Assembly (NCBI GenBank): GCA_014649555.1 | Contig: BMTG01000003.1 | Location: 186,001-250,000 of the forward strand | Direction of reading: 5' to 3' | Origin: Streptomyces globisporus | Lineage (GTDB): Bacteria > Actinomycetota > Actinomycetes > Streptomycetales > Streptomycetaceae | Length of the DNA stretch: 64,000 nucleotides | Shown: positions 1 through 64,000 of the stretch, piece by piece | Position numbering within the stretch: the stretch's first letter is position 1 | Layout of the letters: each line of letters opens with the position of its first letter | Translations under genes and position numbers: made by a program | Notes under the pieces: generated by a model | The model's database searches: none | The model's input: only the letters and a program-made list of their open reading frames with translations | Told to the model about the DNA's origin: nothing

Positions 1-1
1 C

Positions 2-583
2 GCCTTGCCCTTCAACGTCATCTCTTACCACCTGGCCTACGCCAGCGCCCAGCAGCGCCAACTGGAAGCCGAGTGGCTGACCACCTGGGCCGACAAGGGG
101 TGGAAGGCCCCCGACGGAAGCCATCGCGTACTGCCGGCCATCATCGGCGGCGACAACAACAGCTACCCGGAACCGGGTACGGAGGGCGACCTGCTCCTGC
201 CCGACCTCTCCGCCATCAAGGACCAGCCCCACCGACTCCACCGCTCGCGCCGAGGCTCCGACGGCGTCCGCGTCCCCGACACCGAACCCGACCACACGCT
301 CCGCACCGCGGGCCTCGAAGACGTCGCTCGACACTGGGCCAACTCCGAGGACGGCGAAGCGGGCGCGCTGGCCCGAACCGTCAACGCCACTGAAACCCAC
401 GGCCCCGACAGCCGGATCGACCGCGTCTACCTCACCCCCGGTCTCCTGCCCGCCGTGACGGGCGTCGAAGTGCACGAGGTCCCCCTCGACGTCTCCGATC
501 ATCACATCCCCGCCATAACCCTGGGCAACAGCACTTTCGCCGACGCGCTGACCAGCTACGCCCCGCCCCTGGCCCGCACCTGA
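2..583 (+). CDS. Endonuclease/exonuclease/phosphatase family protein, 3' part
   Basis: This reading frame is already open at the window edge, so only the C-terminal part of about 193 residues is visible. Three motifs place it in the endonuclease/exonuclease/phosphatase (DNase I-like) superfamily: GGDNNSYP at about residue 49, SRIDRVYL at about 138, and SDHHIPAI at about 165. The last contains the paired Asp-His typical of the catalytic end of these metal-dependent phosphoesterases. The substrate cannot be told; nucleic acids, phosphoinositides and sphingolipids are all used in the family. A strong hairpin follows the stop codon, so it is probably the last gene of its transcript. The true start lies outside the window. 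Confidence 0.8.
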   Translation, partial: ALPFNVISYHLAYASAQQRQLEAEWLTTWADKGWKAPDGSHRVLPAIIGGDNNSYPEPGTEGDLLLPDLSAIKDQPHRLHRSRRGSDGVRVPDTEPDHTLRTAGLEDVARHWANSEDGEAGALARTVNATETHGPDSRIDRVYLTPGLLPAVTGVEVHEVPLDVSDHHIPAITLGNSTFADALTSYAPPLART

Positions 584-594
584 CCTTCTGAACT

Positions 595-633
595 CCGCCG
601 TACGGCCTTGACCGCTGCCGGGCCGTACGGCGG
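595..633 (+). terminator. Hairpin terminator after the EEP-family gene
   Basis: A perfect 13-bp inverted repeat (CCGCCGTACGGCC and its complement, 13-nt loop) starts 11 nt after the stop codon. There is no T-run, which is usual for actinobacterial terminators. The repeat is symmetric, so it could act in both directions. Confidence 0.7.
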
Positions 634-641
634 ACCCGGGG

Positions 642-699
642 TTCTCTCAGTACGCAGCGTCCGCGTGGGTCCGCCTCGCAGGACCACGGATTGAGAGAA
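642..699. repeat. Widely spaced inverted repeat TTCTCTCA / TGAGAGAA
   Basis: An 8-bp inverted repeat with a 42-nt spacer lies in the 300-bp stretch between the EEP gene and the DUF6082 gene. The rest of this stretch holds a G/C-run hairpin near 839-857 and no convincing gene. It may be an operator or an RNA fold ahead of the DUF6082 gene; function is unknown. Confidence 0.3.
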
Positions 700-887
700 C
701 GGCGCCGCCGCGCCCCGGTCGATTCGGACTTCAGTAGCCCGGATGGACCGGCCCGCTGTTCGTCTGCGCCTCGGCTGAGGGTCCGGGGCGGAGACGAACA
801 GGCCCGCCGCCGAAACAGATGGCGGCCGAACCCGCTGCCCCCCCCTGCCGAGGGGGGGAGCACTGACCGAAAGGGCTGTTGCACCCC

Positions 888-1334
888 ATGAAAACCAGCA
901 CCGCAGTTCTCGTGGCGGCCGTATCTGTTGCGGCTGTAGGCGTTGCCCAGCTCGTCCAGAGGGACCGGCAGCACAAGCAGGCCAGCGACGCGACGCTGTC
1001 GCGCATCCAGATCGAGTGGCTGGCGCGCGCCTCCCAGGATGAGCAGGAGGCCGCGCGTTGGGCGCCCGAGGGGGTCGAGCCCGAGCAGTACCAGCGGATG
1101 TTGTCCGGCAACCGGATGCTGTGCCAGCTCAGCCTGCGCTGGAGGCTCGGCGTCGTCACCCGCCGCCAACTGAACCTCTACGCAGACCAGCTGATGATGA
1201 ACGCCACCTGCCGCGACTACTGGAAGCAGTTCCACTCGTACCGCGAGGCCGAGGCCCAGGGCAAGAAGCGGGACGAGACGTTCAACCAGGCCATCGGCGA
1301 CGCGTACACCCGAGCCATGAAGCTGGCCGCGTAG
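888..1334 (+). CDS. DUF6082-like small membrane-anchored protein
   Basis: A 148-residue protein that starts with a short hydrophobic helix (residues 6-20, rich in Val and Ala) followed by a charged, helical body. The layout resembles the actinobacterial DUF6082 family: one N-terminal membrane segment, then a cytoplasmic domain with Trp/Arg-rich motifs such as RMLCQLSLRW. No enzymatic motif is visible. ATG at 888 is chosen because the hydrophobic segment follows directly; an in-frame TTG nine nt upstream is possible. It stands alone between a terminator and a convergent leftward gene pair. Family assignment is from memory of the family pattern and is moderately sure. Confidence 0.6.
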   Translation: MKTSTAVLVAAVSVAAVGVAQLVQRDRQHKQASDATLSRIQIEWLARASQDEQEAARWAPEGVEPEQYQRMLSGNRMLCQLSLRWRLGVVTRRQLNLYADQLMMNATCRDYWKQFHSYREAEAQGKKRDETFNQAIGDAYTRAMKLAA

Positions 1335-1557
1335 CGGAGAAGCCCTCAAACTCCACGGCTGTCCCGGCCCAACGAGCCGGGACAGCCAGAACCTCAACCT
1401 CCCTCGCCATGCCCGGTCGCCAGCGCGTCGGAGAGCACCGCCTCTCGGAAACGCCAACGAGTCAATTGGAGTTGCCATCACACGAACCGTCACCAACAGC
1501 GACCAGTTTCAGGACCCGACGGCCGACCAGTCGGACGGGTTCGCCCTGAACATTTCC

Positions 1558-2478
1558 CTACTGGTGGTTCTCGACGCAGCGGAAGCCGGTGTCGTTGTCC
1601 TTCATCGACTCGGCGGCTGTGTTGAGCAGCGACGGGGCTGCCCGGGCGATCGAGGACGTGAAGGCCGAGCCCTTCAGGTGGTAACGGCCGTTGCCGGGCT
1701 CTTCTGCGGTAGAGCACCACTCCCATACGTTGCCGCACAGGTCGAAGACTCCGAACGGGCTGGCGCCCGACTGGTACCTGGAGACAGGGGTCGTGGCGTC
1801 GATCCCGGACTCGGCCGTGTTCGCCTTGGCGGCCGTCGGCTCATTTCCCCAGGGGAAGATGCGTCCCCTCGGTCCGCGGGCGGCCTTCTCCCACTGCTGC
1901 GCGGAGGGCAGAGACTTGCCGGCCCATCGGGCGTACGCGGTCGCGTCGTGCCACGTCACCCACACCACGGGGTGAGTGGCACGCGTGACGGGACAGCGGC
2001 CATCGGGCCAATGCTGTGGTGGACGATGCCCGGTGGCCAGCACGAACTTTGCGTAGTCCTCATTGGTCGTCGGGTAGACATCCATAAGGAATGGCTCCAG
2101 CCACACCGAGCGGTTGCCGGGGCCGGAAAGGTAGATGCCCTCCTCAACGAGGGCCATGACCTTTCCGTCGACCGGATGCCGGCGCGTGGTCGGATCCCTT
2201 CTCAGCAGTTCCTCGGCCCGCTGGTCGTGCTCAACAGCGGCGCGTTCGGTCATGAGCTCGGCGAACCGCTGCTGGACATCGGGCGGAGCTTGAGCAAGAA
2301 GCGTGTCCAGAGCCGCCTGGTTGTCGAGTTCGAGTTCGATCGTCTCCCCCCGGCTCTTCCATCGAGGGATCTGGCGAGGGTTCACACCGACTTGATCGGC
2401 GAAGTCTCGCTGCTTGCTGCGCATCGCGATGCGCAGCAACTCGGCCTCTCGCCCTGTCCATCTGAGTACCCCCGCCAT
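1558..2478 (-). CDS. SUMF1/formylglycine-generating-enzyme-like protein with N-terminal HTH-like region
   Basis: A 306-residue protein. Residues 1-60 look like a helix-turn-helix (FADQVGVNPRQIPRW). Residues from about 110 form an FGE-sulfatase (SUMF1) domain, shown by the sequential motifs FPWGNEP, CGNVWEW and the terminal GFRC. True formylglycine-generating enzymes oxidise a sulfatase cysteine, but many bacterial SUMF1-domain proteins act on other substrates, as in ergothioneine sulfoxide synthases, or are regulatory. The HTH fusion and lack of a neighbouring sulfatase argue against a classical sulfatase activator. It follows the aminotransferase gene by 9 nt on the same strand, so the two are probably cotranscribed. 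Confidence 0.75.
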   Translation of the reverse strand: MAGVLRWTGREAELLRIAMRSKQRDFADQVGVNPRQIPRWKSRGETIELELDNQAALDTLLAQAPPDVQQRFAELMTERAAVEHDQRAEELLRRDPTTRRHPVDGKVMALVEEGIYLSGPGNRSVWLEPFLMDVYPTTNEDYAKFVLATGHRPPQHWPDGRCPVTRATHPVVWVTWHDATAYARWAGKSLPSAQQWEKAARGPRGRIFPWGNEPTAAKANTAESGIDATTPVSRYQSGASPFGVFDLCGNVWEWCSTAEEPGNGRYHLKGSAFTSSIARAAPSLLNTAAESMKDNDTGFRCVENHQ

Positions 2479-2487
2479 GATCTTGCT

Positions 2488-3282
2488 CTACAGGATTTCG
2501 CCGGGGATCGACAGATACGTCTCCTGCAGCTGCCTCAAAACCGGGTGGTCTACAGGGAACTCGGTGTCGTCGATCGAGGCGAGAGGACGCACGCCGATCG
2601 AGGTGTTCGTGGCGAAGGCCGCGGCCATACCTTTTGCCTGCTCCAGGGTGACGGTCGCGGTGCGATGATCGCCTCGCTGCTGGAGCAGGGCCATGGTGAC
2701 GCCGGGAAGTACAGGAGCGTCGGGCCACACGACGGTACCTGCTTGGTCCACGAACGCCACGTTCCACGTTCCGCCTTCGGAAACGAGACCGTCGCGGCCG
2801 ACGAACAGGGCGTCGTCGTAATCCGCCCTCTGAGCCGAACCCCGGGTGTACAGGGCACCGAAGAGGCCGGTGTGCTTCACGTGCGGCAGGTCGCGCTCGT
2901 ATACCTGGCTCTGGGCTCGCAAGGGGGCCGGAGGCAGTGTGCCGGCGCCGCGAACGGACACGAGGATGTGCGGCTCGTTGGCGGCGGCCGGGTGGCCCAT
3001 CTCGATTCCCGGGTCGTAGATGGTGACGCGCACGACGCACGGGAGTGTCTGTCCCTCCAGCGCCTGGCGGACGCACTCGCGGACCCGGCCGATGTCCAGG
3101 GCCGCGCCCCACACGATCGTGCAATCACGTGTGAGGCGTTCCAGGTGAAGGGCCAGACCGCGGATGCTGCCGTCGGCGTCGACGCGCATGGACGTGAAGT
3201 GCCCGACGTTCGTGAGCGCCAGGGGAAGCAAGTCGTCTGCGGATACGGGTTTTCCATTGAGTGTCGCCATGCCGACCAGCAT
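2488..3282 (-). CDS. Class IV aminotransferase (PabC/branched-chain aminotransferase fold)
   Basis: A 264-residue PLP enzyme of fold type IV. It shows the usual order: a candidate catalytic Lys in LPHVKHTG, then SEGGTWNV with the cofactor-binding Glu and Asn, then PGVTMALL near the phosphate-binding end. Relatives are aminodeoxychorismate lyase, D-amino-acid and branched-chain aminotransferases; the sequence alone does not choose between them. ATG at 3282 is preferred because GGAGTGAG lies about 10 nt upstream; a GTG at 3297 and an ATG at 3270 are in frame. It probably forms a two-gene transcript with the SUMF1 protein, which would make both candidate tailoring enzymes or a small regulatory pair. 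Confidence 0.75.
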   Translation of the reverse strand: MLVGMATLNGKPVSADDLLPLALTNVGHFTSMRVDADGSIRGLALHLERLTRDCTIVWGAALDIGRVRECVRQALEGQTLPCVVRVTIYDPGIEMGHPAAANEPHILVSVRGAGTLPPAPLRAQSQVYERDLPHVKHTGLFGALYTRGSAQRADYDDALFVGRDGLVSEGGTWNVAFVDQAGTVVWPDAPVLPGVTMALLQQRGDHRTATVTLEQAKGMAAAFATNTSIGVRPLASIDDTEFPVDHPVLRQLQETYLSIPGEIL

Positions 3283-3499
3283 GTCAGGACCGCTCACTCC
3301 GATGGCACCCCAACCTTGGTTACTGACGGGTCAACGTCATCTGAAAGTCATTCCCAAGCCATTGCGACGGGGTGTTCGCTGGTCACCGCGCAACTACGTC
3401 GAGTGATCGACGGCGCGATCGATCCTGCGGCCCGCGACAGACCGGCAAGGCCCCTAGTCGCAGAACGCCTAGCCGTCCCTTCCACTGACGAGGACTCCC

Positions 3500-5002
3500 A
3501 TGTCTGACAGCGCGTTCCCGACCCGGTCGGCCGCCGTCAGCCACCGCCGACGGCGGTCGCTACGGGCCGATGCCTCCACGTTGCACCAGATCCGTCGTGC
3601 CGTAATCCTGCCTCTGCTGCTCCTCGCGGCCCTGCTGGCCGTCGCCGTCGCCGTCTGGTCGATGGGTGCGATGCCTCCCGGCTGGTTACTGGTCGGGCTG
3701 CTCGGTGGGGTGGCCGGCGTCGCGCTCGTGGCGGTCCGCGGAGTACATACCGCCGCCGACGCCGCCGAGACAGCGGCGGAAGAACGGCGTGCAGCGGTAC
3801 TGACGACCGTCGCGGGAGCCGTTGCAGCCATCGAGAAGTCGGTGGCGTGGTCGGCGGACGAGCTGTGCCGAGGGGCGCGACCGCCGCTGCCAGACATGGC
3901 GACACCGCCACCGACCAGTCCGAACGCCGAGATCGACACCGTGTTGAGTGCCCTCCAGGCGCACGTTGTTGCCTCACTGATATGCGTGCACGACGAATCC
4001 CAGTCCGTGGTGCTTCTCGAAGTGCTGCGCGGCCTGGCCATGCGGGAGCACGGTTTGGTCGGGAAGGCCCTGGCGGCCCTGACTGAGCTGGAAATGCTGA
4101 CCGACGACCCGGAGTTGTTGTCGAAGGTCTTCGAAATCGATCACCTCGTGACGCGGGTGCGTCGTCAGGTGGAGAGCACGGCGGTGCTGGGCGGGCGATC
4201 CCTGCGGAGCGTGCGCCGACCGGTTCCCGTCGGAACTGCGCTGCGGGGTGCGGTCTCCGAGGTGGTCCAGTATCCGCGCGTGGTGGTCGCGGCCGGATCC
4301 GTGGGCGCGGAGCTGGGTCTTCCGGGACATGTGGGTCCGGATCTGACGCACCTGGTGGCCGAGCTGATCGAGAACGCCTGTGAGTGCTCCGACCCGGCGA
4401 CTCGGGTGTGGGTGCGCGCGCAGCGAGTGCCGAACGGGCTGGCGATCGAGGTCGAGGACCGGGCCATCCCGATGCATCCGCAGACCCGCGCGCAGATGAA
4501 CCGTCTTCTCCAGGCCCCCGACGAGGTCGACGTCAGCGGCCAGGTGCGTGCTGGACAGCTCGGCTTGCTGGTCGCCGCGAAGATCGCCCAGGCGCACGGG
4601 CTGTCGGTTCTCCTGCAGGAAAACGTGACCGGCGGCACCACCGCTCTGGTGGTCGTTCCGGACCGGCTCCTGGTCGCGACTACCCCCGTCGATGAGACGC
4701 AGGCCCATCGCCCGACGATCCGCCCCGCCGCATCACCGTCGGCGCAGCCCGCCGCGACGCCCGGTTCTACGGCTGGCCAGGTGAGCCACCCGGTCATCGG
4801 GGTACCGGCGGCAGGAGAGGCGGAGCACTCTTTCCCTGCGCCCGATCTTCCCCGGCGTACACGTCAAGCTGGCGCATTCAGTCCGCCACACGAGCGGGAG
4901 CGGCCTCCCGCGACTGCGGCGAGGCCGGGGCTCGTCGGCGCCTTCCGCAACGGCGTCGAGGCAGGCAGAAGCGCCGCCTCGCCCCCCGCTTCGGCCGGAT
5001 AG
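3500..5002 (+). CDS. cvnA: Conservon protein CvnA: membrane histidine-kinase-like ATPase
   Basis: A 500-residue protein with two membrane helices (about residues 33-54 and 60-82), a helical region, and a GHKL-type ATPase domain (about 240-395). The ATPase has an N-box ELIENACECS and a glycine-rich lid GQVRAGQLGL. The last 100 residues are Pro/Ala-rich and probably disordered. It heads the ordered set CvnA-B-C-D, the conservon arrangement in Streptomyces, where the products form a membrane-linked complex likened to G-protein-coupled systems. The codon at 3686 in the second membrane helix is TTA, so translation should depend on bldA and be delayed to differentiation. ATG at 3500 has GAGGA upstream. 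Confidence 0.9.
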   Translation: MSDSAFPTRSAAVSHRRRRSLRADASTLHQIRRAVILPLLLLAALLAVAVAVWSMGAMPPGWLLVGLLGGVAGVALVAVRGVHTAADAAETAAEERRAAVLTTVAGAVAAIEKSVAWSADELCRGARPPLPDMATPPPTSPNAEIDTVLSALQAHVVASLICVHDESQSVVLLEVLRGLAMREHGLVGKALAALTELEMLTDDPELLSKVFEIDHLVTRVRRQVESTAVLGGRSLRSVRRPVPVGTALRGAVSEVVQYPRVVVAAGSVGAELGLPGHVGPDLTHLVAELIENACECSDPATRVWVRAQRVPNGLAIEVEDRAIPMHPQTRAQMNRLLQAPDEVDVSGQVRAGQLGLLVAAKIAQAHGLSVLLQENVTGGTTALVVVPDRLLVATTPVDETQAHRPTIRPAASPSAQPAATPGSTAGQVSHPVIGVPAAGEAEHSFPAPDLPRRTRQAGAFSPPHERERPPATAARPGLVGAFRNGVEAGRSAASPPASAG

Positions 5003-5086
5003 CCCCGGCGCTGACGGTCACCCCTCACACGCCTGGTCCCGTGGCCGGGCATAGCCGCTGGCCCTTCCCCTTCTGGAGAGACACCC

Positions 5087-5605
5087 ATGAGTACACACCC
5101 TGAGTCAAACTCCGCGACGACCAGCGTCTCGTCCGCATCGGCGGCGACCGCGAACCATCAGCGGGAGGACATGGCCTGGCTGCTGCGGCAGTTCGTCGCC
5201 GATGTCCCGGGCGTCACGCACGCCGTCCTGCTGTCGCGGGACGGGCTGCGCCTGCTGGACAGCGAGGTCGACAAAGACTGGGCGGACCAATTGTCGGCCG
5301 CCCTCAGCGGAGTGGCCTCCATCGCCTCCAACATCACCGGACCGAGCCACAAAAAGAGGCCGGCCAGGCAGGTCGTCGTTGAGCGCGACGACTGCCTGTT
5401 CTTCGTCCAGAGCGCCGGTCAGAGCGCGGCCTTCGGAAATCACCCCGGCAACGAGGGCGGTCTGGTGGACACGGTGCTCGCCGTCATCGCGGCCACCGAC
5501 GCCGACGCCGGCAACGCCGGGTTCGAGATGGGGAGGCTGGTGCAGAAGTTCGCTCCCTTCATGCAGATCCCCGTCCGAGTCGCCGCCGGGGATGAGGTCC
5601 GGTGA
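5087..5605 (+). CDS. cvnB: Conservon protein CvnB: roadblock/LC7 domain protein
   Basis: A 172-residue protein whose residues 25-145 form a roadblock/LC7 domain, the fold of regulators that bind small GTPases. Visible family features are WLLRQFVADVPGV at the start of the fold and AVLLSRDGLRLL on the next strand. The first 25 residues are Ser/Ala-rich and likely flexible. It lies 84 nt after cvnA, has a GGAG ribosome site before ATG 5087, and overlaps cvnC by 4 nt, so translation is coupled. The expected role is as a GTPase-activating or adaptor partner of CvnD. Confidence 0.9.
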   Translation: MSTHPESNSATTSVSSASAATANHQREDMAWLLRQFVADVPGVTHAVLLSRDGLRLLDSEVDKDWADQLSAALSGVASIASNITGPSHKKRPARQVVVERDDCLFFVQSAGQSAAFGNHPGNEGGLVDTVLAVIAATDADAGNAGFEMGRLVQKFAPFMQIPVRVAAGDEVR

Positions 5606-6012
5606 GTACCCACGGCGACACGGCTGAAGGGGCGTTCGTCCGCACCTACGTCCTGACGCGCGGACGCACGCGGCCGCGGCACCGGCTTGACCTGGAGACC
5701 GTGCTGGAAGCCGGTCCTGGACGAGCCGGACCGGGCCAGGCCGAGGAAAGCTCGAAGATCCTCTCCCTGTGCGGGGTCCGCCGACGTTCGGTGACCGAGC
5801 TGGCAGGACGACTCGGCCGCCCTGTCACTGTGGTCAAGATCCTCGTCTCCGACCTCCTGGACGCCCACGCGCTGGACGTCGCCGTCACCGATGCCTATGC
5901 CGCTTCCGGGCCAGGTGCCCATGAACGCCCCTCTCCGGAACTACTGACGGCCCTCTCGGTGGCCCTGAAAAGGAGGTGGCCCGATGCTGCGGCATATCCC
6001 CAGGCCGGATGA
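5602..6012 (+). CDS. cvnC: Conservon protein CvnC: DUF742 protein
   Basis: A 136-residue DUF742 protein, the third member of the conservon. The family pattern is clear: FVRTYVLTRGRTRPRH at the N-terminus, LSLCGVRRRSVTELAGRLG (a winged-helix-like stretch) in the middle, and PVTVVKILVSDLLD. The start is GTG 5602 inside the cvnB stop (GTGA). Biochemical function of DUF742 is not settled; it accompanies CvnB and CvnD in all conservons. It overlaps the next gene by 29 nt. Confidence 0.9.
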   Translation: MSTHGDTAEGAFVRTYVLTRGRTRPRHRLDLETVLEAGPGRAGPGQAEESSKILSLCGVRRRSVTELAGRLGRPVTVVKILVSDLLDAHALDVAVTDAYAASGPGAHERPSPELLTALSVALKRRWPDAAAYPQAG

Positions 6013-6652
6013 GCCGGCCGTGGCAACGCAAACTTCGCCGCGACCGGCGGCCGGTGCACCGACCGTGCTGAAGGTCGTGATCGCGGGGGGCTTCGGCGTC
6101 GGCAAAACCACCGCCGTGGGAGCCGTCAGCGAGATCACACCGTTGAGCACGGAGGAGTACCTGACCGAGGCGAGCGCGGACGTCGACAGCCTGGCGGGTG
6201 TCGAGGCGAAGGAGACCACCACGGTCGCCTTCGACTTCGGCCGCCTCAGCCTGCCCGACGCGCCCGTGCCTCTGGAGTTGTTCCTGTTCGGCACGCCCGG
6301 CCAGGACCGGTTCGACGACCTCTGGTACGACCTCTCCCGCGGAGCCGTCGGCGCCGTAGTCCTGGTCGACACCCGCCGCCTGGAATGCAGCTTCACCCCC
6401 GTCAGCTTCTTCGAAGACATCGGACTGCCCTTCGTCGTTGCCGCGAACCACTTCGATGGAGCCCACCGCTACCACCCCGAACAGGTCCGCGCCGCACTCG
6501 CACTGGCCCCCTCCGTACCGGTGGTGAGCTGTGACGCCCGCATTCCGGACCACGTCGCCAGCGTCCTGTTGACGCTCGTCAGCCACGCCATGACGAACGC
6601 ACCGGCAGACACCGCTCACTCCGCATCCGCCACGACTCTCCAGGACGCTTGA
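5984..6652 (+). CDS. cvnD: Conservon protein CvnD: Ras/MglA-like GTPase
   Basis: A 222-residue small GTPase. The P-loop GGFGVGKTT is at about residue 32, the G3 switch motif FGTPGQDRF at about 103, and a base-recognition variant ANHFDGA at about 151 replaces the usual NKxD. It is the signalling output of the conservon. The start ATG 5984 lies inside cvnC and is preceded by AGGAGG at the right distance, which supports it over later starts. It ends one base into the start codon of the following GAF gene, so all five genes are translationally linked. Confidence 0.92.
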   Translation: MLRHIPRPDEPAVATQTSPRPAAGAPTVLKVVIAGGFGVGKTTAVGAVSEITPLSTEEYLTEASADVDSLAGVEAKETTTVAFDFGRLSLPDAPVPLELFLFGTPGQDRFDDLWYDLSRGAVGAVVLVDTRRLECSFTPVSFFEDIGLPFVVAANHFDGAHRYHPEQVRAALALAPSVPVVSCDARIPDHVASVLLTLVSHAMTNAPADTAHSASATTLQDA

Positions 6653-7290
6653 TGTCACACCAGCCCCACGTCCCCCGCCTCGTACCGCAAGCCGCCCCAC
6701 CCACACAGTCCTTACCGCACCGCGGCGTACGTGGCGGTGCCCGCGGACTGTCCGCCATTGCCGACGCCGCCGCTACGCAGGTCCCGCACGCAACCGCACT
6801 GGCACAGCGGTACGAGCTGCTGGAGCGCCTGGGCGTGTCCACCGCCGCCAGCCAGGACTTCGACGACATGGCCCGCGACATGGCCGAGCAGACGGGGTTC
6901 CTGTACGGGTTCGTCAATCTGTTCCTGGAGGAGCAGACCTTCGTCGGACTGCATCAGCCACCGCCGGACAGCGGGTACGTCATCGTCGGTCGCACCATGA
7001 GCCACGACCACGGCTGGTGCCCGGAGGTCGTGGCACGCAAGAAGGCCCTCCCCCTGCACGACGTGCACGCCAGCCCACGATTCAGCGGCAACCACGTTGT
7101 CGACGCAGTCGGGATCCGCTCCTACTTCGGGGCCCCGCTCATCCACCACGACTCCGGCACCGTGCTGGGCACCGTCTGCGTCATCGACCCCGAGAAGCGC
7201 CCCCTGCACGAGGCCCGGCGCCTCAGAGACATCGTCATCAGGGCCGGCGCACAGGTGATGGACCGCATCGCCCCCGCCCCCGGCCGCTAG
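6652..7290 (+). CDS. GAF-domain protein of the conservon operon
   Basis: A 212-residue protein. After a 45-residue flexible N-terminus, residues 50-205 look like a GAF domain: DMAEQTGFLYGFVNLF, then the central RTMSHDHGWCPEVVARKK and the terminal SYFGAPLIHHDSGTVLGTVC. GAF domains bind small ligands, cyclic nucleotides, haem or flavin. The start ATG overlaps the cvnD stop by one base. Some conservons carry extra genes after cvnD such as a cytochrome P450; here the extra slot holds this sensor and then an acyl-CoA dehydrogenase. The Cys and two His in the central motif could coordinate a metal or cofactor, which is speculation. Confidence 0.8.
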   Translation: MSHQPHVPRLVPQAAPPTQSLPHRGVRGGARGLSAIADAAATQVPHATALAQRYELLERLGVSTAASQDFDDMARDMAEQTGFLYGFVNLFLEEQTFVGLHQPPPDSGYVIVGRTMSHDHGWCPEVVARKKALPLHDVHASPRFSGNHVVDAVGIRSYFGAPLIHHDSGTVLGTVCVIDPEKRPLHEARRLRDIVIRAGAQVMDRIAPAPGR

Positions 7291-7376
7291 ACCGGTTCCA
7301 CCACCCCCACCCGGGAGCCGCTGGCGATCCCCGGCCGCACCACCGCGCGACTTCACCCAGGGAGAGGGAGACGACC

Positions 7377-8630
7377 ATGCCCGCCACACCCGCAACACCG
7401 CCTCCGGCGCTGCGGCCCTACCTCACCGCCCACCACGAACGGCTCTGGGCCGAGGCGGACGCCTTCGCGGCCGAGCACATCGCGCCGCGCGCTGTGCGGA
7501 TGGAAGCCGCTCCGGGCCGGGTGGAACGCAAGGTCGCCGATCTCATGGCCGCGCGAAAATGGTTCGCCATCACCGTCCCCTCGACCTTCGGGGGTCTGGC
7601 CGCAGGCCACGTGGCCAAGACGGTCCTGATCCACCGCATCGCCTGCGTCTCGGCGGCTGCCGCCGCCATCCTGCAGGCCACCCAGATTCCCGTCGGCGCC
7701 CTGCTGAACTTCGCCACCGTCGAACAGCAGGCCCGCTGGCTGCCCGGGGTGGCAGACGGATCGCTGCTCTTATCGATCGCGGTGACCGAACCGGCAGCCG
7801 GCGGGCACATCGGCGGCATCGAGACCACCGCCGAACGCACCGGCAATCAGTGGATGATCACCGGCACCAAGGCACACATCGGCAACAGCCACCTCGCCGG
7901 AGCCCACCTCGTGCTCGCCCGGACCGCCGAGGCGGGCGTGCGGACCTCAAAGGCGCTGACCGCGTTCATGGTCGAATCCGACCGCCCCGGACTCACCGTC
8001 GCCGGCCACCGCCCCGGACTCGGCCTGCACGGCTTCTCCGTCGGGCACCTCGACCTCGACCACGTCCGTGTCCCCGCCGAGAACATCGTCGGCGAGATCG
8101 GCCAAGGGCTGAGCGTGGCGCAGAGCAGCAGCATCCTGTACGGCCGGCCCAACCTGGCCGCGGTCAGCCTCGGGATCCACGAAGCGGTCGTGGCCACCAC
8201 GACCGCTCGCCTCAAGGCGCGCCCCCGCTACCAGGGTTCGCTGTCCGACCTGCCGGTCCTGCGGGACCGCATCGGTGACATGGAGGCCCGCCTGCGGGCC
8301 GGCCGCATCCTCGCCTACCAATCCGTTCACCTCCTCGATCAGGGCCTGTCCTGCGATGCCGACCTGATCAATGCGAAGTACCTGGGCCACCAGTGGGCCA
8401 CGAAGTCGGCCCAGGACGCCATGGAGCTGCACGGCGCCCAGGCCCTGGACCGCGACTACATCCTCCAGCGCCTGTGGCGCGACATCCAGCACACCTATCC
8501 GCCGGCCGGAACCGGTGAGGTCCAGCGAATACGCCTCGCCGACGCCGCGTTCGAGGAGGACCACATCCAGTGGTCCGAACGGCTCGCCGCCGACGTCGCC
8601 CGAGCCCAGCCTGACCCCACGGCCGCATGA
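7377..8630 (+). CDS. Acyl-CoA dehydrogenase family flavoprotein
   Basis: A 417-residue FAD-dependent acyl-CoA dehydrogenase with the three-part layout. There is an N-terminal helical domain, a middle beta domain with the substrate/flavin signature LLSIAVTEPAAGGHIGG, and a C-terminal helical bundle containing MELHGAQALDRDY. Family members oxidise acyl-CoA or carrier-bound acyl chains; some in biosynthetic clusters act on peptides or are N-hydroxylases. A TTA codon at 7770 sits in that middle motif, so expression should need bldA tRNA. It starts 87 nt after the GAF gene with a GGGAG site and could be in the conservon transcript or start the next one. Confidence 0.85.
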   Translation: MPATPATPPPALRPYLTAHHERLWAEADAFAAEHIAPRAVRMEAAPGRVERKVADLMAARKWFAITVPSTFGGLAAGHVAKTVLIHRIACVSAAAAAILQATQIPVGALLNFATVEQQARWLPGVADGSLLLSIAVTEPAAGGHIGGIETTAERTGNQWMITGTKAHIGNSHLAGAHLVLARTAEAGVRTSKALTAFMVESDRPGLTVAGHRPGLGLHGFSVGHLDLDHVRVPAENIVGEIGQGLSVAQSSSILYGRPNLAAVSLGIHEAVVATTTARLKARPRYQGSLSDLPVLRDRIGDMEARLRAGRILAYQSVHLLDQGLSCDADLINAKYLGHQWATKSAQDAMELHGAQALDRDYILQRLWRDIQHTYPPAGTGEVQRIRLADAAFEEDHIQWSERLAADVARAQPDPTAA

Positions 8631-8758
8631 ACCCCCGTGCGCGGCGCCCCGTGGACTCCAGCCGCCGCGCGCGGGCCGGTGCCGCCGGCCCCTGTCCCCC
8701 GCAGGGACCGGCGGCACCCCTTTCCGAAACCGTCAACCCAGCTGAGAAAGAGACACCC

Positions 8759-9250
8759 GTGCCCCTGTCCATGACAGCCAGCGCACCGATCACACCGCTG
8801 AATCCTGCTCAGCATCGGGTCGCTCAACAGCTCGTGGACGGCCTCTCCACCCGGGAGATCGCCGCGAGGAGTGGCCTGTCTATCCATACGATCCGTGAGT
8901 ACGTCCGCGTAATCCGGCAGAGCCTCCACTGCCCACCCCGCTGCAAGCTGCAGGTGCTCATGCACTTCGTCCTGGCTTCCGGACAGGTCACCCCGCCCGC
9001 AACGGAGCGGCCGGCACCAGTGCTCAACGAGGCACAGGGGTTGCTGCTGAGAGCGGTCGCTGAACACAGCGCTTCCGGCGACGTCGCCCTCGCTGCCAGG
9101 ATCGCCCCCGCCGACGTCCGGTCCGCACTCGGCGAACTGCTCGACAAGACGGGTGCCGATGACGTCACCCAGCTCGTCGTCCTGGCCCACGCGTGGGGCC
9201 TGCTGGGCACCAGGCCGGCCGACACGGTGGAGAGCGGGGCCGCCCGGTGA
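8759..9250 (+). CDS. LuxR-type regulator with two HTH regions
   Basis: A 163-residue protein. Residues 10-65 are a LuxR (GerE) helix-turn-helix with STREIAARSGLS and HTIREYVR. A second, more degenerate HTH occupies about 85-140 (SGDVALAARIAPADVRSAL, with DVTQLVVLAHAWGLL). There is no receiver or ligand domain, so it is a short, stand-alone DNA-binding protein. The start is GTG 8759, nine nt after GAGAAAGAG. It overlaps the next gene by 4 nt and lies 750 bp upstream of the lanthipeptide precursor, which makes it a good candidate local regulator of that locus. Confidence 0.75.
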   Translation: MPLSMTASAPITPLNPAQHRVAQQLVDGLSTREIAARSGLSIHTIREYVRVIRQSLHCPPRCKLQVLMHFVLASGQVTPPATERPAPVLNEAQGLLLRAVAEHSASGDVALAARIAPADVRSALGELLDKTGADDVTQLVVLAHAWGLLGTRPADTVESGAAR

Positions 9251-9876
9251 ACACGTCATCCGCCGCGCCGTTCACCGAGCCGTCGCCCACGCCTCTGGGC
9301 CAGCCCGCGCCGGCAACCGTGTACGAGATGCGCACGCTGAGCACCGACGCCGAGCGGGACGAGGCCGTCGCGCTCGTACAAGATCGTCAACGCTGGCTCT
9401 CTCAACGCGGCCTGCCCGTCCCCGCCCGAGCCGATGTACCGTCTCTGTTCCGCGACCCGCAGTCCGCGGCAGCCGGGCTGTTCGAGGACGGGCTGCTGCT
9501 GGCGTGCACGATCCCCCAGTACGCGTCCCGGCACAGATGGGACCAAGGCCCGTGCCTCTTCCTGAGCTGCTTCCACACTCTGCCCGGCCGTGGTGACAAC
9601 ACCGTTCGGCTGATCACTCTGTGGGCCTCCGACTTCGCCACCCGGCTGAGCCTGCCGCTCGTGCGAGCGGAGGTCTGCGCCCGTGATCCCCTTCACGATG
9701 ATCCAATCGCCCCTTTCCTCCGTCGCGTCATCGACATGGGCTGGAACCTACGAGGAACTGGCAAGGGGCAACACGGCGAGCCGGTCGCCCGGCTCGAACT
9801 CATCGCCGATCGTCGGCCTGGGCTGAGAGCCCTCATCGGCTGCCAGGTGCAAACCCCGCAGCCCGCCCCAGCCTGA
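9247..9876 (+). CDS. Acetyltransferase-like (GNAT fold) protein
   Basis: A 209-residue protein with weak GNAT-type features: a long helix-strand start (ERDEAVALVQDRQRWL), a strand with GLFEDGLLLACTIPQ, and a central block ITLWASDFATRLSLPLVRAEVC, followed by FLRRVIDMGW. The layout resembles GCN5-related acetyltransferases seen beside Streptomyces regulatory and RiPP genes. No clear acetyl-CoA pyrophosphate loop could be picked out. GTG 9247 overlaps the LuxR stop (GTGA), so the two are coupled. It could acetylate the peptide product, a tRNA, or act as a binding protein. Confidence 0.5.
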   Translation: MNTSSAAPFTEPSPTPLGQPAPATVYEMRTLSTDAERDEAVALVQDRQRWLSQRGLPVPARADVPSLFRDPQSAAAGLFEDGLLLACTIPQYASRHRWDQGPCLFLSCFHTLPGRGDNTVRLITLWASDFATRLSLPLVRAEVCARDPLHDDPIAPFLRRVIDMGWNLRGTGKGQHGEPVARLELIADRRPGLRALIGCQVQTPQPAPA

Positions 9877-9995
9877 CAACTCGGCCCACCGACTCCAGGC
9901 GCCACGGCCCAGGCAACTTCGCCAGCCTTCCCGTCTGGCAGCAGGCCCCGGGGCCCGACCGGGTTCCGGTATCCCCCTCGCAACAGGAGGCATGC

Positions 9996-10178
9996 ATGAC
10001 CGCTATCCAGACCGAGACGCCGACCACGCCCGCGCAGGCGGCCCTCGTGACACCCGACGACCCGTTCGGGCTCGACATCACCTTCATCGAGGGCACGCCG
10101 GCGACCGAGACGGTCCTGATGTGCAGCACCGGCGACACCTGCGGCAGCTCCTGCCCCAGCGCCTGCACCACCTCGTAA
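9996..10178 (+). CDS. FxLD-type class I lanthipeptide precursor
   Basis: A 60-residue precursor with a very strong AGGAGG site seven nt before ATG 9996. The leader of about 35 residues carries DPFGLDITFIE, which contains the FxLD motif that defines this lanthipeptide family. The C-terminal core is rich in Cys, Ser and Thr (LMCSTGDTCGSSCPSACTTS), with four cysteines and at least seven hydroxy residues for dehydration and thioether rings. The single core Asp in GDTC is a plausible target for the aspartyl/isoaspartyl methyltransferases encoded downstream. Cleavage probably falls between the FxLD helix and the core, perhaps near EGTPATET; no protease gene is visible. It is followed by a strong hairpin and then by the dehydratase. 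Confidence 0.9.
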   Translation: MTAIQTETPTTPAQAALVTPDDPFGLDITFIEGTPATETVLMCSTGDTCGSSCPSACTTS

Positions 10179-10197
10179 GCCGGGACACCCCGGTACA

Positions 10198-10231
10198 GCG
10201 TGCCGGACGGGGACTTCCCCGTCCGGCACGC
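10198..10231 (+). terminator. Attenuating hairpin between precursor and dehydratase
   Basis: A perfect 15-bp stem (GCGTGCCGGACGGGG and its complement) with loop ACTT lies 20 nt after the precursor stop codon. In RiPP operons such partial terminators let the precursor be made in excess over the modification enzymes. There is no T-tract. Confidence 0.8.
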
Positions 10232-10266
10232 CCCACCCGTCACACCAGAAGATGAGGAGAGCGCTG

Positions 10267-12306
10267 ATGACACGGCAACGGCCCAGACAGTACGAGGGCA
10301 CAGGACAGGCCATGCTGCGCGCCGCGGTTCACGTCACCGCGCCCGCGATGCCGCCCTGGCCGGCGTCCACAGCGCCTGCCGAGGTGTGGCGCGCGTGGCT
10401 CAGCACGGTGTGGTCGGATACCGCCTTTCGAGGCGCCGTGTCGCACGCGAGTCCTCACCTGGCCGAGCAGGTGCAGGCCATCATCACGGGCCGCACTCCG
10501 AAGGCGCGCCGGATGCGCCGGGCGGCGCTGGCCACCGCCCGCTACGCGATCCGCCACGCCCACCGCTCAACCCCTTTCGGCCTGTTCGCCGGCGTCGCGC
10601 AACTCGACTTCGGCCAGTCCGGGTCCGTCCGGTTCGGGGCTGACCACCAGGCCGTCACCCGGCCCGACCCCGTCCGTCTCGACGAGATCCTGACCGCCTG
10701 GGAAAGCGATGCCGGACGCATGGCTGACACCGAGGTCTGCGTCAACCCCCTTCTCCGGAAGAACAACCAGCAGGTCTACGTGCCCTCCGAAGGCGATGCC
10801 GAGTTCCGGCTTGCCCTCGGCCCCGCGCTGCGTCTCGTCCTCGATCTGGCCCGAACACCGATCGCGTACAGCCAGTTGGCCGACAAACTGAGCGCGGAGT
10901 ACCCCGCCGTGAGCGGCGTACAGCGCGACCGGTTTCTGGGCGAACTGCTACAGGTCCGGCTGCTGCGCTCCTCGCTGCGCGCCCCCGCGACCATCACCAA
11001 CCCAGCAGACCTCCTACCGCCTTCGGTGGATTTCCAGACGACGGACCTGATGACAGCTAGCGACCTGCGGCTGGACGCCGACGTGCGACTGCCCGTGGAG
11101 GTGCTCGCCGAGGCGGAGACGGCAGCAACCGTCCTGGCCCGTCTGGTCACCCATCCGAACGGGACACCGGCCTGGCGCCGGTGGACCGAGCAGTTCACCG
11201 AGCGCTACGGAGAAAACACCACAGTGCCGGTGGAGACGGCCACGGATCCCGACCACGGCCTGGGCTTCCCGGCAGGGTTCGTCACGGCGAGCGAACCGCC
11301 CCGGCCGATGTCCCGGCGTGACCGCCTACTGCTGGAGCTGGCCGGTAGCGCCGCTACCGAAGGCCGTCACAGCATTGCGCTGACCGGGGCGATGATCAAG
11401 GGGCTGGAAGCTGCGGCCGAAGGCGAGCCGCAAGCGCTGGCGCCCCACCTCGAAATCGCCGCCCAAGTGCACTCCGCATCCGTCCAGGCCCTGGACCGAG
11501 GCGACTTCCGGCTGCGCGTTCTGACCGTGTCCCGCTCGGCCGGATCGATGACCGGCCGGTTCTGGCACCTGTTCCCCGGCACCGAGACGGCGTACGCGAC
11601 CCTTCCCACGGTCGATCCGGAGGCGGAACTCGCGCAGCTGTCCTTCCACGCCGGGCGGGTACCGGCGGACCTGCTCACGCGCGCGCCGCAGGCCCTGCAC
11701 CGCGTGGTGAGCGTCGGCGAGTTCCGCCACCCAGCCCCGCACGTCCTGTTCCCCCGCGACCTGTCGGTCACCGTCACCGGGGGCAGCGCGCGACTGGTGG
11801 AGTCCGTGACCGGCAAGCCGCTGGAGTTGCTGGCACCCACCGCCATCAACTTCCTGTGGAACAACTACACCCCGCCGATGGCCCGCTTCCTCGGAGAGAT
11901 CAGCAGGGCCGCCTCCCCGCAGGTGACCTGGTTCGACTGGGGCGCCGCTTGGGCCCTGCCCTTCACTCCGGCCCTCACCTACCGGCGTACCGTCCTCACC
12001 GCCGCCCGGTGGAAAATCCGCAGCCGCACGCTTCCCCACCGCACCGCACCACTCCATGAATGGGCGGACCAACTGCGGTTCTGGCGTGCACGATTCAGAG
12101 TGCCGGAGCGGGTCCTGCTCGCCGAGGACGACCAACAGCTCCCGCTCGACCTATCCCGCGACGTCGACCTGGACCTCCTGCGCGCGCACCTGGACGCCAG
12201 CCCTTTCGGTGTCGCCACCCTGCACGAGGCGCCCCCGGCCGGCGCCGACGGGTGGATCGGCGGCCGGGCCCACAGCATCGTCGTCCCTCTGGCCAGGCGC
12301 TCATGA
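10267..12306 (+). CDS. Lantibiotic dehydratase (LanB), glutamylation part
   Basis: A 679-residue LanB-type dehydratase. These enzymes use glutamyl-tRNA to glutamylate Ser and Thr of the precursor before eliminating glutamate to give dehydroalanine or dehydrobutyrine. The family motif RHAHRSTPFGLFAGV lies at about residue 95-110, and FLWNNYTPPMARFLGEI near 530. Full-length LanB proteins run to about 1000 residues and end with an elimination (SpaB_C) domain. Here that domain is absent and is found in the gene at 13413, so this is a split LanB. ATG 10267 is chosen because GAGGAGA precedes it; an ATG at 10252 sits on that same site. It overlaps lanC by 4 nt. Confidence 0.9.
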   Translation: MTRQRPRQYEGTGQAMLRAAVHVTAPAMPPWPASTAPAEVWRAWLSTVWSDTAFRGAVSHASPHLAEQVQAIITGRTPKARRMRRAALATARYAIRHAHRSTPFGLFAGVAQLDFGQSGSVRFGADHQAVTRPDPVRLDEILTAWESDAGRMADTEVCVNPLLRKNNQQVYVPSEGDAEFRLALGPALRLVLDLARTPIAYSQLADKLSAEYPAVSGVQRDRFLGELLQVRLLRSSLRAPATITNPADLLPPSVDFQTTDLMTASDLRLDADVRLPVEVLAEAETAATVLARLVTHPNGTPAWRRWTEQFTERYGENTTVPVETATDPDHGLGFPAGFVTASEPPRPMSRRDRLLLELAGSAATEGRHSIALTGAMIKGLEAAAEGEPQALAPHLEIAAQVHSASVQALDRGDFRLRVLTVSRSAGSMTGRFWHLFPGTETAYATLPTVDPEAELAQLSFHAGRVPADLLTRAPQALHRVVSVGEFRHPAPHVLFPRDLSVTVTGGSARLVESVTGKPLELLAPTAINFLWNNYTPPMARFLGEISRAASPQVTWFDWGAAWALPFTPALTYRRTVLTAARWKIRSRTLPHRTAPLHEWADQLRFWRARFRVPERVLLAEDDQQLPLDLSRDVDLDLLRAHLDASPFGVATLHEAPPAGADGWIGGRAHSIVVPLARRS

Positions 12307-13376
12307 CCACGACGACGGTGCCCCGTACGCAGGACCTGTCCGAGGGTGCCCTGGGGATGGCCCTGCTCGACATCGAGCGCCGTGACCTGTCCACAGCGCG
12401 CCGCCACCTCGCCCAGGCCACCGCCCGGGGGGTCAGTACGGGCAGCAACGCCAGCCTCTTCCACGGCGCACCCGCCCTGGAGTTCGTCCTGGCCCGCGCC
12501 CACGGGGCCGGCGACGATGTCCGGACGGCGGTCGACCGCGTCGTGGACGCCCGACTCGCCGCCGCCCACCACCGTCAGGCCGCCGGCGAGCTGCCCCACC
12601 TTGCCGATTGGGACCTCATCCGCGGCCTGACAGGGCTCGCCGCCCTGCTGCTCTCCCGCCAACCTCCCGCTCCCCGGTTGCCCGACGTGCTCGCCTGCCT
12701 CGTCGCACTCGCCCGCCCCACCCCTGGTGGCGGCCGGCTGCTGCCCGGGTGGTGGTCGGCGCTCGGCCCGGACGGGAAGGTGATGCCCGGCGGGCACGGC
12801 AACAACGGCATGGCCCACGGCATCGCCGGGCCCCTGGCCGTGCTCTCCCTCGCCCTGCGCGAAGGAGTGACCGTCCCCGGTCAGGAAGAAGCCATCGGCA
12901 CGATCGCAACCTGGCTCGACCGGCACGGCACCCACTACTGGTCCACCGCAGCCCACCTGGATGCCGAGCAACCGCCCGCACTGCCGGAACCGGCCCGCCA
13001 GTCCTGGTGCTACGGCCAGCCCGGCATCGCGCGGGCGCAGCAGCTCGCCGCGCTCGCCCTCGGCGACACCGCCCGCCGCCGCGCGGCCGAGGACACCCTC
13101 GTGACGACCCTGACTGACCCGCTGCGCCTCGCCCGCATCACCGACGCCACGCTCTGCCACGGCTGGGCCGGACTGCTGACGCTCACCCGCGCGGTCGCCG
13201 CCGACAGCCCCGCCCCCGCACGTTTCACCCCCATCGTCCAGGACCTGCACCGACGGCTCGCCACCAGCTGGGAACGCCTGCCCAAAACAGGCTTCATGGA
13301 GGGCCGCGCCGGAGCCCAACTCGCCCTGCACACCACCGAAAACACCGGCTGGAGCCGCGCACTTCTGCTCACCTGA
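12303..13376 (+). CDS. Lanthionine synthetase C-like cyclase (LanC)
   Basis: A 357-residue LanC-family protein, an alpha/alpha toroid zinc enzyme that adds cysteine thiols to dehydrated residues. Visible signatures are the repeated Gly-rich turns (GGHGNNGMAHGIAG at about 160), the zinc ligand Cys in SWCYGQPG (about 238) and the Cys-His pair in TLCHGWAG (about 282). All three zinc ligands are therefore present and the enzyme should be active. ATG 12303 overlaps the dehydratase stop codon. It is followed by a 36-nt gap and the elimination-domain/methyltransferase fusion. Confidence 0.9.
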   Translation: MTTTTVPRTQDLSEGALGMALLDIERRDLSTARRHLAQATARGVSTGSNASLFHGAPALEFVLARAHGAGDDVRTAVDRVVDARLAAAHHRQAAGELPHLADWDLIRGLTGLAALLLSRQPPAPRLPDVLACLVALARPTPGGGRLLPGWWSALGPDGKVMPGGHGNNGMAHGIAGPLAVLSLALREGVTVPGQEEAIGTIATWLDRHGTHYWSTAAHLDAEQPPALPEPARQSWCYGQPGIARAQQLAALALGDTARRRAAEDTLVTTLTDPLRLARITDATLCHGWAGLLTLTRAVAADSPAPARFTPIVQDLHRRLATSWERLPKTGFMEGRAGAQLALHTTENTGWSRALLLT

Positions 13377-13412
13377 CCCCTGAACCCGAACCCTGCAAGG
13401 AGCTTCCGACTG

Positions 13413-15455
13413 ATGACCTTCAACGACGAGAACCTGCCGGTCCCTGAGAACACGTCCTGGTGGCACGCATCCGTGGCCTTCCCTACCCAGCACCGGGACG
13501 CCGCCCGAGCGTTGACGACCGCGCTGGCCGGACAGCGCTTCCACTTCCTGCGCAAGGACGCAGGCGTACGCCTGCGCACCGAACAGCCCGCCACCGACCT
13601 CCTGGACCAGCTCGTCGCTGACCGCGTGCTCACCGGCTGGACGGGCGGCATCTACGAGCCGGAGACTCATGCCTTCGGCGGACCGGAAGGCATGGCGGTC
13701 GCCCACGACGTGTTCTGCGCCGACAGCCCAGCCGCGCTCGCCCAGACGGGCACCCCCGGAGCACGCGAGCGCGCCGTGATGCTGCTGTCCGCCATGATCC
13801 GCGCGGCCGGGCTGGACCCGTTCGAAGCCGGCGACGTCTACGCCCAGTGGGAGGCCCTGCGGCCCCCCGTCACCCCGCCGCACGGGCTCGCCCTGGACAT
13901 AGCCCTCTCCGCGATGCGGCGGCTGATGAACGCGGACGCCGCCCTACGCCCCGACGCGGAAGCGGGCTGGGCAGAGCGCGTCGCCGCGTTCGAGGACGCC
14001 GGCCGCCGCCTGCGCCTGCTCGCCGACGACGGCCGACTGATACGCGGAATCCGGGGCGTCCTCGCCCACCACGCGATCTTCGCCTTCAACCGCGCGGGCG
14101 TACCTGCCGAAACGCAGGCCGCCACCGCGTGGCTCGGCCGTCACGTCGCCTTCTCCACCGGAGAAGGCGACGTGTCTACCCGCAAGTCCGCTCCGGCGGA
14201 ACCTAGCCTCCCCCGAATGGAGACCACCGTGACATCCGCAACCGACCCCCACCAGCACCGCGAAGCCCTCTCCCAGCGGCTCGTCGACAGCGGCCACCTG
14301 CGCAGCCGAGGGGCCATCGACGCCTTCCGCACCACCGACCGCCACGCCTTCCTGCCCGACGTCGACCTGGAGAACGCGTACAAGGAGGACGCGGTCCCGA
14401 TCAAGCACGATGAGCACGGCGAGATGATCTCCTGCATCTCCGCCCCGTCCATCGTCGCCACCCAGCTCGAACAGCTCGGCGCCCAGCCCGGCCACAAGGT
14501 CCTGGAAGCCGGAGCCGCCACCGGCTACAACGCCGCCCTCCTCGGCAAGATCGTCTCCCCCGGCGGACAGGTGTGGACCCTCGACGTCGACCAGGACCTC
14601 GTCGCCGGGGCGGGCAAACACCTCGCCGACGCCGGCATCGACAACGCCACCGCGGTGATGGCCGACGGCGCGGCCGGACTGCCCGAACACGCCCCGTACG
14701 ACCGGATCATCTTCACCGTCGGCGCCGGCGACGTCCCCGTGAAGATCCTCGACCAGCTCGCCCCCGGCGGGCGCCTGGTCCTGCCGATGCGGATCCGCGG
14801 CAGCATCTCCCGCAGCTTCGCCTTCGAACGCGACGGAGAGACGTGGAAGACCGTCTCCTGCGAGATGGCCACCTTCATCCCGCTGCGCAAGGGCGTCTGC
14901 GACGACGTGTACACCCTTGTGCCGATGGCCGGGGACGGCAACGTGCGCCTGGAGACGTTCAGCGAGCAGGACGTCGATCGCGACGCCCTGCGCACCGTTC
15001 TCGACCATCAGCAGACCAAGCTCTACACGGGGGTGAAGTTCCGGCAAGGATCCGCCTGGGAGTGGCTGTACCTGTACCTGGCCTGCGTGCTGCCCAACGG
15101 CCTCTCCCGGCTGCCGGGACAGCGCCCCGGGTTCACCCCGCACTTCGGCTGGGGCTCCATGGCCGCCCTCGACGGCGGATCACTCGCGTACCTGACCATC
15201 CGCGAAGGTGAGGACACGGAGGGACGGTACTGGGAGATCGGCGTGATCGGTCACGGCGAGGCGGGTACCGACCTCGCCGAGCGCGTCGTCGACGAGATCC
15301 GCGCCTGGGACGCGACCGGTGGCAACGACGCCCCCGAGCCGGGCTTCCGAATGGCCGTAGCCGACTCCCGTGATCGGCTGGCGTCCAGCGACCCGCGCTT
15401 CGTCGTCGACAAGCCCTACAGCCGACTGGTCATCGACTGGACGCGCAAGGGCTGA
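13413..15455 (+). CDS. Elimination (SpaB_C) domain fused to FxLD-system methyltransferase
   Basis: A 680-residue fusion. Residues 15-245 resemble the thiopeptide-type/LanB C-terminal domain (SWWHASVAFP at the start, RKDAGVRLRT) that eliminates glutamate from glutamylated Ser/Thr, supplying what the upstream dehydratase lacks. From about residue 272 it is a protein-L-isoaspartate O-methyltransferase homologue, with a SAM motif KVLEAGAATGYNA at about 360 and DRIIFTVGAGDVP. Related enzymes in lanthipeptide clusters methylate a core Asp, giving an aspartimide that opens to isoaspartate. A strong hairpin and an internal GTG start (14229, GGAG upstream) mark the domain junction, so the methyltransferase may also be made alone. 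ATG 13413 follows AAGGAG. Confidence 0.88.
   Translation: MTFNDENLPVPENTSWWHASVAFPTQHRDAARALTTALAGQRFHFLRKDAGVRLRTEQPATDLLDQLVADRVLTGWTGGIYEPETHAFGGPEGMAVAHDVFCADSPAALAQTGTPGARERAVMLLSAMIRAAGLDPFEAGDVYAQWEALRPPVTPPHGLALDIALSAMRRLMNADAALRPDAEAGWAERVAAFEDAGRRLRLLADDGRLIRGIRGVLAHHAIFAFNRAGVPAETQAATAWLGRHVAFSTGEGDVSTRKSAPAEPSLPRMETTVTSATDPHQHREALSQRLVDSGHLRSRGAIDAFRTTDRHAFLPDVDLENAYKEDAVPIKHDEHGEMISCISAPSIVATQLEQLGAQPGHKVLEAGAATGYNAALLGKIVSPGGQVWTLDVDQDLVAGAGKHLADAGIDNATAVMADGAAGLPEHAPYDRIIFTVGAGDVPVKILDQLAPGGRLVLPMRIRGSISRSFAFERDGETWKTVSCEMATFIPLRKGVCDDVYTLVPMAGDGNVRLETFSEQDVDRDALRTVLDHQQTKLYTGVKFRQGSAWEWLYLYLACVLPNGLSRLPGQRPGFTPHFGWGSMAALDGGSLAYLTIREGEDTEGRYWEIGVIGHGEAGTDLAERVVDEIRAWDATGGNDAPEPGFRMAVADSRDRLASSDPRFVVDKPYSRLVIDWTRKG
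14142..14174 (+). repeat. Perfect 15-bp hairpin at the domain junction of the fusion gene
   Basis: CACGTCGCCTTCTCC, a 3-nt loop ACC, then the exact complement. It falls in the linker between the elimination and methyltransferase domains, 42 nt before an ATG (14217) and 54 nt before a GTG (14229) that are both in frame, the latter with GGAGACC at ribosome-site distance. It looks like an intergenic terminator left inside a fused reading frame. Confidence 0.75.
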
Positions 15456-15459
15456 ACCG

Positions 15460-16581
15460 ATGATCCCCGCGATAGCCAGCCGCATCCCCCTGGTCCGCCG
15501 CACCAAGGCGCCCGCGCTCCCGCTCCGGGAGCGCATCAACCACCTCACCGGGCTGACCGTCGCGCCCGCAGGTGCGAGCCACCACGACCTGGTGGCCCGC
15601 GCCTGCGGGGTCCTCAACTACGCCGCGCTGATCGCTTCCGATGTCGGCCTGTCCGATCTGGCCGAAGACCTGTGCTGGCGCCAGCACCAGGTCTTTGCCG
15701 ACGCCGGACGCCTCAGCGGACGGGTTGCTGTGATGTCGCTGATGCCACTGGTCAACCTCTCCCGGCTACTGACCCGCGACGGCCGGGGTGAAGCCGCCTA
15801 CGACCTCCTGATCCGCCTCAACCACGCTGCGCGACAGCAGGAGAAGACCGAGATCGACGGACGCGCCGTCGACCTCTCGGCCCTGACCGCCACGGACGAG
15901 GACCACCGCACGGTGTGCCGAGAGCTGTACGTCGCCCTCCTCGTGGACGGCGCCCGTGCCCTCGCCCGCATCGGCCGGTGGGCCGAGGCCGCCGACGCCA
16001 TGACCCAGCACCGTGGCATCGGCAACCGCCTCCTCGACGGCCGCCAGATCAAGGTCATGGCTTTGATGGAGCAGGGCCGGGACCGACAGGCCCACGACCT
16101 GATCGACACCACGCAGCCCGCCGAGCCCTGGGAGGGCGCCGTCGCCGACCTCCTGCGTGCCCACTGCCTATCCGGCGCGGCCCCGCTTCCGCCGACCGAT
16201 CTCGACCGGGCCCAGCGTGCAGTCGCCACACTGCTGGTCAACCCCGAACCCCCGTACGCCGTGTTCCAGACCCGAGCGGGCCTGGCCGCGCTGGACCTCG
16301 ACGGATGCGGGCCGCATACCAGCTCACTCGCCTCCGCCCTCGCCGAAGCGGCCGGCCTCGACGCCTATGCCGCGCGTGAGGTGCTTGGCCACCCGGCCGC
16401 CCGGGCAGTCCTCGGTACCGCGCGGGTATCCGCACTCGGCGCGGTGGTTACGAACGCAGGTCTCGGGACCGGCGCCCTGCCCGCGAACCATCACCGGGCC
16501 CTGTCCAAGTCCGTCGCCCTCGGCGAAGCCGAGCTGAGGCGGCTGCTCCGAGAACAAAAGCGCCACCACGCAATCCCCTGA
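15460..16581 (+). CDS. Helical-repeat protein of the lanthipeptide locus (no HTH seen)
   Basis: A 373-residue, Ala/Leu/Arg-rich, probably all-helical protein. Motifs such as DLAEDLCWRQHQVFADAGR, LARIGRWAEAADAMTQH and VMALMEQGRDRQAHDLI look like degenerate tetratricopeptide units, as in the C-terminal part of Streptomyces XRE/helical-repeat regulators. No DNA-binding domain or enzymatic motif is visible. It starts 4 nt after the methyltransferase stop codon, so it is translated with it. Possible roles are a regulatory or scaffold protein for the modification complex; this is inference from position. Confidence 0.6.
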   Translation: MIPAIASRIPLVRRTKAPALPLRERINHLTGLTVAPAGASHHDLVARACGVLNYAALIASDVGLSDLAEDLCWRQHQVFADAGRLSGRVAVMSLMPLVNLSRLLTRDGRGEAAYDLLIRLNHAARQQEKTEIDGRAVDLSALTATDEDHRTVCRELYVALLVDGARALARIGRWAEAADAMTQHRGIGNRLLDGRQIKVMALMEQGRDRQAHDLIDTTQPAEPWEGAVADLLRAHCLSGAAPLPPTDLDRAQRAVATLLVNPEPPYAVFQTRAGLAALDLDGCGPHTSSLASALAEAAGLDAYAAREVLGHPAARAVLGTARVSALGAVVTNAGLGTGALPANHHRALSKSVALGEAELRRLLREQKRHHAIP

Positions 16582-16600
16582 AGGAAGTACCGCAACCCAC

Positions 16601-16681
16601 ATGAGTGATCGAACGCAGCATCACAGCCCGCCCCACCAGTCCGCAGAAGGCGAGAACCCGGAAATCGCATACGAGTTCTAG
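16601..16681 (+). CDS. Candidate 26-residue peptide gene
   Basis: A small open frame 19 nt after the helical-repeat gene, with AAGGAAG about 14 nt before ATG. The peptide begins MSDRTQHHSPPHQ and ends NPEIAYEF. It has no Cys and is rich in His, Pro and acidic residues. Third-position GC is only moderate, so coding status is uncertain. Its place inside a RiPP locus makes it worth noting, either as a second peptide substrate, a leader peptide or a chance frame. Confidence 0.3.
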   Translation: MSDRTQHHSPPHQSAEGENPEIAYEF

Positions 16682-17380
16682 ATTTCGCCCGCCTCCACCC
16701 GTTACGGGGATAAGAGAACCCCCGTTACCCGATCACCAGTCCGCATCCGGCTTCAAGGATTCCCCGTGATTCCCGTACACCTCCCCGCAGTCCTTGATTC
16801 AGCGTTCGAAAACTCCACCGGCCCCTCGGGCACCGCCCTGTTCTCCGCGATCGGTAGCAACGCCCGCTCCAGCCGTGGGTTTCGACCGGATACGAGGCAC
16901 CTGGAATGACGCACGGCACCACTCCTCCGTGGCCTACTCGCGTACACCCGGACCGCAGGCGTACCAGTCCGATGCCCGTCGCGGCGCGGCCGGGCGCTGA
17001 GAGCGACCGCCGAGGCCGGGGCCATCAGCGCTCACGCGAGCAGTCTCCGGTACGACGACGGCCCCTCGGCGCGCAACTGCGATCCAGCTTCCGTCTCCCG
17101 AAGCTGAAGGGACGGGGCGCATCTCAGAGCGGGCCAGCAGGAATTCCGCGGCCTCACACGCGAATACGACCTTGTTGACGGTGCGAACCGGATCACCGCC
17201 GTATTCGTGGCCCAGCCGTCGACGGGTGAGCCGTATGGCGCTGAGCAAGACAAACACGAAGGGCTCGCCCGAGAACTGAGGAAGCGACCGTCGCTCAACC
17301 GCATCCCCATAAACGATCTTGCACATGCTCGCACATGGTCCGTTCCACCGGACCGTCAACCGGCCTGCGGGAGGCGCAAA
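16682..17380. other. Gene-poor 0.7-kb stretch before the ABC exporter
   Basis: No rightward gene is convincing here. A leftward open frame from ATG 17326 down to 16934 would encode about 130 residues beginning MCKIVYGDAVERR. It has mixed codon use and no recognisable domain, and it would be divergent from the exporter. The stretch is lower in GC than its surroundings in places. It probably holds the promoter of the exporter gene and may be the remnant of an insertion or lost gene. Confidence 0.35.
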
Positions 17381-19372
17381 GTGAAGAGGTTCTTCGGACC
17401 CGTCAAGATGGTGGACCCACAGGTTTCCGACGCCGAGCACGAGCTGTTCGGCGGCCCCCTGCGCTATGACATGGGCTGGTCCCAGCACGAGCACGCGACG
17501 TTAGACCTGACCATGTTGTCCGCGCTGCGCTCCATGCCCTCCCTCGTCGGTGGCACACTCCGCATGGCGTGGCAGGCCGACCGGCGTGCCCTACTCTCCG
17601 TCGGGTTGAGCGAGATCGGCCAGGGCATCGCCGCCGCCGCCGGCCTACTCGCCGTGAACGCCGTTATGCACGCCCTACTCGCCGGCAGCGGCAGCGCCGG
17701 TGACCGTCTGCACGCCTTGCTGCCCGCTCTCCTGGCCTCCGCAGCCATCGGCGTCGTCAACTCCGCCCTTTCCGCATGGTCCACCTCCCGGGCCGGGCGG
17801 CTGGAACCCAAGGTCGAGCGCATCGCCACCACCCAATACCTGGCTGCCGCCGCCAACGTAGAGCTGGAGGCCATCGACGACCCCGACTTCCGGCGCCTGG
17901 TCGACATCGCCCAGCACGGTCCCGGTTCTGCCCGCCGCATGATCAGTGCTTGTGTCGCTGCACTGAACGGCCTCATTTCCCTGATCACCATCGCCGGCGT
18001 CTTAGCCGTGCTCCACCCGGTGCTGCTGCCTCTGCTCCTCCTCATCGCCGCCCCGCGCGGCTGGGGCGCGATGCGCGTGGCACAGGAGCGGTACGTGTCG
18101 GTGATGAGCTGGATCGAGCACGTACGGGCCAGCCGCCTGATCGGCAATCTGCTCACCGAGCGCACCGCCGCTCAGGAGGTCCGCCTTCACGCCGTCGGCG
18201 CCTTCCTCCTGAGCCGCTACGAACGCATGGCCGAGAGCGCCGAGGCCGAACAGGAACGCCTCGCCTCCAGCAAGGCCCTGACCGAATGGGTGGCCTCCGC
18301 GCTGTCCGGCCTGGCGATGGCCGCGACCTACGGTGCCATGTTCTGGCTGATCACGGCCGGACACATGAGCCTCGCCGTCGCCGGGACCGCCGTCATCGCC
18401 GTGCGCACCGGTTCGGCGAGCCTGGGCGCGCTGGTGATGAACATCAACCAGCTCCACGAGGAGAGCCTCTATGTCCGCGACCACGGCCGCTTCCTCACCC
18501 AGGCCCGCCAACGGACGCTGCACTCCGGCGGTGCCCCCGTCCCGGAGCGCGTCAAAGAGGTCGTTCTCGACCAGGTCACCTACCGCTATCCCGACCGGGA
18601 CACCCTCGCGCTGGACGGAGTGTCCCTGACCCTGCCGATGGGGTCGGTAACTGCGGTGGTAGGCGAAAACGGCTCCGGCAAGAGCACCCTGATGAAGATC
18701 CTTTCCGGCATGCTGCTGCCCACCTCCGGAAGCCTGCGCTGGGGCGGGGAGGACCTCACCGGCCTCGACCGGGTCCAGATCTTCTCGCGGGTCTCGCTGC
18801 TCACCCAGGATTTCCAACGCTGGCCCGTGACCGCAGCGATGAACGTCCGTCTCGGCCGGCCCGACCACCCCGCGACAGAAGAGGATCTGGAGCCCTCGGT
18901 CGCCTACGCCGCCGCCGGCCCCGTCATCGCCAAACTCCCTGACGGCCTGCGCAGCCTGCTGGCCCGCATGTTCCGCGGCGCCATCGAACTCTCCGGCGGC
19001 GAATGGCAGAAAGTCGGCCTGGCCCGCACCCACTGGCGCAGTTCAACATCACCAGCAGACGGCGTCCTCATCGTCGACGAACCGACCTCCGCCCTCGACC
19101 CCGAAGCCGAGATCGAAGCCTTCGACCGTATCCGCCGCCTCGCTGCTCCCAACCGAGCCGTCGTCCTGGTCACCCATCGCATGTCCGGCGTCCGCCACGC
19201 CGACCACATCTACGTCCTCAACAACGGGCACCTCACCGAGCACGGCACCCACGACCAACTCATCGCCGCCCGCGGCCGGTACGCCGCCATGTTCGACGCC
19301 CAGGCCGCCCAGTACGCCCCGACCGTGAACATCCCCCGCCCCGCCGCGCCCGCAGTCTCGGACCAGGCATGA
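17381..19372 (+). CDS. ABC exporter, fused membrane and ATPase domains
   Basis: A 663-residue half transporter. The N-terminal part carries about six membrane helices (for example AGLLAVNAVMHALL and LISLITIAGVLAVLHP) and the C-terminal part a complete ATPase: Walker A GENGSGKST at about 428, signature LSGGEWQ at about 537, Walker B VLIVDEPTS at about 562 and the H-loop VTHRMS. It lacks an N-terminal C39 peptidase, so it exports but does not cleave the leader. GTG 17381 is chosen for the GGGAGG seven nt upstream. TTA codons at 17501 and 18002 make translation bldA-dependent. It overlaps the following methyltransferase by 4 nt and is the likely lanthipeptide exporter. Confidence 0.88.
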   Translation: MKRFFGPVKMVDPQVSDAEHELFGGPLRYDMGWSQHEHATLDLTMLSALRSMPSLVGGTLRMAWQADRRALLSVGLSEIGQGIAAAAGLLAVNAVMHALLAGSGSAGDRLHALLPALLASAAIGVVNSALSAWSTSRAGRLEPKVERIATTQYLAAAANVELEAIDDPDFRRLVDIAQHGPGSARRMISACVAALNGLISLITIAGVLAVLHPVLLPLLLLIAAPRGWGAMRVAQERYVSVMSWIEHVRASRLIGNLLTERTAAQEVRLHAVGAFLLSRYERMAESAEAEQERLASSKALTEWVASALSGLAMAATYGAMFWLITAGHMSLAVAGTAVIAVRTGSASLGALVMNINQLHEESLYVRDHGRFLTQARQRTLHSGGAPVPERVKEVVLDQVTYRYPDRDTLALDGVSLTLPMGSVTAVVGENGSGKSTLMKILSGMLLPTSGSLRWGGEDLTGLDRVQIFSRVSLLTQDFQRWPVTAAMNVRLGRPDHPATEEDLEPSVAYAAAGPVIAKLPDGLRSLLARMFRGAIELSGGEWQKVGLARTHWRSSTSPADGVLIVDEPTSALDPEAEIEAFDRIRRLAAPNRAVVLVTHRMSGVRHADHIYVLNNGHLTEHGTHDQLIAARGRYAAMFDAQAAQYAPTVNIPRPAAPAVSDQA

Positions 19373-20706
19373 CCCGCTCGACCGAAAGGCCCGCTGTGAC
19401 CACGCCACCCACCACGGACCCTGATGAGGCCACCGCCCTGCGCCACCAGCTTGCCGATCAGCTGACCGCCGACGGACACATCCGCACCCCTGCGGTCGAC
19501 CGCGCCCTGCGCACCGTGCCGCGGCACACCTTCGCCCCCGAAGCCGCCCTCGCCGCCGCGTACGCCAACGACATCATCGCCACCCGCCACCGCGAGGACG
19601 GCACCATTACCAGTTCCATCTCCGCTCCCTGGCTGCAGGCCGCCATGCTCGACGCCGCTCGCATCCAGCCCGGCCACCGGGTCCTGGAGATCGGATCCGG
19701 CGGATACAACGCCGCCTTGATCGCCGAACTCGTCGGTCCGACCGGCCACGTCACCACCCTCGATATCGATCCCACCGTGACCGAGAGGGCCGCCCAGTTC
19801 CTGCCCAGGGCCGGATACGGCCAGGTAAGCGTGGTCACCGCGGACGCCGAGCACCTGCCCCGTGAGGTGGTTCCCAATGGCGGATTCGACGCCATCGTGG
19901 TCACCGTCGACACCTGGGACCTGCCCTGGATCGACGCCCTTGCCGACGGCGGCCGGCTCGTCGTGCCACTGCGCCTGCACGGCTACCACTGGGCCATCGG
20001 CTTCACCAAGGAGAAGGAGGCACTGCACAGCGACGAGCCGCTCGTCGTCTGCGGCTTCGTCGCCATGCAGGGCGACGGTGCCTGGAGCCCCAACCGCCGC
20101 ACCGTCCCCGGCACCGGAGTCCACCTCTCGTGGGAAGACGGCACACCGCTGAAGGTGGACCAACTCGCCCTCGCGCTCACCCGCGAGCCGACCGTCACCC
20201 GTACCGACATCACCGTCGGGGGCCAGGAGCCCTTCGACCTCCTCACGCTCTACCTCGCCGGCGCCCTGCCCGGCTTCTGCCGCCTGAAAGCCGACCCCGA
20301 CGGCGCCCATCAGGTCCTCAACCCTCCGCCCCCGCACTGGCCCGCCGCAGCGATCGTCCGCGGCGCCTCCCTCGCCCGACTGGCCCACGAGCGCCTCGAC
20401 GACGGGGACGACGGCAAGGGCCGGTACGAGTTCGTCGTCCACGGGTACGGCGACCACGGCCGCCTCGCCGCTCAGGAGATGGCCGAGCACGTCGAGATCT
20501 GGCAGCGCGACCACCGCGGCGCCCACTGCCCCCTCATCACAGCCCGCCCGGTATCCGGCCGTGGTGCGGCGGGCCCGGACCACGAGCCGCACGTGTTCGC
20601 TAAAAAGCACACCCGCATCACCGTGAACTGGCCGATCGTGCCCGGCGGAACCGCCCGCCCCACCGTCATTGAGGAAGTACCGGCGGAAGGGATGCAGTTG
20701 AGCTGA
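19369..20706 (+). CDS. Second FxLD-system / isoaspartyl-type O-methyltransferase
   Basis: A 445-residue SAM methyltransferase of the protein-L-isoaspartate type without the elimination domain. It shows the SAM motif RVLEIGSGGYNA at about residue 103 and the acidic second motif TLDIDPTV. Upstream is the substrate-side segment TSSISAPWLQAAML, parallel to the ISCISAPSIVATQL segment of the first methyltransferase. The C-terminal 200 residues are specific to this group. Two different enzymes of this type in one locus suggest either two methylation sites or two substrates. ATG 19369 overlaps the exporter stop codon; a GTG at 19396 is also possible. Confidence 0.85.
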   Translation: MTRSTERPAVTTPPTTDPDEATALRHQLADQLTADGHIRTPAVDRALRTVPRHTFAPEAALAAAYANDIIATRHREDGTITSSISAPWLQAAMLDAARIQPGHRVLEIGSGGYNAALIAELVGPTGHVTTLDIDPTVTERAAQFLPRAGYGQVSVVTADAEHLPREVVPNGGFDAIVVTVDTWDLPWIDALADGGRLVVPLRLHGYHWAIGFTKEKEALHSDEPLVVCGFVAMQGDGAWSPNRRTVPGTGVHLSWEDGTPLKVDQLALALTREPTVTRTDITVGGQEPFDLLTLYLAGALPGFCRLKADPDGAHQVLNPPPPHWPAAAIVRGASLARLAHERLDDGDDGKGRYEFVVHGYGDHGRLAAQEMAEHVEIWQRDHRGAHCPLITARPVSGRGAAGPDHEPHVFAKKHTRITVNWPIVPGGTARPTVIEEVPAEGMQLS

Positions 20707-20761
20707 CCCCACCGACCGCCCCGCCTCGACACGACCCGCTCACGCCCTTCCGAGGTAGCCC

Positions 20762-22237
20762 ATGCCGTTGTCGCACCGCCACATCCGCACCACCGTCGAC
20801 GCCTATCTCGCTCGCCACCCCGACGAACGCGAGCAGCTCGGCGGCCTCCTGGACGCCCTCGACCAAACCGGCGAGGACATCGCCAGCCGCTCAACCTTCA
20901 CCGGACACATCACCTGCGGGGCGATTGTCGTCGACCAGCTCGGCCGTGTCCTGCACGTGCTGCACCTGGCCAGCGGGAAGGTCCTCGCCCCAGGAGGCCA
21001 CGCCGAACCAACCGACGACTCCCTGGCAGCAGCGGCGCTTCGGGAGCTGCGTGAGGAGACCGGAATCCCGCCCCAGGCCGTCATGCAGTGGCCGGGCTAC
21101 GCCGCGGTGCCGCTGGACATCGACATCCACGACATCGACGCCCACCCCGGCAAGGGCGAACCCTGGCACCAGCACTTCGACCTCCGGTTCCTCTTCCGCC
21201 TGCACGCGGTGGAAGAGGTGTCCGTGGAACTGCAGGAGGAAGAGATCGGTGGCATCGAGTGGCGCCCTGTGGACCGGGTGACCTCACCGACCCTGCGTGA
21301 GAAGCTGCTGAAGCTCCCGCTCCAGGTCGCACCGGAGACAGCCAACGCCTCCGCTCTGATCTACAACGATCGCGGCGAATACCTGCTCCACCTGCGCGAC
21401 TACCTCCCCGGTCAGATCTGGGAGCCGGGCAACTGGTCCCTGGTGGGCGGCGGCCGAGAGCCACAAGACGTCACCCTGGAACACACCGTCCGACGCGAAC
21501 TGGCAGAGGAAGCGGGCCTCGACCTCGCCGAACTCACCCCGTTCGACACCGAGTACGCCATCGGCGACTCCGGCGCGACCGTACCCATCGCCATCTACGC
21601 CGGCCGCTGGAACGGCGACCCTCGCAAACTCCACGTGACAGAAGGGGTGCTGCTCGTCTGGTTCCCTCCCTCGGACCTCCACCGCCTGCGCATCGCAAAC
21701 ACCACGAGCGACCTAGTACGGCGCCACGCCGCCAGCCATCCGACGACGCAGAGCGGGCCCGAACCGGAGGAAGAAGGTCCCGCCTCACCGCACGGCACGG
21801 TCCCCAACATCATCGGTGTCCATCTCTATCTGGAGAAGCCCGACGGGACGGTGCTGCTCGGGCTGCGCCACCCCAACTCCGCGTTCGCGCCGTCCACCTG
21901 GCACGTGCTGGCCGGCCACTGCGAGCAGGAGAACGCCATTGACTGTCTGATCAGGGAGGCCCGAGAGGAGGCCGGCCTGCACATCGAGCGCCAGGACATC
22001 GAACTCGTCCACGTCGTCCATCACATCGGCACACCCAAGAACCCACCCCGCATGGGCCTGTTCTTCCGCGCTCGCGCCTGGCGCGGCGAACCTGAGCTGC
22101 GCGAGCCGGACAAGTGCATCGAGTGGCGATTCTGGGATGCCGCCGCCCTGCCCGACGAACTCGTCCCCTACACCCGAATGGCCATTGCGAAGATCCAGAC
22201 CGGCGAGCTCTACAGCGAAATGGGCTGGCCTGCATGA
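20762..22237 (+). CDS. Triple-Nudix protein
   Basis: A 491-residue protein with three Nudix-type domains in tandem. The helix of each box is readable: LRELREETGI at about residue 98, RRELAEEAGL at about 243, and IREAREEAGL at about 400. Nudix enzymes hydrolyse nucleoside diphosphates linked to other groups. The upstream Gly/Glu positions of boxes 1 and 2 deviate (boxes read GGHAEPTDD and GGGREPQDV), so not all three may be catalytic. ATG 20762 has GAGGTAG upstream. It starts 55 nt after the methyltransferase and overlaps the next gene by 4 nt, opening a long run of tightly packed genes. Confidence 0.85.
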   Translation: MPLSHRHIRTTVDAYLARHPDEREQLGGLLDALDQTGEDIASRSTFTGHITCGAIVVDQLGRVLHVLHLASGKVLAPGGHAEPTDDSLAAAALRELREETGIPPQAVMQWPGYAAVPLDIDIHDIDAHPGKGEPWHQHFDLRFLFRLHAVEEVSVELQEEEIGGIEWRPVDRVTSPTLREKLLKLPLQVAPETANASALIYNDRGEYLLHLRDYLPGQIWEPGNWSLVGGGREPQDVTLEHTVRRELAEEAGLDLAELTPFDTEYAIGDSGATVPIAIYAGRWNGDPRKLHVTEGVLLVWFPPSDLHRLRIANTTSDLVRRHAASHPTTQSGPEPEEEGPASPHGTVPNIIGVHLYLEKPDGTVLLGLRHPNSAFAPSTWHVLAGHCEQENAIDCLIREAREEAGLHIERQDIELVHVVHHIGTPKNPPRMGLFFRARAWRGEPELREPDKCIEWRFWDAAALPDELVPYTRMAIAKIQTGELYSEMGWPA

Positions 22238-23499
22238 CCGCCACACCGACCAGCGCGCCCCGCCACGTGCCCGCTGCGACGGCGGCCGGACGTCCCGACA
22301 CCCGCCTCGTAGTGATCCGCGGGAACTCGGCCTCGGGCAAGTCGAGCGTCGCCCAGGGCCTACGCGATCACTGCGGCCGCGGCGTCGCCATCGTCGGCCA
22401 GGACATGATCCGCCGGAACGTCCTTCGCGAGCACGACACCACAGGCGGCGCCAACATCGCCCTGCTCGGCAAGGTCGCCCGCCATGCCCTGGACGCCGGC
22501 TTCCACGTCGTACTCGAAGGAATTCTGTACGCCGACCGCTACTGCCACATGATCACGTCACTGGTACGGGACCATCGCGGCGTCTCGGCCTGCTACTACC
22601 TCGACGTACCGCTGGCGGCGACGCTGGCCCGGCACGCCTCGAAGGCGGACGCCGCCTACCTGGAACAAGTCACCGACACCCACCTCACCTCTTGGTACCG
22701 GGAGCTGGACCTGCTGCCGGGCGGGCTGGAGACAGTGATCCCGGCCGACAGCACTCTTCAGGAGACCGTCGCCCGCATCGCGCGCGACACCGAGCCGACC
22801 GCTGCCGCCCCTGCCAAACCACCCCAGCGAAAGCCGCCACAGGGAGACCCGATGAACCTCGTGCTGATGTCCGATCCGCAGGTAGCGGCGATCCCGGTGC
22901 GCGAGTGCGGGGAGCCGCTCGTGGATGTGCGCGACCACGACTTCCGCGTCGATCCCCGCAAGCAAGATGCGCTGGGCGCGTACGCCCATGTCCGCGAGGG
23001 CGTCCTCGCCCGGTTGAAGCACGCCCGCTCCCTCCTGCCCGCCGGCATCGACCTGCTCTTCATCGAGGGCTACCGGCCGCTCAGCCTCCAGCAGCGCTAC
23101 TTCACCGAATACCGCAAGGAGTTGGCCGCCGCCCAGCCCGGCTGGACACCGAAGCAGCTGCACCAGGCCGCCAGCCGGTACGTGTCGCCGCCGGACATCG
23201 CCCCGCACTCCGCAGGCGCAGCCGTGGACGTGACCCTCGCCGACCAGGACGGCCACGAACTCGACCTCGGCACCCGCGTCAACGCTTCCCCGGAGGAGAG
23301 CAATGGGGCGTGCTTCACGCATGCCCCCAACCTCAGCGACCAGGCGCGCCACCACCGCACCCTGCTGCTCAACGTCATGGACAGCGCGGGGTTTACAAAC
23401 TACGAGACTGAGTTCTGGCACTTCTCGGCAGCGGACCGGTACGACGCTCTGATGCGGCGGGAACCGTACGCGCGCTACGGACCGATCGAACTGCCCTAG
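22234..23499 (+). CDS. P-loop kinase fused to VanX-like D-Ala-D-Ala dipeptidase
   Basis: A 421-residue fusion. Residues 20-190 form a P-loop kinase-like domain with RGNSASGKSS (Walker A), VLEGILYADRY and a lid-like Arg/His-rich segment, resembling the AAA/zeta-toxin or small-molecule kinase group. Residues 207-421 form a VanX/M15D dipeptidase: GYRPLSLQQRYF, the zinc-binding HSAGAAVDV (His and Asp) and EFWHF (catalytic Glu and zinc His), all intact. An internal ATG at 22852, after GGGAGACCC, could give the dipeptidase alone. VanX enzymes hydrolyse D-Ala-D-Ala or other dipeptides. The pairing suggests action on cell-wall precursors or on a dipeptide intermediate; both ideas are inference. Confidence 0.8.
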   Translation: MTATPTSAPRHVPAATAAGRPDTRLVVIRGNSASGKSSVAQGLRDHCGRGVAIVGQDMIRRNVLREHDTTGGANIALLGKVARHALDAGFHVVLEGILYADRYCHMITSLVRDHRGVSACYYLDVPLAATLARHASKADAAYLEQVTDTHLTSWYRELDLLPGGLETVIPADSTLQETVARIARDTEPTAAAPAKPPQRKPPQGDPMNLVLMSDPQVAAIPVRECGEPLVDVRDHDFRVDPRKQDALGAYAHVREGVLARLKHARSLLPAGIDLLFIEGYRPLSLQQRYFTEYRKELAAAQPGWTPKQLHQAASRYVSPPDIAPHSAGAAVDVTLADQDGHELDLGTRVNASPEESNGACFTHAPNLSDQARHHRTLLLNVMDSAGFTNYETEFWHFSAADRYDALMRREPYARYGPIELP

Positions 23500-23619
23500 C
23501 GCGCCGCAACCCGGCCAGGTCCTCGCCCCCGATTCAGCCCCCGAGGCCCCGGAGACGCGCTACCACCGCTCCGTGGACGCCCTGACCACGACGGACGAAA
23601 GCACCGAACGGAGGCATGT

Positions 23620-24522
23620 GTGCCTGACCACACCCAGCAGGCGATCCCAGCCGTCCCGAGCCCATCGGCCGGAGATGAACCGCCCGAGCACCACATGCAC
23701 CTGCTCGGGCGGTACTACCGGCAGGTTGAAGCCGGTCGTAAGACCATCGAAGTGAGCGTGGCCACGCCGGACAGGCGCGACATCAGCATCGGCGACACGG
23801 TCGTCTTCCACGACCGGGAGACCGGGCGGGAACTCGACGTCGCCGTGCAGCGGATCACTTCGTACCCCTCCTTCGAGGACCTGCTCCGTTCGGAGGACAC
23901 AGCGCGCATCGACCCGGACGGGCAATCCGGCGAGCTGCTGGCGAGTCTCCGCAGCATTTTCCCGCCGGCCAAGGAGGCTCTCGGCGTACTCGTGTTCGCC
24001 TTCGACCACCGCCCTGTCCGGCCCGGCCGCCCCATGCCGATGACGGCCGAGGCGTACGCGCAGACCGTCCCCCACCACACGGTGTAGGGCTGCCTCTACA
24101 TCCGCGACGAGCAGGACCGGCCGGTCCAACTCCGCTCGGTGTACGGCTCGCGGCTGTGGCAGTTCCCGGGAGGCAACCTCGACGCCCCGGACGAAGACCC
24201 CCTGCAGACTGCCCGGCGCGAGGCGGTCGAGGAAACATGCCTCGAACTCGGCCTGGGCACACCGACGCTCCTCCTGACGCACTTCCTGCACGCCGGGCCC
24301 AGCCTGCCGCTGAACAAGGTGGGGTTCATCTTCGACGGAGGGCGCCTGAGCGCCGACCAGCTCGGCCAGATCCGCCTCGACCCGGCTGAGCACGACATGT
24401 GGGCCGTCCACGATCTCGCCGCTTGGCAGGAACTGATGGCCCCGCGTGACTTCGCCCGCCTCGACGCCATCGAACGAGCCCGGCGCGGCGAGGGCCCCTC
24501 CTACCTGATCACACACGCCTGA
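23620..24522 (+). pseudogene. ASCH-Nudix fusion gene interrupted by an in-frame TAG
   Basis: One continuous 300-codon frame apart from a TAG at 24085-24087 (codon 156). The first part, from GTG 23620 after GGAGG, is an ASCH-type RNA/nucleotide-binding domain (HLLGRYYRQVEAGRKTIEV). The second part is a Nudix domain (LWQFPGGNLD, then RREAVEETCLELG). The stop falls at the start of the first Nudix strand, between VPHHTV and GCLYIRDEQ, where a Tyr codon would fit. The Nudix Gly after EET is Cys. A nonsense change plus a lost motif residue suggest decay, but the downstream frame has no other damage, so a two-protein product (Nudix from GTG 24139) or readthrough remains possible. Confidence 0.75.
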
Positions 24523-24550
24523 CCCCAGCACCCCCACCCAGGAGGCAACC

Positions 24551-25735
24551 GTGTTCGCTGAGGACACCAACACCCGGGCCTGGCAGATCTACGGCCAGAG
24601 ACAGCTCGACCGCGCCTACTCGCCGCCCATCCCCGACCGGCTCAGCTGGACGCCCTGGGATGGGCTCGGGCCGGGAGCGGAAGTCCTCGGCGACGTCACC
24701 GGCCGCCGTGTCCTGGACATCGGCTCCGGAGCCGGCCACCACGCCGTCCACCTCGCCCAGGCACACGGAGCGCGCGTCACCGGCATCGAGTTGTCCCCAA
24801 CCCAGCACGAACGCGCCTTCTCCGCCCACTCGGACGTGGACGGCGTGGAATTCCTCCAGGCAGACGTGACCGAGTACCTGGCCAAAGCCGAGCCGTTCGA
24901 CGCCGCGTACGCGATCGGGACGCTCGCCTTCGTCGATCCGCACCGCTCGCTGCCGGCCCTGCGCGACGGCCTGCGTCCCGGCGCTCCGCTGATCCTCTCG
25001 CTCCTGCACACCGACCTGCATGGCCTCGGCCCGTCCACCGAGGTGGCACCGCGCGAGCAGATGATCCTGCTGAGCGACGACCCGCCGCTGCCGACCCAGA
25101 TGTGGGTCTTGGCGCCACAGCTTTGGGAGGACCTGCTCACCGAGTACGGCTTCCGCGTCGAAGCCATCAACCTCTTCCCGCACCCGGACCAAGGCGCCTC
25201 GGTTGTTCAGCAGCTCCTCCGCGCCCGGCGCCTTTCCCATCGGTCGGCGCGCGTGGCCAGCCGGCCCCGTAGCACCCGAGCCCCGGCCGCCCACGCGGCC
25301 GTCGGCGTCGGAGCGATCCTGCTCAGCGAGCAGGGCATCCTGCTGGGACGGCACCAGCGCGGCACCCTGGAACTGCCCGGCGGCAGCGTGGAGGGGGACG
25401 GGGAATCCTTCGAGGACGCGGTCGTGCGCGAACTCGCCGAGGAGACCGGTCTGGTCGCTCGAACCAGCGACGTGGAACTGCTTGGCACACTCGTCGATCA
25501 CGTCGACGGCGTACTACGAGTCACCGTCGGTGCGCGGGTCCACACCTGGCAAGGCCAACCGGTCACGCAGCCGGTGGAGAGCGTCGGTGAGTGGGCTTGG
25601 TATCCGCTCGATCAGCTTCCCAACGGGCTGTTCGTATGCAGCGCCCAGATTCTCACGGCCTGGCGGCCCGATCTGCCCATCGACCACCCGCCGGCGCACT
25701 TCACGGCTTTCGCCCAGGCCCCGTGGCGCCGCTAG
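24551..25735 (+). CDS. SAM methyltransferase fused to a Nudix domain
   Basis: A 394-residue two-domain protein. Residues 45-220 are a class I methyltransferase with RVLDIGSGAGHHA at about 53 and the acidic strand-2 end GIELSPTQ. Residues 255-385 are a Nudix domain with LELPGGSVEGDGESFE and VRELAEETGL, an intact box. GTG 24551 follows GGAGG. The fusion suggests a nucleotide-linked or sugar-nucleotide-like substrate that is methylated and then hydrolysed, or a housekeeping-style role in clearing a modified nucleotide. Its neighbours on both sides encode Nudix or radical-SAM-like enzymes. Confidence 0.85.
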   Translation: MFAEDTNTRAWQIYGQRQLDRAYSPPIPDRLSWTPWDGLGPGAEVLGDVTGRRVLDIGSGAGHHAVHLAQAHGARVTGIELSPTQHERAFSAHSDVDGVEFLQADVTEYLAKAEPFDAAYAIGTLAFVDPHRSLPALRDGLRPGAPLILSLLHTDLHGLGPSTEVAPREQMILLSDDPPLPTQMWVLAPQLWEDLLTEYGFRVEAINLFPHPDQGASVVQQLLRARRLSHRSARVASRPRSTRAPAAHAAVGVGAILLSEQGILLGRHQRGTLELPGGSVEGDGESFEDAVVRELAEETGLVARTSDVELLGTLVDHVDGVLRVTVGARVHTWQGQPVTQPVESVGEWAWYPLDQLPNGLFVCSAQILTAWRPDLPIDHPPAHFTAFAQAPWRR

Positions 25736-25827
25736 CACGCGAGCCGTCGCCGACTGCTCTTGCGACAGGGCATTGGTGCCGCACCCCGGCAGCAACACAC
25801 ACCGCATCAACCAAGCTGGAGTTCTTC

Positions 25828-26946
25828 ATGCCGCATCTGTCCATGCGCCGGTCCATACCTTCGGCGAACGCCGTCGGGGCCGCCCGACTGCACGATCTGG
25901 AGCAGACTGCCCTGCGCCACGGAGTCCCCGTCGAGGACGTGCTGCTGATCGCCGTCAACTTGCACGGGATCACCTCCGTCCACGAACGCAATCGGGCCCG
26001 GGTAAACCTCCGACTCGCTCGCCGTCCCGACACAACCTGGCAGATCATCGTCCCGTTGAACCAGCCGGCCAGCCCATTCCGGCTCTGCGGCGACGAGCTG
26101 TCGCTGAACGGCTCGGTGGTCGCGCACGTCGAGCGCATCGACGCCGACGAAGCCGTCGGCGGGTACTTCCGCAACGACGGCCGGGCCGCGACCCTCAACC
26201 CGAACGCGCGCAGTCGGTGCGTCGGGTGCGGCTGGTGCCCGAACACCTTGGAGGCCGCCGCCGACCCGAGAATGCAGGAGGAGCAAGGGCTCGATGCCCT
26301 GCTGCGGGCCCTCGGCGAGCAGCACCCCCGCCGCAGCCTGGCCGAACTGGAGGAAGTCACCGTCTCCACCGGCTGCTTCGAGCGCGAAGAAGCCGCCGTC
26401 GCACATCTGACCGCTTTGCGCCGCGCCCTGGAGAGGGCCGACGTCACAGCCCGAATCGGCTTCCTCACCTCCGTGCTCCGCACCGACGAGGCGTTCGAGA
26501 CGATCGCGTCGCAGGTGTCACCGTTCGTGCTCAGGCTGACGGCCGAACACTTCACCCGACGCGAGGCCCTCATGAAGGCCACCAAGGCTGACCTTCGTCC
26601 GGAGCAAATGCCGAACCTGCTGGCACGGGCACGTAAGGCAGGGCTTGACACGTCGTACACGTACATCGCCGGGATCGACCCGCTGGACGACCTCACACGC
26701 GGCGTGAACGAGCTGGTGGACGAGGTCACTGTGTTCCCGAACATCCAGGTCTTCCAGGCACACAATCTGATCATGCAGGGGATGCGAACGCCGGGCGCGG
26801 AGAGCCTGGCGTACTACCTGCACGCGCGCACGCTGATCGAGCGGACCCTGGCGCCGACCGGGCTACGGCCGGCGAGCTGGGAGTGCTATCGCCCTTTGTG
26901 GTACTTCACCTTCGCGGGAGAGGACCTCGTCGATGGACCCCACTGA
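25828..26946 (+). CDS. Radical-SAM-like protein with a CX2CX2C motif
   Basis: A 372-residue protein. The cysteine motif RCVGCGWCPN is at about residue 130, with spacing CX2CX2C rather than the usual radical-SAM CX3CX2C. Downstream it follows a TIM-barrel pattern like biotin-synthase-type radical SAM enzymes: EVTVSTGCFEREE, LRLTAEHFTRREALM, TSYTYIAGIDPLDD, then VFQAHNLIMQGMR. It is therefore probably an iron-sulfur SAM enzyme, with the unusual cluster motif as the main doubt. ATG 25828 is preceded by CTGGAG. It overlaps the enolase-superfamily gene by 14 nt, so the two are coupled and may act in sequence. Confidence 0.65.
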   Translation: MPHLSMRRSIPSANAVGAARLHDLEQTALRHGVPVEDVLLIAVNLHGITSVHERNRARVNLRLARRPDTTWQIIVPLNQPASPFRLCGDELSLNGSVVAHVERIDADEAVGGYFRNDGRAATLNPNARSRCVGCGWCPNTLEAAADPRMQEEQGLDALLRALGEQHPRRSLAELEEVTVSTGCFEREEAAVAHLTALRRALERADVTARIGFLTSVLRTDEAFETIASQVSPFVLRLTAEHFTRREALMKATKADLRPEQMPNLLARARKAGLDTSYTYIAGIDPLDDLTRGVNELVDEVTVFPNIQVFQAHNLIMQGMRTPGAESLAYYLHARTLIERTLAPTGLRPASWECYRPLWYFTFAGEDLVDGPH

Positions 26947-27982
26947 CGCAGTCATCGATCGGGTACGGGTCGAGCGCCTGGACGAGGACGTCGCCGGCCC
27001 GTGGGCGAGGGGCGACAGCCGGTTCGCGGTCGTGGTCGAGGCCGGCGGAATGGACGGAGTGTTCGCCCCAGTCGACGAGCTGCCCGCTGCGCTCGTCGCC
27101 ACATGGCTCGGCCAGAGCGCGCTGCGCCACCCGGTGACCGACCACACCGGGCTGCTGCGCAGACTGCTGGCAGAACTCGGCCCGCACTCGGCAGGACTCG
27201 GCCGGTGGGCGGTCGGGGCGCTGGACTGCGCAGTGTGGGACCTGCACGGCCGCCTCGCCGACCTCCCGGTCGCGGCCCTGCTCAGCGACCGGCCCACACC
27301 GCAGGTCCCGGTCTATGCCTCCTGGTTGTCCCTGGACCTGAACGCGGCGTCGGCCGCCGAGTCGGTCAAGGCGACTGCCGGTGAGGGGTTCGCCTTCACC
27401 AAGTGGGCCCTGCGCGACGCCGAAGTCCGAGAGATCGCGCTGCTGGCCAGACGGGCGGCGGAGTGGGCGGGACAGAGTGTGGCGCTGGACGCCCTGGGCA
27501 CCTGGGGTCACCTGCGGACCATGGACGTCGCACCGCTCCTCGACCCGGAGGCGGTGCGCTGGGTGGAGGACCCGCTCGCGCGGACCGACCGGACCGCATA
27601 CACGCGGCTGCGCTGCCGGTCGGAGGGCCTTCCGGTGGCGTTCGGCGAGCGGTTGTCGCATGTGGAGGACGCCAGGGCGTTACTGGAGGTCTGCCGGCCG
27701 GAGGCGTTCACGTTCGACGCGGTGTGGTGTGGCGGCATCACCGAGGCGCAAGGCTGGCTGGGCGCCGCCCACGACGTGAGGGTGCCGGTCCACCTGCACG
27801 GCCGGGCGTTCCTGCCCGCCGTGCACCTGGCCGCAGCCTTCCCCCACGCGGCGGGGGCAGTGGAGTACCAGGTGGTGTGGGAGCCGAGGCGGCAGCGGGC
27901 GCTGCGCGGCACGCTCCGGCCCGACGGCGGACACGTCGTTCTCCCCGACCGGCCCGGCCTCGGGGTGGAGGTGCGCCGGTAA
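26933..27982 (+). CDS. Enolase-superfamily enzyme (muconate-lactonising/mandelate-racemase group)
   Basis: A 349-residue protein with the capping domain and barrel of the enolase superfamily. Candidate catalytic residues appear in order: Lys in FTKWAL (about 158), Asp in ALDALGTW (about 185), Glu in WVEDPL (about 211), Glu in AFGERL (about 237) and a His in VHLHGRAF (about 287). The family abstracts an alpha proton next to a carboxylate, for epimerisation, dehydration or cycloisomerisation. Dipeptide epimerases belong here, which would fit the neighbouring dipeptidase. A TTA codon at 27680 makes translation bldA-dependent. The stop TAA shares its last A with the next ATG. Confidence 0.82.
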   Translation: MDPTDAVIDRVRVERLDEDVAGPWARGDSRFAVVVEAGGMDGVFAPVDELPAALVATWLGQSALRHPVTDHTGLLRRLLAELGPHSAGLGRWAVGALDCAVWDLHGRLADLPVAALLSDRPTPQVPVYASWLSLDLNAASAAESVKATAGEGFAFTKWALRDAEVREIALLARRAAEWAGQSVALDALGTWGHLRTMDVAPLLDPEAVRWVEDPLARTDRTAYTRLRCRSEGLPVAFGERLSHVEDARALLEVCRPEAFTFDAVWCGGITEAQGWLGAAHDVRVPVHLHGRAFLPAVHLAAAFPHAAGAVEYQVVWEPRRQRALRGTLRPDGGHVVLPDRPGLGVEVRR

Positions 27983-28431
27983 TGCCGAGGCACACAGGCG
28001 AACTGGCGGTCCACGGCCACCTGCGGCAGCGCGAAGGGAAGATGCTGCTCGTCGTGGACGAGCGGCTGAGCGGGCACGACACCTTCCTGTCCACGACCCT
28101 GCGCCTCGAACAGCCGGTGCACGAGCCCGAACTCGCGGTGCAGATCCTCACGTTCGACGACGTCACCGTCCTGTCTCCCCTCTCCCTCGCCCTGCCGCAG
28201 GAGCGAGCCGGCGAGGGGTGGAGCGGCACGCTGCTGGTTCCGCACGGTGCCCGCCCGCCGGCGATCCCCGACGACCTCGCCAAAGCGCTTGCCAAAGCCG
28301 GCGTCGACACCGGTGGCTGGTCGTCGGCCGAGGCCCGGCATCTGCTGACCTTCCTCGGCGAGGCCGGGGCCGCATCCGTGCGTACCGAGCGGATAGCCAT
28401 GATCATCACGACCCTGCGAGGCCGTTCGTGA
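27982..28431 (+). CDS. Hypothetical protein in the Nudix-rich operon
   Basis: A 149-residue protein that I do not recognise. The first half is beta-rich (ELAVHGHLRQREGKMLLVV, TTLRLEQPVHEPELAVQIL). The second half has two helices with DDLAKALAKAGVDTGGW and SAEARHLLTFLGEAG. No membrane segment, signal peptide or metal motif is seen. It is locked into the operon by a 1-nt overlap at its start (TAATG) and a 4-nt overlap at its end (GTGA), so it is certainly coexpressed with the enolase-like and HAD proteins and may be a partner or small unfamiliar enzyme. Confidence 0.7.
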   Translation: MPRHTGELAVHGHLRQREGKMLLVVDERLSGHDTFLSTTLRLEQPVHEPELAVQILTFDDVTVLSPLSLALPQERAGEGWSGTLLVPHGARPPAIPDDLAKALAKAGVDTGGWSSAEARHLLTFLGEAGAASVRTERIAMIITTLRGRS

Positions 28432-29126
28432 ACGCGGCGCCGGTGCGGCTGGTGAGCCTCGATGTCGGGTACACCCTGGGCGAGCCGTCCGGGACGACAC
28501 TGACGCAGCGCCTGGTGGAACTGTCCCCGCGCCCGGCGCGCGAAGCGAAGCAGGTAGCCCAGCAGATCCTGCACGCTCTGGACCCGAGCATGGACACGAC
28601 GGGGCCGCAGGCGGTGTGCGCCGCCCTGGGCATTGCGCCGTCCGCCTTTCCCTACGACCACCGTCCGCCCGCCTTCGCCCTGTGGACAGGCGCGGTGGAG
28701 GCGGTGGCCCGGATCGCCAGGGTCGTGCCGGTGGTCACCCTGTCGAACGTGAGCCACTGGGACGAGGGGGAGACCGACGTCGCCGCCCTTCTGACCCCCC
28801 ACCTCCGAGCCCACCACCCCTCCTGGCGCATCGGGTTCGCCAAACCGGACCCGCGTGCCGTGGAGACTGTTGCGCGGCTGCACGACCGGGATCCCGCGGA
28901 GGTGCTGCACGTCGGCGACAGCGTCGACTACGACGTGTGCGGCGCCGTCGCCGCCGGCGCCCAGGCCCTGTGGATCACCCCGCGCCCGCCGTCGGCCGAA
29001 GAACGCCGACTGCTGGCCGAGCACCCCGGTCGGGTCACGGTCGTGCCGGACCTCGCCCGCGCGGTCCGGCACATCGAACAGACCCTCCCCTCGTCAACCC
29101 CGCCCACCAGGAGCACCACACCGTGA
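28428..29126 (+). CDS. HAD-superfamily phosphatase
   Basis: A 232-residue HAD-like hydrolase. The four motifs are present: motif I SLDVGYTLGEP near residue 10 (nucleophile Asp; the second Asp is replaced by Tyr/Thr), motif II VTLSNVS, motif III Lys in GFAKPDPRAV, and motif IV VLHVGDSVDYDV. The change at the second motif I position, usually an Asp acid/base, may lower or alter phosphatase activity. It starts with GTG inside the preceding stop and ends with GTGA into the next methyltransferase gene. A phosphatase following a kinase-bearing gene suggests a phosphorylated intermediate. Confidence 0.82.
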   Translation: MNAAPVRLVSLDVGYTLGEPSGTTLTQRLVELSPRPAREAKQVAQQILHALDPSMDTTGPQAVCAALGIAPSAFPYDHRPPAFALWTGAVEAVARIARVVPVVTLSNVSHWDEGETDVAALLTPHLRAHHPSWRIGFAKPDPRAVETVARLHDRDPAEVLHVGDSVDYDVCGAVAAGAQALWITPRPPSAEERRLLAEHPGRVTVVPDLARAVRHIEQTLPSSTPPTRSTTP

Positions 29127-29902
29127 GCCAGTTCGAAACCACCGCCCCGTTCTACGCCGCCTACCGGCCCGGCATCCCGAAGGAGGCCGTCGAGCTGCTC
29201 GCCCGGCGGGTGGCCGGCCAGGAGCACCGGCTCCTGCTCGACCTCGGGTCCGGCACCGGGCAGGTCCCCCTCGCCCTGGCCGGGGAGGTGACGGACATCG
29301 ACGTCGTAGAGCAGGACGCGGGGATGCTCGCCGAGGCGGACAAGGCGCTCGCCGGGCTGCCGGTCACCGTCCGCCTGCACAGGACCCCGGCCGAGCAGTT
29401 CACCCCGCCCGCCTCCTACCGGGCCGACCTGGTCACGGTCTGCCGCGCGTTCCACTGGATGGATCACGGCCTGGTGCTGTCTCGGTTGGAGGGCATGACC
29501 GCGCCGAACGCGACCGTCGCGGTCATGGGCGACGGCAGCCTGTGGACCGCGCGCACCGCGTGGACCGACGCCCTGCGCGCCCTGATCCAGGAGTACCTGG
29601 GCAAGGAGCGGCGGGCCGGGGCGGGCAAGACGTACGCGGCGCACAACCGACCGTACCGCGAGATCCTCGCCGAGTCCGCCTTCGGCCAGGTCCAGGAGCA
29701 CACCATCGCAGTCGAGCGGGAGTGGACCACCGACATGGTGATCGGCTACCTGTACTCGACCTCCTTCGCCGCCCGGCCGCTGTTCGGCGAGCGGGTCGAC
29801 GACTTCGAACGCCGTGCCCGGGCTCTGCTCGACGAGCACACCGCCGCCGGCGGCCTGACCGAGCACGCCTCCTTCCAGGTCGTCCTCGGCCAGCGCGGCT
29901 GA
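29123..29902 (+). CDS. Class I SAM-dependent methyltransferase
   Basis: A 259-residue methyltransferase of the Methyltransf_11/25 type. It begins QFETTAPFYAAYRPG, typical for this group, and has the SAM motif LLDLGSGTGQVPLAL at about 36 and the strand-4 motif VTVCRAFHWMDH at about 108. The substrate cannot be told. GTG 29123 overlaps the HAD stop. A gap of 79 nt with an AGGAG site separates it from the first dioxygenase gene. Confidence 0.85.
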   Translation: MSQFETTAPFYAAYRPGIPKEAVELLARRVAGQEHRLLLDLGSGTGQVPLALAGEVTDIDVVEQDAGMLAEADKALAGLPVTVRLHRTPAEQFTPPASYRADLVTVCRAFHWMDHGLVLSRLEGMTAPNATVAVMGDGSLWTARTAWTDALRALIQEYLGKERRAGAGKTYAAHNRPYREILAESAFGQVQEHTIAVEREWTTDMVIGYLYSTSFAARPLFGERVDDFERRARALLDEHTAAGGLTEHASFQVVLGQRG

Positions 29903-29981
29903 CCCGCGCCTCCCTCTTCGCCGGGGCGGCCCCTCTTCCCGCCCCGGCCTCCTGTCCCGTCCTTCCTGAAGGAGATCCAAC

Positions 29982-30752
29982 ATGCCTCGACCCGAGATAT
30001 GGAGCGCCGACGAACAGCGCCGGTTCGTCGACGACGGCGTCCTCATACGCCGTGGCCTGGTCAACGGCAACCTTCTGTCCCGGGCCCGTGACCTCGTCGG
30101 CGGCTGGCTGACCGAGGCGTACGACCCCGCACGGCTCACCGCCTACACCGAACGCAGTTTCGCCCCCGAGCTGGAAGAGCACCCCGACCTCCTCGCCCTC
30201 TACCACCGCAGTGGGCTGGTGGAGCTGGCCGAGGACCTGCTGCTGCCCTCCTGGATCTCCCCGGTCACCCGGGCGCAGATCCAGATCCGGCTGCCGCACG
30301 GCGCCGAGCAGCCGGTAAAGCGGATGCACGTCGACGGCGTCTCCTGCCCCCACCTGGAACCGTCCGACCTGCGCACCTTCAGCTTCATCATCGGCGTCGT
30401 CCTGGACGGCAGCGCCACCGCGGACGCCGGCGCTCTGCACTACGTGCCCGGCGGGCACCACCGGATGGCCCGCTACTTCGCCACCAACTGGACCCTGGGG
30501 CAGCCGGCCCAGACCCCCGACGACATCGACGCCCAGGACGGCACCGCCTTCACCGCCGAGCCCGGCGACGTGGTCGTGATGCACCACCTCGTCCCGCACC
30601 GGGTCGGCATCAACACCAGCAGCACCCCCAGGGTGATGGCGTACTTCCGTATCCAACACGCCCAGCACCCCGACCTCGCCCTGGCCGCCCTGTCGGACCC
30701 GTGGCTGGAGTACCCGGCGCTCGCCGACCTCGCCCGCCCCGGCACCGCGTGA
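29982..30752 (+). CDS. Phytanoyl-CoA-dioxygenase-like Fe(II)/2-oxoglutarate oxygenase (first copy)
   Basis: A 256-residue PhyH-family oxygenase. The metal triad is visible: HVDG (His-x-Asp) at about 110 and the distal His in LVPHRVG at about 206. The 2-oxoglutarate Arg follows in TPRVMAYFRI. GALHYVPGGHHR is a typical core segment. Enzymes of this family hydroxylate, halogenate, epoxidise or cyclise in natural-product pathways. ATG 29982 follows AGGAGAT. A second, only distantly similar PhyH gene lies at the end of the operon, so two oxidation steps are likely. Confidence 0.88.
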   Translation: MPRPEIWSADEQRRFVDDGVLIRRGLVNGNLLSRARDLVGGWLTEAYDPARLTAYTERSFAPELEEHPDLLALYHRSGLVELAEDLLLPSWISPVTRAQIQIRLPHGAEQPVKRMHVDGVSCPHLEPSDLRTFSFIIGVVLDGSATADAGALHYVPGGHHRMARYFATNWTLGQPAQTPDDIDAQDGTAFTAEPGDVVVMHHLVPHRVGINTSSTPRVMAYFRIQHAQHPDLALAALSDPWLEYPALADLARPGTA

Positions 30753-30766
30753 AGGGGCGGAGCACC

Positions 30767-31420
30767 GTGGACGTCCTCACCCCCGACCAGCTCCCCGCCG
30801 CCGCCCGGCTCCTGGCCGCCGGGCAGCTGGCCGCCGTGCCCACCCCGCGCTGGTACATGCTCTGTGCCCGCGCCGCCGACCCGGCCGCCACGGACGCGGT
30901 CTTCCGCGCCAAGCAGCGCCCCACCGACAAGCCGCTGCTGCTCCAGCTCGACTCCCCGGCCACGGCCGCGGACCTGTTCGACCTGAGCGTCGACGCCCGC
31001 CTGCTGGCCGGCGCCCTGTGGCCGGGGGACCTCGCGCTGCGCCTTCCCTGGAAGCTGGACGCGAAGGCCGTCTCGGCGGTCGGCTCCCCGGCGCTCGTCG
31101 GATACCCCGACGGGATCTTGGGCCGCCTCGTCGCCCTGGTCGGCGAACCGCTCGCCGCCGCCGTGTGCAGCATCTCCACCCGCGCCGCCGGCGAGCAGGA
31201 CCTCCCGGCGCTCACCGCCGCCCAGGTCGCCGCCTTCGAACGGACCACGCGGGCCGGGATCGCCGCGGTCGTCGACGGCGGGATCTGCCCGCACGGCCGG
31301 CACATGACCATCGTCGACTGCCCTGCGGGCACCCCGGCCCGCCTGGAGCGGGAAGGCACCGTCCACGCCCGCGCCGTCGAAGCCGCCCTCACCAAGCCGG
31401 GAGGACCGCATGTGGGCTGA
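30767..31420 (+). CDS. YrdC/Sua5-like protein
   Basis: A 217-residue protein of the YrdC/Sua5/YciO fold. It shows AAVPTPRWYMLCARA in place of the usual nucleotide-binding strand and FRAKQRPTDKPLLLQL, the Lys-Arg signature that binds the threonylcarbamoyl-adenylate or RNA, followed by LWPGDLALRL. Housekeeping versions make threonylcarbamoyl-AMP for tRNA modification; paralogues in secondary metabolism carbamoylate small molecules. This copy is short and divergent, so a specialised role is more likely. GTG 30767 follows GGGGCGG; a GTG at 30749 overlapping the previous stop is the alternative. It overlaps the phosphoketolase by 11 nt. Confidence 0.72.
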   Translation: MDVLTPDQLPAAARLLAAGQLAAVPTPRWYMLCARAADPAATDAVFRAKQRPTDKPLLLQLDSPATAADLFDLSVDARLLAGALWPGDLALRLPWKLDAKAVSAVGSPALVGYPDGILGRLVALVGEPLAAAVCSISTRAAGEQDLPALTAAQVAAFERTTRAGIAAVVDGGICPHGRHMTIVDCPAGTPARLEREGTVHARAVEAALTKPGGPHVG

Positions 31421-33530
31421 CCTCGCCCGCCGCACGAACCGCCTGGTGCCCGACGCGTCGGTGGCCGCCGTCGCCAACGTGCTCGACTACCTCTGTCTCG
31501 CCCAGCTCTACCTGCGCGACAACCCGCTCCTGGCCCGGCCCCTGACCCCGGCCGACATCAAGCCCCGGCCGGCCGGGCACTGGGGGGTGTGCCCGCCCGT
31601 CAACCGGATGCTCGCCGCCCTGGGGCCGCTCCAGGCGGCCGTCCCCGACGGCTACGAACTTCACGTCCTGCACGGCGCCGGGCACGCCGGGCCCTCCGCC
31701 CTCGCCCACGCCTACCTCACCGGCCGGCTCGGCAACGCCCACCCCGGCCTGTCCCCGGGCGAGGCCGGACTGCGCGAACTCGTCTCCGGCTTCCCCCGGG
31801 CCGATATCGGCGGGGAGATCACCCCGATGATCCCCGGCCACCTGCACACCGGAGGCCAGCTCGGGCCCGCCCTCGCGATCGGGCAGGGCACCGTCCTCGA
31901 CGCCCCCCACCGCCTGTCGGTGGTCCTGATCGGCGACGGGGAGTGCGAGACCGGGACGACCGCCGCCTCCTGGCTCGCCACCCGCGCCCTGCACGGTACG
32001 GGCGACCACGGCACCGTCCTTCCCATCATCCTGCTCAACGGACTGCGCATGGGCGGCCCGAGCCTGCTGTCCACCCTGAGCCACACCGAACTCACCGCCT
32101 ATTTCACCGGACTTGGGCACCGGCCCGTCTACAGCGACGGACTCGACACCGGCCGGCTCCGCCAGGCGCTGGCCGAAGCGCTCGCCGCCGCCCAGCCTCT
32201 GGGCATCCCGGGCACCTCCAGCGTCCTGGTGCTCACCCTGGACAAGGGCCACGGCGCCCCCGGCCGCCTCGCCGGCACCCCGGCGGTCCACAAGACGCCG
32301 CTGGGCGACCCCGCCGGCGTGCCCGCCGAGTTCGACGCGCTCGCCGAATGGCTGGCCTCCTACCAACCCGCCCAGCTCCTCACCCCCGGAGGCCGGCCCC
32401 GGCCGCACCTGTTGCCCGCGCTCCCGCGGCCCCGGCCCGAGCCCGGCGGACTTCCGGCACCGCGCGGCTGCATCGCCGCCTCCGCCCAGGTCGCCGTCCA
32501 CGCCGCCGGGCGCCCGTTCGCGCAGGTAGTACCCGAGGTCCTGCGGGCCCGCGCCGAGCAGGGACCGTTCCGGGTATTCAGCCCCGACGAGCTGGCGTCC
32601 AACCGCCTCGACCTCACCGACGAGCACGGACGCCCGGCGCCGTGGCTGGTCGAAGTCCTCAGCGAGGAGCTGTGCCACGCCTGGGCCCAGGGCTACACCG
32701 AGACCGGCCGCCACGCGCTCGTCGCCACCTACGAGGCGTTCGCGCCGATCACCCTCAGCCTCATCCAGCAGCAGCTCAAGCACCGCTCCGTGCGCCGGCA
32801 CGCCGGGCTCGCCCCGCTGCCCAGCCTCGCCTACCTCCTGACCAGCCTCGGCTGGCACAACACCCTCACCCACCAAAACCCCAGCCTCACCACCGCACTT
32901 CTGGCCGACGCCGACCCCACGCTCCACGTCCTCACCCCCGCCGACCCCGCACGTACCGCCGCCGCCCTCACCTTCGCCCTGCGCAAGCTCGACCGGTGCA
33001 CGATCGTCGTCGCGGGCAAGCACACGGCCGTCCAGCACCCGCTGGCGACCGTCGACGAGGAGCTGCGGCATGGGATCGCGATCTGGCCGCACCTGACCCA
33101 CCCCGGCCTCGGCGAGCCCGATCTGATCCTCGCCTCCGCCGGCGACCTGCCCGCCGAGGCCCTGACCGCCCTCGCCCGGCGGCTTCGCGCCGAACGCCCA
33201 GAGTTACGCCTTCGGTACGTCCACGTCCACGACCTCACGGCCCTCGCCGAGGACGGCACACGCCCCCTCGCCCTCTCCCCGGCCGCCTTCGCCCGCCACT
33301 TTGGCACCCGGGCGCCGATCATCCTGGCTACCAGCGGACACCCCGCCGACATCCACGCACTTCTCGGCCGCCGCCACCCCGGCCCCCGGCTCACCGTCCT
33401 CGGCTACCGCGACCCCGGCCGCCCCGTCTCCCAGGAACACCTCCGCAGGCTCTGCGGCCTCGACGACGCCGGCCTGTGGACGCTCGCCACCACCCTCACC
33501 GGCACCCCGAAGGAGACACCGGTCCCATGA
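31410..33530 (+). CDS. Phosphoketolase-like thiamine-diphosphate enzyme, short form
   Basis: A 706-residue member of the xylulose-5-/fructose-6-phosphate phosphoketolase family, which cleaves ketose phosphates to acetyl phosphate with thiamine diphosphate. The N-terminal block reads LAQLYLRDNPLL and IKPRPAGHWGVCPP. The diphosphate-binding motif IGDGECETGTTAASW lies at about 172, with ILLNG closing it, and the C-terminal third has ATYEAFAPI. Usual family length is near 800, so about 90 residues are missing across the protein. Local family residues differ (LHGAGHAGPSAL), suggesting a changed substrate. A TTA codon at 33204 indicates bldA control. It overlaps both neighbours. Confidence 0.85.
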   Translation: MWADLARRTNRLVPDASVAAVANVLDYLCLAQLYLRDNPLLARPLTPADIKPRPAGHWGVCPPVNRMLAALGPLQAAVPDGYELHVLHGAGHAGPSALAHAYLTGRLGNAHPGLSPGEAGLRELVSGFPRADIGGEITPMIPGHLHTGGQLGPALAIGQGTVLDAPHRLSVVLIGDGECETGTTAASWLATRALHGTGDHGTVLPIILLNGLRMGGPSLLSTLSHTELTAYFTGLGHRPVYSDGLDTGRLRQALAEALAAAQPLGIPGTSSVLVLTLDKGHGAPGRLAGTPAVHKTPLGDPAGVPAEFDALAEWLASYQPAQLLTPGGRPRPHLLPALPRPRPEPGGLPAPRGCIAASAQVAVHAAGRPFAQVVPEVLRARAEQGPFRVFSPDELASNRLDLTDEHGRPAPWLVEVLSEELCHAWAQGYTETGRHALVATYEAFAPITLSLIQQQLKHRSVRRHAGLAPLPSLAYLLTSLGWHNTLTHQNPSLTTALLADADPTLHVLTPADPARTAAALTFALRKLDRCTIVVAGKHTAVQHPLATVDEELRHGIAIWPHLTHPGLGEPDLILASAGDLPAEALTALARRLRAERPELRLRYVHVHDLTALAEDGTRPLALSPAAFARHFGTRAPIILATSGHPADIHALLGRRHPGPRLTVLGYRDPGRPVSQEHLRRLCGLDDAGLWTLATTLTGTPKETPVP

Positions 33531-34363
33531 GCACCCCACCCACGCCCGCCGCCCTCGACGCCGACACCATCGACGACTTCGAACGCGACGGGTACGCGAT
33601 CATCCGCGACGCGATCACCCCGGACCTGCGCGACCGGCTCCTGACCGCCGCCGAGAAGCTGCTGGCCAGCGACATCACCCAGGGCCGCGACCGAGGAGGC
33701 GACGGCAAAGACGGCTTCCGCGGATGCCTCAACCTCCATCCCGCCTTCCTCCCACTGCTCGCCAACCCGAACGTGCTGCCCACCGTCGTCCACCTCCTCA
33801 GCCCGAACATCCACCTGCTCTCCGCCCACCTCATCGCCCTGCCCAGCGGCCTGCCCCGCACCATCCGCATCCCCGAACGCCACGGCTGGCACCGCGACAT
33901 GTACGGCGTCACCGCCGACCTCGGCTTCCCGAACACCCCCCGGATGGCGATCAAGGCCGCCCACTACCTCACCCCCCTCACCCCCGACTGCGGGCTGACC
34001 ATGCTCCTCCCCGGCAGCCACCTCCTCACCGAAGAACCCGCCGTCCCCGCCGGCTCCATCGACCCGCCCGGCGCCATCACCCCCGACATCACCGGCACCG
34101 ACGCGGTGCTCTTCGAGAACCGGACCTGGCACACCGGAGGCATCAACCTCTCCGGCCTCCCCCGCCTCGCCCTGATGCTCCAGTACGGATACCGCTGGCT
34201 CCACCCCGTCGACGACCCCGCCACCGACCTCCGGAAGAACCCCGCCCTCACCCCGATCGAGCAACAGCTCCTGGGGCTACCCGACCGCCAACCCGACGGA
34301 TCCCTCGCCAAGGGCAGCGGAGCAGCACCCATCCGTGCTTGGTACGCCGCAAACAGCCAGTGA
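33527..34363 (+). CDS. Phytanoyl-CoA-dioxygenase-like oxygenase (second copy)
   Basis: A 278-residue PhyH-family Fe(II)/2-oxoglutarate oxygenase. DDFERDGYAIIRDAI is the usual N-terminal block. The metal ligands are in HGWHRDMYG (His-x-Asp) at about 125 and TWHTGGINL at about 203, with Arg in GLPRLALMLQYGYRW. It is closer to the ectoine-hydroxylase-like group than the first copy. ATG 33527 overlaps the phosphoketolase stop. It is the last gene of the run; the next gene is convergent, and only weak hairpins are seen in the 89-nt gap. Confidence 0.88.
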   Translation: MSTPPTPAALDADTIDDFERDGYAIIRDAITPDLRDRLLTAAEKLLASDITQGRDRGGDGKDGFRGCLNLHPAFLPLLANPNVLPTVVHLLSPNIHLLSAHLIALPSGLPRTIRIPERHGWHRDMYGVTADLGFPNTPRMAIKAAHYLTPLTPDCGLTMLLPGSHLLTEEPAVPAGSIDPPGAITPDITGTDAVLFENRTWHTGGINLSGLPRLALMLQYGYRWLHPVDDPATDLRKNPALTPIEQQLLGLPDRQPDGSLAKGSGAAPIRAWYAANSQ

Positions 34364-34452
34364 GCCAGGCGCTGGCCACGCGCCTCCCCGCGTTCGGCAG
34401 AAGCCCGAGAACCAGTCGGCGCTGGCTACGCTCATGACCGCCAAGACAGTCC

Positions 34453-35007
34453 TTAGGCGTCCGGGGCCGGGGCGCGTACGTCGGCAACTGCGTCCAGGGC
34501 GGCCCGCCATGGGTAGATGGCGGGGTTGCCCTGGCCCGGCTCGTTCGGCACGAAGCCGCCTTCTCCGTACAGCACCCGGACGCCCGCTTCCCAGAGAGTG
34601 TCGATCGACCGCTGGAACTGCGGATGGGCGACGTATGCCCTGTTCACACAGGGCACCATTGCCATCGGGATACGCTTACCGATGCCTTCGGCGACCACTC
34701 CAACGAGCCACTTGTCGGTGATCCCGAGAGCCCATGCGTTAATCGTGTTGAACGTCGCAGGTGCGACAAGGATCGCATCTGCCTTCGGCCACACGTCCGG
34801 CTGGCCGGGCATCCGGTATTCCCAGCGGACCGGGTGACCGGTGAGGGCGGCCAGCGCGTCGAGAGAGTCTCCGAGCCAGCGGGCGGCCGTGGGTGTGAGT
34901 CCGAGGCACACGTCCCAGCCGTCTGCCTGTGCTTCCTCGATGATGCGGGCGACGTCGCGCACTGGCGGAGCCGCGCTGCCGAACAGGTAGAGGGTCGGTT
35001 TGGTCAT
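34453..35007 (-). CDS. Flavoprotein (phosphopantothenoylcysteine-decarboxylase-like)
   Basis: A 184-residue protein of the flavoprotein/HFCD fold. Features are LYLFGSAAPPVRDVARII at the start, DAILVAPATFNTINAWALG (the flavin-binding PxxxN-like block) and the terminal MVPCVNRAYVAHP. Relatives are phosphopantothenoylcysteine decarboxylase, peptidyl-cysteine decarboxylases such as EpiD, and dipicolinate synthase B subunits. EpiD-type enzymes decarboxylate C-terminal Cys of lanthipeptides, but the precursor here ends TTS, so that role does not fit. It is leftward, convergent with the oxygenase gene. ATG 35007 or ATG 35016 could start it. The divergent regulator begins 113 nt away. Confidence 0.75.
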   Translation of the reverse strand: MTKPTLYLFGSAAPPVRDVARIIEEAQADGWDVCLGLTPTAARWLGDSLDALAALTGHPVRWEYRMPGQPDVWPKADAILVAPATFNTINAWALGITDKWLVGVVAEGIGKRIPMAMVPCVNRAYVAHPQFQRSIDTLWEAGVRVLYGEGGFVPNEPGQGNPAIYPWRAALDAVADVRAPAPDA

Positions 35008-35120
35008 GCCGACCATCCGACCACAGCCCAGGCGCCGTCGAGGTGGCGACCGAGGGAATCGGCGGCCGGTGGCAGCGGACAGCGCGTACCGTGCGAAGGA
35101 AGGGTCGGAGACGGGAGACC

Positions 35121-36308
35121 GTGGTGCCGAAGCGGAGCGGCGATCACACCGGTACGCGGATCCAGGAGCAGCGGAAGCTGGCGAGGCTGACACAACGGGT
35201 CTTAGCTGACCGGATTCCGTACTCGTACAGCTGGCTGACCCAGGTGGAGTGCGGGGCTCGGCCGGCATCCGTGGATTTCACCGCGGCGGTCGCGCGGGCG
35301 CTACGGATCGACGTCACCGTGCTGACGGGGCAGCCGTACGTGACGCAGCTGCAGGAGGACCGGCTGGCGGAACTGGTGCGGCCGATCCGTGAGGCCATGG
35401 ACCTGTACGACCTCGGCGACGACCCTCTGGTCACCGCGCGCACGGTTGCCGAACTCCTCGCTACCGCGGAGGAGTTGTGCGCCCTTGTGCGGGCCACTCG
35501 TCTGCATGCGGCGGCGGCAGCGCTACCGGGCGTGATCACGGAGCTGACCGTCCTGTGCTGGCGGACTCCGACGACGGAACTCTGGCAGGCACTGGCGTCC
35601 GCCTACCGCACCGCGCACGACATCACCGTGAAACTTGGGTTCTACGACCTCGCGACCGTTGCGCTCGACCGGCTCGGCTGGGCCGCTGAGCGGGCTGCGG
35701 ATCCAAGCCTGGCGGCCATGAGGCAATACTTCCGGGGGCTGGTGTACTTCCGCGAGGGCGAGTACACCGTCGGCTTGCGTCTGATCCGGTCCGGCCACGG
35801 TCTGCTCGGCGCGGACGGATCGAGCCGAGCGGCTCTCACCGTTGCCGGCCAACTCCACCTCGGAGGATCGGTACTGGCCGCCCGGGCAGGCGAGGCGGAC
35901 CTGGCCGCTGAACACATCGCACAGGCACGCGAGCACGCTGAGCGGGTCGGCGACGCCAGCCGAGTGCATTGGTTGAACTTCAGCTCGACGAATGTCGCCC
36001 TGCACGAGATGAGCGTGGCGATGGAGATGCGCCGTTACGACGAGGCCCTTCGTCAGGCCAAGGCGATCCGGCTGCCGGCAACGGTCGCGACATCCCGTCG
36101 CGCGCACTTCTACATCGACCGAGCGCGCGTGGAGTTGGAGCTGGGCCGGGGCGAAGCGTCGCTGAAGTCGATGATGGCGGCACGGCGGTCGGCACCGGAA
36201 CAGACCCGGTATCACCCCGGGGCCCGGGAGACGATCCGCGGTCTCGTTCACCTTTCTCGCCGGGCTCCAGAGCCACTGCGGGCGATGGCGACCTGGATCG
36301 GCATGTAG
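35121..36308 (+). CDS. XRE-family regulator with helical-repeat domain
   Basis: A 395-residue regulator. Residues 8-72 are an XRE helix-turn-helix (GTRIQEQRKLARLTQ, then YSYSWLTQVECGARPAS), followed by about 300 residues of TPR-like helical repeats (AAERAADPSLAAMRQYFRGLV and similar). This architecture is common in Streptomyces pathway and developmental regulators. GTG 35121, or GTG 35124, follows GGGAG. A TTA codon at 35202 lies in the recognition-domain region, so the regulator itself should be bldA-dependent. It could in turn control the divergent flavoprotein gene or the upstream biosynthetic run. Confidence 0.82.
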   Translation: MVPKRSGDHTGTRIQEQRKLARLTQRVLADRIPYSYSWLTQVECGARPASVDFTAAVARALRIDVTVLTGQPYVTQLQEDRLAELVRPIREAMDLYDLGDDPLVTARTVAELLATAEELCALVRATRLHAAAAALPGVITELTVLCWRTPTTELWQALASAYRTAHDITVKLGFYDLATVALDRLGWAAERAADPSLAAMRQYFRGLVYFREGEYTVGLRLIRSGHGLLGADGSSRAALTVAGQLHLGGSVLAARAGEADLAAEHIAQAREHAERVGDASRVHWLNFSSTNVALHEMSVAMEMRRYDEALRQAKAIRLPATVATSRRAHFYIDRARVELELGRGEASLKSMMAARRSAPEQTRYHPGARETIRGLVHLSRRAPEPLRAMATWIGM

Positions 36309-36583
36309 GTCCGCTAGCTCTTTCTCAAGTGAAAGAGTTTAAGGCGTTCTCGGCGGTCACGATGACGACGTGAGCTCTCACACGGACCTGCCGAAGGAAC
36401 TGTTGGACGGGCTGTCTCGCGAAGGAGTCGAGCAGGCCCGCGCGGCGATGGCGCCCCGCGGGGGACCACCCGCCGCGCAGGGTCGCGTACGGCGGGAGGT
36501 GCTGGCGTTCGCGACGTCTGCACATCACTCGGATCGCACCGCGAGAGCACGCCGACACGGCGTCGACCGCACAGGAGCTGCCC

Positions 36584-36691
36584 TTGCACGCACGTTTGTT
36601 CAACGGCGCCCTTCACGGCGTCATGGCCCGCTATCGGCTGCCGAACTGTACGGCGGCCGTGGCGTGCACGATGCGGCAAGGGGCCGTCTGA
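36584..36691 (+). CDS. Candidate 35-residue peptide gene
   Basis: A short frame starting with TTG 36584, six nt after AGGAG, reading LHARLFNGALHGVM and ending CTMRQGAV. Third-position GC is high, and its stop codon shares a base with the ATG of the next small frame. The 275 bp upstream, after the XRE gene, hold no clear gene; an open frame from GTG 36370 continues through this area in another phase. No homologue is recognised. Confidence 0.35.
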   Translation: MHARLFNGALHGVMARYRLPNCTAAVACTMRQGAV

Positions 36692-36897
36692 TGCCCCACG
36701 CGGGGAGCCGGGTCACCGGGACGGGCACCCGCGTCGAGGTGAACAGCGCGGTGGACGCCAACGGGTCCACCGCCAGTCAGCGATTCCGACGTGCGGTGAG
36801 TCCGAGGCTGGCCGCAACACCCGACCTACGCCACGACCCGCAAGGGTGGAGCTCGCTGAGCACGACCGACCTCCCACTTTTCGAGGCCGTGGTATGA
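36691..36897 (+). CDS. Candidate 68-residue protein coupled to the GntR regulator
   Basis: A frame of 68 codons with strong GC bias at third positions. It begins MPHAGSRVTGTGTRVEVN and ends LPLFEAVV, and its stop overlaps the start of the GntR gene by 4 nt (ATGA). The frame can be extended upstream to GTG 36370, giving 175 residues, but codon use in the extension is less regular. No domain is recognised. The overlaps on both sides are the best sign that it is translated. Confidence 0.35.
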   Translation: MPHAGSRVTGTGTRVEVNSAVDANGSTASQRFRRAVSPRLAATPDLRHDPQGWSSLSTTDLPLFEAVV

Positions 36898-37367
36898 GCC
36901 GGAATCAACGGCCGAACTCATTGCCTGATCGGGTGGCCACAGACCTACGCGCCCGAATCACCGATGACCGTTGGCCGCCGGGCCGCGTGCTTACCTACGC
37001 AGATATCCAGCAGCTGTACGGAGTTAGCCGCGAGACCGTGGCTGCAGCCCTCACGATGCTGCGCGATGCAGGACTGGTGGAAACGCGACGCATGGGCACC
37101 CGACCCAGGGTCGCGGGAAAGAGTTGGCCCGCTGCCACAGGGACGTCGATTCAGGACGAGATCACAGACCACGTTCGAGATCAGGTGAATCGCGGCGTCT
37201 ACGGCCCCGGTGATCGCATCCCATCCCTGGAGGCACTCGCCGCCGAATACTCCGTTTCCGTGGCGACAGTCCGAAGATCGCTTTCCCCCTTGCTCGACGA
37301 GGGGATCTTGATCACTATCCGGCCGACCGGAACGTTTGTGGCAACCAGGTCTGCCGACGTAGATTGA
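36894..37367 (+). CDS. Protein with two GntR-type winged-helix domains
   Basis: A 157-residue protein made of two GntR DNA-binding domains and no effector domain. The first (about 8-70) contains LPDRVATDLRARIT, LTYADIQQLYGVSRETV and ALTMLRDAGLVETRR. The second (about 88-152) contains DEITDHVRDQVNRGVYGPG, LAAEYSVSVATV and SLSPLLDEGILI. The tandem layout is reminiscent of KorSA/plasmid-type GntR proteins and of double-headed regulators in actinomycete accessory DNA. ATG 36894 overlaps the preceding small frame. No target can be assigned. Confidence 0.8.
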   Translation: MSRNQRPNSLPDRVATDLRARITDDRWPPGRVLTYADIQQLYGVSRETVAAALTMLRDAGLVETRRMGTRPRVAGKSWPAATGTSIQDEITDHVRDQVNRGVYGPGDRIPSLEALAAEYSVSVATVRRSLSPLLDEGILITIRPTGTFVATRSADVD

Positions 37368-37571
37368 GCAGCCGCCGCACCGCTTTCCGTAGGGTGCCAT
37401 GTGCATGTACGGGAACCGTCCTACGTAAGGCCGTAGAACGCCCGCTCCGCAAAGGGGGCCTCGGCTACGGACGCATTGGGCGCATTGGGGTGGCGAGCCC
37501 TCTGCATCTCTCCGGGCACACAGAGTGGCGTTATGCGCGTTGCATCACATTCGGCTCATAACGGTCCCTAT

Positions 37572-38477
37572 ATGCCGCAAACTGACGATATGGACATAGC
37601 CGCATCGAGTGCACTCTCGACACCGGACCTTGCCGCCTATCTGATGCGAACGGCGCCCACGCAGGAGCTGCAGCCGCCGGTCACGCTCGGCATCCGCCCG
37701 GTGCCACCCCGGGCGCGATCGGGCACCGAGAGGCTTCGGCAGGCCATAGACGCGGTGAGCGAGAGCCTCGGCCCGCCGACGTTGTACGGCGGCAGCGCCG
37801 TCGGGCCTACGATTCGCTGGCGGACACCATCACACACCGTGATTCTTGATTCACCCGACGCCGCAGAGGGTGACCTGCAGCTCTCGGTGCGCCGGACCGA
37901 GTCCCTGGAGCTGTCCGAGGCCGATCGCTTCCGACATGCCAGCGGGTTGGACACTGCGGATCTGCCCTTTCTGTGGCAGTGGCAGCCGATCCCGACCGCA
38001 CCCGCTCCGCCGTCCGTGCCGGTCGCACGCGACTGGACGAGCCTTCGAGCTTCCCTCGAAGCCCTGCTCCGCGCCTGGTGTGAGCAGCTCGAAGCGCAGC
38101 TGGGCCCGGACGACGCCGGCTTCGACATCGTGGTCGATGCAGAGGGTAGGCCGCGGCGGCTTGTGGTTCTGGTCAGCCCCGCAGACAGCCTGACGGTGCT
38201 TGTCGATGACCGGGACGGTGCAGACAGCGACGATCACCATGCCGAGATGACCGGCCGAGGGTGGCAGGACTTCATACCAGTGCATCGTTGGTGGGGTGCC
38301 TATTTCGAGCGCACGTCGGCGGGGGCCGCCGCAGCGGCCGAGCTGATCGGCACGGAGCTGCGGGCGCGTGGCGCCCGGGGTCCTCACGACCTGCGCCTGG
38401 CAGACGTCGGAGCTGGCGAGGGCCACGGACTCCTGGTCCTCCCTGCCCTCGGGATCGCCCCCGCCCTCCCGCACTGA
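37572..38477 (+). CDS. Hypothetical protein
   Basis: A 301-residue acidic protein that I do not recognise. A central segment (residues 40-200) has alternating strands and helices (VTLGIRPVPPRARSG, TLYGGSAVGPTIRW, GFDIVVDAEGRPRR). The C-terminal part has GWQDFIPVHRWWGAYFERT followed by Ala-rich helix. There is no signal peptide or membrane helix. ATG 37572 is used because the 200 bp before it, from 37368, look non-coding with lower GC; an ATG at 37533 is in frame. It stands between the GntR gene and the metallopeptidase operon. Confidence 0.55.
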   Translation: MPQTDDMDIAASSALSTPDLAAYLMRTAPTQELQPPVTLGIRPVPPRARSGTERLRQAIDAVSESLGPPTLYGGSAVGPTIRWRTPSHTVILDSPDAAEGDLQLSVRRTESLELSEADRFRHASGLDTADLPFLWQWQPIPTAPAPPSVPVARDWTSLRASLEALLRAWCEQLEAQLGPDDAGFDIVVDAEGRPRRLVVLVSPADSLTVLVDDRDGADSDDHHAEMTGRGWQDFIPVHRWWGAYFERTSAGAAAAAELIGTELRARGARGPHDLRLADVGAGEGHGLLVLPALGIAPALPH

Positions 38478-39048
38478 GAGCGCTGCGGCACAAGCGGATG
38501 GGCAACGCCGCGGGCCTGACCAGCCGTCACCACATCCCGATGGATTACTGATTGCCTCGCCCGATTCCCCGGGTTGATCGTCGAGCGCTGCAGCCGATCC
38601 CGCATCGCGGAGTAGAACAAAGTCCGCCCAGAAGCGGGTTGGGCTGCCGCCTCGTGAACACCCTCCGAGGGACGCATAATTGCGCATCGAGATCGGATTA
38701 CAGTCAACCGAATATGCGCCCCCACTTCCTAACGACCACCTGCTGTAGACCAGCGGGGGTCTAATGCCGAAGCCATGGGCGCGCTGGAACATTCTGCAAC
38801 GAACAGAATTCTGCGCTATCCGCGACGAGACATTTCAGATCGCCCACGTCAAGGTGATTCACCTCACGCGAATTTCTCAGAAGTCCACCGTTTCGCCTGT
38901 CCCGGTCAAATCAGGCGAACCGGAATTCGGCCTGCCCCAGCTTCCAAGACACCAGACGACCGGCATATGGTCGACCTTCCGGGATCTGCTCTTCCCTCAT
39001 GCCTTTCGGCATGCGGAGAGGAGCTTGCAATCGCCCGGTTTCGATCGG
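38478..39048. other. Intergenic 570 bp with a CAGAATTCTG palindrome
   Basis: A stretch of clearly lower GC than its surroundings, probably holding the promoter of the following operon. A 10-bp palindrome CAGAATTCTG lies at 38804-38813, and ATTCTGC occurs at 38791 and again at 38808. The frame of the next gene stays open back to ATG 38764, but the codon use there is atypical, so I take this as untranslated. Confidence 0.4.
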
Positions 39049-39642
39049 ATGGAAGCTGAGGTGAGAACCATGCTGCGGGCCTTGCGTGATGCAGGCGAAA
39101 GGCGCAACCTGCTCAGGTATTGCGCAAGGGAGGTTGCCGACCTGCCGGTCCCGGATCCGTTCTCCGTTCCCGCCCTGGTGGGCGCGATGGAGGCCGCCAG
39201 CGGGCGCGGTATCCGGTTTATTGCGCTGGATGCGCCTGAAGCTGATCTCCAAACGGCATGCGGATTGCGACTCCGGGGCCCGGAGAGCACGTGGGTGCTC
39301 TATCGCCCTCGGCCCACTCCGTACCAGACCGAGCACGTAGTGCTGCACGTCCTGGCCCACGAGTGGCTGGACCACGGCACGACCGTCCCGCTCGCCGAGG
39401 CAATGCAGCACCTGCCGACCGTGCTGCGGCACAGCGTGGCGAAGGAGTTCCAGGGGGCCCCGGTTCACGCACTCGCTCGATACCGAAGCGCGGACGAGCG
39501 TGAGGCCGAGGCGTCCGCATACCTCATCAAGCAACGAATCCACCGGAGCCGGGAACCAGGACATGACCTGGTCAGCAGGCTTGAGGCCACCCTGTCGCAC
39601 CCTCTCGCGCCGTGCGGCCCCCGACCGGAAGAGGTCGCGTAG
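39049..39642 (+). CDS. ImmA/IrrE-like metallopeptidase-type protein
   Basis: A 197-residue protein with the motif VLHVLAHEWLDHG at about residue 98-110, an HExxDH-type arrangement (His-Glu-Trp-Leu-Asp-His) seen in the ImmA/IrrE-like proteins of actinobacteria. These usually cleave or sense XRE-type repressors. Family members start near MRAELRALVREL-like sequence, which matches MEAEVRTMLRALRDAG here, so ATG 39049 is chosen over the in-frame ATG 38764. Its stop codon directly abuts the ATG of the membrane protein gene, forming an operon, and an XRE regulator that could be its partner is convergent at 40904. Confidence 0.72.
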   Translation: MEAEVRTMLRALRDAGERRNLLRYCAREVADLPVPDPFSVPALVGAMEAASGRGIRFIALDAPEADLQTACGLRLRGPESTWVLYRPRPTPYQTEHVVLHVLAHEWLDHGTTVPLAEAMQHLPTVLRHSVAKEFQGAPVHALARYRSADEREAEASAYLIKQRIHRSREPGHDLVSRLEATLSHPLAPCGPRPEEVA

Positions 39643-40938
39643 ATGACCACCATGCTCTGGGCCGTGGCCATCGGGATGACCATCACCGCGGTGTGGCGTT
39701 TCCCGGCCTTGAGGCACGGTGATCCGATGCGGCGAGCCCTGTGGGCGTGCTCGGCCGCCTTCGCCGCCACCGTCTGGTGCAGAGTTCCGCAAGTGAAGCA
39801 GGCGCTGGACAACTCGCCCGTGACGGACCTCTCTGCCCTGTTGAAGTACCTGACGTCGCTTGTCGCCATCCTCGCGGCCCTCCGCTACATCACGGCCGTC
39901 TACGGGGAGCCCTCGGAGGGCTCCGACCGGCACATTGCTATGAGCCGGCGAATCAGCCATGTGGCGCACACGTGCGCACTGACGGCCATGGTCGTCCAGG
40001 TCCTGCTCTTCTTCACCGTGGTCGACCGGAGTCACCCGAGTACCGACTTCGCCGATGCGCAGGCCGGCCAATGGGGCGGCACGCTCTTTCTGACGATCCA
40101 GTACACCTACCTCGGGGTAGCTGCGGCCACCTGCTGTTACCAATGGGCTCGGGCAGCCCGCCGCGCCGAGAAGCGGGCACTGAGGATCGGCCTGGCCCTG
40201 ATGGCAACAGCCGCGGCGATCTACACGATCTATCCCGTTTTTCGCACCGTGACCACGTGGATCCCGCCAGAGGTCAGCGCGGTCACGATGCGCACGGTGG
40301 CCGACTCCGTGAACATGGTGGTCGCCTGCCTCTGGGCCGCCGGCGCCTCCGTACCGTCCACCATGGCGCTCTCGACACGCTGGAACGCCTGGAGATCTCT
40401 GCAGAAGCTTCGCCCGCTCTGGTCAGACCTCATGAACGCGTTCCCGGACCTTGCGCTGCAGCGGCCGGGAGCGAGGATCACCGAGTCGCTGGTCTTCGCC
40501 CCCTCCCTCGACGTCCGCCTGGACCGTCGGACCCAGGAGATCGCCGGCGGAATCGAGCAGCTGCGCCACCACGCCTCCCCCGACCTGCTGTCCGTCGCCG
40601 AGGACCTGGCCGAATCTCATGACGACCCCGAAGCCGCGGCCGAGGCGTACTGGATCAGGGCCGCCCAGCAGAGTCAGAAATCGGGTAGGCGTTCCGCCGT
40701 GCCGTCCAGGAAGCTGCGCGAGAAGCCTCTGACCAGCGTGACCGCCGAAGCGAACTGGCTGGCCCGCGTCGCGGCCCTGCCCGTTCCTCCGAACCTGGTG
40801 CGGATCATGCACGAGCGGGCGGGCGAGCCACCCGTCGACCTCGCGCGTCAGATGGCTGGCCGGGGCCAGGCGGCTGACCCGCACCGAGCAGGCTCCGACC
40901 GGGTCAAGGATCCGACGGGTCGGCCAGCTCGCGGTTGA
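39643..40938 (+). CDS. MAB_1171c-type membrane protein (DUF6545-like)
   Basis: A 431-residue protein with about seven membrane helices in the first 240 residues (for example LWAVAIGMTITAVWRF, TALTAMVVQVLLFFTV and LALMATAAAIYTIYPV), then a cytoplasmic C-terminal domain of about 190 residues with RWNAWRSLQKLRPLWSDL. The pattern matches the MAB_1171c putative transporter group, which is regularly found after an ImmA/IrrE-like gene and near an XRE gene in actinobacteria. Function is unproven; a sensor or transporter role has been suggested. It overlaps the convergent XRE gene by 35 nt. Confidence 0.78.
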   Translation: MTTMLWAVAIGMTITAVWRFPALRHGDPMRRALWACSAAFAATVWCRVPQVKQALDNSPVTDLSALLKYLTSLVAILAALRYITAVYGEPSEGSDRHIAMSRRISHVAHTCALTAMVVQVLLFFTVVDRSHPSTDFADAQAGQWGGTLFLTIQYTYLGVAAATCCYQWARAARRAEKRALRIGLALMATAAAIYTIYPVFRTVTTWIPPEVSAVTMRTVADSVNMVVACLWAAGASVPSTMALSTRWNAWRSLQKLRPLWSDLMNAFPDLALQRPGARITESLVFAPSLDVRLDRRTQEIAGGIEQLRHHASPDLLSVAEDLAESHDDPEAAAEAYWIRAAQQSQKSGRRSAVPSRKLREKPLTSVTAEANWLARVAALPVPPNLVRIMHERAGEPPVDLARQMAGRGQAADPHRAGSDRVKDPTGRPARG

Positions 40939-41758
40939 GGAGATCCGACAGCACGGCGACCATCTCGGGCGAGACGCCGCCTTCGCCGCCACGAGCAGCG
41001 AGGGCGATGTCGTAGCGGCTTGCGATGTAACGAAGGTCGTCCAGGACCCGGCTCTCCGCCTTGTCATCGAGGTGGAGCTCGGACACGCCGAAATAGGCGG
41101 CCAGACCGGTGACAGCTATGGCGCGGGCTACCTGGGCGCCCGCGAAGACTCGGTCCGTCGGCATACCCCGGAGCAGGGCCTCGACCTGGTCACCTCGAAT
41201 GACCTGGGCACCGGCTACGCCGGTGACACCGGTCGCGATCGTGTCGGGTGAGGGCTCCCCCTCCGGGAAGCGCTCGCCGACCAAGGCGCGGAGTGCCAGG
41301 GTGAGCGGTGGCAGAGCTGCCGGCGGGGACTCCGGCACGGCCTCGCCGAACGACCGGCGTTGGGCCGCCAGCAGCTCGTCCGCGTGAACGCCGTACAGCT
41401 TCGCCAGGGGGCCGATCCATGCGTCGTCGAGCCGGCGTTCGCCGCGCTCGGCGCGGCTCAGCCCGTACTTGCTGATCCCGATCTCCTCCGCGGCGGCGTA
41501 CTGGGCATACCCAGCGTCACACCGCAGGTCGGCAAGATCGCACAGGCCCTCACGAGGGAACAGGACGTCGATATCGACACGGAGCTCTCTGGCGATGGCC
41601 GGGAGCTTCTCCCCCGGAGGGAACGTCCGCTCCGACTCCCAGCCCGCGACGATCGCCTGGCTCTTCGACCCCACCGCAGCCGCCAGCTCGCGCCGATGCA
41701 CATCTGCGGCACGGCGCGCCCTCATCATCTGAGGGCCGTTAAACCGGCGTGGCGGCAA
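40904..41758 (-). CDS. XRE-family regulator with two HTH regions
   Basis: A 284-residue regulator. The first HTH covers about residues 5-60 (RRFNGPQMMRARRAAD, ELAAAVGSKSQAI and WESERTFPPGEKLPAIA) and the second about 70-125 (YAAAEEIGISKYGLSRAERGERRL). The C-terminal 150 residues form a helical effector or dimer part. TTG 41758 is chosen since AGGAG lies eight nt upstream and family members begin with the RRFNGP segment; a GTG at 41767 would be too close to that site. A 10-bp inverted repeat 57 nt upstream is its likely operator. It is convergent with the metallopeptidase/membrane pair. Confidence 0.78.
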   Translation of the reverse strand: MPPRRFNGPQMMRARRAADVHRRELAAAVGSKSQAIVAGWESERTFPPGEKLPAIARELRVDIDVLFPREGLCDLADLRCDAGYAQYAAAEEIGISKYGLSRAERGERRLDDAWIGPLAKLYGVHADELLAAQRRSFGEAVPESPPAALPPLTLALRALVGERFPEGEPSPDTIATGVTGVAGAQVIRGDQVEALLRGMPTDRVFAGAQVARAIAVTGLAAYFGVSELHLDDKAESRVLDDLRYIASRYDIALAARGGEGGVSPEMVAVLSDLLNRELADPSDP

Positions 41759-41814
41759 GGCTGACACTCCTGAACGTGCTGGTGGGTGGCGGTGGAACCG
41801 CACAACAAGCTCTT

Positions 41815-41848
41815 GCAACGAAAATTTACATCAGATACTTTTCGTTGC
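41815..41848. promoter_or_regulatory. Candidate operator: inverted repeat GCAACGAAAA / TTTTCGTTGC
   Basis: A perfect 10-bp inverted repeat with a 14-nt AT-rich spacer lies upstream of the leftward XRE gene, in a 565-bp gap before the next rightward gene. AT-rich operators of this kind are typical for XRE repressors. The rest of the gap, to 42323, holds one further hairpin and no clear gene. Confidence 0.5.
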
Positions 41849-42180
41849 AGCAGTGGAGGGGGAAACCTCTCCGCGGCTCACCCTATTCCCCTTGACCGCC
41901 AGGCAGGCACCCCGGGTTCTGCCACGAACAGGCAGGACTGGCCCCTGATGCCGGCATACCGACAGGCGCCGTTACGGCAGCAGGTCCGGAGCGGGCCGCA
42001 GCCCTGCACACGCCCAGCCTGGTGACTCTCTGCAACTAGTACAGGGTTTAAGAACCAAGTCTGGATCTTGACGCGGGTCCGTGCGTATGTTCGTCGTCCC
42101 CCGGGCAGCCCGCCCGTGGCGGCGGACGTGAGGAGCCCGCGAGCACAGAGTGGACCGGATAGGTCCCGCAAAAACAGCGG

Positions 42181-42212
42181 CGGCGCCCGGGAGCGGGAAC
42201 TCCCGGACGCCG
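42181..42212 (+). terminator. Hairpin with 13-bp stem upstream of the mobile-module genes
   Basis: CGGCGCCCGGGAG, loop CGGGAA, then its complement with one mismatch. It lies 110 bp before a small open frame and may be a terminator or attenuator for a transcript coming from the gap. Confidence 0.45.
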
Positions 42213-42323
42213 AACGCTAAGCGGCATACCCGCCCCAGCAAGGGCGGAGATTGCCCACCATCACCACGCTGAGTCCTTCCGAGGGGCGCATCAGCGTGGC
42301 AACACTGCAAAGGGGAGTATCGC

Positions 42324-42452
42324 ATGCCTCCTGCCCTGCGCAAAAGGCCGTTCCGTACGGTCTGCGCGGCAGCCACCCACACCTCGACGCCTCAGCAGCC
42401 CGAGCCGGAGCGCCTCGTCCCGGCTCACCCCGTCACCGGGAGCGGCCGATGA
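42324..42452 (+). CDS. 42-residue leader-type peptide gene
   Basis: A short gene with AAGGGGAG seven nt before ATG 42324. It encodes MPPALRKRPFRTVCAA and ends PVTGSGR, a basic N-terminus with a Pro/Thr-rich tail. Its stop overlaps the start of the HTH gene by 4 nt (ATGA), so its main role may be to couple translation of that gene. Similar small upstream frames precede replication/HTH genes of actinomycete mobile elements, as far as I recall. Confidence 0.5.
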   Translation: MPPALRKRPFRTVCAAATHTSTPQQPEPERLVPAHPVTGSGR

Positions 42453-43345
42453 GCAGCGAAGCCCGCGAGTGGGTGTGGGAGCACAGCTTCGCCCGGGGGG
42501 CCGCGCGCCTGGTCCTGCTGTCGATCGCCGACCGGGTGGCCGACGACCAGTGCATCTCCTGGGCCTCGCTGTCCAGCCTGGCCAAGCGCACGCGCGCCTC
42601 GGTCTCCACGGTGCGCGAAGCCGTCGAGCGCCTGGTCCTCGCCGAGGAGCTGGAACAGCTCGACGACCTCGTCGGCCCGCAGCGCAGCACGGTCTACCGC
42701 CTGCCCCTCGCCGCCGAGGCCCTCGTACAGGCCCGGCACGAACAGCAGCAGGAGGACGGCGAGACGGCGGTCGCCGACGCGCCCTCCGGGCCTGCGACGC
42801 TCCGGCTCTCGGCTCTGCGGCGGTACGGGATCCACCCGCGTGAGGTGCCGGAATCCCCCGCGAGGGTCCGGAAACCGGCAGTACCGGCCACCGGCAGGCC
42901 ACGACGGAAACCGGCACCCCGGCGTACCGGCCACCGGCACAGCGATGTACCGGCCACCGGCATACAGAACCGTAGTGAACCTGATTTGAACCGGAGGTAC
43001 AGCAGTAGTGGTGCTGCCGTCACCTCCGCTGCCGAGTGGCGGGTCGACCCCGCCACCCACGCCTGGATCCGCCAGCAGGGACACCTCGACCGCCTCGGCG
43101 AGCAGGGCCTCCAGGCGGCCGACGCGAAGTGGCGCGCCCACCGCGCCGACTTCCAGCCGAGGCCGGCGGACGCCTGGGCTGCCGACTGGAAGTCCTGGGT
43201 CGCCCGAGAACACGCTCCCAGCCGCCCGAACCTCCACGCCGCACCCGGCAGGAACGGCGCCTCGCCTGGCGGGATGACGCGGGCCGAAGCCCACACCGCC
43301 GCCCTTCTCGCCGCCCTCGACGAGCCGACCGGAACGGAGGGCTGA
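42449..43345 (+). CDS. Winged-helix (replication/partition-like) protein of the mobile module
   Basis: A 298-residue protein. Residues 1-85 form a winged helix of the kind seen in phage and plasmid replication starters (GAARLVLLSIADRVAD, ISWASLSSLAKRTRAS, STVREAVERLVLAEEL). The middle is a Pro/Arg-rich linker containing a repeated PATG peptide, encoded by three exact 16-bp DNA repeats. The last 110 residues include EWRVDPATHAWIRQQG and DWKSWVAREH. No clear polymerase, primase or helicase motif is present, so it could be an initiator, partition or regulatory protein. It begins inside the preceding small gene and is followed by a small zinc-motif protein, WhiB and transfer genes. Confidence 0.6.
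   Translation: MSSEAREWVWEHSFARGAARLVLLSIADRVADDQCISWASLSSLAKRTRASVSTVREAVERLVLAEELEQLDDLVGPQRSTVYRLPLAAEALVQARHEQQQEDGETAVADAPSGPATLRLSALRRYGIHPREVPESPARVRKPAVPATGRPRRKPAPRRTGHRHSDVPATGIQNRSEPDLNRRYSSSGAAVTSAAEWRVDPATHAWIRQQGHLDRLGEQGLQAADAKWRAHRADFQPRPADAWAADWKSWVAREHAPSRPNLHAAPGRNGASPGGMTRAEAHTAALLAALDEPTGTEG
42881..42962 (+). repeat. Three copies of a 16-bp direct repeat inside the winged-helix gene
   Basis: GTACCGGCCACCGGCA occurs exactly at 42881, 42924 and 42947 (copies 16 bp long, intervals 43 and 23 bp). Partial copies of ACCGGCA lie at 42874 and 42910. In protein they give a repeated Val/Pro-Ala-Thr-Gly. The spacing is not strictly periodic, but iterons of replication origins commonly lie in or next to initiator genes. 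Confidence 0.6.
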
Positions 43346-43347
43346 CC

Positions 43348-44061
43348 ATGGACCGCCGCGAAATCGCCGCCCTGCTGGCCTACATCGGCCGAATCGACCC
43401 CCGCACCATCCGCACCGAGAAGGGCGAAGCGGCCGACCAGCTCGCCCAGTGGCACGAACTCCTCGGCGACGTGCCGACCGCCACCCCGTACGGCTGGGAC
43501 GCCCTCGCCGCCGCCCGCCAGCACACCCGCACCTCGCCGTACCAGATCCAACCCGCTGACGTGGTGCAGCGCTGGGAGAAGTACCGGCGCGGCCGCCTGG
43601 CCCGGCACTCCGACCCGACGCCGTCCGTCGACCCGGACGACCAGGCCGCCTGGGCGAAGGAGCTGGTCGCGACCCGGCACGCAGTCGCTCATGGAACCCT
43701 GGAGCCGGCGCAGGCCCAGGCCATCGAAAGCGGTCGGGAGGAGATCAACCCGCGGTTGCAGGCCCGGCTGGACCAGGTCGGGTCCTGCATACCGCCCGCC
43801 GCCCGAGCAGCCCTCGCTCCCTACCGGCCCCGCCGCGCAGCCCGAGAGGCCGCTGTCGCCCAAGGGCTGCCCGACGCCCTGAGCGTGCGGTGCGCTTGGT
43901 GCCTGGCCCAGCCCGGCGAGTCCTGCCGTCGCCGCAGGATCGGCCCCGACGGCGGAGCTCGCGGAACCGCCCCCTGCGCCACGCACCCCAGCCGCCTCGA
44001 TCTCGCCACCGCCCAGCAGGCACAGCTCACCGAGCAGACCCAGCAGCCTGCCCTCGCCTGA
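43348..44061 (+). CDS. Hypothetical protein with C-terminal zinc-finger-like motif
   Basis: A 237-residue protein two nt after the winged-helix gene. The N-terminal half (residues 1-110) is helical with REIAALLAYIGRIDPR and WDALAAARQHTRTSPYQIQPADVV, a pattern seen in phage and mobile-element proteins. Near residue 180 it has CAWCLAQPGESCRRR followed by His residues, a CX2C...C...H zinc-finger-like motif that is frequent in actinobacterial mobile-element proteins. Function is unknown; a DNA- or RNA-binding accessory to replication is possible. Confidence 0.6.
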   Translation: MDRREIAALLAYIGRIDPRTIRTEKGEAADQLAQWHELLGDVPTATPYGWDALAAARQHTRTSPYQIQPADVVQRWEKYRRGRLARHSDPTPSVDPDDQAAWAKELVATRHAVAHGTLEPAQAQAIESGREEINPRLQARLDQVGSCIPPAARAALAPYRPRRAAREAAVAQGLPDALSVRCAWCLAQPGESCRRRRIGPDGGARGTAPCATHPSRLDLATAQQAQLTEQTQQPALA

Positions 44062-44224
44062 CCGGCATCCCCATCACGTGCACCCCGTCCACTGCACGGC
44101 CGCCTGCACACCACCGTCCCGCACCTACTGCGGCGCACGCCTCCGCGCCGCAGTAGGCACCCGACGCCGCACCCGCCGAGCACCGCGTCCGCCGGTCGGT
44201 GCGGCAGCACATCGGAGACCCAAC

Positions 44225-44857
44225 TTGCGCCACATCACCACCCACGATGCCCCGGCCACCGGCCTGCGCGGCATCGGAGACACCAGTTGGCAAACCCGCG
44301 GCACCTGCCACGGCATGGACACCGAGGACGCCGAGGCCGTCTACTTCCCCGGCCCCCGGGACTACGAGGACATCGCGGAAGCGAAGGAGCTGTGCGGCTG
44401 GTGCCCGGTACGGCGGGACTGCCTCGACTTCGCCCTGGAGAACGGTCTCAAGGAGGGCATCTGGGGCGGCCTCACGAAAGCCGAGCGTGCACCTCTGCAC
44501 AAGAACCTGCACGAGCGGCGCGATTACCGGCGCGTGGTCGCCTTCTTCCAGGGGCGCGACGTGCACCTGACCGAGGCCGAGCGGCAGATCGTCATCGACC
44601 ACGCCTACGTACGCGGCTGGCTGCCCGACCGGCTCGCCGTTGCCCTGCGGATCAGCCGCACCCATGCCCGTGACCTGCTCCGACAGTCGGCCACCAAGGT
44701 CCTCGACCGCGACCGCACCTACGGCGTGCCGCAGCCCAAGAAGAAGCGCAAGAAGATCGCTCCGGCCACGGCCGTGCCCGCGCCCAGGCCGAAGCCCGGC
44801 ACTCGTCTGGCGGCGCCGCCGGCCCCGGCGTCCGCCCCTCTCGGAAAGGCCGCATGA
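44225..44857 (+). CDS. WhiB-like iron-sulfur regulator with C-terminal extension
   Basis: A 210-residue Wbl protein. The four cluster cysteines are TCHGMD at about residue 29, then CGWC and RRDC near 58-68 (CGWCPVRRDCLDFAL), followed by the beta-turn motif GIWGGLT. Typical Wbl proteins have 80-130 residues; this one has a further 120 residues with a second HTH-like part (LAVALRISRTHARDLL) and a basic Lys-rich tail, as in Wbl proteins of actinophages and plasmids. TTG 44225 is chosen as GGAGAC precedes it and no other start fits the family length. It overlaps the DUF2637 gene by 4 nt. Confidence 0.82.
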   Translation: MRHITTHDAPATGLRGIGDTSWQTRGTCHGMDTEDAEAVYFPGPRDYEDIAEAKELCGWCPVRRDCLDFALENGLKEGIWGGLTKAERAPLHKNLHERRDYRRVVAFFQGRDVHLTEAERQIVIDHAYVRGWLPDRLAVALRISRTHARDLLRQSATKVLDRDRTYGVPQPKKKRKKIAPATAVPAPRPKPGTRLAAPPAPASAPLGKAA

Positions 44858-46197
44858 CCTCCCCCTCCGCACACCCCGCCGTCGCGCCCATCGGGTTGTG
44901 GGACCGGCTCGCCATCGTGGTCCTCGGCCTCGCCGGATGCGCCCTGAGCTACGACGCGCTCCAGCAGATGGCCGTCGCGATCCACATCCGCGGATTCCTG
45001 ACCTACCTCTTCCCCCTCGTGGTCGACGGCTTCATCGCCTACGGGGTACGCGCCCTGCTCGTCCTCTCCGAGGCTCCGCTGCGGGCCCGGCTCTACATCT
45101 GGGTCCTCTTCGGTACGGCCACCGCGGCAAGCATCTGGGCCAACTCCCTGCACGCGGTCCGCCTCAACCAACAGACCGCCCACACCACCGGCCTGCGCCT
45201 GGGCGACACGGTCGTCGCCATCCTGTCCACCCTGGCCCCGCTCGCCCTGGCCGGCGCGGTCCACCTGTACATCCTCATCACCCGCCACCACCCCGGTGCC
45301 GAAGACGCGGGGGCAACCACAGCGTCGGAATCCGGGGAGCAGAACACGGACCAAGGGCCCTGCTCCGCCCCAGCAGCGGACCGGACCCGCCCTGCGGACC
45401 ATCCAGGAGGCAGTGAGGACCACGCGCGCGGACCAGCACCGGAGGCTGGTCCACCGAGCGTGGACCACCCCGAACCGCAGTGTCAGGACCCTGCGCGGAC
45501 CACGGACCATGACACCGGGTCCGTCCCGGCGGACCACGAGGATCCGGCTGCGGACCACCGGAGCGACTCGGCCTCACAGCAGGCTGCCGGCCAGGACGCG
45601 GCAGCTGCGGACCAGCAGACCGGTGATGGTCCGCACGACATCGAGAACTATGGCCAGACCGGGAAAACCCCAGGTCAATCCGCTGATAGCTTCCATGGTC
45701 CGGTGGAGCACGCCCGAGCGGACCAGGGGCGTGGACCGGCCCAGGATCTTGACCCGGCGAGCACGGACCAGGCTGCCCCGGCAGACCGGACGCCGGACCG
45801 CGAGCACCCTCGGACCACGGACCGGCCCGCCGAACCCGCCGCCGCGGACCAGGACGCCCCGAGCCTCACGGACCAGGACGCGGACGGTCCGGCGGACCAG
45901 GACGAGGACGATTCCTCGGGCGGACCGCAGGGGGCTGCGACCACGGACCACGAGACCTCGCCCGAGCCGCGGACCACGTCTGCGGACCAGAGCGACGAGG
46001 TCCCATGGGAGGTGAAGGTCGAGGTGGCCCGCAAGGCGGCTCTGGAGGCGGGTCGTATGACGCGCCGGGCCATACGACCGCACCTTCGGCGCCACAACAT
46101 CACCATCAGCAACCAGGGATTCCGCAAGCTCCAGGCTCAGCTGTACGCAGACCCCGGGCTCGCGCACCTGCCCCGAGACACAAGGAGGGTGCGATGA
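44854..46197 (+). CDS. DUF2637 (SpdB-like) membrane protein with a repeat-rich C-terminus
   Basis: A 447-residue protein. The first 150 residues hold four membrane helices (LAIVVLGLAGCALSYDAL, TYLFPLVVDGFIAYGV, IWVLFGTATAASIWA and ILSTLAPLALAGAVHLYIL), the DUF2637 pattern of Streptomyces plasmid-spread proteins. Residues 160-390 are a low-complexity tail dominated by Ala/Thr/Asp-His-Gln units such as ADQ, ADH and TDQ, which come from a GGACCA DNA repeat. The final 55 residues (KVEVARKAALEAGRMTRRAI) are a charged helix, perhaps DNA-binding. Its place among mobilisation genes supports a role in plasmid transfer or intramycelial spread. Confidence 0.75.
   Translation: MTSPSAHPAVAPIGLWDRLAIVVLGLAGCALSYDALQQMAVAIHIRGFLTYLFPLVVDGFIAYGVRALLVLSEAPLRARLYIWVLFGTATAASIWANSLHAVRLNQQTAHTTGLRLGDTVVAILSTLAPLALAGAVHLYILITRHHPGAEDAGATTASESGEQNTDQGPCSAPAADRTRPADHPGGSEDHARGPAPEAGPPSVDHPEPQCQDPARTTDHDTGSVPADHEDPAADHRSDSASQQAAGQDAAAADQQTGDGPHDIENYGQTGKTPGQSADSFHGPVEHARADQGRGPAQDLDPASTDQAAPADRTPDREHPRTTDRPAEPAAADQDAPSLTDQDADGPADQDEDDSSGGPQGAATTDHETSPEPRTTSADQSDEVPWEVKVEVARKAALEAGRMTRRAIRPHLRRHNITISNQGFRKLQAQLYADPGLAHLPRDTRRVR
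45346..45985 (+). repeat. Array of about nineteen GGACCA motifs
   Basis: The core GGACCA, most often as GCGGACCAG or ACGGACCAC, occurs about nineteen times in 640 bp within the DUF2637 gene, with additional GGACCG variants and a few inverted TGGTCC copies. All copies within the frame encode Asp-His or Asp-Gln. Spacing is irregular (6 to more than 100 bp). Short repeats bound by transfer proteins (clt loci) are known near Streptomyces transfer genes. Confidence 0.65.
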
Positions 46198-46385
46198 AGA
46201 CCTGCCGCCGGTTCAGCACCGTTCGCGCGGAGTTCGAGCGGGAGATCAGCTTCATGCTGGCCCACTCCCAGCGGTACGAGGGCAGGCCCTCGGCGAAGTC
46301 CAGCGCGAAGCGGGCCACCTCCACGAAACAACAGATGGCCCGCGCGCTCGCCACCCACGTCGGTCGCTGCCCCGAATGCGGCTGA
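46194..46385 (+). CDS. Small basic protein of the mobile module
   Basis: A 63-residue protein with AAGGAGG seven nt before ATG 46194. It is basic and helical (STVRAEFEREISFMLAHSQRY, AKSSAKRATSTKQQMARAL) and ends with HVGRCPECG, a single CX2C pair. It overlaps the DUF2637 gene by 4 nt. No family is recognised; its size and charge fit a DNA-binding accessory of the transfer apparatus. Confidence 0.6.
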   Translation: MKTCRRFSTVRAEFEREISFMLAHSQRYEGRPSAKSSAKRATSTKQQMARALATHVGRCPECG

Positions 46386-46470
46386 CCTGGCAAAACCCCA
46401 GCTCACTGCCCCTATCCACTTTGGTGGTCCGGCATCGTGCCGGGCCACCGCACCACTTAGGAAATCCGCC

Positions 46471-46656
46471 GTGAATCCGCCTTCCCTTCGGTCATCCGAG
46501 CCCACCGTCCCCGAGGCCGGCGCCTGGGCGGACGTCTTGGTCCGCCGACGGCTCCTGCACGTCGCCGTCCAGATCCTGAGGGGACCGGCAGGCTTCCTCG
46601 CGCTGACCGCGTCCATCCAGCACCGAATCCGCTCCACGAGGCCCGAATACCGATGA
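46471..46656 (+). CDS. Small protein upstream of mobC
   Basis: A 61-residue frame starting with GTG 46471 and ending 4 nt inside the mobC start (ATGA). It reads NPPSLRSSEPTVPEAGAW at the start and has a helix WADVLVRRRLLHVAVQIL. The ribosome site is weak (GGAAATCC). No family is recognised. The overlap with mobC is the main support. Confidence 0.45.
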   Translation: MNPPSLRSSEPTVPEAGAWADVLVRRRLLHVAVQILRGPAGFLALTASIQHRIRSTRPEYR

Positions 46657-47270
46657 CGAACGCTCCCGAGAACAGCACCGCCCCGGCGCCAACCCCCGAC
46701 ATCAACTCGGTCCCAGGTCGAGCAAGATGGAGGTTCGGACACTCCCCCGGCGGGGGAGCGTCCGAACCAGACCCCGCCCCTGGGGTGGCGGGGCCCGACC
46801 GGCACCAGGGGGCGCCGGTCGGGAAGGCTGCGACCGAGGGCGGATCGCAGCCGGAAACCGCCCGAACGGGGCGGTCGAGGGGGCGAGCGCGTCCGCGCGA
46901 CAAGAAGCAGCGTCGCGCACACAGCGTCCGCCTCAACCCGTCCGAACTCGCCCTCATCCAGGGCGGAGCAGACGCCGCCGGTATGAGCGTGGCGGGCTTC
47001 CTCGCCTACTCCGGGCTAGCCATGGCCCGTAACCGGTCCCGTACCGCCGTCGCCATCGCCACTGAACAGGACGTGCTCACGGAACTGTTCGCGATGCGGC
47101 GGCAGCTCGGCTGGGCCGGCAGCAACCTCAACCAAGCGGCCAAGATCCTCAACTCCGGTGGTGACGTTCCCCACCTGGCCCAGGTGATGGCCGATGTGCA
47201 CCGGGCGGCCGACGCGGTGAGGTCGGCCGCCGACAAGGTGGCCAACCGACAGTCGGACGAGGCACCTTGA
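46653..47270 (+). CDS. mobC: MobC-like relaxosome protein
   Basis: A 205-residue protein. The first 80 residues are low-complexity and encoded by a hairpin-rich stretch. The body has a ribbon-helix-helix start HSVRLNPSELALIQGGADAAGMSVAGFL, shown here as HSVRLNPSELALI and GMSVAGFLAYSG, then the MobC signature LGWAGSNLNQAAKILNSGG (core GSNLNQAAK). MobC assists the relaxase in opening oriT. It ends with TTGA, sharing bases with the relaxase start. Translation could begin downstream of the hairpins, in which case the oriT would be intergenic. Confidence 0.8.
   Translation: MTNAPENSTAPAPTPDINSVPGRARWRFGHSPGGGASEPDPAPGVAGPDRHQGAPVGKAATEGGSQPETARTGRSRGRARPRDKKQRRAHSVRLNPSELALIQGGADAAGMSVAGFLAYSGLAMARNRSRTAVAIATEQDVLTELFAMRRQLGWAGSNLNQAAKILNSGGDVPHLAQVMADVHRAADAVRSAADKVANRQSDEAP
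46733..46875 (+). repeat. Candidate oriT: cluster of four inverted repeats
   Basis: Four hairpins in 143 bp. First, 46733-46767: GTTCGGAC-A-CTCCCCC, loop GGC, and complement with one mismatch. Second, 46772-46793: CCCCGCC / GGCGGGG. Third, 46794-46823: CCCGACCGGC / GCCGGTCGGG, perfect. Fourth, 46857-46875: ACCGCCC / GGGCGGT. They lie at the 5' end of mobC, immediately before the relaxase gene, the normal place for a transfer origin. Confidence 0.6.
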
Positions 47271-48994
47271 TTCCACAGATCCACAAGCAGGGCAGCCGCA
47301 CCTTGGGTCTGCTGTACTACCTCTACGGCAAGGGAACTCACGAAGAACATATCGACCCGCATCTCGTGGCCTCCTTCGACGGCATGTCGCCCGACCCCGG
47401 CCGCGACATGACGGCCACCAAGGAAGACCTCGCGCAGCTGCTCAACCAGCCTCTCCATCTCCTCGCCGCGGACCAGCGCCCCGACAAACACGTGTGGCAC
47501 TGTTCGGTGCGGGCCGCGCCCGACGACCCGACCCTCAGCGACGAGCAATGGGCGGACATCGCGCGCCGCATCGTCGCCGCCACCGGCATCGACCCGGACG
47601 ACGGCGCGGGCTGCCGCTGGGCCGCCGTGCGCCACGCCGACGACCACATCCACATCGTCGCCACCCTCGTACGCGAAGACGGCCGCCGCCCCGACCACCA
47701 CCGATCCGGAAAACGGGCCCAGGCCGAAGCCCGGCTCATCGAGAAGGAACTCGGGCTCCACCAGGTCGCCCCCGGCGACGGCACCGCCGCACAGCGGCCC
47801 ACCAGCGCCGAACGGCACAAGGCGAAACGTCAGGGCCGCGAGCGCACCGCCCGCGAAACACTGCGCGAGACCGTGCGGCGGGCGGTGACGGGCGCGCTGA
47901 GCGACGAGGAGTTCTTCGCGCGGCTCGCCGCAGCGGGCCTGCTGATCCGCAAGCGCACCGCGCCCTCCGGCGACCTGCTCGGATACAAGGTCGCGCTGCA
48001 CGACGACCTCAACAAGGACGGCGAGCCGGTGTTCTACCCCGGCGCGCGCCTGGCCCCCGACCTGTCGCTACCCCGCATCCGGGAGCGCTGGTCCGGCGAC
48101 CCGGCCTCCGGCCAGGACGACACGGTCGTTACGAGGCCGAGCACCCCGGCCGCTGCCCGGCGGACCACTGCATCAGCGGCGTGGCAGGCCGTACTCGTCG
48201 TCGAGCACGGCGACGACGCCCTCGCCGCCGCCCACATCGCCGCCGCAGGCGAAGTCCTGGACGCCCTCGCAACCACGTCCGCCGCGCACACCCGCCGCGA
48301 ACTCCGCAACGCCGCAACGGCCTTCGAGCGCGCCTCCCGATCCCACGTACGCGCTGTACGGGGCCACGACCAGGCTCTGCGTCAGGCGGCACGCGACCTC
48401 GTCCACGGCGGCAACGCCCTGGGCCGGGGCGAGGACGGCGCGAGCACCGCGATGGCGATCGACATGCTCTACTTCCTGATCACCGTCGCCGCGCACTGGC
48501 ACGCACGGAAGGGACACGCACAGCAGGCGGAGGCCGCCGCCCGGGCCGCCGAACACCTGCGCGCCGCCTACCAGCCCGCCGCCGCCCAGCCCCTCGGCGC
48601 GCTCTACGCGCGAGGCCGGCGTCTGAGCAGGCCAGTGATCCAACGGCAGACCGCACTGCTGCGCGACATCCTGCCGAGCCTGGCCGAGCAGATCCTCGCC
48701 GAGCCCGGCTGGTACGCCCTGGCCGCGACCATCACCGAAGCCGAAGCCGCCGGCCACGACCCGGCCCTCCTCCTCTCCGACGCCGTGGAGCGCCGGGAAC
48801 TCGACACCGCAGACCAGGTCAGCGACGTCCTGGTGTGGCGACTGCGGCGGACGGCCGACCTGCCCGCCGACGCCTCCGCCTTGCCCGAGACGAGCACGGC
48901 AGGCGCCCGGACCACCACGCGCAGGCCCACAACCCGACCCTCCACACCAGGCAGACGTCCCAACGGGCAGGAGACACCGGGTAAGGCCCGATGA
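47267..48994 (+). CDS. Relaxase/mobilisation nuclease (MobA/VirD2-like)
   Basis: A 575-residue relaxase. The metal-binding motif RHADDHIHIVATLVR (HxDxxHxHI) lies at about residue 122, and GKGTHEEHIDPHLV near residue 25 is the usual upstream block of actinobacterial relaxases. No clear catalytic Tyr motif is assigned, though Tyr residues 17, 18 and 20 (LYYLYG) are candidates. The C-terminal 350 residues are helical and Ala/Arg-rich. The start is TTG 47267 overlapping the mobC stop. No VirB4 or coupling protein is visible, so the element is mobilisable rather than self-transmissible, unless it uses a TraB elsewhere. Confidence 0.82.
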   Translation: MIPQIHKQGSRTLGLLYYLYGKGTHEEHIDPHLVASFDGMSPDPGRDMTATKEDLAQLLNQPLHLLAADQRPDKHVWHCSVRAAPDDPTLSDEQWADIARRIVAATGIDPDDGAGCRWAAVRHADDHIHIVATLVREDGRRPDHHRSGKRAQAEARLIEKELGLHQVAPGDGTAAQRPTSAERHKAKRQGRERTARETLRETVRRAVTGALSDEEFFARLAAAGLLIRKRTAPSGDLLGYKVALHDDLNKDGEPVFYPGARLAPDLSLPRIRERWSGDPASGQDDTVVTRPSTPAAARRTTASAAWQAVLVVEHGDDALAAAHIAAAGEVLDALATTSAAHTRRELRNAATAFERASRSHVRAVRGHDQALRQAARDLVHGGNALGRGEDGASTAMAIDMLYFLITVAAHWHARKGHAQQAEAAARAAEHLRAAYQPAAAQPLGALYARGRRLSRPVIQRQTALLRDILPSLAEQILAEPGWYALAATITEAEAAGHDPALLLSDAVERRELDTADQVSDVLVWRLRRTADLPADASALPETSTAGARTTTRRPTTRPSTPGRRPNGQETPGKAR

Positions 48995-49135
48995 GCCCCG
49001 CCGTACGGCACCGGCGCACACCGTCGGCAGCACGGCGATACGGACGTCGGCGCTGTGGACTTTGTGAATTGAAACCGCCGAGGGCGTAGGGCACGATCAT
49101 CGAGCGAGTTGGACGAGGTAGAGGAGGACGCCAGG

Positions 49136-49579
49136 GTGTTTCACCGAATACGCCGCAGGGCCAAGGGACCGAGCGAGGCGCAGCGGCAGTTCGCCGAGAT
49201 GCACGCGCGGCTGGCGGACCAGGTTCCGCCGGGCTTCGGGGTGCCGACGACGGAGCTGCAGCACAGCGAGCCGGCCGCGGTGGTGGACGACTTCCTGCCG
49301 GCGGAGCTGCGGGTGCCGAGCCACGACCAGCTCGACGGCAGGATGATGCCGTGGAAGCAGCCGCTCGTCCTCGACGGCGAGATGGTCGCCTGCGCCGAGT
49401 GCGGCGAATACCGGGACTGGCTCATCCTCTCCACCCGCGATGAGATCTGGCTGCGCTGCCGGGCCGGTCACCAGCAGCAGGAGACCCGTCTCGACACCGC
49501 CTGGTACAACCGGCACGCTGGACCGGCGGACGCGACGCACGCCACGTTCGAGGACTGCCTGCGCCACCTCGGGCACTGA
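49136..49579 (+). CDS. Hypothetical protein with zinc-ribbon-like motif
   Basis: A 147-residue protein. GTG 49136 is chosen because GAGGAGGA lies seven nt upstream. Near residue 85 it has CAECGEYRDWLI and then EIWLRCRAGHQ, a CX2C...CX2H zinc-ribbon-like arrangement. The N-terminal part is charged. No family is recognised. It follows the relaxase after a 141-bp gap and is followed by a 16-bp GC palindrome at 49601-49616 that may end its transcript. Confidence 0.6.
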   Translation: MFHRIRRRAKGPSEAQRQFAEMHARLADQVPPGFGVPTTELQHSEPAAVVDDFLPAELRVPSHDQLDGRMMPWKQPLVLDGEMVACAECGEYRDWLILSTRDEIWLRCRAGHQQQETRLDTAWYNRHAGPADATHATFEDCLRHLGH

Positions 49580-49658
49580 CCACCACCCCTACGACCCCAC
49601 CGGGCCCGCGGGCCCGTACTGAACACCCGTCGTCTAGCACCAAGGGGTCAGTTCCGTC

Positions 49659-50345
49659 ATGCGCGTTCGCGTCGCCACCACCATCCTCGGCATCACCACC
49701 GCCCTCCTCGCCCTGCCCGCCTGCTCCACCGACACCGTCGGCACCGAGCCCGCCGCACCGCCGTCGGCCCGTACCGGGAAGCCGACGAGCAGCACCACCG
49801 TCCTCTCACCGGCCGCGCTGGAGTCGCGCCTGCTCGACGAGAACGATCTCGGCAGCGGCTACCTGCGCAAGCCGGAGCGCCCTGCCCAGCACGACGACGT
49901 CACCGTCATCGGCTGCCCGGCCCTGAACGAGCTGGGCGGCGGGGCCGCGATCGGCGGCAGCCTGTCCTTCCCGCGCAAGGCGAAGGTGTCCTTCACCTAC
50001 GGCAGCGGTTCCTCGGAGGTCTCGGAGGAGCTGTACAGCGCCAGCGCGACAGAGCTGTCCGACGGCATCGGCCGGATCTTCGAGGCGATGACCGGCTGCC
50101 CGGCCTATCAGGTCGTCGCGGGCGGCACTCCGATCGACATGGCCTCGCAGAAGCTGGCGTCGCCCGGCGGTCTCGGGGACGAGCAGTGGAGCCAGCTCCT
50201 GACTGCCTCCACCGCAGGGGGGAGCACCGTGGTCAAGCAGACCGCGATCCGCGCGGGCAGCCTGCTGCTGGTCGTCTCCGGCTCCCCCGCCCTCGTCGAC
50301 CGCCACCTCGACAAGGCTCTCGACAAGGCCACGGCAACGAGTTGA
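49659..50345 (+). CDS. Secreted lipoprotein
   Basis: A 228-residue lipoprotein. The signal peptide has a basic start (MRVRVATT), a hydrophobic stretch (ILGITTALLAL) and the lipobox LPAC, with Cys at about residue 22. The mature part begins with a Ser/Pro/Thr-rich linker and has a folded region with a probable disulfide pair (VIGCPALNEL and MTGCPAYQVV). It resembles the many Streptomyces sensor-domain-like lipoproteins of unknown function. It is monocistronic: two strong hairpins follow. Confidence 0.78.
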   Translation: MRVRVATTILGITTALLALPACSTDTVGTEPAAPPSARTGKPTSSTTVLSPAALESRLLDENDLGSGYLRKPERPAQHDDVTVIGCPALNELGGGAAIGGSLSFPRKAKVSFTYGSGSSEVSEELYSASATELSDGIGRIFEAMTGCPAYQVVAGGTPIDMASQKLASPGGLGDEQWSQLLTASTAGGSTVVKQTAIRAGSLLLVVSGSPALVDRHLDKALDKATATS

Positions 50346-50400
50346 GACGGAATTGCCCGCCTGGGCGTCGTTCAGCGCGAGCGACGCCCCACGCGGGTCA

Positions 50401-50428
50401 GCCCCGCAGTCCGTGAAGGCTGCGGGGC
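50401..50428 (+). terminator. Hairpin after the lipoprotein gene
   Basis: A perfect 9-bp stem GCCCCGCAG / CTGCGGGGC with a 10-nt loop, 56 nt after the stop codon. Confidence 0.55.
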
Positions 50429-50460
50429 CGTCGAGTCGCCGTGCCTGGCGCATGCGTGAA

Positions 50461-50490
50461 GCCCGGCCTCCCTGTACAGGGAGGCCGGGC
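50461..50490. terminator. Perfect 30-bp palindrome, likely bidirectional terminator
   Basis: GCCCGGCCTCCCTGT and its exact complement with no loop, followed by TT. It separates the lipoprotein gene from the IS110 region and would fold from either strand. Confidence 0.75.
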
Positions 50491-50591
50491 TTCGTTGGTG
50501 TCCGGCGAGGCGGACGGGACCGTGGGCGCCATTCCCACGTCGGGGCTCACGGCCCGGAGGTACCTTCGGGCGTACCACGGTCCGCCCGCCT

Positions 50592-50638
50592 CCCCCGCTC
50601 CGGCCGAGAGCGGGGGCCTTCACCGCCTGCGCGGTGAA
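50592..50638. repeat. Two adjacent hairpins flanking the 3' side of the IS110 gene
   Basis: CCCCCGCT / AGCGGGGG with a 9-nt loop (50592-50616) and, 2 nt later, TTCACCGC / GCGGTGAA with loop CTGC (50619-50638). Both stems are perfect. They lie 37-84 bp beyond the transposase stop codon, in the non-coding flank of the insertion sequence. Confidence 0.55.
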
Positions 50639-50675
50639 CGCCTCCGCCCTCGGACCAAGCGAGTACCTCACCGTG

Positions 50676-52058
50676 TCATCGGGTGCGGTGCCGGCCGAGA
50701 ACGTGTCGATAGATCGTCTGCGTGCTGACCCCGAAGGTCCGGGCGGTGGCCGTGACGGTGGTTCCGGGGGCGGCGAGCATGTCGCGAGCGATCATGATCT
50801 GCTCCTCGTCGAGCGGCAGCTGCCTCGGGAGACTGGGAGCGTCGTCGGCGGCGGGGTCGTAGCCGAACGCTGCGCCGTCGTCGTACGGCAGTCCGGTGGC
50901 CATGCAGTGGTAGAGGCTGAGGACGATCTTGCGTCCCAGTTTCCTCAGGGCCGTGGCGTGGGCGTCACCTGAGGAGCGGCGCATCGTGTAGTACGCGTGG
51001 GCGCCTGGTGAGTGGCCGACCAGGGAGAATGCCGTCGTGTGGAGCGTGCTTCTCAGGGTCCTGGAGGACGCCCGCCGGAAGGCAACCCGCACGGTCTGGC
51101 CGGAGGCCCAGGTGACCGGGGCGACCCCCGCGTAGGCCGCGAGGGAGCGTCCGCTGCCGAAGCGCTCGACGGGCCGGTCGCCGATCTCCGCCAGGAGGTA
51201 GGCACCGAGGACGGTCCCGATCCCTGGAACGCCTTTCACCAGCGGATGAAAGCGATGGGCGGCATAGTGCCGCTCCAAGTCCCGCTCCAGGTCGTCGGCC
51301 CTGCGCACTGCGTGATCGAGGACCGCCACGAGGTGGCTGATACGCAGACCTTCGGCGTCCTCGACCCGGGGGTCGAGGAGCATCGCCGGGCGGTGGAAGA
51401 TCATGCGCAGACGCTCGGCTTCGTTCTGGACCGAGCGCTTGCGGCCCGCCGCAGACAGCAGCTCCCCCAGAGCCGTGCGGTCCAGCCGGGCTGCCGCACG
51501 CGGGGTGGGGGCAGCGGCGAGCACGGCTCGCGCCTGGGCGCTGCGCAGCCCGCCGACGCTCGACGGCCACGCCGTTACGGCCGTCGGCCAGATCCGCATC
51601 AGCCCCGCCCGCAGGGCGTGCAGGGCCTCGGTGCGGCGCGCCACGGCTGCTCGGTGGGCGTGCGCCACGATGCGCAGGGCCTCTGCCTCTGGAGAGGATG
51701 CAACGACCGGACGAGCCTGGCCCGCCAGAGTCATCGAGGCGATCAGCCTCGCGTCGGCGCGGTCTGTTTTGGGGATCCCTTGTGCCGTGCGGTGACGAGC
51801 GGCACGGGTGGGGTCGACGTGAACGACCTCCAGCCCCGAAGCCGCCAGCGCTCGGGCGAAGAGGATGTTCACGTCCTCGATCCCGGTTACCGTCGCCCGC
51901 CACCTGCGAGCGAGCGGCGCGAGGAACTCCCGGTAGCAGGCAACAGGGTCCGGGGTCTCGGCGTAGACGATCCGGGTCTCGCCGACGACCGCACCTGACC
52001 GGTCGACCACGGCGACATCGATCCACTGGTCCGACCAGTCACAACCCGCGAAGATCAA
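50676..52058 (-). mobile_element. IS110-family transposase gene
   Basis: A 460-residue DEDD-type transposase/recombinase. The N-terminal RuvC-like domain has GCDWSDQWIDVAV (first Asp), TGIEDVNILFA (Glu) and KTDRADARLIA (last Asp pair). The C-terminal transposase_20 domain has VKGVPGIGTVLGAYLLAEIGD and AGVAPVTWASG with the conserved Ser. The last 45 residues add a resolvase-like helix-turn-helix (ATARTFGVSTQTIYRHVLG), which I do not associate with typical IS110 members. ATG 52058 has GAGGAGG upstream. Element ends were not defined; IS110 elements lack clear terminal repeats and encode a bridge RNA in a flank. The frame is intact, so it could be active. Confidence 0.85.
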
Positions 52059-52105
52059 ACACCCACCTCCTCAAGGCAGAAGAAAGAAGAAGACGCGTGT
52101 GCGCC

Positions 52106-52927
52106 CTAACTGGCCGGCGCCCGCAGCAGCCGCTCCTGTGTGGCTGCGGGCAGCACCCGGCGCAGGACCGGTGCGGTCGAGCTGAGGGAGTCGGCGAAGG
52201 CGGCGACGAGGTGGTGCGGGACGCCGGCGGCGAACGATGCCGCCCACAGCCATGGTGCGCCGAGCGTGGGCTCGGCCCACGCCTGCCACCCGGCCAGTCC
52301 CGTCTCGTCGTACTCGGCCAGGACAACGCGCGGGTCGGAGTCCTGGATGAGCGGCGGAACCTCGCCGAGGCTGATCTGCGAGGTGAACGTCGGGTCCGCC
52401 GCTGCGCCCTCGGGCTGGTCGAAGTCGCGGAACCACCCGTGGGCGGCAACGGCGTCAAGGACCATCTCGGGTCCGGTGAGCGGCTCGGTCGGCTGGTCGC
52501 TCGCGTCCAGCGCGACAAGGAAGTCGACGACCGCCTCGCCGGGGACGTCGCGGGTGAAGTACGCCGACCACTGGGCGAGCGGGCTGCTCGCTTCGGCTCG
52601 GGCGGAGACCTGCCAGGCGACCGGCAGCCCTCCCAGGAGGAACGGCTCGTCCGGCAGCGCCCATTGGGCCCAGCGAAGGGCATCGGGGCTGATATGCAGG
52701 ACGGTGCTGCGCACGACCAGGCGGTCCTCCGGTGCCTCATCCGGCTCGTGCCGTCCGCGGACAACCGTCAGGCTCGTCCAGCCGAGGCCGGACAGCGTGT
52801 CGGCAACGACGTCGTAGAGGCGCCCGTCGTCACCGGCAAGGTGCCGAGGGCCGACCCAGAATGCGGGAGGGCCACCGCGGGCGGCGGAGGGGTCGGTCGG
52901 GAATTCGGGGTACAGGGGCGCCTCCAA
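52106..52927 (-). CDS. DUF317 protein
   Basis: A 273-residue protein with the DUF317 pattern of Streptomyces: an N-terminal half with FWVGPRHLAGDDGRLYDVV, a middle with WSAYFTRDVPGEAVVDFLVAL, and a repeat-like second half ending in SFAAGVPHHLVAAFADSLSS. The GVPxxLVAAF block recurs in all DUF317 copies in this window. Function of the family is unknown; members often sit in clusters on accessory DNA. It lies 15 nt downstream of the small gene at 52943 on the same strand, and 47 nt before the IS110 gene. Confidence 0.75.
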   Translation of the reverse strand: MEAPLYPEFPTDPSAARGGPPAFWVGPRHLAGDDGRLYDVVADTLSGLGWTSLTVVRGRHEPDEAPEDRLVVRSTVLHISPDALRWAQWALPDEPFLLGGLPVAWQVSARAEASSPLAQWSAYFTRDVPGEAVVDFLVALDASDQPTEPLTGPEMVLDAVAAHGWFRDFDQPEGAAADPTFTSQISLGEVPPLIQDSDPRVVLAEYDETGLAGWQAWAEPTLGAPWLWAASFAAGVPHHLVAAFADSLSSTAPVLRRVLPAATQERLLRAPAS

Positions 52928-52942
52928 AGGCTCGGTGCGGAT

Positions 52943-53233
52943 TCAGTTGCCGCCGGCACGACGGCGGGCGCGGCGCGTGGGAGCTCGAACGGGGCCCTGC
53001 CACGTCAGGGCGACGGCGACCTCGGTCGGCAGATGGCCGAGCTGGGCGTCCGCGTCCCGTCCCTCGGCGAGATAGACGACGGCCCGACCGGTCTCGTCCA
53101 CGGACTCGAGCACCCGCTCGATGCGGTGCACCATCGGGAAGAACGGGTTCATGGCCAGGCGGACCGGAGCACTACGGTCACGGGCGGACAGCGAATCGAT
53201 GAGATCGCCAACGGTCAACTCCGAGGACGTCAC
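52943..53233 (-). CDS. Small conserved-type hypothetical protein
   Basis: A 96-residue protein. GTG 53233 is chosen since AGGAGG lies eight nt upstream. The sequence TVGDLIDSLSARDRSAPVRLAMNPFFP, represented by TVGDLIDSL and VRLAMNPFFPM, is a pattern often seen beside DUF317 genes, describing a small alpha/beta protein. Its tail is very basic (TRRARRRAGGN). It probably forms a transcript with the DUF317 gene that follows. Function is unknown. Confidence 0.6.
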   Translation of the reverse strand: MTSSELTVGDLIDSLSARDRSAPVRLAMNPFFPMVHRIERVLESVDETGRAVVYLAEGRDADAQLGHLPTEVAVALTWQGPVRAPTRRARRRAGGN

Positions 53234-53335
53234 GAAACAGCCTCCTGGGGTGGGGAAACGGGGGGACGGCAATACGGATCGGTCGCCAGCGAGACATCAG
53301 CGGCCGGTGAGCGGTGACGGCAGAAGTCGCCGCGG

Positions 53336-53695
53336 TCATACGCGACGTGAGGTCGCCAGCACCCTCTCCACCACTGCGGCGACAAGTTCAGCCGGTGTCT
53401 CGGTGTCGAACGACATGCGATAGCCGGGCACCTCGGCCGTACCGGTGACGGCGATCGTCCAACCCTCACCATCCGTACCGGGACGGCCACTTGGGAACCA
53501 GCCGAGGTAGAAGCGGCCGTCCTTGGAGCTGATGTGTACGTCCGCCCGGTCATCCACGATCAGATGGAAGTCGTCAGCGGAAAACTGATCTGTCACGAGA
53601 GACGGTCGGCCGCGGCCAAGCTGCCACTCGCGCAGACGCAGGGCTTCGATAGTGGTAGAGAAACCAGAGCCGGCAGGAGCTACGGTCAACGGCAA
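53336..53695 (-). CDS. Short DUF317-like protein
   Basis: A 119-residue protein corresponding to one DUF317 unit: DFHLIVDDRADVHISSKDGR, then YLGWFPSGRP and the terminal ETPAELVAAVVERVLA, which matches the tPAELVxAF block of the larger copies. It may be a natural single-domain member or the remnant of a longer gene. It starts the leftward group 53695-52106. The 250 bp upstream contain an inverted repeat CGTTGA / TCAACG with a 6-nt spacer at 53734-53751, a possible operator. Confidence 0.6.
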   Translation of the reverse strand: MPLTVAPAGSGFSTTIEALRLREWQLGRGRPSLVTDQFSADDFHLIVDDRADVHISSKDGRFYLGWFPSGRPGTDGEGWTIAVTGTAEVPGYRMSFDTETPAELVAAVVERVLATSRRV

Positions 53696-53947
53696 TCACC
53701 TCTCTGACCTGGCATTTCTTGCAAGGTCGTCTACGTTGACATGCATCAACGCACCTTGGCCAGTCTTTCCGCGATCTTTCCTGTCTGCCCCCGGCGAACT
53801 ACCCCACAAGGCCACGGCCCCGCAGAAATCTGCCGAGAAAGTTCGGCCCGGATGTCATCAGAACGGGCGGCTCGCGGCTCTACATAGTGATCGGCCGCCG
53901 CACCTACAGGGCGTTCAACGGCCGTATTCGGATCAGGAGGTTAGACG

Positions 53948-54136
53948 GTGGAGATTTTCGGTGTGGTGGCAGTGTTGGTTCTCCTGCTCGTTCCGAGCCT
54001 GCAGAAGCTGTTGAATAGCGTCGCGTACCGGAATCGGGCGCGCGGACGAGCTGAGATCATCCGCGCTCGGCACTCCGCGCAGCTCCAGACGCCGCCCGAC
54101 GAGCGGAAGAAGGGAAAGGCGAAGTCGCGTGTCTGA
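53948..54136 (+). CDS. Small membrane protein upstream of the sigma factor
   Basis: A 62-residue protein with one membrane helix near its start (EIFGVVAVLVLLLVPSL) and a basic cytoplasmic tail (RNRARGRAEIIRARHS ... ERKKGKAKSRV). GTG 53948 follows AGGAGG. It overlaps the sigma-factor gene by 8 nt, so the two are coupled. A membrane partner or anti-sigma-like anchor is conceivable; it is too short for a classical anti-sigma factor. Confidence 0.65.
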   Translation: MEIFGVVAVLVLLLVPSLQKLLNSVAYRNRARGRAEIIRARHSAQLQTPPDERKKGKAKSRV

Positions 54137-55322
54137 CCACGGGGAAGTGACCGCCGCTACGCTGGCCGCGGTGTTCGAGCAGCACCGTACGGCGATGGCG
54201 CGGACAGCCGCCCGACTGCTCCGGGATGCCAACGTTCCGACGTCCGTGGTGGAAGCTGACGACATCGTCAGCAGCGCTTTCGCCAAAGCCTTGCGGAACC
54301 CCTGCGAAGTGCGCCAGCCAGTCCCCTACGTGTATGCGTTGATTCGGACCGAGGTCAAGCATCTGGTTACGCGCCGGAACGAGCACATCTGCCTGGATCA
54401 GAAACGGGCGGCCGATCCAGTCGCCTCCCCGGCGCCCTACGTCGCCGACTTCAGCACGTTGGTGGACAACCGAGATGCGGTTCACCGGGCCGTCAGGGTG
54501 CTTCCGGCACCCCAGCAGAGCGCAGTGTGGGCGACGCACGGACTCGGATATACCCGGGAGGAGACGGCGGTGCTGATGGGAAAGCACCCCGGCACCGTCG
54601 CTCGGCATACGACGCGCGGTATGGCCACGCTGCGAGCCTGTTTCGCTGCTGTGTTCGCCGCGATGGTGTCGACAGTCGGGCTTGTAGTCGGCGGCCGGCT
54701 CCAGGACGTGGGCCCCGTCGGCCATCCCCGGACCGACCCTGCTCCGCCGTCGGATCAGTGGTGGGCACTTCCCTTGATGATGGCCCTCGGTGCCGTGAGC
54801 ATCGCGGTCTGCGCTTCCATCGTCTTCCGCGTCCTGGCCCGACGGGTGAAGGCACCACCGCCGCACGTCGAAGAGCTGCCGCCCAACGTTGTGGTGCTGT
54901 GTGCGAACTGCCACCGGCTCTTGGACACTGACGGTATAGGCGTGGAGCAACAGGGCACTCTCCTCAGTCGAGCACACCACACAACCGAGGAGGCCCTCGA
55001 AGCTGCAGACTCAGCCTGTCAGCTCTGCGGTAACGAGCCGATCTCGCGCCTTCTCCTTGAGGTTGCCCACCTCCGCCTTGAGACTCTCCACATCGTCCCG
55101 ATCTCGCGTGGTGGTAGCGCACCGCCTAGCCGCGTTCCCGTCCACGGTGGCCACGTCGTTCGACGGACGGTGCGCGAGGATCGTTGGAACAGTGGCTCAG
55201 TCGGTTCGGCCAGCCGAAAGCGGCCTGTAGTTCATCGGTACGGCGGATCGACGCCGGCCGAACAGTCGACGGAGCCGGCTGTTGGTGCCGCCCTGGTAGC
55301 GGACGAGGGTGTCCGTTCGTAG
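54129..55322 (+). CDS. ECF-like sigma factor with membrane and zinc-ribbon-like C-terminal parts
   Basis: A 397-residue protein. Residues 1-100 resemble sigma-70 region 2 (TAARLLRDANVPTSVVEADDIVSSAF, with EADDIVSSAFAKAL as core). Residues 115-165 resemble region 4 (LPAPQQSAVWATHGLGYTREE, then GKHPGTVARHTTRGM). Two membrane helices follow (ACFAAVFAAMVSTVGLVVGG, about 167-185, and LPLMMALGAVSIAVCASIVF, about 213-235), then a zinc-ribbon-like pair CANCH and CQLCG. The last 42 codons overlap the opposite-strand gene and may not reflect a folded part. A membrane-tethered sigma factor would need release or act at the membrane. GTG 54129 overlaps the small membrane protein gene. Confidence 0.7.
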   Translation: MSDHGEVTAATLAAVFEQHRTAMARTAARLLRDANVPTSVVEADDIVSSAFAKALRNPCEVRQPVPYVYALIRTEVKHLVTRRNEHICLDQKRAADPVASPAPYVADFSTLVDNRDAVHRAVRVLPAPQQSAVWATHGLGYTREETAVLMGKHPGTVARHTTRGMATLRACFAAVFAAMVSTVGLVVGGRLQDVGPVGHPRTDPAPPSDQWWALPLMMALGAVSIAVCASIVFRVLARRVKAPPPHVEELPPNVVVLCANCHRLLDTDGIGVEQQGTLLSRAHHTTEEALEAADSACQLCGNEPISRLLLEVAHLRLETLHIVPISRGGSAPPSRVPVHGGHVVRRTVREDRWNSGSVGSASRKRPVVHRYGGSTPAEQSTEPAVGAALVADEGVRS

Positions 55323-56087
55323 TGCCCGGATCCACAGCGGGGCACCGATCACGATGCGGTGCACGTCGTCGAGCCCCAGGTCCGCAGCCAGGTCGTTGGC
55401 CCAACGGCTGTCGTCGAGCACGACGTCGGCGTAGACCTCGGCGCACCACTGGGCTTGACGGTCGTGGCCGAGGGTGTAGCCGCGGGTCCAGGGCCGCCCG
55501 TCGTGTGCGCCACCGTGCTGTTCACCCTGCCGTACTGCGATCTTGAGGGCCTCCACAGCTCGGGACTGGTCGTCGTCCCACTGCCAGGTGTTCTCGGTCC
55601 CCCGGCTGCGCAGCAGTTCCTCGATCGCCGGGGCCGCGGACGAGACCCAGCCGTCGTCGATCGCGTCTCCGGGGCGGAAACCCTCGACGTGTTCCGCGCT
55701 CCCGAAGAGGACGATATCCACCGTCCGTCCTTCGTGGCATCGGGTACGGATGTGGCAGAGCACGGCCTTGTTCGTCGCGTAGCTGCCGACGAACTCGGCG
55801 AACTCCACGTGCCCGACCCCCTGTGCGTAGGAGACCGGCGGGGGCCCGTCGAATGCGGCAGCAGCGAGAGGCCCGAGCCGTCGGAGGAGCCGCTGCGATG
55901 TACGCAACCGGTTCTGGAAACGCGTTCGCTCGCCGATCTGGAACTGCGTCATGGGCAGGCTGAGCGTGAAGGACCACTGCCAACCGCGTTCCAGTGAAAG
56001 GCCGACCTCCTCGGCCACCGCACGAACCCGTCGCTCGGACCAGTACAGGTAGCGTCCGGGCCCGCGCTGTGCCGATCTTCCTGCCAC
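55197..56087 (-). CDS. Hypothetical protein, possibly DUF7019-like
   Basis: A 296-residue protein. It begins RYLYWSERRVRAVAEEVG, similar in pattern to Streptomyces proteins that start with RYYLYVSDxKV, for which I recall the name DUF7019. Other features are HVEFAEFVGSYATNKAVLCHI and VDIVLFGSAEHVEGF, an alpha/beta layout. No catalytic motif is evident. It is leftward, converges on the sigma-factor gene with a 126-nt overlap, and has no close upstream partner. The family assignment is tentative. Confidence 0.55.
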   Translation of the reverse strand: MAGRSAQRGPGRYLYWSERRVRAVAEEVGLSLERGWQWSFTLSLPMTQFQIGERTRFQNRLRTSQRLLRRLGPLAAAAFDGPPPVSYAQGVGHVEFAEFVGSYATNKAVLCHIRTRCHEGRTVDIVLFGSAEHVEGFRPGDAIDDGWVSSAAPAIEELLRSRGTENTWQWDDDQSRAVEALKIAVRQGEQHGGAHDGRPWTRGYTLGHDRQAQWCAEVYADVVLDDSRWANDLAADLGLDDVHRIVIGAPLWIRALRTDTLVRYQGGTNSRLRRLFGRRRSAVPMNYRPLSAGRTD

Positions 56088-56307
56088 GGATTCCCCGCCC
56101 TCTGATTACCCGGATTCTAGGAGCTTCACCGGGTCGGCGCCGGACTTCGCGAAGACCTGGCGCGGCCTCCGATGGTGCTGGAGGCCAGCAGCGCGTCGGT
56201 GCACTCGCGGGAGGCTGCGAGGTGCAGGAACACACCCATCCCTACTCGTGAACAAAGCCAGGCCGGAAAGGTTGGTCCGCCAGGAGGCTCTCCGCCGTGA
56301 ACGACGA

Positions 56308-56341
56308 AGCCCCCGGATTCCATCAGTGGAATCCGGGGGCT
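56308..56341. terminator. Strong hairpin terminator of the leftward operon
   Basis: A perfect 15-bp stem AGCCCCCGGATTCCA and its complement with loop TCAG, 29 nt beyond the stop codon of the surface-protein gene. It probably ends the leftward chain that begins near 64 kb. The 280 bp between it and the DUF7019-like gene hold no clear gene. Confidence 0.85.
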
Positions 56342-56370
56342 CGGCGTCGTGGGCAGGCGCGAGGGGTGGG

Positions 56371-57426
56371 TCAGCTGTCGGTGGAGCCGTCGGTACGAGT
56401 GGACGCTCGGCTGCGACGTGCCAGGAGGAGAGAGCCTCCGCCGCCTGCGATCAGTACGGCCGCGCCGCCGATCAGCCACGGTGTGGCATCGGCGCCGGTG
56501 CGGGCAAGAGCGTCCGTCGGCGTGGAGTCATCAACCGGAGCTGCGGCCACGGACGAGGAGTCGCTATCGAGCGTGGACCCGACTTCGGCCGGGAGCGTCG
56601 CCCCGCCCGTACCGCTGCTCGGCTTTCCGGGGCTGGACGGGGAGGGGGCGGGGGCGGGGTTTTGCGTCGGCTTCTCTGAGGGATCGGGCTTCGGGTCGGT
56701 GATCTTCTTGGCGTTGGTGACGGTCACGGTGACCGGGGCTCCGGGGCTCGCGCTGAACGTCTTGGACGGCTTGTAGAGGTCGTAGCCGGCAGGGGCCTTG
56801 ATCTCCTTGACCCAGAACTCTGTCTTCCGGCTCGACACTGGCAGCTCTCCGGAGGCCGTGCCCTTGGGGCCGGTGGTCAGGGTGAGCAAGGTGGAGGTGC
56901 CGGTGCCGATGTTGACGGTCGCGCCGGGAAGGAGCTGTCCGGTCTTGTCGTCCTTGGCCTGCAGGAGAACGGTGGCGGCCTTGAACGGGTCGGTGATCGT
57001 CAGCCGCGTGGTTGCGCCGGGGGTGATGATGACGTCCTGGTCGGCGACGACCCCGTGGAGCGGGCTTCCGGAATCCGTTTCCTTGAGCCGGTAGATGCCC
57101 GGCTCAAGGTCGGGGAAGGCCAGCCGTCCCTGAGCGTCGGTCTTCCCGCTTCCGGCTTCCTGTCCGGCGGAGTCGAGCAGGAGGAACGAAGCGCCGGGCA
57201 GCGTTTGCCCCTCGGGGTCCTTCTTCGTGATCTCCACGCTGCCCGCCTTCTGGGCCGGGGTCTCGGCGGGCGCGACGGGGGCCGAGGGGCTCGGCTCGGA
57301 TGACAGGGCGCTGGCGGCTGGCGCCCAGGCGAGGGTGCCGGCCACCGAAATAGCGGCGACGGCGGATCGTACGAGACGTGCGTGCACGGGGAGGAGGGCT
57401 CCTTGACGGGTTGTTGGAGGTGTCAT
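56371..57426 (-). CDS. Sortase-anchored surface protein with SpaA-like domains
   Basis: A 351-residue secreted protein. Residues 1-45 form a signal peptide (hydrophobic AVAAISVAGTLAWAPAASA). Two Cna_B/SpaA-like beta domains follow, beginning SVEITKKDPEGQTLPGASF and TVLLQAKDDKTGQLLPGAT; the KKD/KDD Lys and the E in RLKETD and VKEIKAP are the usual isopeptide-forming residues. A Pro/Ser-rich wall spanner leads to LARTGAD, a sortase motif (LAxTG), a membrane helix and a basic tail RRSRAST. ATG 57426 overlaps the stop of the upstream DUF317 gene by 4 nt in the restored frame. Likely a cell-wall-linked spacer or fibre component. Confidence 0.85.
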   Translation of the reverse strand: MTPPTTRQGALLPVHARLVRSAVAAISVAGTLAWAPAASALSSEPSPSAPVAPAETPAQKAGSVEITKKDPEGQTLPGASFLLLDSAGQEAGSGKTDAQGRLAFPDLEPGIYRLKETDSGSPLHGVVADQDVIITPGATTRLTITDPFKAATVLLQAKDDKTGQLLPGATVNIGTGTSTLLTLTTGPKGTASGELPVSSRKTEFWVKEIKAPAGYDLYKPSKTFSASPGAPVTVTVTNAKKITDPKPDPSEKPTQNPAPAPSPSSPGKPSSGTGGATLPAEVGSTLDSDSSSVAAAPVDDSTPTDALARTGADATPWLIGGAAVLIAGGGGSLLLARRSRASTRTDGSTDS

Positions 57427-58216
57427 CGAGTCCGGCCGGGGGCCGGTCCCGCAGAGGGTGGAACCGCCGCGGGCTGGTGCGCTGTCGCGGCTGCCATGTA
57501 GAGGCTGTGTCGGAAGTCGAGCGGTACGTCCTTGACGGCGCGGTGCAGCGGTTCGGTGGAGATCAGGGAGGCGGTGAAGGCCGCGACGAGCGTGGCAGGG
57601 GCACCGCGCGTGAAGCGGGCCTTCCAATGCGGATTGGCCCAGTCTCCGCCCAGGCCGTCCAGGGAGCATCATCTGGTCCACGGGATCTACCAGGCGCGAA
57701 CCGGTGCTGCACGGCACCGAGGCCGTCCGGTGAGCGGAAGGTCTGCGTGCCGGCCATCTGGACCTCGTGACTCCAGCCGCGGGCGAACAACGGCGCGTAC
57801 GCCGTGTGCGGGGCCGTGTCGTCGTCGAACAGGCGGTCGCGGTCGCGGTAGCGGTCTTCGAGGTAGACATCGAGCAGCTCGGCGTGCACGTCCCGCACGA
57901 GTTCGGCGGGGGTGGCGACGTCGAAGGTGATCTCCCACGCCTTCGGGCCGAAGGGGATGCGGTTCGCCCCGATGGTCCACGTTCCCTGACCGCGCGTGCC
58001 GGGTTCGAGGACGAGGCGAGTCCATAGACGGGCGCAGGGGCTACTGGAGAACGCCAGTCCCTCGTCAGCCGGGTGGAGGTGCCAACCGTCCTCGAAGGGG
58101 AAGGGCCAGATCGAAGCAAGGTCTCGCTCTCCTGGGCCTGCGAGGTGGCGAGGCAGGACCTTCACGTTCTGGTCCGGGCCGAAGTTGTTGAAGGGGTCAA
58201 GGGGCGGGGGCGTCAT
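57423..58216 (-). pseudogene. DUF317 gene with a one-base frameshift
   Basis: The frame from ATG 58216 encodes a good DUF317 start (VLPRHLAGPGERDLASIW, WEITFDVATPAELVRDVH) and runs to PWTAWAETGP near 57640. The family sequence then continues in another phase as NPHWKARFTRGAPATLVAAF and goes on to a stop at 57423 that overlaps the next gene's ATG. The distance 58216-57423 is one base short of whole codons, so a single deletion near 57632-57640 explains it. Restoring it gives 264 residues, a normal DUF317 length. Real mutation or assembly error cannot be told apart here. Confidence 0.8.
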
Positions 58217-58266
58217 GACGGTTCCTGCCGGAGGTCCGGGCGTTGAAGGGTGATCGGGGCGCGGAT

Positions 58267-58752
58267 TCACCGTCCGCGTGCGGCATTCACCGTCGGTGTG
58301 CCGGGCGCCATGTGGACGGCGTGGTCGATCGCGCGGCTCTGGCTGTGGGCAGCCCAGGCGCCGGGGAACCAGACGGCGGAGTATTTCTCGATGGCGTCGC
58401 GAAGCCAGGTGACGACAGCCCCGTGCCACGGCGGGCGTCCGGGGAGGTGGGACTCGTCGAAGGTGGCGTAGTGCTTGGAGTTGGGGCGTCGGTTGGCGGC
58501 CTCATCGCGGCGGTGGAAGGTCCCGTGGTCCAGGAAGCTGAGCACCACCGCGTCGGTCTCACCGCGGTCCGGGTGGACGACCGCCACGCGCAGCCCTCCG
58601 TAGGTGCCGGCGTGGATGGTCTCGGCGAAGTCAATCCGAAGCCGCAGGGATGCGCCGGGGACGGGGGCGGCGAAGTAGGTGTTGCCCACGACGGTGTGGT
58701 CGTGGAAGGGGAGGCACAGCTCGGCGAAGAACTCGGCGGCTTGCAGAGGCAA
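58267..58752 (-). CDS. Hypothetical protein between DUF317 genes
   Basis: A 161-residue protein. No ATG exists near the start; TTG 58752 with CGGAGA upstream is the best choice, giving LPLQAAEFFAELCLPFHDH. It is a mixed alpha/beta protein (LRLRIDFAETIHAGTYGGL, AVVLSFLDHGTF, TFDESHLPGRPPWHG) with several His residues. No family is recognised. Spacing is 28 nt from the DUF317 gene before it and 50 nt to the one after it, so it belongs to the leftward operon. Confidence 0.6.
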   Translation of the reverse strand: MPLQAAEFFAELCLPFHDHTVVGNTYFAAPVPGASLRLRIDFAETIHAGTYGGLRVAVVHPDRGETDAVVLSFLDHGTFHRRDEAANRRPNSKHYATFDESHLPGRPPWHGAVVTWLRDAIEKYSAVWFPGAWAAHSQSRAIDHAVHMAPGTPTVNAARGR

Positions 58753-58780
58753 GTAGGTCTCCGGTCGGGGTCGGGTGGCC

Positions 58781-59647
58781 CTAGCGGCGGGGGCCAGGCA
58801 AGGCAGGTCGGCTGGTGGTGCTCCACCGCGGGACGCTGGCCGCGGGCAGCGCGGCCGGGCGGCGGGATGCGACGGCCCGCCGTACGTCGAGGGGTGTGGG
58901 AGCCGGCGGGAGGATCGGGGTGAGCTGGGCCATCCCCTTGATGTAGCTGGAGGTGTCCTGCCTCCACCGGGGCAGCGGAGCTGGATCGGCAACGCACTCG
59001 GTGACGGCGGCGAGCAGGGCGACAGGGGTGTCGGTGCTGGCCGTGGCATACCAGACGGGTCGGTCGATGGACGTGCCCGCCCACAGCTGCCAGCGGGCGT
59101 TCCGTGTCGACAGCTCGGCCTCCGGATCGAGATCACCAGTGGTGAACTCCAGGCCGGCCAGTCCGTCCGGTGCCTCGATGGCGAAGACGCCCCAGCGCGG
59201 GCGGTCGATCTCCCAGCCGTTCTTCAGGAGCGGGACGACGGCGTGGAAGGGATCGTGCTCGTCGGTCCTGGCGACCGGACGGGCGAGGTAGGTGTCCGGA
59301 CGACCCTGCTCGTACGCCGTGGCGAGGGCGGTGGTGAACGCGGTCACGAACTCGGTCGGGGTGCGGTCGTTGAAACAGGCGCCCCACGTCGGAGGGCCGA
59401 ACGGGTCACGGTAGGCGTTGATGCGCCAGAGTCCGTCGTCCTCTCCTTCGGGCAGGTATCCGACGCGGATTCTGCGGTCGGGGGCGTTGGTGTAGACGTT
59501 GCCGAGGTCGTCGTGCTCGATGCTCCAGCCGAGGTCGAGGAGCGGGGCGAGGGCGGGATCGCCGCTACCGGTGGTGGAGGCGAGGTGGCGCGGGGAAACG
59601 AAGACGTCACCGTCGATCTCGTGGCGCGGCTCGGGTTTCTGGGTCAT
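58781..59647 (-). CDS. DUF317 protein
   Basis: A 288-residue protein with two DUF317 units: VFVSPRHLASTTGSGDPAL and TPTEFVTAFTTALATAYEQG in the first, and WEIDRPRWGVFAIEAPDG and DTPVALLAAVTECVAD in the second. It starts with ATG 59647 inside the stop of the ATP-grasp gene (ATGA), so expression is tied to that enzyme. The internal duplication and the coupling suggest a binding or partner role for the ATP-grasp product, but DUF317 function is unknown. Confidence 0.75.
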   Translation of the reverse strand: MTQKPEPRHEIDGDVFVSPRHLASTTGSGDPALAPLLDLGWSIEHDDLGNVYTNAPDRRIRVGYLPEGEDDGLWRINAYRDPFGPPTWGACFNDRTPTEFVTAFTTALATAYEQGRPDTYLARPVARTDEHDPFHAVVPLLKNGWEIDRPRWGVFAIEAPDGLAGLEFTTGDLDPEAELSTRNARWQLWAGTSIDRPVWYATASTDTPVALLAAVTECVADPAPLPRWRQDTSSYIKGMAQLTPILPPAPTPLDVRRAVASRRPAALPAASVPRWSTTSRPALPGPRR

Positions 59648-60873
59648 CGATCCGCCCTGGTGGTGACCGTGATCTCGTCGGCGGCGGTGTCGAGCCGCTC
59701 GGTGACCTCGGCGGTGGTCCGGCCGGTGACGATGTAGAAGCCGGCGCGCGCGACGTACAGGTCACCGTCGGGCGGCAGGACGAGCTGGTCGCCGATTTCG
59801 CGGATCCACTGCACCTGCCGTAGCCACGGAGTGTGGGCGGCGAAGGGCTGGTTGATGTTCCGTTCGGTGAGGATGCCGGAGGTGTCCGGGTAAAGCATGC
59901 GGATGCCCGCCGCCCCGTTGCGGGTCGGGGTGAGGTCCGGTGCCCGGCCGCACGCGAGGTCGGCGGCGGCCCGAGGCAGGTCGATACCGGTGGCAAGATG
60001 GACCAAGTGGCCGATCATGTCGCCACCGATGCGCGCATTGACCTCGATCAGCCGGGGCCGCCCGTCAACGAGGCGCAGTTCGACGTGCTGTACTCCGTCG
60101 GTGATCCCCAGAGCCTTGACCGCGGCAGCGGCGGCGGGGGCGACCTGGGCCAGGAGCGGGTCGTCGGCGTCGACGGTGTGGCCGGTCTCGTCGAAGTATG
60201 GTGCGGGGCCCAGGTGCTTGCGGGTCACGGCGACCGCAGTGGTCGTACCGCGGTGGGTGACGCATTCGACGGAGAACTCCGGCCCGTCGAGGTACTCCTC
60301 GACCAGGACGCTGGTGTCCTCACGGCTGCGGCTGGCGCCCTGGGAGGCGAAGTCGAAGGCGTCGGGCAGTTCTTCGGAACGGTCGACGCGGATCACGCCG
60401 ATGCTGGCGGCGAACGCGGCGGGCTTGAGGACGGCCGGGTAGCCCAGCGTCATCGTCGCGAGACCGGCCTCCAGCAGGGTCCGTGCCTTCATCGAGCCGG
60501 CCGACGGTACGCCGTGGCGGGCGAACAGGGTCCGGGCGGTGGCCTTGTTGCGACAGGCTCGCATCACCTCGACGGCGGGCGAGGGCAGACCCAGCTCGCG
60601 GGCGAGGACAGCGGTGGGGACGAGGTTCCACTCGTCCCAGGTGACCACCCCGGCGAGGTCGTGGCGCTCGGCCAGAGCGCGGCCGGTGGCGAGCAGGGCG
60701 ACAGGGTCGCTCAGGTCGACGACGGCGTGGTCGACGATGAACGGCTTCTCCCACGACGGCTCGGTGCCGGTGAGCAGGACGACGTCGTACGCGGCGGCCA
60801 CCTGCTCAAGGCAGTAGCCGCGATAGGTCTCGTCACCGGGAGACACGACGAGTACGAGAGGGCGAGCGGACAA
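59644..60873 (-). CDS. ATP-grasp ligase
   Basis: A 409-residue ATP-grasp protein of the carboxylate-amine ligase group. Visible are the N-terminal preATP-grasp part (LVLVVSPGDETYRGY), GYPAVLKPAAFAASIGVIRV with the nucleotide-binding Lys, SVLVEEYLDGPEFSVECV, and the metal-binding end RPRLIEVNARIGGDMIGHLV (Glu and Asn). Such enzymes join a carboxylate to an amine, for example in dipeptide antibiotics. TTG 60873 with GGAGCACC upstream is the best start. Together with an MFS exporter in the same chain it suggests a small amide or dipeptide product that is exported. Confidence 0.87.
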   Translation of the reverse strand: MSARPLVLVVSPGDETYRGYCLEQVAAAYDVVLLTGTEPSWEKPFIVDHAVVDLSDPVALLATGRALAERHDLAGVVTWDEWNLVPTAVLARELGLPSPAVEVMRACRNKATARTLFARHGVPSAGSMKARTLLEAGLATMTLGYPAVLKPAAFAASIGVIRVDRSEELPDAFDFASQGASRSREDTSVLVEEYLDGPEFSVECVTHRGTTTAVAVTRKHLGPAPYFDETGHTVDADDPLLAQVAPAAAAAVKALGITDGVQHVELRLVDGRPRLIEVNARIGGDMIGHLVHLATGIDLPRAAADLACGRAPDLTPTRNGAAGIRMLYPDTSGILTERNINQPFAAHTPWLRQVQWIREIGDQLVLPPDGDLYVARAGFYIVTGRTTAEVTERLDTAADEITVTTRADR

Positions 60874-60933
60874 GTAGAGGTGCTCCGTATCGGTGGACAG
60901 CAGAAGAAAGAGAGGAGAGCCAATGCCGTCCGT

Positions 60934-61236
60934 TCAGGCGGCACGGCGGCGGCGCAGCTCGAACGCAGGTGCCCAGTGGGGGTGTTCGTCGATCATGCGG
61001 CGTGCGTAGAGGGCGGTGTAGTTGTTGTTCAGCCCGGCGACGCCGTGGGGAAGCTGACGGCGCAGGTCCTCGAAGAGGTCCTTGAGGCTGATCCGGGTCG
61101 CGCCGGTAGCCAGGCGGCGGGCGGCCATGCGCTCCAGTGCCCGGTAGACGTGCGGGTTGTGAGCGTCGAATGTGCGGAACTGCTCGGTGATGCTGCGGCC
61201 GGTCGCGCGGTGCGATCCGCGGATGGCGGTGGGCAT
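60934..61236 (-). CDS. 100-residue hypothetical protein
   Basis: A compact helical protein: FDAHNPHVYRALERMAARRL, represented by FDAHNPHVYRALERM, then ISLKDLFEDLRRQL and GLNNNYTALYARRMIDEHP. This resembles small phage and bacterial proteins of about 100 residues with the pattern FxxHNPxVYxLF, whose function I do not know. It lies between the MFS and ATP-grasp genes on the same strand with gaps of 32 and 60 nt, so it is part of the operon. ATG 61236 follows GGAGAT. Confidence 0.7.
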   Translation of the reverse strand: MPTAIRGSHRATGRSITEQFRTFDAHNPHVYRALERMAARRLATGATRISLKDLFEDLRRQLPHGVAGLNNNYTALYARRMIDEHPHWAPAFELRRRRAA

Positions 61237-61268
61237 GAGGATCTCCACAGGCTGGGGGCGTACCGGGT

Positions 61269-62504
61269 TCAGGTGCGCAGGGCGGGGTCGGTGCGCAGGC
61301 GGGCGAAGGCGCAGAGCAGGCCGAGGGCCTGCAGGGCGGCGCAGGTGGTGATGACGTGGCCCAGTGCGTCGGGCGGGGTGAGGGCGGTGAGCACGCCGGC
61401 GACGGGGAAGGGCAGCAGGAGGATGAGGATGGTCGCCGACAGGGTGCTCCCGAACGCCTCCGGGGGGATGAGCCGGGAGCGCAGGGTGCGCAGGACGACC
61501 GTCATGCCGCCCTCTGCCGCCATGAGGACGGCGACCAGGAGCAGGTAGGAGCGGTAGTCGGGGGCCTGGGCGGCGGCGAGGCAGGCGAGCGAGGCGAGGG
61601 CCGCGCAGGCTGCGCCGACCGGCCACATGCCGAGGCGGTCGAGTGCGAACCGGCAGATCGTGACGCTGAGGAGCGTGGCTGCCGCAGCAGCGGACCAGAC
61701 CAGCCCGACGGCGGTGGTGGACTGCCCGAAGTGCTGGACGACGATCACCGGTCCGGCCGCCTGGAGCAGCCCGGTGGCCAGGTTGGACAAGGTCAGACCG
61801 GTCACGAGCCAGCCGAGCGCGGGCAGCGAGCGGATCGTGCGCCACCCGGTGCGCAGGCCGGAGCTGCGCTGCCCCCTCGGCGCACGGGCCGGGACGACCG
61901 GCGAGGGGGGTGTGCGCAGGGCGAGCAACGCGGCGAGCAGCGAGAGCACGGTGACTACGGCGAGCATCGGCGGCGGACCGGCCAGCAGGAGCAGTCCGGC
62001 GAGCGCCGGGCCGGACAGCGTCGCTGTCTGATCGATGCCGAGCAGGACGGCCTGGACCCGGTGGGCTCGTCGTCCCGCCCTGCGTGCGGCGCCGGCGCCG
62101 GCGGTCTCGGCCGCGATGTAGCTGAACTCGGTGAGCACACCGGTCGTCGCGGCGAGCACCATCACGGTCACGCTCGCCACGTGGCCGGACGGGTGCAGGT
62201 AGAGCACGACCGCCCCGGCGGCGAGCGCCAACGTGCGCCCCAGGGAGGCGAGGTGGAACACCACCGCCGCCCCGCGCCGGTCGACGACCGCTCCGGCCCA
62301 CCCGAACGCCGCCAGCCTAGGGATCCACTCCAGCGCGAACGCGAGACCGGTCAGCGCGGCGGAGTTCGTGGTGGCCAGGACCAGCAGAGGAATGCCGTAG
62401 GTCGACATCGCGAGAGCCAGCGCGTCGGCCGTGCGTGGCAGGTAGACGCTGCCCATCAGGCCGGTGGGGTGGCGTGCGTGCCGGGGTGCGACGCTTAGGC
62501 TCAC
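61269..62504 (-). CDS. MFS transporter
   Basis: A 411-residue membrane protein with about eleven or twelve helices, starting LPRTADALALAMSTYGIPLLVL. The loop motif WAGAVVDRRGAAVV between helices 2 and 3 is the MFS motif A region (GxxxDRxG), and helix 5 has SGPALAGLLLLAGPPP. It is of the drug-efflux/enterobactin-exporter-like type. The start is GTG 62504, overlapping the regulator stop (GTGA), so it is cotranslated with its likely regulator. Expected substrate is the product of the ATP-grasp pathway. Confidence 0.85.
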   Translation of the reverse strand: MSLSVAPRHARHPTGLMGSVYLPRTADALALAMSTYGIPLLVLATTNSAALTGLAFALEWIPRLAAFGWAGAVVDRRGAAVVFHLASLGRTLALAAGAVVLYLHPSGHVASVTVMVLAATTGVLTEFSYIAAETAGAGAARRAGRRAHRVQAVLLGIDQTATLSGPALAGLLLLAGPPPMLAVVTVLSLLAALLALRTPPSPVVPARAPRGQRSSGLRTGWRTIRSLPALGWLVTGLTLSNLATGLLQAAGPVIVVQHFGQSTTAVGLVWSAAAAATLLSVTICRFALDRLGMWPVGAACAALASLACLAAAQAPDYRSYLLLVAVLMAAEGGMTVVLRTLRSRLIPPEAFGSTLSATILILLLPFPVAGVLTALTPPDALGHVITTCAALQALGLLCAFARLRTDPALRT

Positions 62505-63034
62505 GCGGCGCGCCCGTATTCGGTATCGGGTTCGTGGAGCGCGGTGATCTGCGGATGGGCGTCCAGCCACTGGAGCAGCAGAGCCCGAGGTCCGGCCGGC
62601 TCCACGTCGACCTCGGTATCCGCCAGTTCACCGTCCGGCCGGCGGGTGGAGCCTCCTGCCGGGTTCGCGACGGGGAGGGACTCTACGAGGCTGAGGGTGT
62701 GCCGGATGCGGCTGGTGAAGTCGCTGACGCGGGTCGGGTAGGCGTGGTGTCGGGCCCATCGGGCTATCGCGTCGTAGAAGTCGGCAAGCTCCGTGCCGGA
62801 CGTCGTGAGTTCGAGGCCGGCGCCGGGCGCGGCGCGGACGAGGTCGTGCACGCGGGCAAGGTGGTTGATCCGGCGCAGGTGGTGCGTGGAGAGGTCGGGC
62901 AGGGTGCTGGCCAGCTTTCGCGGCGGGATCGGCCCGTTGTCGTCGATCTCGGTGATCAGCCGGATCAGTGCCGGTGAGGACAGAAAGTCGACGGCGGCGC
63001 GCAGGCCGTGGAACGTGGTGGAGGAGGTGGTCAT
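62501..63034 (-). CDS. Winged-helix regulator
   Basis: A 177-residue protein. Residues 8-100 resemble an HxlR/ArsR-type winged helix (AVDFLSSPALIRLITEIDDNGPI, shown by AVDFLSSPALIRLI, and STLPDLSTHHLRRINHLARVHDLV), with a C-terminal tail that ends QITALHEPDTEYG. It overlaps the upstream HxlR gene and the downstream MFS gene by 4 nt each. It is probably a local regulator of this operon acting with, or as a dimer partner of, the double-domain HxlR protein. Confidence 0.72.
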   Translation of the reverse strand: MTTSSTTFHGLRAAVDFLSSPALIRLITEIDDNGPIPPRKLASTLPDLSTHHLRRINHLARVHDLVRAAPGAGLELTTSGTELADFYDAIARWARHHAYPTRVSDFTSRIRHTLSLVESLPVANPAGGSTRRPDGELADTEVDVEPAGPRALLLQWLDAHPQITALHEPDTEYGRAA

Positions 63035-63873
63035 CGGCGCGGGCCCCCCGCCTGGATGGCCGCCGTCGGGCGGACGGTCGTGGCATGGGAGAAGAGATCG
63101 CGGTTGTGCCACGTCGGGGTGGCCTCACCCGTCCGGCCCTGCGGGAGTGCCGCAGGGGCCGGCCGGGACTGGCTGCTGACCCACGGCCTCGGTGCGGGCT
63201 TCGCCTGCGGTTGACCCCACACGGGGTGGTGAGCGGCCTGGTTGAGAGGCTGACCGGCGGACCATGCGGACAAGGTGCCGAGCACAGGGCCCAGGCCATC
63301 TCCTGCCGCGGACAGCCGGTAGGGGCGGCCGATGCCGTCGGTGTCGACCAGGCCGTCGGCCACGAGCTGCCGCAGCGGCGGGTACACGTTCGTCCAGTCG
63401 CTCTTCGGCATCACGATCCTGGCCAAAGCCCGGCCGCTGACCTCCTGACGGGACTTGAGCACCCACAGGATGGCCGCGGCATGGCGCCGGGTGAGCAGGG
63501 TCAGACTGTCCTCGATCTGCTCGATCGCCGGCAACGGGTGGTCCGCCGTCTCCAGGTGCTCCTCGGCCCAGGTGACAATCATCGGCAGGACCGGCAGCAG
63601 GGCGGCTCCGCGCTCGGTGTGGCCGTAGGTGACGTGCCGGGAGGAGTGTTCGGCACGCTCGACGAGGCCGGCGTCGCACAGGGTCTTGAGCTTGGGGTGA
63701 AGCTGGCCGCTCTGCAGCCAGGAGACCTTGGCCGCCAGCTCGCTGTACCGCAGCGGCGGGCCGGAAAGAGCCAGCATGATCCGCACGTTCCAGCGCGGGG
63801 TGATCATGGCGAGGGCCTCGGTGACCCGGGCGATGTCGGCATCAGTGTCAGGGGGCAGAGCGGTGATGGCCAT
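63031..63873 (-). CDS. HxlR-type regulator with two winged-helix domains
   Basis: A 280-residue regulator. The first HxlR domain (about 15-105) shows MITPRWNVRIMLALSGPPLRYSELA and LHPKLKTLCDAGLVER. The second (about 115-205) shows LLTRRHAAAILWVLKSRQEVSGRALA and VYPPLRQLVADGLVDTDG. The usual N-terminal CxxC-type redox Cys of HxlR is not seen. The last 75 residues are Pro/Ala/Arg-rich. ATG 63873 has AGGAG eight nt upstream. It is the first complete gene of the leftward chain. Confidence 0.78.
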   Translation of the reverse strand: MAITALPPDTDADIARVTEALAMITPRWNVRIMLALSGPPLRYSELAAKVSWLQSGQLHPKLKTLCDAGLVERAEHSSRHVTYGHTERGAALLPVLPMIVTWAEEHLETADHPLPAIEQIEDSLTLLTRRHAAAILWVLKSRQEVSGRALARIVMPKSDWTNVYPPLRQLVADGLVDTDGIGRPYRLSAAGDGLGPVLGTLSAWSAGQPLNQAAHHPVWGQPQAKPAPRPWVSSQSRPAPAALPQGRTGEATPTWHNRDLFSHATTVRPTAAIQAGGPRR

Positions 63874-63914
63874 GGGAGGAACTCCTGGATGGGTACGGAG
63901 AGATCGCGTGCGGA

Positions 63915-64000
63915 TCAGCGGCTGGGTGCCGTGCTCTGAGCCGGAAGAGACGGAGCGGGAACGGGCGGCGAGACGGTCGGCAGGGCCGGGGCTGGGGCCG
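63915..64000 (-). CDS. C-terminal end of a leftward gene, cut by the window edge
   Basis: Twenty-eight codons ending in TGA at 63915, reading ALPTVSPPVPAP and ending STAPSR, a Pro/Ala/Ser-rich tail with high GC at third positions. It lies 41 nt before the HxlR gene and may be the preceding operon member. No function can be given. Confidence 0.4.
   Translation of the reverse strand, partial: APAPALPTVSPPVPAPSLPAQSTAPSR

Follow-up and report, generated by a model that had tools for sequence, protein, structure and literature searches.

Several described systems come close to parts of the locus analysed here. In the radical SAM superfamily (PF04055) the usual cluster motif is CX3CX2C, to which exceptions exist, and the wording CxxCxxC for the whole superfamily is taken here as a slip. 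Other single proteins of the locus are nearest to the mandelate racemase/sugar-acid dehydratase branch of the enolase superfamily, to the phosphoketolases (XFP) of Bifidobacterium and cyanobacteria (8io8), and to the PhyH-family enzyme EvdO2, which we take to be an orthosomycin (oligosaccharide) oxygenase. FxLD lanthipeptide clusters are described systems as well, and one is the immediate upstream neighbour of the genes studied. The literature searched offered nothing relevant on this gene combination, and no description of a counterpart to the pathway proposed below was found in it.

The window is a 64,000-nucleotide stretch of a contig from the soil actinomycete Streptomyces globisporus. Gene calling by codon bias gave 14 open frames on the + strand between 20762 and 34363. 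Two of these (23620-24087 and 24139-24522) lie in the same frame with an in-frame stop between them (codon 24085-24087) and are the halves of a single ASCH-Nudix gene, the relatives of which were a single 300-aa protein in all five cases inspected. The run therefore comprises 13 same-strand genes, one of them broken by a stop, which agrees with the thirteen rightward genes of the preliminary description; the overlaps of 1-14 nt reported there were seen at 7 of 12 junctions. The enzyme families it named were likewise recovered by Pfam and NCBIfam: three Nudix-bearing proteins, an AAA_33 kinase with an M15 dipeptidase, two methyltransferase domains, an enolase-superfamily enzyme, a HAD protein, two PhyH oxygenases, a Sua5/YrdC protein and a phosphoketolase. 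None of the Pfam matches in the run suggested a PKS, NRPS or terpene enzyme. The features were as follows:

9996..20706, + strand: FxLD lanthipeptide locus; neighbour, outside the core
20762..22237, + strand: g18, triple-Nudix protein; accessory block, outside the conserved core
22234..23499, + strand: g19, AAA_33 kinase with M15/VanX-like dipeptidase; accessory block
23620..24522, + strand: g20+g21, ASCH-Nudix gene broken by the in-frame stop; accessory block
24551..25735, + strand: g22, methyltransferase-Nudix fusion; accessory block
25828..26946, + strand: g23, radical-SAM-like protein, 372 aa, CX2CX2C (C131, C134, C137); anchor of the conserved operon
26933..27982, + strand: g24, enolase superfamily (mandelate racemase/sugar-acid dehydratase type), 349 aa
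27982..28431, + strand: g25 (u25), unknown 149-aa protein
28428..29126, + strand: g26, HAD hydrolase with DxG in place of DxD as its nucleophile motif
29123..29902, + strand: g27, class I SAM-dependent methyltransferase
29982..30752, + strand: g28, PhyH Fe/2-oxoglutarate oxygenase
30767..31420, + strand: g29, Sua5/YrdC-like protein (TIGR00057 61.8 bits, cut-off 123.2)
31410..33530, + strand: g30, divergent phosphoketolase, 706 aa; ThDP site kept, pocket altered
33527..34363, + strand: g31, second PhyH oxygenase

The run consists of two units, and the conserved one is the nine genes g23-g31 (25828-34363). In 72 loci fetched solely by means of the radical-SAM-like gene, the remaining eight core genes were present in 20-52 loci, while window genes g1-g10 and g34-g56 were each present in at most three of the same loci (E <= 1e-5 in both cases), so the association of the core genes is far beyond chance. 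Of 58 related loci that could be scored, 9 had exactly the window's order (radical-SAM-like, enolase superfamily, unknown, HAD, methyltransferase, PhyH, YrdC, phosphoketolase, PhyH), and two sister layouts accounted for 17 and 10. Layouts could be scored in 58 of 60 high-GC loci; L062 and L089 were not called. No exporter or self-resistance gene recurred with the core across all layouts. Upstream of the core, g18 was present in 7 of 72 loci (one of these, L090, a lone Nudix match) and g19, g20/21 and g22 in five each (L090 included for g22); on this distribution (5-7 of 72 loci), a single unit spanning all 13 genes was rejected. What had been described as an unrecognised 13-gene operon is thus a conserved gene set of smaller extent, 25828-34363 rather than 20762-34363. 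We estimate a probability of roughly 60% that this interval is a self-contained, horizontally transferred operon making a small polar, probably sugar-derived metabolite. The polar small-molecule chemistry suggested earlier agrees with the enzymes, which fit polar, probably sugar- or phosphate-bearing small molecules; the product may or may not be nucleotide-linked, as that description also proposed.

The preliminary description had offered the alternative that the core enzymes tailor the peptide of the FxLD locus, which is adjacent to the run and co-directional. Its precursor is encoded at 9996-10178 (TIGR04363), with TIGR04364 methyltransferases at 13413-15455 and 19396-20706. Seven of the 72 loci had FxLD-type genes upstream of the core (at least 87% identity to g14 in six, 35% in L025), and a whole-genome check of L050 placed an FxLD methyltransferase 18.5 kb upstream in the same orientation, which makes the linkage a trait of the window's clade. 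Among the 12 family genomes bearing the g23-type marker gene, a TIGR04364 methyltransferase above cut-off lay within 10 kb of the marker in only three (the window's genome, G190, G226). In the other nine it was at least 100 kb off or on another contig (G072, G078, G124, G169, G179, G195, G217) or absent (G021, G037). Even loci sharing the window's layout had it about 150 kb away (L002) or on another contig (L026, L048), and in these three no FxLD or Nudix-block gene was found within 10 kb upstream of the core. Because the Nudix/kinase block (20762-25735) and the FxLD genes join the core only in the window's clade, and not elsewhere in the genomes measured, lanthipeptide tailoring is unsupported and highly improbable. 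The upstream genes would instead be separate cargo, linked to the core in one Streptomyces clade.

The core contains two unusual enzymes, the first of which is g23. Its family was aligned from the window and 57 of the 72 loci. Those left out were mostly near-copies (L020, L022, L023, L032, L034, L038, L039, L043, L046, L050), together with a broken frame (L052), stops in the matched range (L053, L062) and partial sequences (L082, L089). The motif CX2CX2C was present in 58 of 58 aligned relatives and CX3CX2C in none. The family resembles the radical SAM superfamily in having three cysteines near the start of the matched region and, in several members, a match to PF04055 downstream of them; it differs in the spacing of the motif and in a region of about 125 residues that precedes it. 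PF04055 was reached by 20 of 58 members at E <= 0.01 (best 3.6e-8) and missed by 38. The window protein itself gave E = 0.11, and its profile comparison with a canonical radical-SAM protein was weak (hhalign probability 4.7%). The earlier radical-SAM-like name draws on the matches of the relatives rather than on the window protein by itself. Literature on a CX2CX2C variant yielded nothing relevant beyond a 2009 review, which prints CxxCxxC as the motif of the whole superfamily (PMC2763108).

The second is g30, which had the full phosphoketolase architecture with all domains above cut-off (XFP_N 188.6, XFP 103.9, XFP_C 78.9 bits). It is shorter than most solved homologues (706 versus 796-845 aa) and falls under the NCBIfam subfamily cut-off (523 versus 777 bits). 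In all 47 cluster copies first compared (called copies longer than 550 aa, that of the window among them), the pocket had H142 replaced by E, Q321 by K and Q546 deleted (Bifidobacterium numbering), whereas H/Q/Q was kept in 10 of 10 housekeeping phosphoketolases. The canonical pocket with H142, Q321 and Q546 was thus not found in the g30 subfamily. Nine further frames comprised six complete copies with the same E/K/deletion pocket, two fragments (L052, L068) concordant where covered, and a Mycobacterium copy with R rather than K at 321 (E/R/deletion); the copies of L010-L012, on the other strand, were left out. Phosphoketolases from Treponema and a contig labelled archaeal also had the E/K/deletion pocket. 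Residues of the ThDP site, phosphate site and proton donors were retained (H64, H97, G155, H320, S440, E479, Y501, N549 and H553 in at least 45 of 47 copies), with pocket-residue roles taken from PMC6435721 and PMC10547157.

The 47 cluster phosphoketolases formed one clade apart from the housekeeping copies, and the window's genome has a separate housekeeping phosphoketolase on another contig. Among the best 30 of 216 plasmid phosphoketolase records, seven had at least 41% identity to g30, all with the marker gene, and the remaining 23 had 31-37%. Phylogeny and residues together suggest that g30 is a phosphoketolase dedicated to the operon. A position parallel to that of the phosphoketolase was occupied in two CPR loci (L075, L076) by relatives of the split ThDP enzymes sulfopyruvate/phosphonopyruvate decarboxylase, adjoining a g23 relative and a methyltransferase; these belong to another ThDP family, and the CPR matches were below NCBIfam cut-offs.

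Among the remaining core genes, g24 had an MR_MLE_C domain (107.9 bits) and conserved D186, E212, E239, K157, D262 and H289 (53 sequences, columns at >=95%), presumably three acidic metal ligands and His/Lys bases, which places it with the mandelate-racemase type. Among enolase-superfamily matches it was closest to sugar-acid dehydratases, although far under every listed equivalog cut-off (best, L-talarate/galactarate dehydratase, 74 versus 500 bits). HAD similarity of g26 was below NCBIfam cut-offs. The sole solved relative of g28 at E <= 0.01 was EvdO2 (E 1.2e-5), in an alignment spanning only about 90 residues; the Pfam matches of the operon, moreover, include no glycosyltransferase. The second oxygenase, g31, was present in type I and III operons and in 0 of 25 type-II loci. 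A sugar-like product is suggested by the sugar-acid dehydratases nearest g24 and by EvdO2, similarities that are weak (E about 1e-5).

For such a product we propose the following scheme, in which all reactions, their sequence and the type of compound are inferred. The radical-SAM-like Fe-S enzyme g23 would commit the pathway by altering the carbon skeleton of a phosphorylated sugar or nucleotide-like substrate, and g30 would next cleave the resulting alpha-hydroxyketone using ThDP and phosphate, its substrate probably being other than xylulose-5-P or fructose-6-P. To our knowledge, such C-C bond cleavage by a phosphoketolase has no precedent in secondary metabolism. Dehydration or epimerisation of a sugar-acid-like intermediate is predicted for g24 and removal of a phosphate for g26; g28 and g31 would oxidise, g27 would methylate, and g29 may activate or carbamoylate via an acyl-adenylate. 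A catabolic role would also account for the enolase and the phosphoketolase: an unusual sugar acid or a phosphonate/sulfonate-like nutrient would be broken down, and the dehydratase and phosphoketolase would supply central metabolism with acetyl phosphate. The sugar-acid dehydratase matches, the retained ThDP and phosphate-site residues and a patchy plasmid-borne distribution all fit nutrient genes. We nevertheless consider breakdown unlikely: neither an uptake transporter nor a sugar kinase or aldolase belongs to the recurring layouts, a catabolic pathway would not typically include two oxygenases, a methyltransferase and a radical-SAM-like enzyme, and all 47 phosphoketolases first compared have the changed pocket.

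Type-III operons carry a further protein. In these, u25, for which no Pfam family was found above cut-off, is fused to or beside a GGDEF-domain protein; the GGDE motif is kept in all 17 loci having one, and the fusion, judged by length, is present in 12. A GGDEF protein also follows the g23-type copy on the contig labelled archaeal, and deep g23 relatives are flanked by DAC-like (matches below the Pfam cut-off), GrpB or GGDEF proteins. The product could then be a nucleotide-derived signalling molecule or cofactor, with GGDEF-u25 carrying out a nucleotidyl transfer that types I and II have lost or perform with YrdC instead. This is improbable: the GGDEF gene was in no type I or II locus with a called layout, the single-domain match was slightly under the Pfam cut-off (21.8 versus 23.8 bits), and the protein may have a regulatory role. 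A pathway opening the GTP ring (ArfA/ArfB-like) through GGDEF and a creatininase was rejected, the genes being in different layout types (III and II) and the creatininase better matched by MftE than by ArfB (125.7 versus 24.0 bits), although the archaeal contig has both genes.

The marker gene was found in 12 of 297 genomes of the family and 5 of 394 of the class (each count including the window's own genome) and in eight plasmid records from Streptomyces, Nocardia and Mycobacterium, of which six were inspected. One plasmid copy lay about 7 kb from a type I-U cas3. In the trees, g23 of type I grouped with type II and g30 of type I with type III. AU tests rejected the swapped grouping for XFP (p = 0.0004; L059, L077 left out) and for the radical-SAM-like tree with outgroup (p = 0.013; long-branch rows L059, L077, L081 left out). 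Without outgroup I+III was not rejected (p 0.57), since an unrooted three-group tree cannot decide. The trees indicate that the core is a recombinant of two lineages, and the best reading is a horizontally spread, plasmid-borne unit repeatedly passed between bacteria.

Plasmid carriage, the cas3 neighbour and the nucleotide-handling proteins beside deep g23 relatives would also suit a nucleic-acid modification or defence-like cassette, in which YrdC, the radical-SAM-like enzyme, the methyltransferase and an oxygenase act on RNA or DNA. Against it, PADLOC-DB 2023 matched none of nine of the ten proteins searched and g27 only as a generic methyltransferase (mad2), and the phosphoketolase and enolase would have no obvious role, so that such a function is very unlikely; a known anti-phage defence system was set aside. 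No g23 relatives were found in phages or viral contigs, which also speaks against such a cassette, and a phage origin of the core was set aside.

Returning to the metabolite operon, we know of no recognised core enzyme of genome-mining rules in it, and tools that seek such enzymes would be expected to miss it. A more specific version is possible but tentative: the CX2CX2C enzyme would feed the phosphoketolase with the re-tooled pocket as the core of a plasmid-borne actinobacterial operon, the type-III GGDEF protein would be a biosynthetic nucleotidyltransferase rather than a c-di-GMP maker, and the pathway class would have no described example. The altered pocket predicts new ThDP chemistry, and the phosphoketolase and PhyH genes, apparently exchanged as a pair between lineages, give a hint as to which genes work together. 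With the CX2CX2C/phosphoketolase pair, an entire family of hidden pathways could be searched for in a simple way. This pair also occurs on the archaeal MAG contig; an oral spirochaete has it too, together with ABC transporter genes and a protein that by eye is BtrH-like.

The conserved unit in the window was g23-g31, which encode, in order, a radical-SAM-like protein, an enolase-superfamily enzyme, a protein here called u25, a HAD protein, a methyltransferase, a PhyH oxygenase, a Sua5/YrdC-like protein, a phosphoketolase, and a second PhyH protein. The run of 13 genes reported in the preliminary description was real; between 20762 and 34363 a codon-bias caller placed 14 + strand frames, two of them halves of a single ASCH-Nudix gene parted by an in-frame stop. 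Domain searches returned the domain assignments already proposed, and the reported overlaps were present at seven of the 12 junctions of the run. The ASCH-Nudix gene was uninterrupted (300-aa protein) in all five relatives examined; the stop may mark a true pseudogene or stem from an error in sequencing. The features referred to below are:

9996-20706: FxLD lanthipeptide locus, including the two methyltransferases listed next
13413-15455: TIGR04364 methyltransferase, fused to a thiopeptide-type domain
19396-20706: second TIGR04364 methyltransferase
23620-24522, + strand: interrupted ASCH-Nudix gene, in-frame stop at 24085-24087
25828-34363, + strand: core genes g23-g31

The bait for collecting relatives was g23, which no Pfam family matched at E ≤ 0.01. 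These relatives occurred in eight plasmid records, 12 of 297 Streptomycetaceae family genomes, and five of 394 class genomes (the window's own genome is counted in both). All 56 genes called in the window were then used to search the 72 g23 loci in the genome collection at E ≤ 1e-5. Core genes were found, nearly always on the same strand, in 50 (g24), 36 (g25), 44 (g26), 52 (g27), 33 (g28), 32 (g29), 50 (g30), and 20 (g31) loci. At the same threshold g1-g10 and g34-g56 were each found in at most three loci, and g12-g22 in 2-12. The 60-aa precursor g11 was found in none of the 72; the loci extend no further than 10 kb upstream of g23, so that g11-g14 would often lie beyond them. Directly downstream of the core, two loci had g32 and 11 had g33, which belongs to a common regulator type. 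Because g24-g31 recurred in 20-52 of the 72 loci and the flanking genes rarely, the 13-gene unit initially proposed was narrowed to g23-g31, leaving out the Nudix/kinase accessory block g18-g22. Only one locus (L024) contained every gene of g18-g31.

The accessory block and FxLD genes accompanied the core only in close relatives (e.g., L021, L022, and L024). Two loci (L019, L023) contained FxLD genes and g22 and were missing g18-g21; four (L002, L026, L048, L050) contained no accessory-block or FxLD genes within 10 kb upstream of g23. In NCBIfam g11 was assigned to TIGR04363, and g14 and g17 to TIGR04364. FxLD linkage was measured genome-wide using methyltransferases above the TIGR04364 cut-off, present anywhere in 138 of 297 family genomes. 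Among the 12 g23-bearing family genomes, this methyltransferase was within 10 kb of g23 in three (the window's own genome, G190, and G226), at least 100 kb off or on another contig in seven, and missing above cut-off from the whole genome in two. In loci of the window's layout (type I) outside those 12 genomes it was ~150 kb off (L002) or on another contig (L026, L048); in L050, also type I, it was 18.5 kb upstream.

The gene order seen in the window was conserved elsewhere, type I (g23-g31) occurring in nine of 58 scorable high-GC loci. Type II (17/58) was ordered radical-SAM-like gene, phosphoketolase, enolase, u25, HAD, methyltransferase, creatininase, PhyH, YrdC. Type III (10/58) was ordered radical-SAM-like gene, enolase, HAD, GGDEF, phosphoketolase, PhyH, methyltransferase. 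The remaining scorable loci had truncated or variant layouts. The radical-SAM-like gene alone was called in three loci (L058, L060, L082), although a translated search still recovered enolase and phosphoketolase pieces in L060. All 17 loci with the GGDEF protein had its GGDE motif; judged by length, the protein was fused to u25 in 12 of them and was a separate protein in five. Type-III examples of this domain within a metabolic operon were L006:12831-13454 and L007:12911-14071.

Hosts of g23 included Streptomyces, Actinoplanes, Salinispora, Nocardia, Geodermatophilus, and Saccharopolyspora, and g23-bearing plasmids included those of Nocardia farcinica and Mycobacterium intracellulare. On a Streptomyces avidinii plasmid (L004) a type-II operon lay ~7 kb downstream of a type I-U CRISPR cas3. 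An apparently complete copy occurred on a groundwater contig labelled Thaumarchaeota (L059), with adjacent HAD, methyltransferase, creatininase, phosphoketolase, radical-SAM-like, g25-like, PhyH, enolase, YrdC, and GGDEF genes and a weakly ATP-grasp-like gene. This contig looks archaeal because a neighbouring gene resembles, by eye, archaeal TFB. Treponema lecithinolyticum contained radical-SAM-like, phosphoketolase, and HAD genes in that order; next came ABC transporter genes and a protein that looked BtrH-like by eye but had no Pfam match.

In the g23 tree, type I grouped with type II (100% SH-aLRT) and type III lay apart. With outgroup rows an enforced I+III grouping was rejected (p-AU 0.013); without the outgroup the AU test did not reject it. 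In the phosphoketolase tree, type I was nested in type III (97%) and I+II was rejected (p-AU 0.0004). Median identity of g23 was 63% to type II and 43% to type III, and that of g30 was 41% and 53%, respectively. Among actinobacterial loci g28 and g29 were confined to types I and II, and g31 to types I and III. Together, the trees, identities, and gene distribution make the window operon look recombinant: it resembles a type-II operon minus its own phosphoketolase and creatininase, plus a type-III phosphoketolase-PhyH pair. Such a swap would suggest that type-II and type-III phosphoketolases perform the same step.

A separate housekeeping phosphoketolase was encoded on another contig (C6) of the same genome, and the 47 compared cluster phosphoketolases formed a single clade (99%). 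Pockets were compared at 13 residues listed for the Bifidobacterium enzyme in PMC10547157, with numbering checked on 8io6. Nine of the 13 were retained in at least 45 of the 47 cluster copies, and H548 was variable (H in 31/47, including the window's). All 47 had E for H142, K for Q321, and a deletion of Q546. Identical changes occurred in the Treponema and archaeal-contig enzymes and in six more complete cluster phosphoketolases; the Mycobacterium cluster enzyme had E, R, and the deletion, and ten of ten housekeeping enzymes had H, Q, Q. PMC6435721 reports that H142 and G155 accelerate the dehydration step and that H64, Y501, and N549 bind phosphate; PMC10547157 reports that H142N and Q321A change activity on small substrates. 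The retained residues suggest ThDP/phosphate chemistry for g30, and the changed residues suggest a substrate other than the usual one. Phosphoketolases occurred in 216 of 72,556 plasmid records. Among the best 30 of these 216, seven had at least 41% identity to g30, all in records that also contained a g23 relative, and the other 23 had 31-37%; the Mycobacterium record lay outside the best 30.

All 58 g23 relatives contained CX2CX2C (C131, C134, and C137 in the window protein) and none contained CX3CX2C, the usual radical-SAM motif form. PF04055 was matched by 20 of 58 family members at E ≤ 0.01 (best 3.6e-8). When ten members were scanned one at a time, four matched at E ≤ 0.1, with every match beginning near the cysteine motif; window g23 by itself had no significant PF04055 match. 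A canonical radical-SAM family gave only a weak profile-profile match (probability 4.7%, against 0.1% for an enolase-family control), although the cysteines were aligned in it. The protein is here called radical-SAM-like, short of proven superfamily membership. Deep g23 relatives adjoined split ThDP decarboxylases and a methyltransferase (L075, L076), a GrpB-type protein (L083, by Pfam; other GrpB neighbours by eye), and DAC-like proteins under the Pfam cut-off (L081, L090), making ThDP enzymes and nucleotide-handling proteins recurring partners. In CPR and Bacilli/Erysipelotrichaceae MAGs (L079, L083-L088) the GrpB-family neighbours, identified mostly by eye, were sometimes accompanied by histidine phosphatases.

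The 53 enolase-superfamily sequences retained D186, E212, E239, K157, D262, and H289, the PhyH proteins HxD...H, the creatininase its H/E/D residues, and YrdC its K/R, all of which we take to be functional; the HAD motif was DxG. We take u25 to resemble YdeI/DUF1905-type proteins. EvdO2 was the only solved relative of g28 at E ≤ 0.01. Those of g31 were, by their names, presumably mostly fungal natural-product oxygenases, together with one "putative oxygenase".

A catabolic role is the main rival to the reading that g23-g31 direct the synthesis of a small polar compound. The biosynthetic reading fits the enzyme set (a dedicated phosphoketolase paralogue, a phosphatase, a methyltransferase, and two oxygenases), the patchy, plasmid-borne distribution, and the module exchange. 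Within it, sugar-like chemistry is favoured, if weakly founded, from the enolase, phosphoketolase, and EvdO2 links. Searches of open-licence full-text papers found no description of the gene combination or cysteine motif.

Elsewhere in the window, a MobA/VirD2-type relaxase gene (47267-48994) and an IS110-type transposase gene (50676-52058) give the operon's surroundings on the 619-kb contig a mobile-looking character. An ATP-grasp/L-amino-acid-ligase-like gene and an MFS transporter gene lie close together at 59644-62456 (- strand) and may represent a separate small-peptide pathway. Roadblock-like and small GTPase-like genes at 5171-7290 resembled, by eye, part of a conservon.
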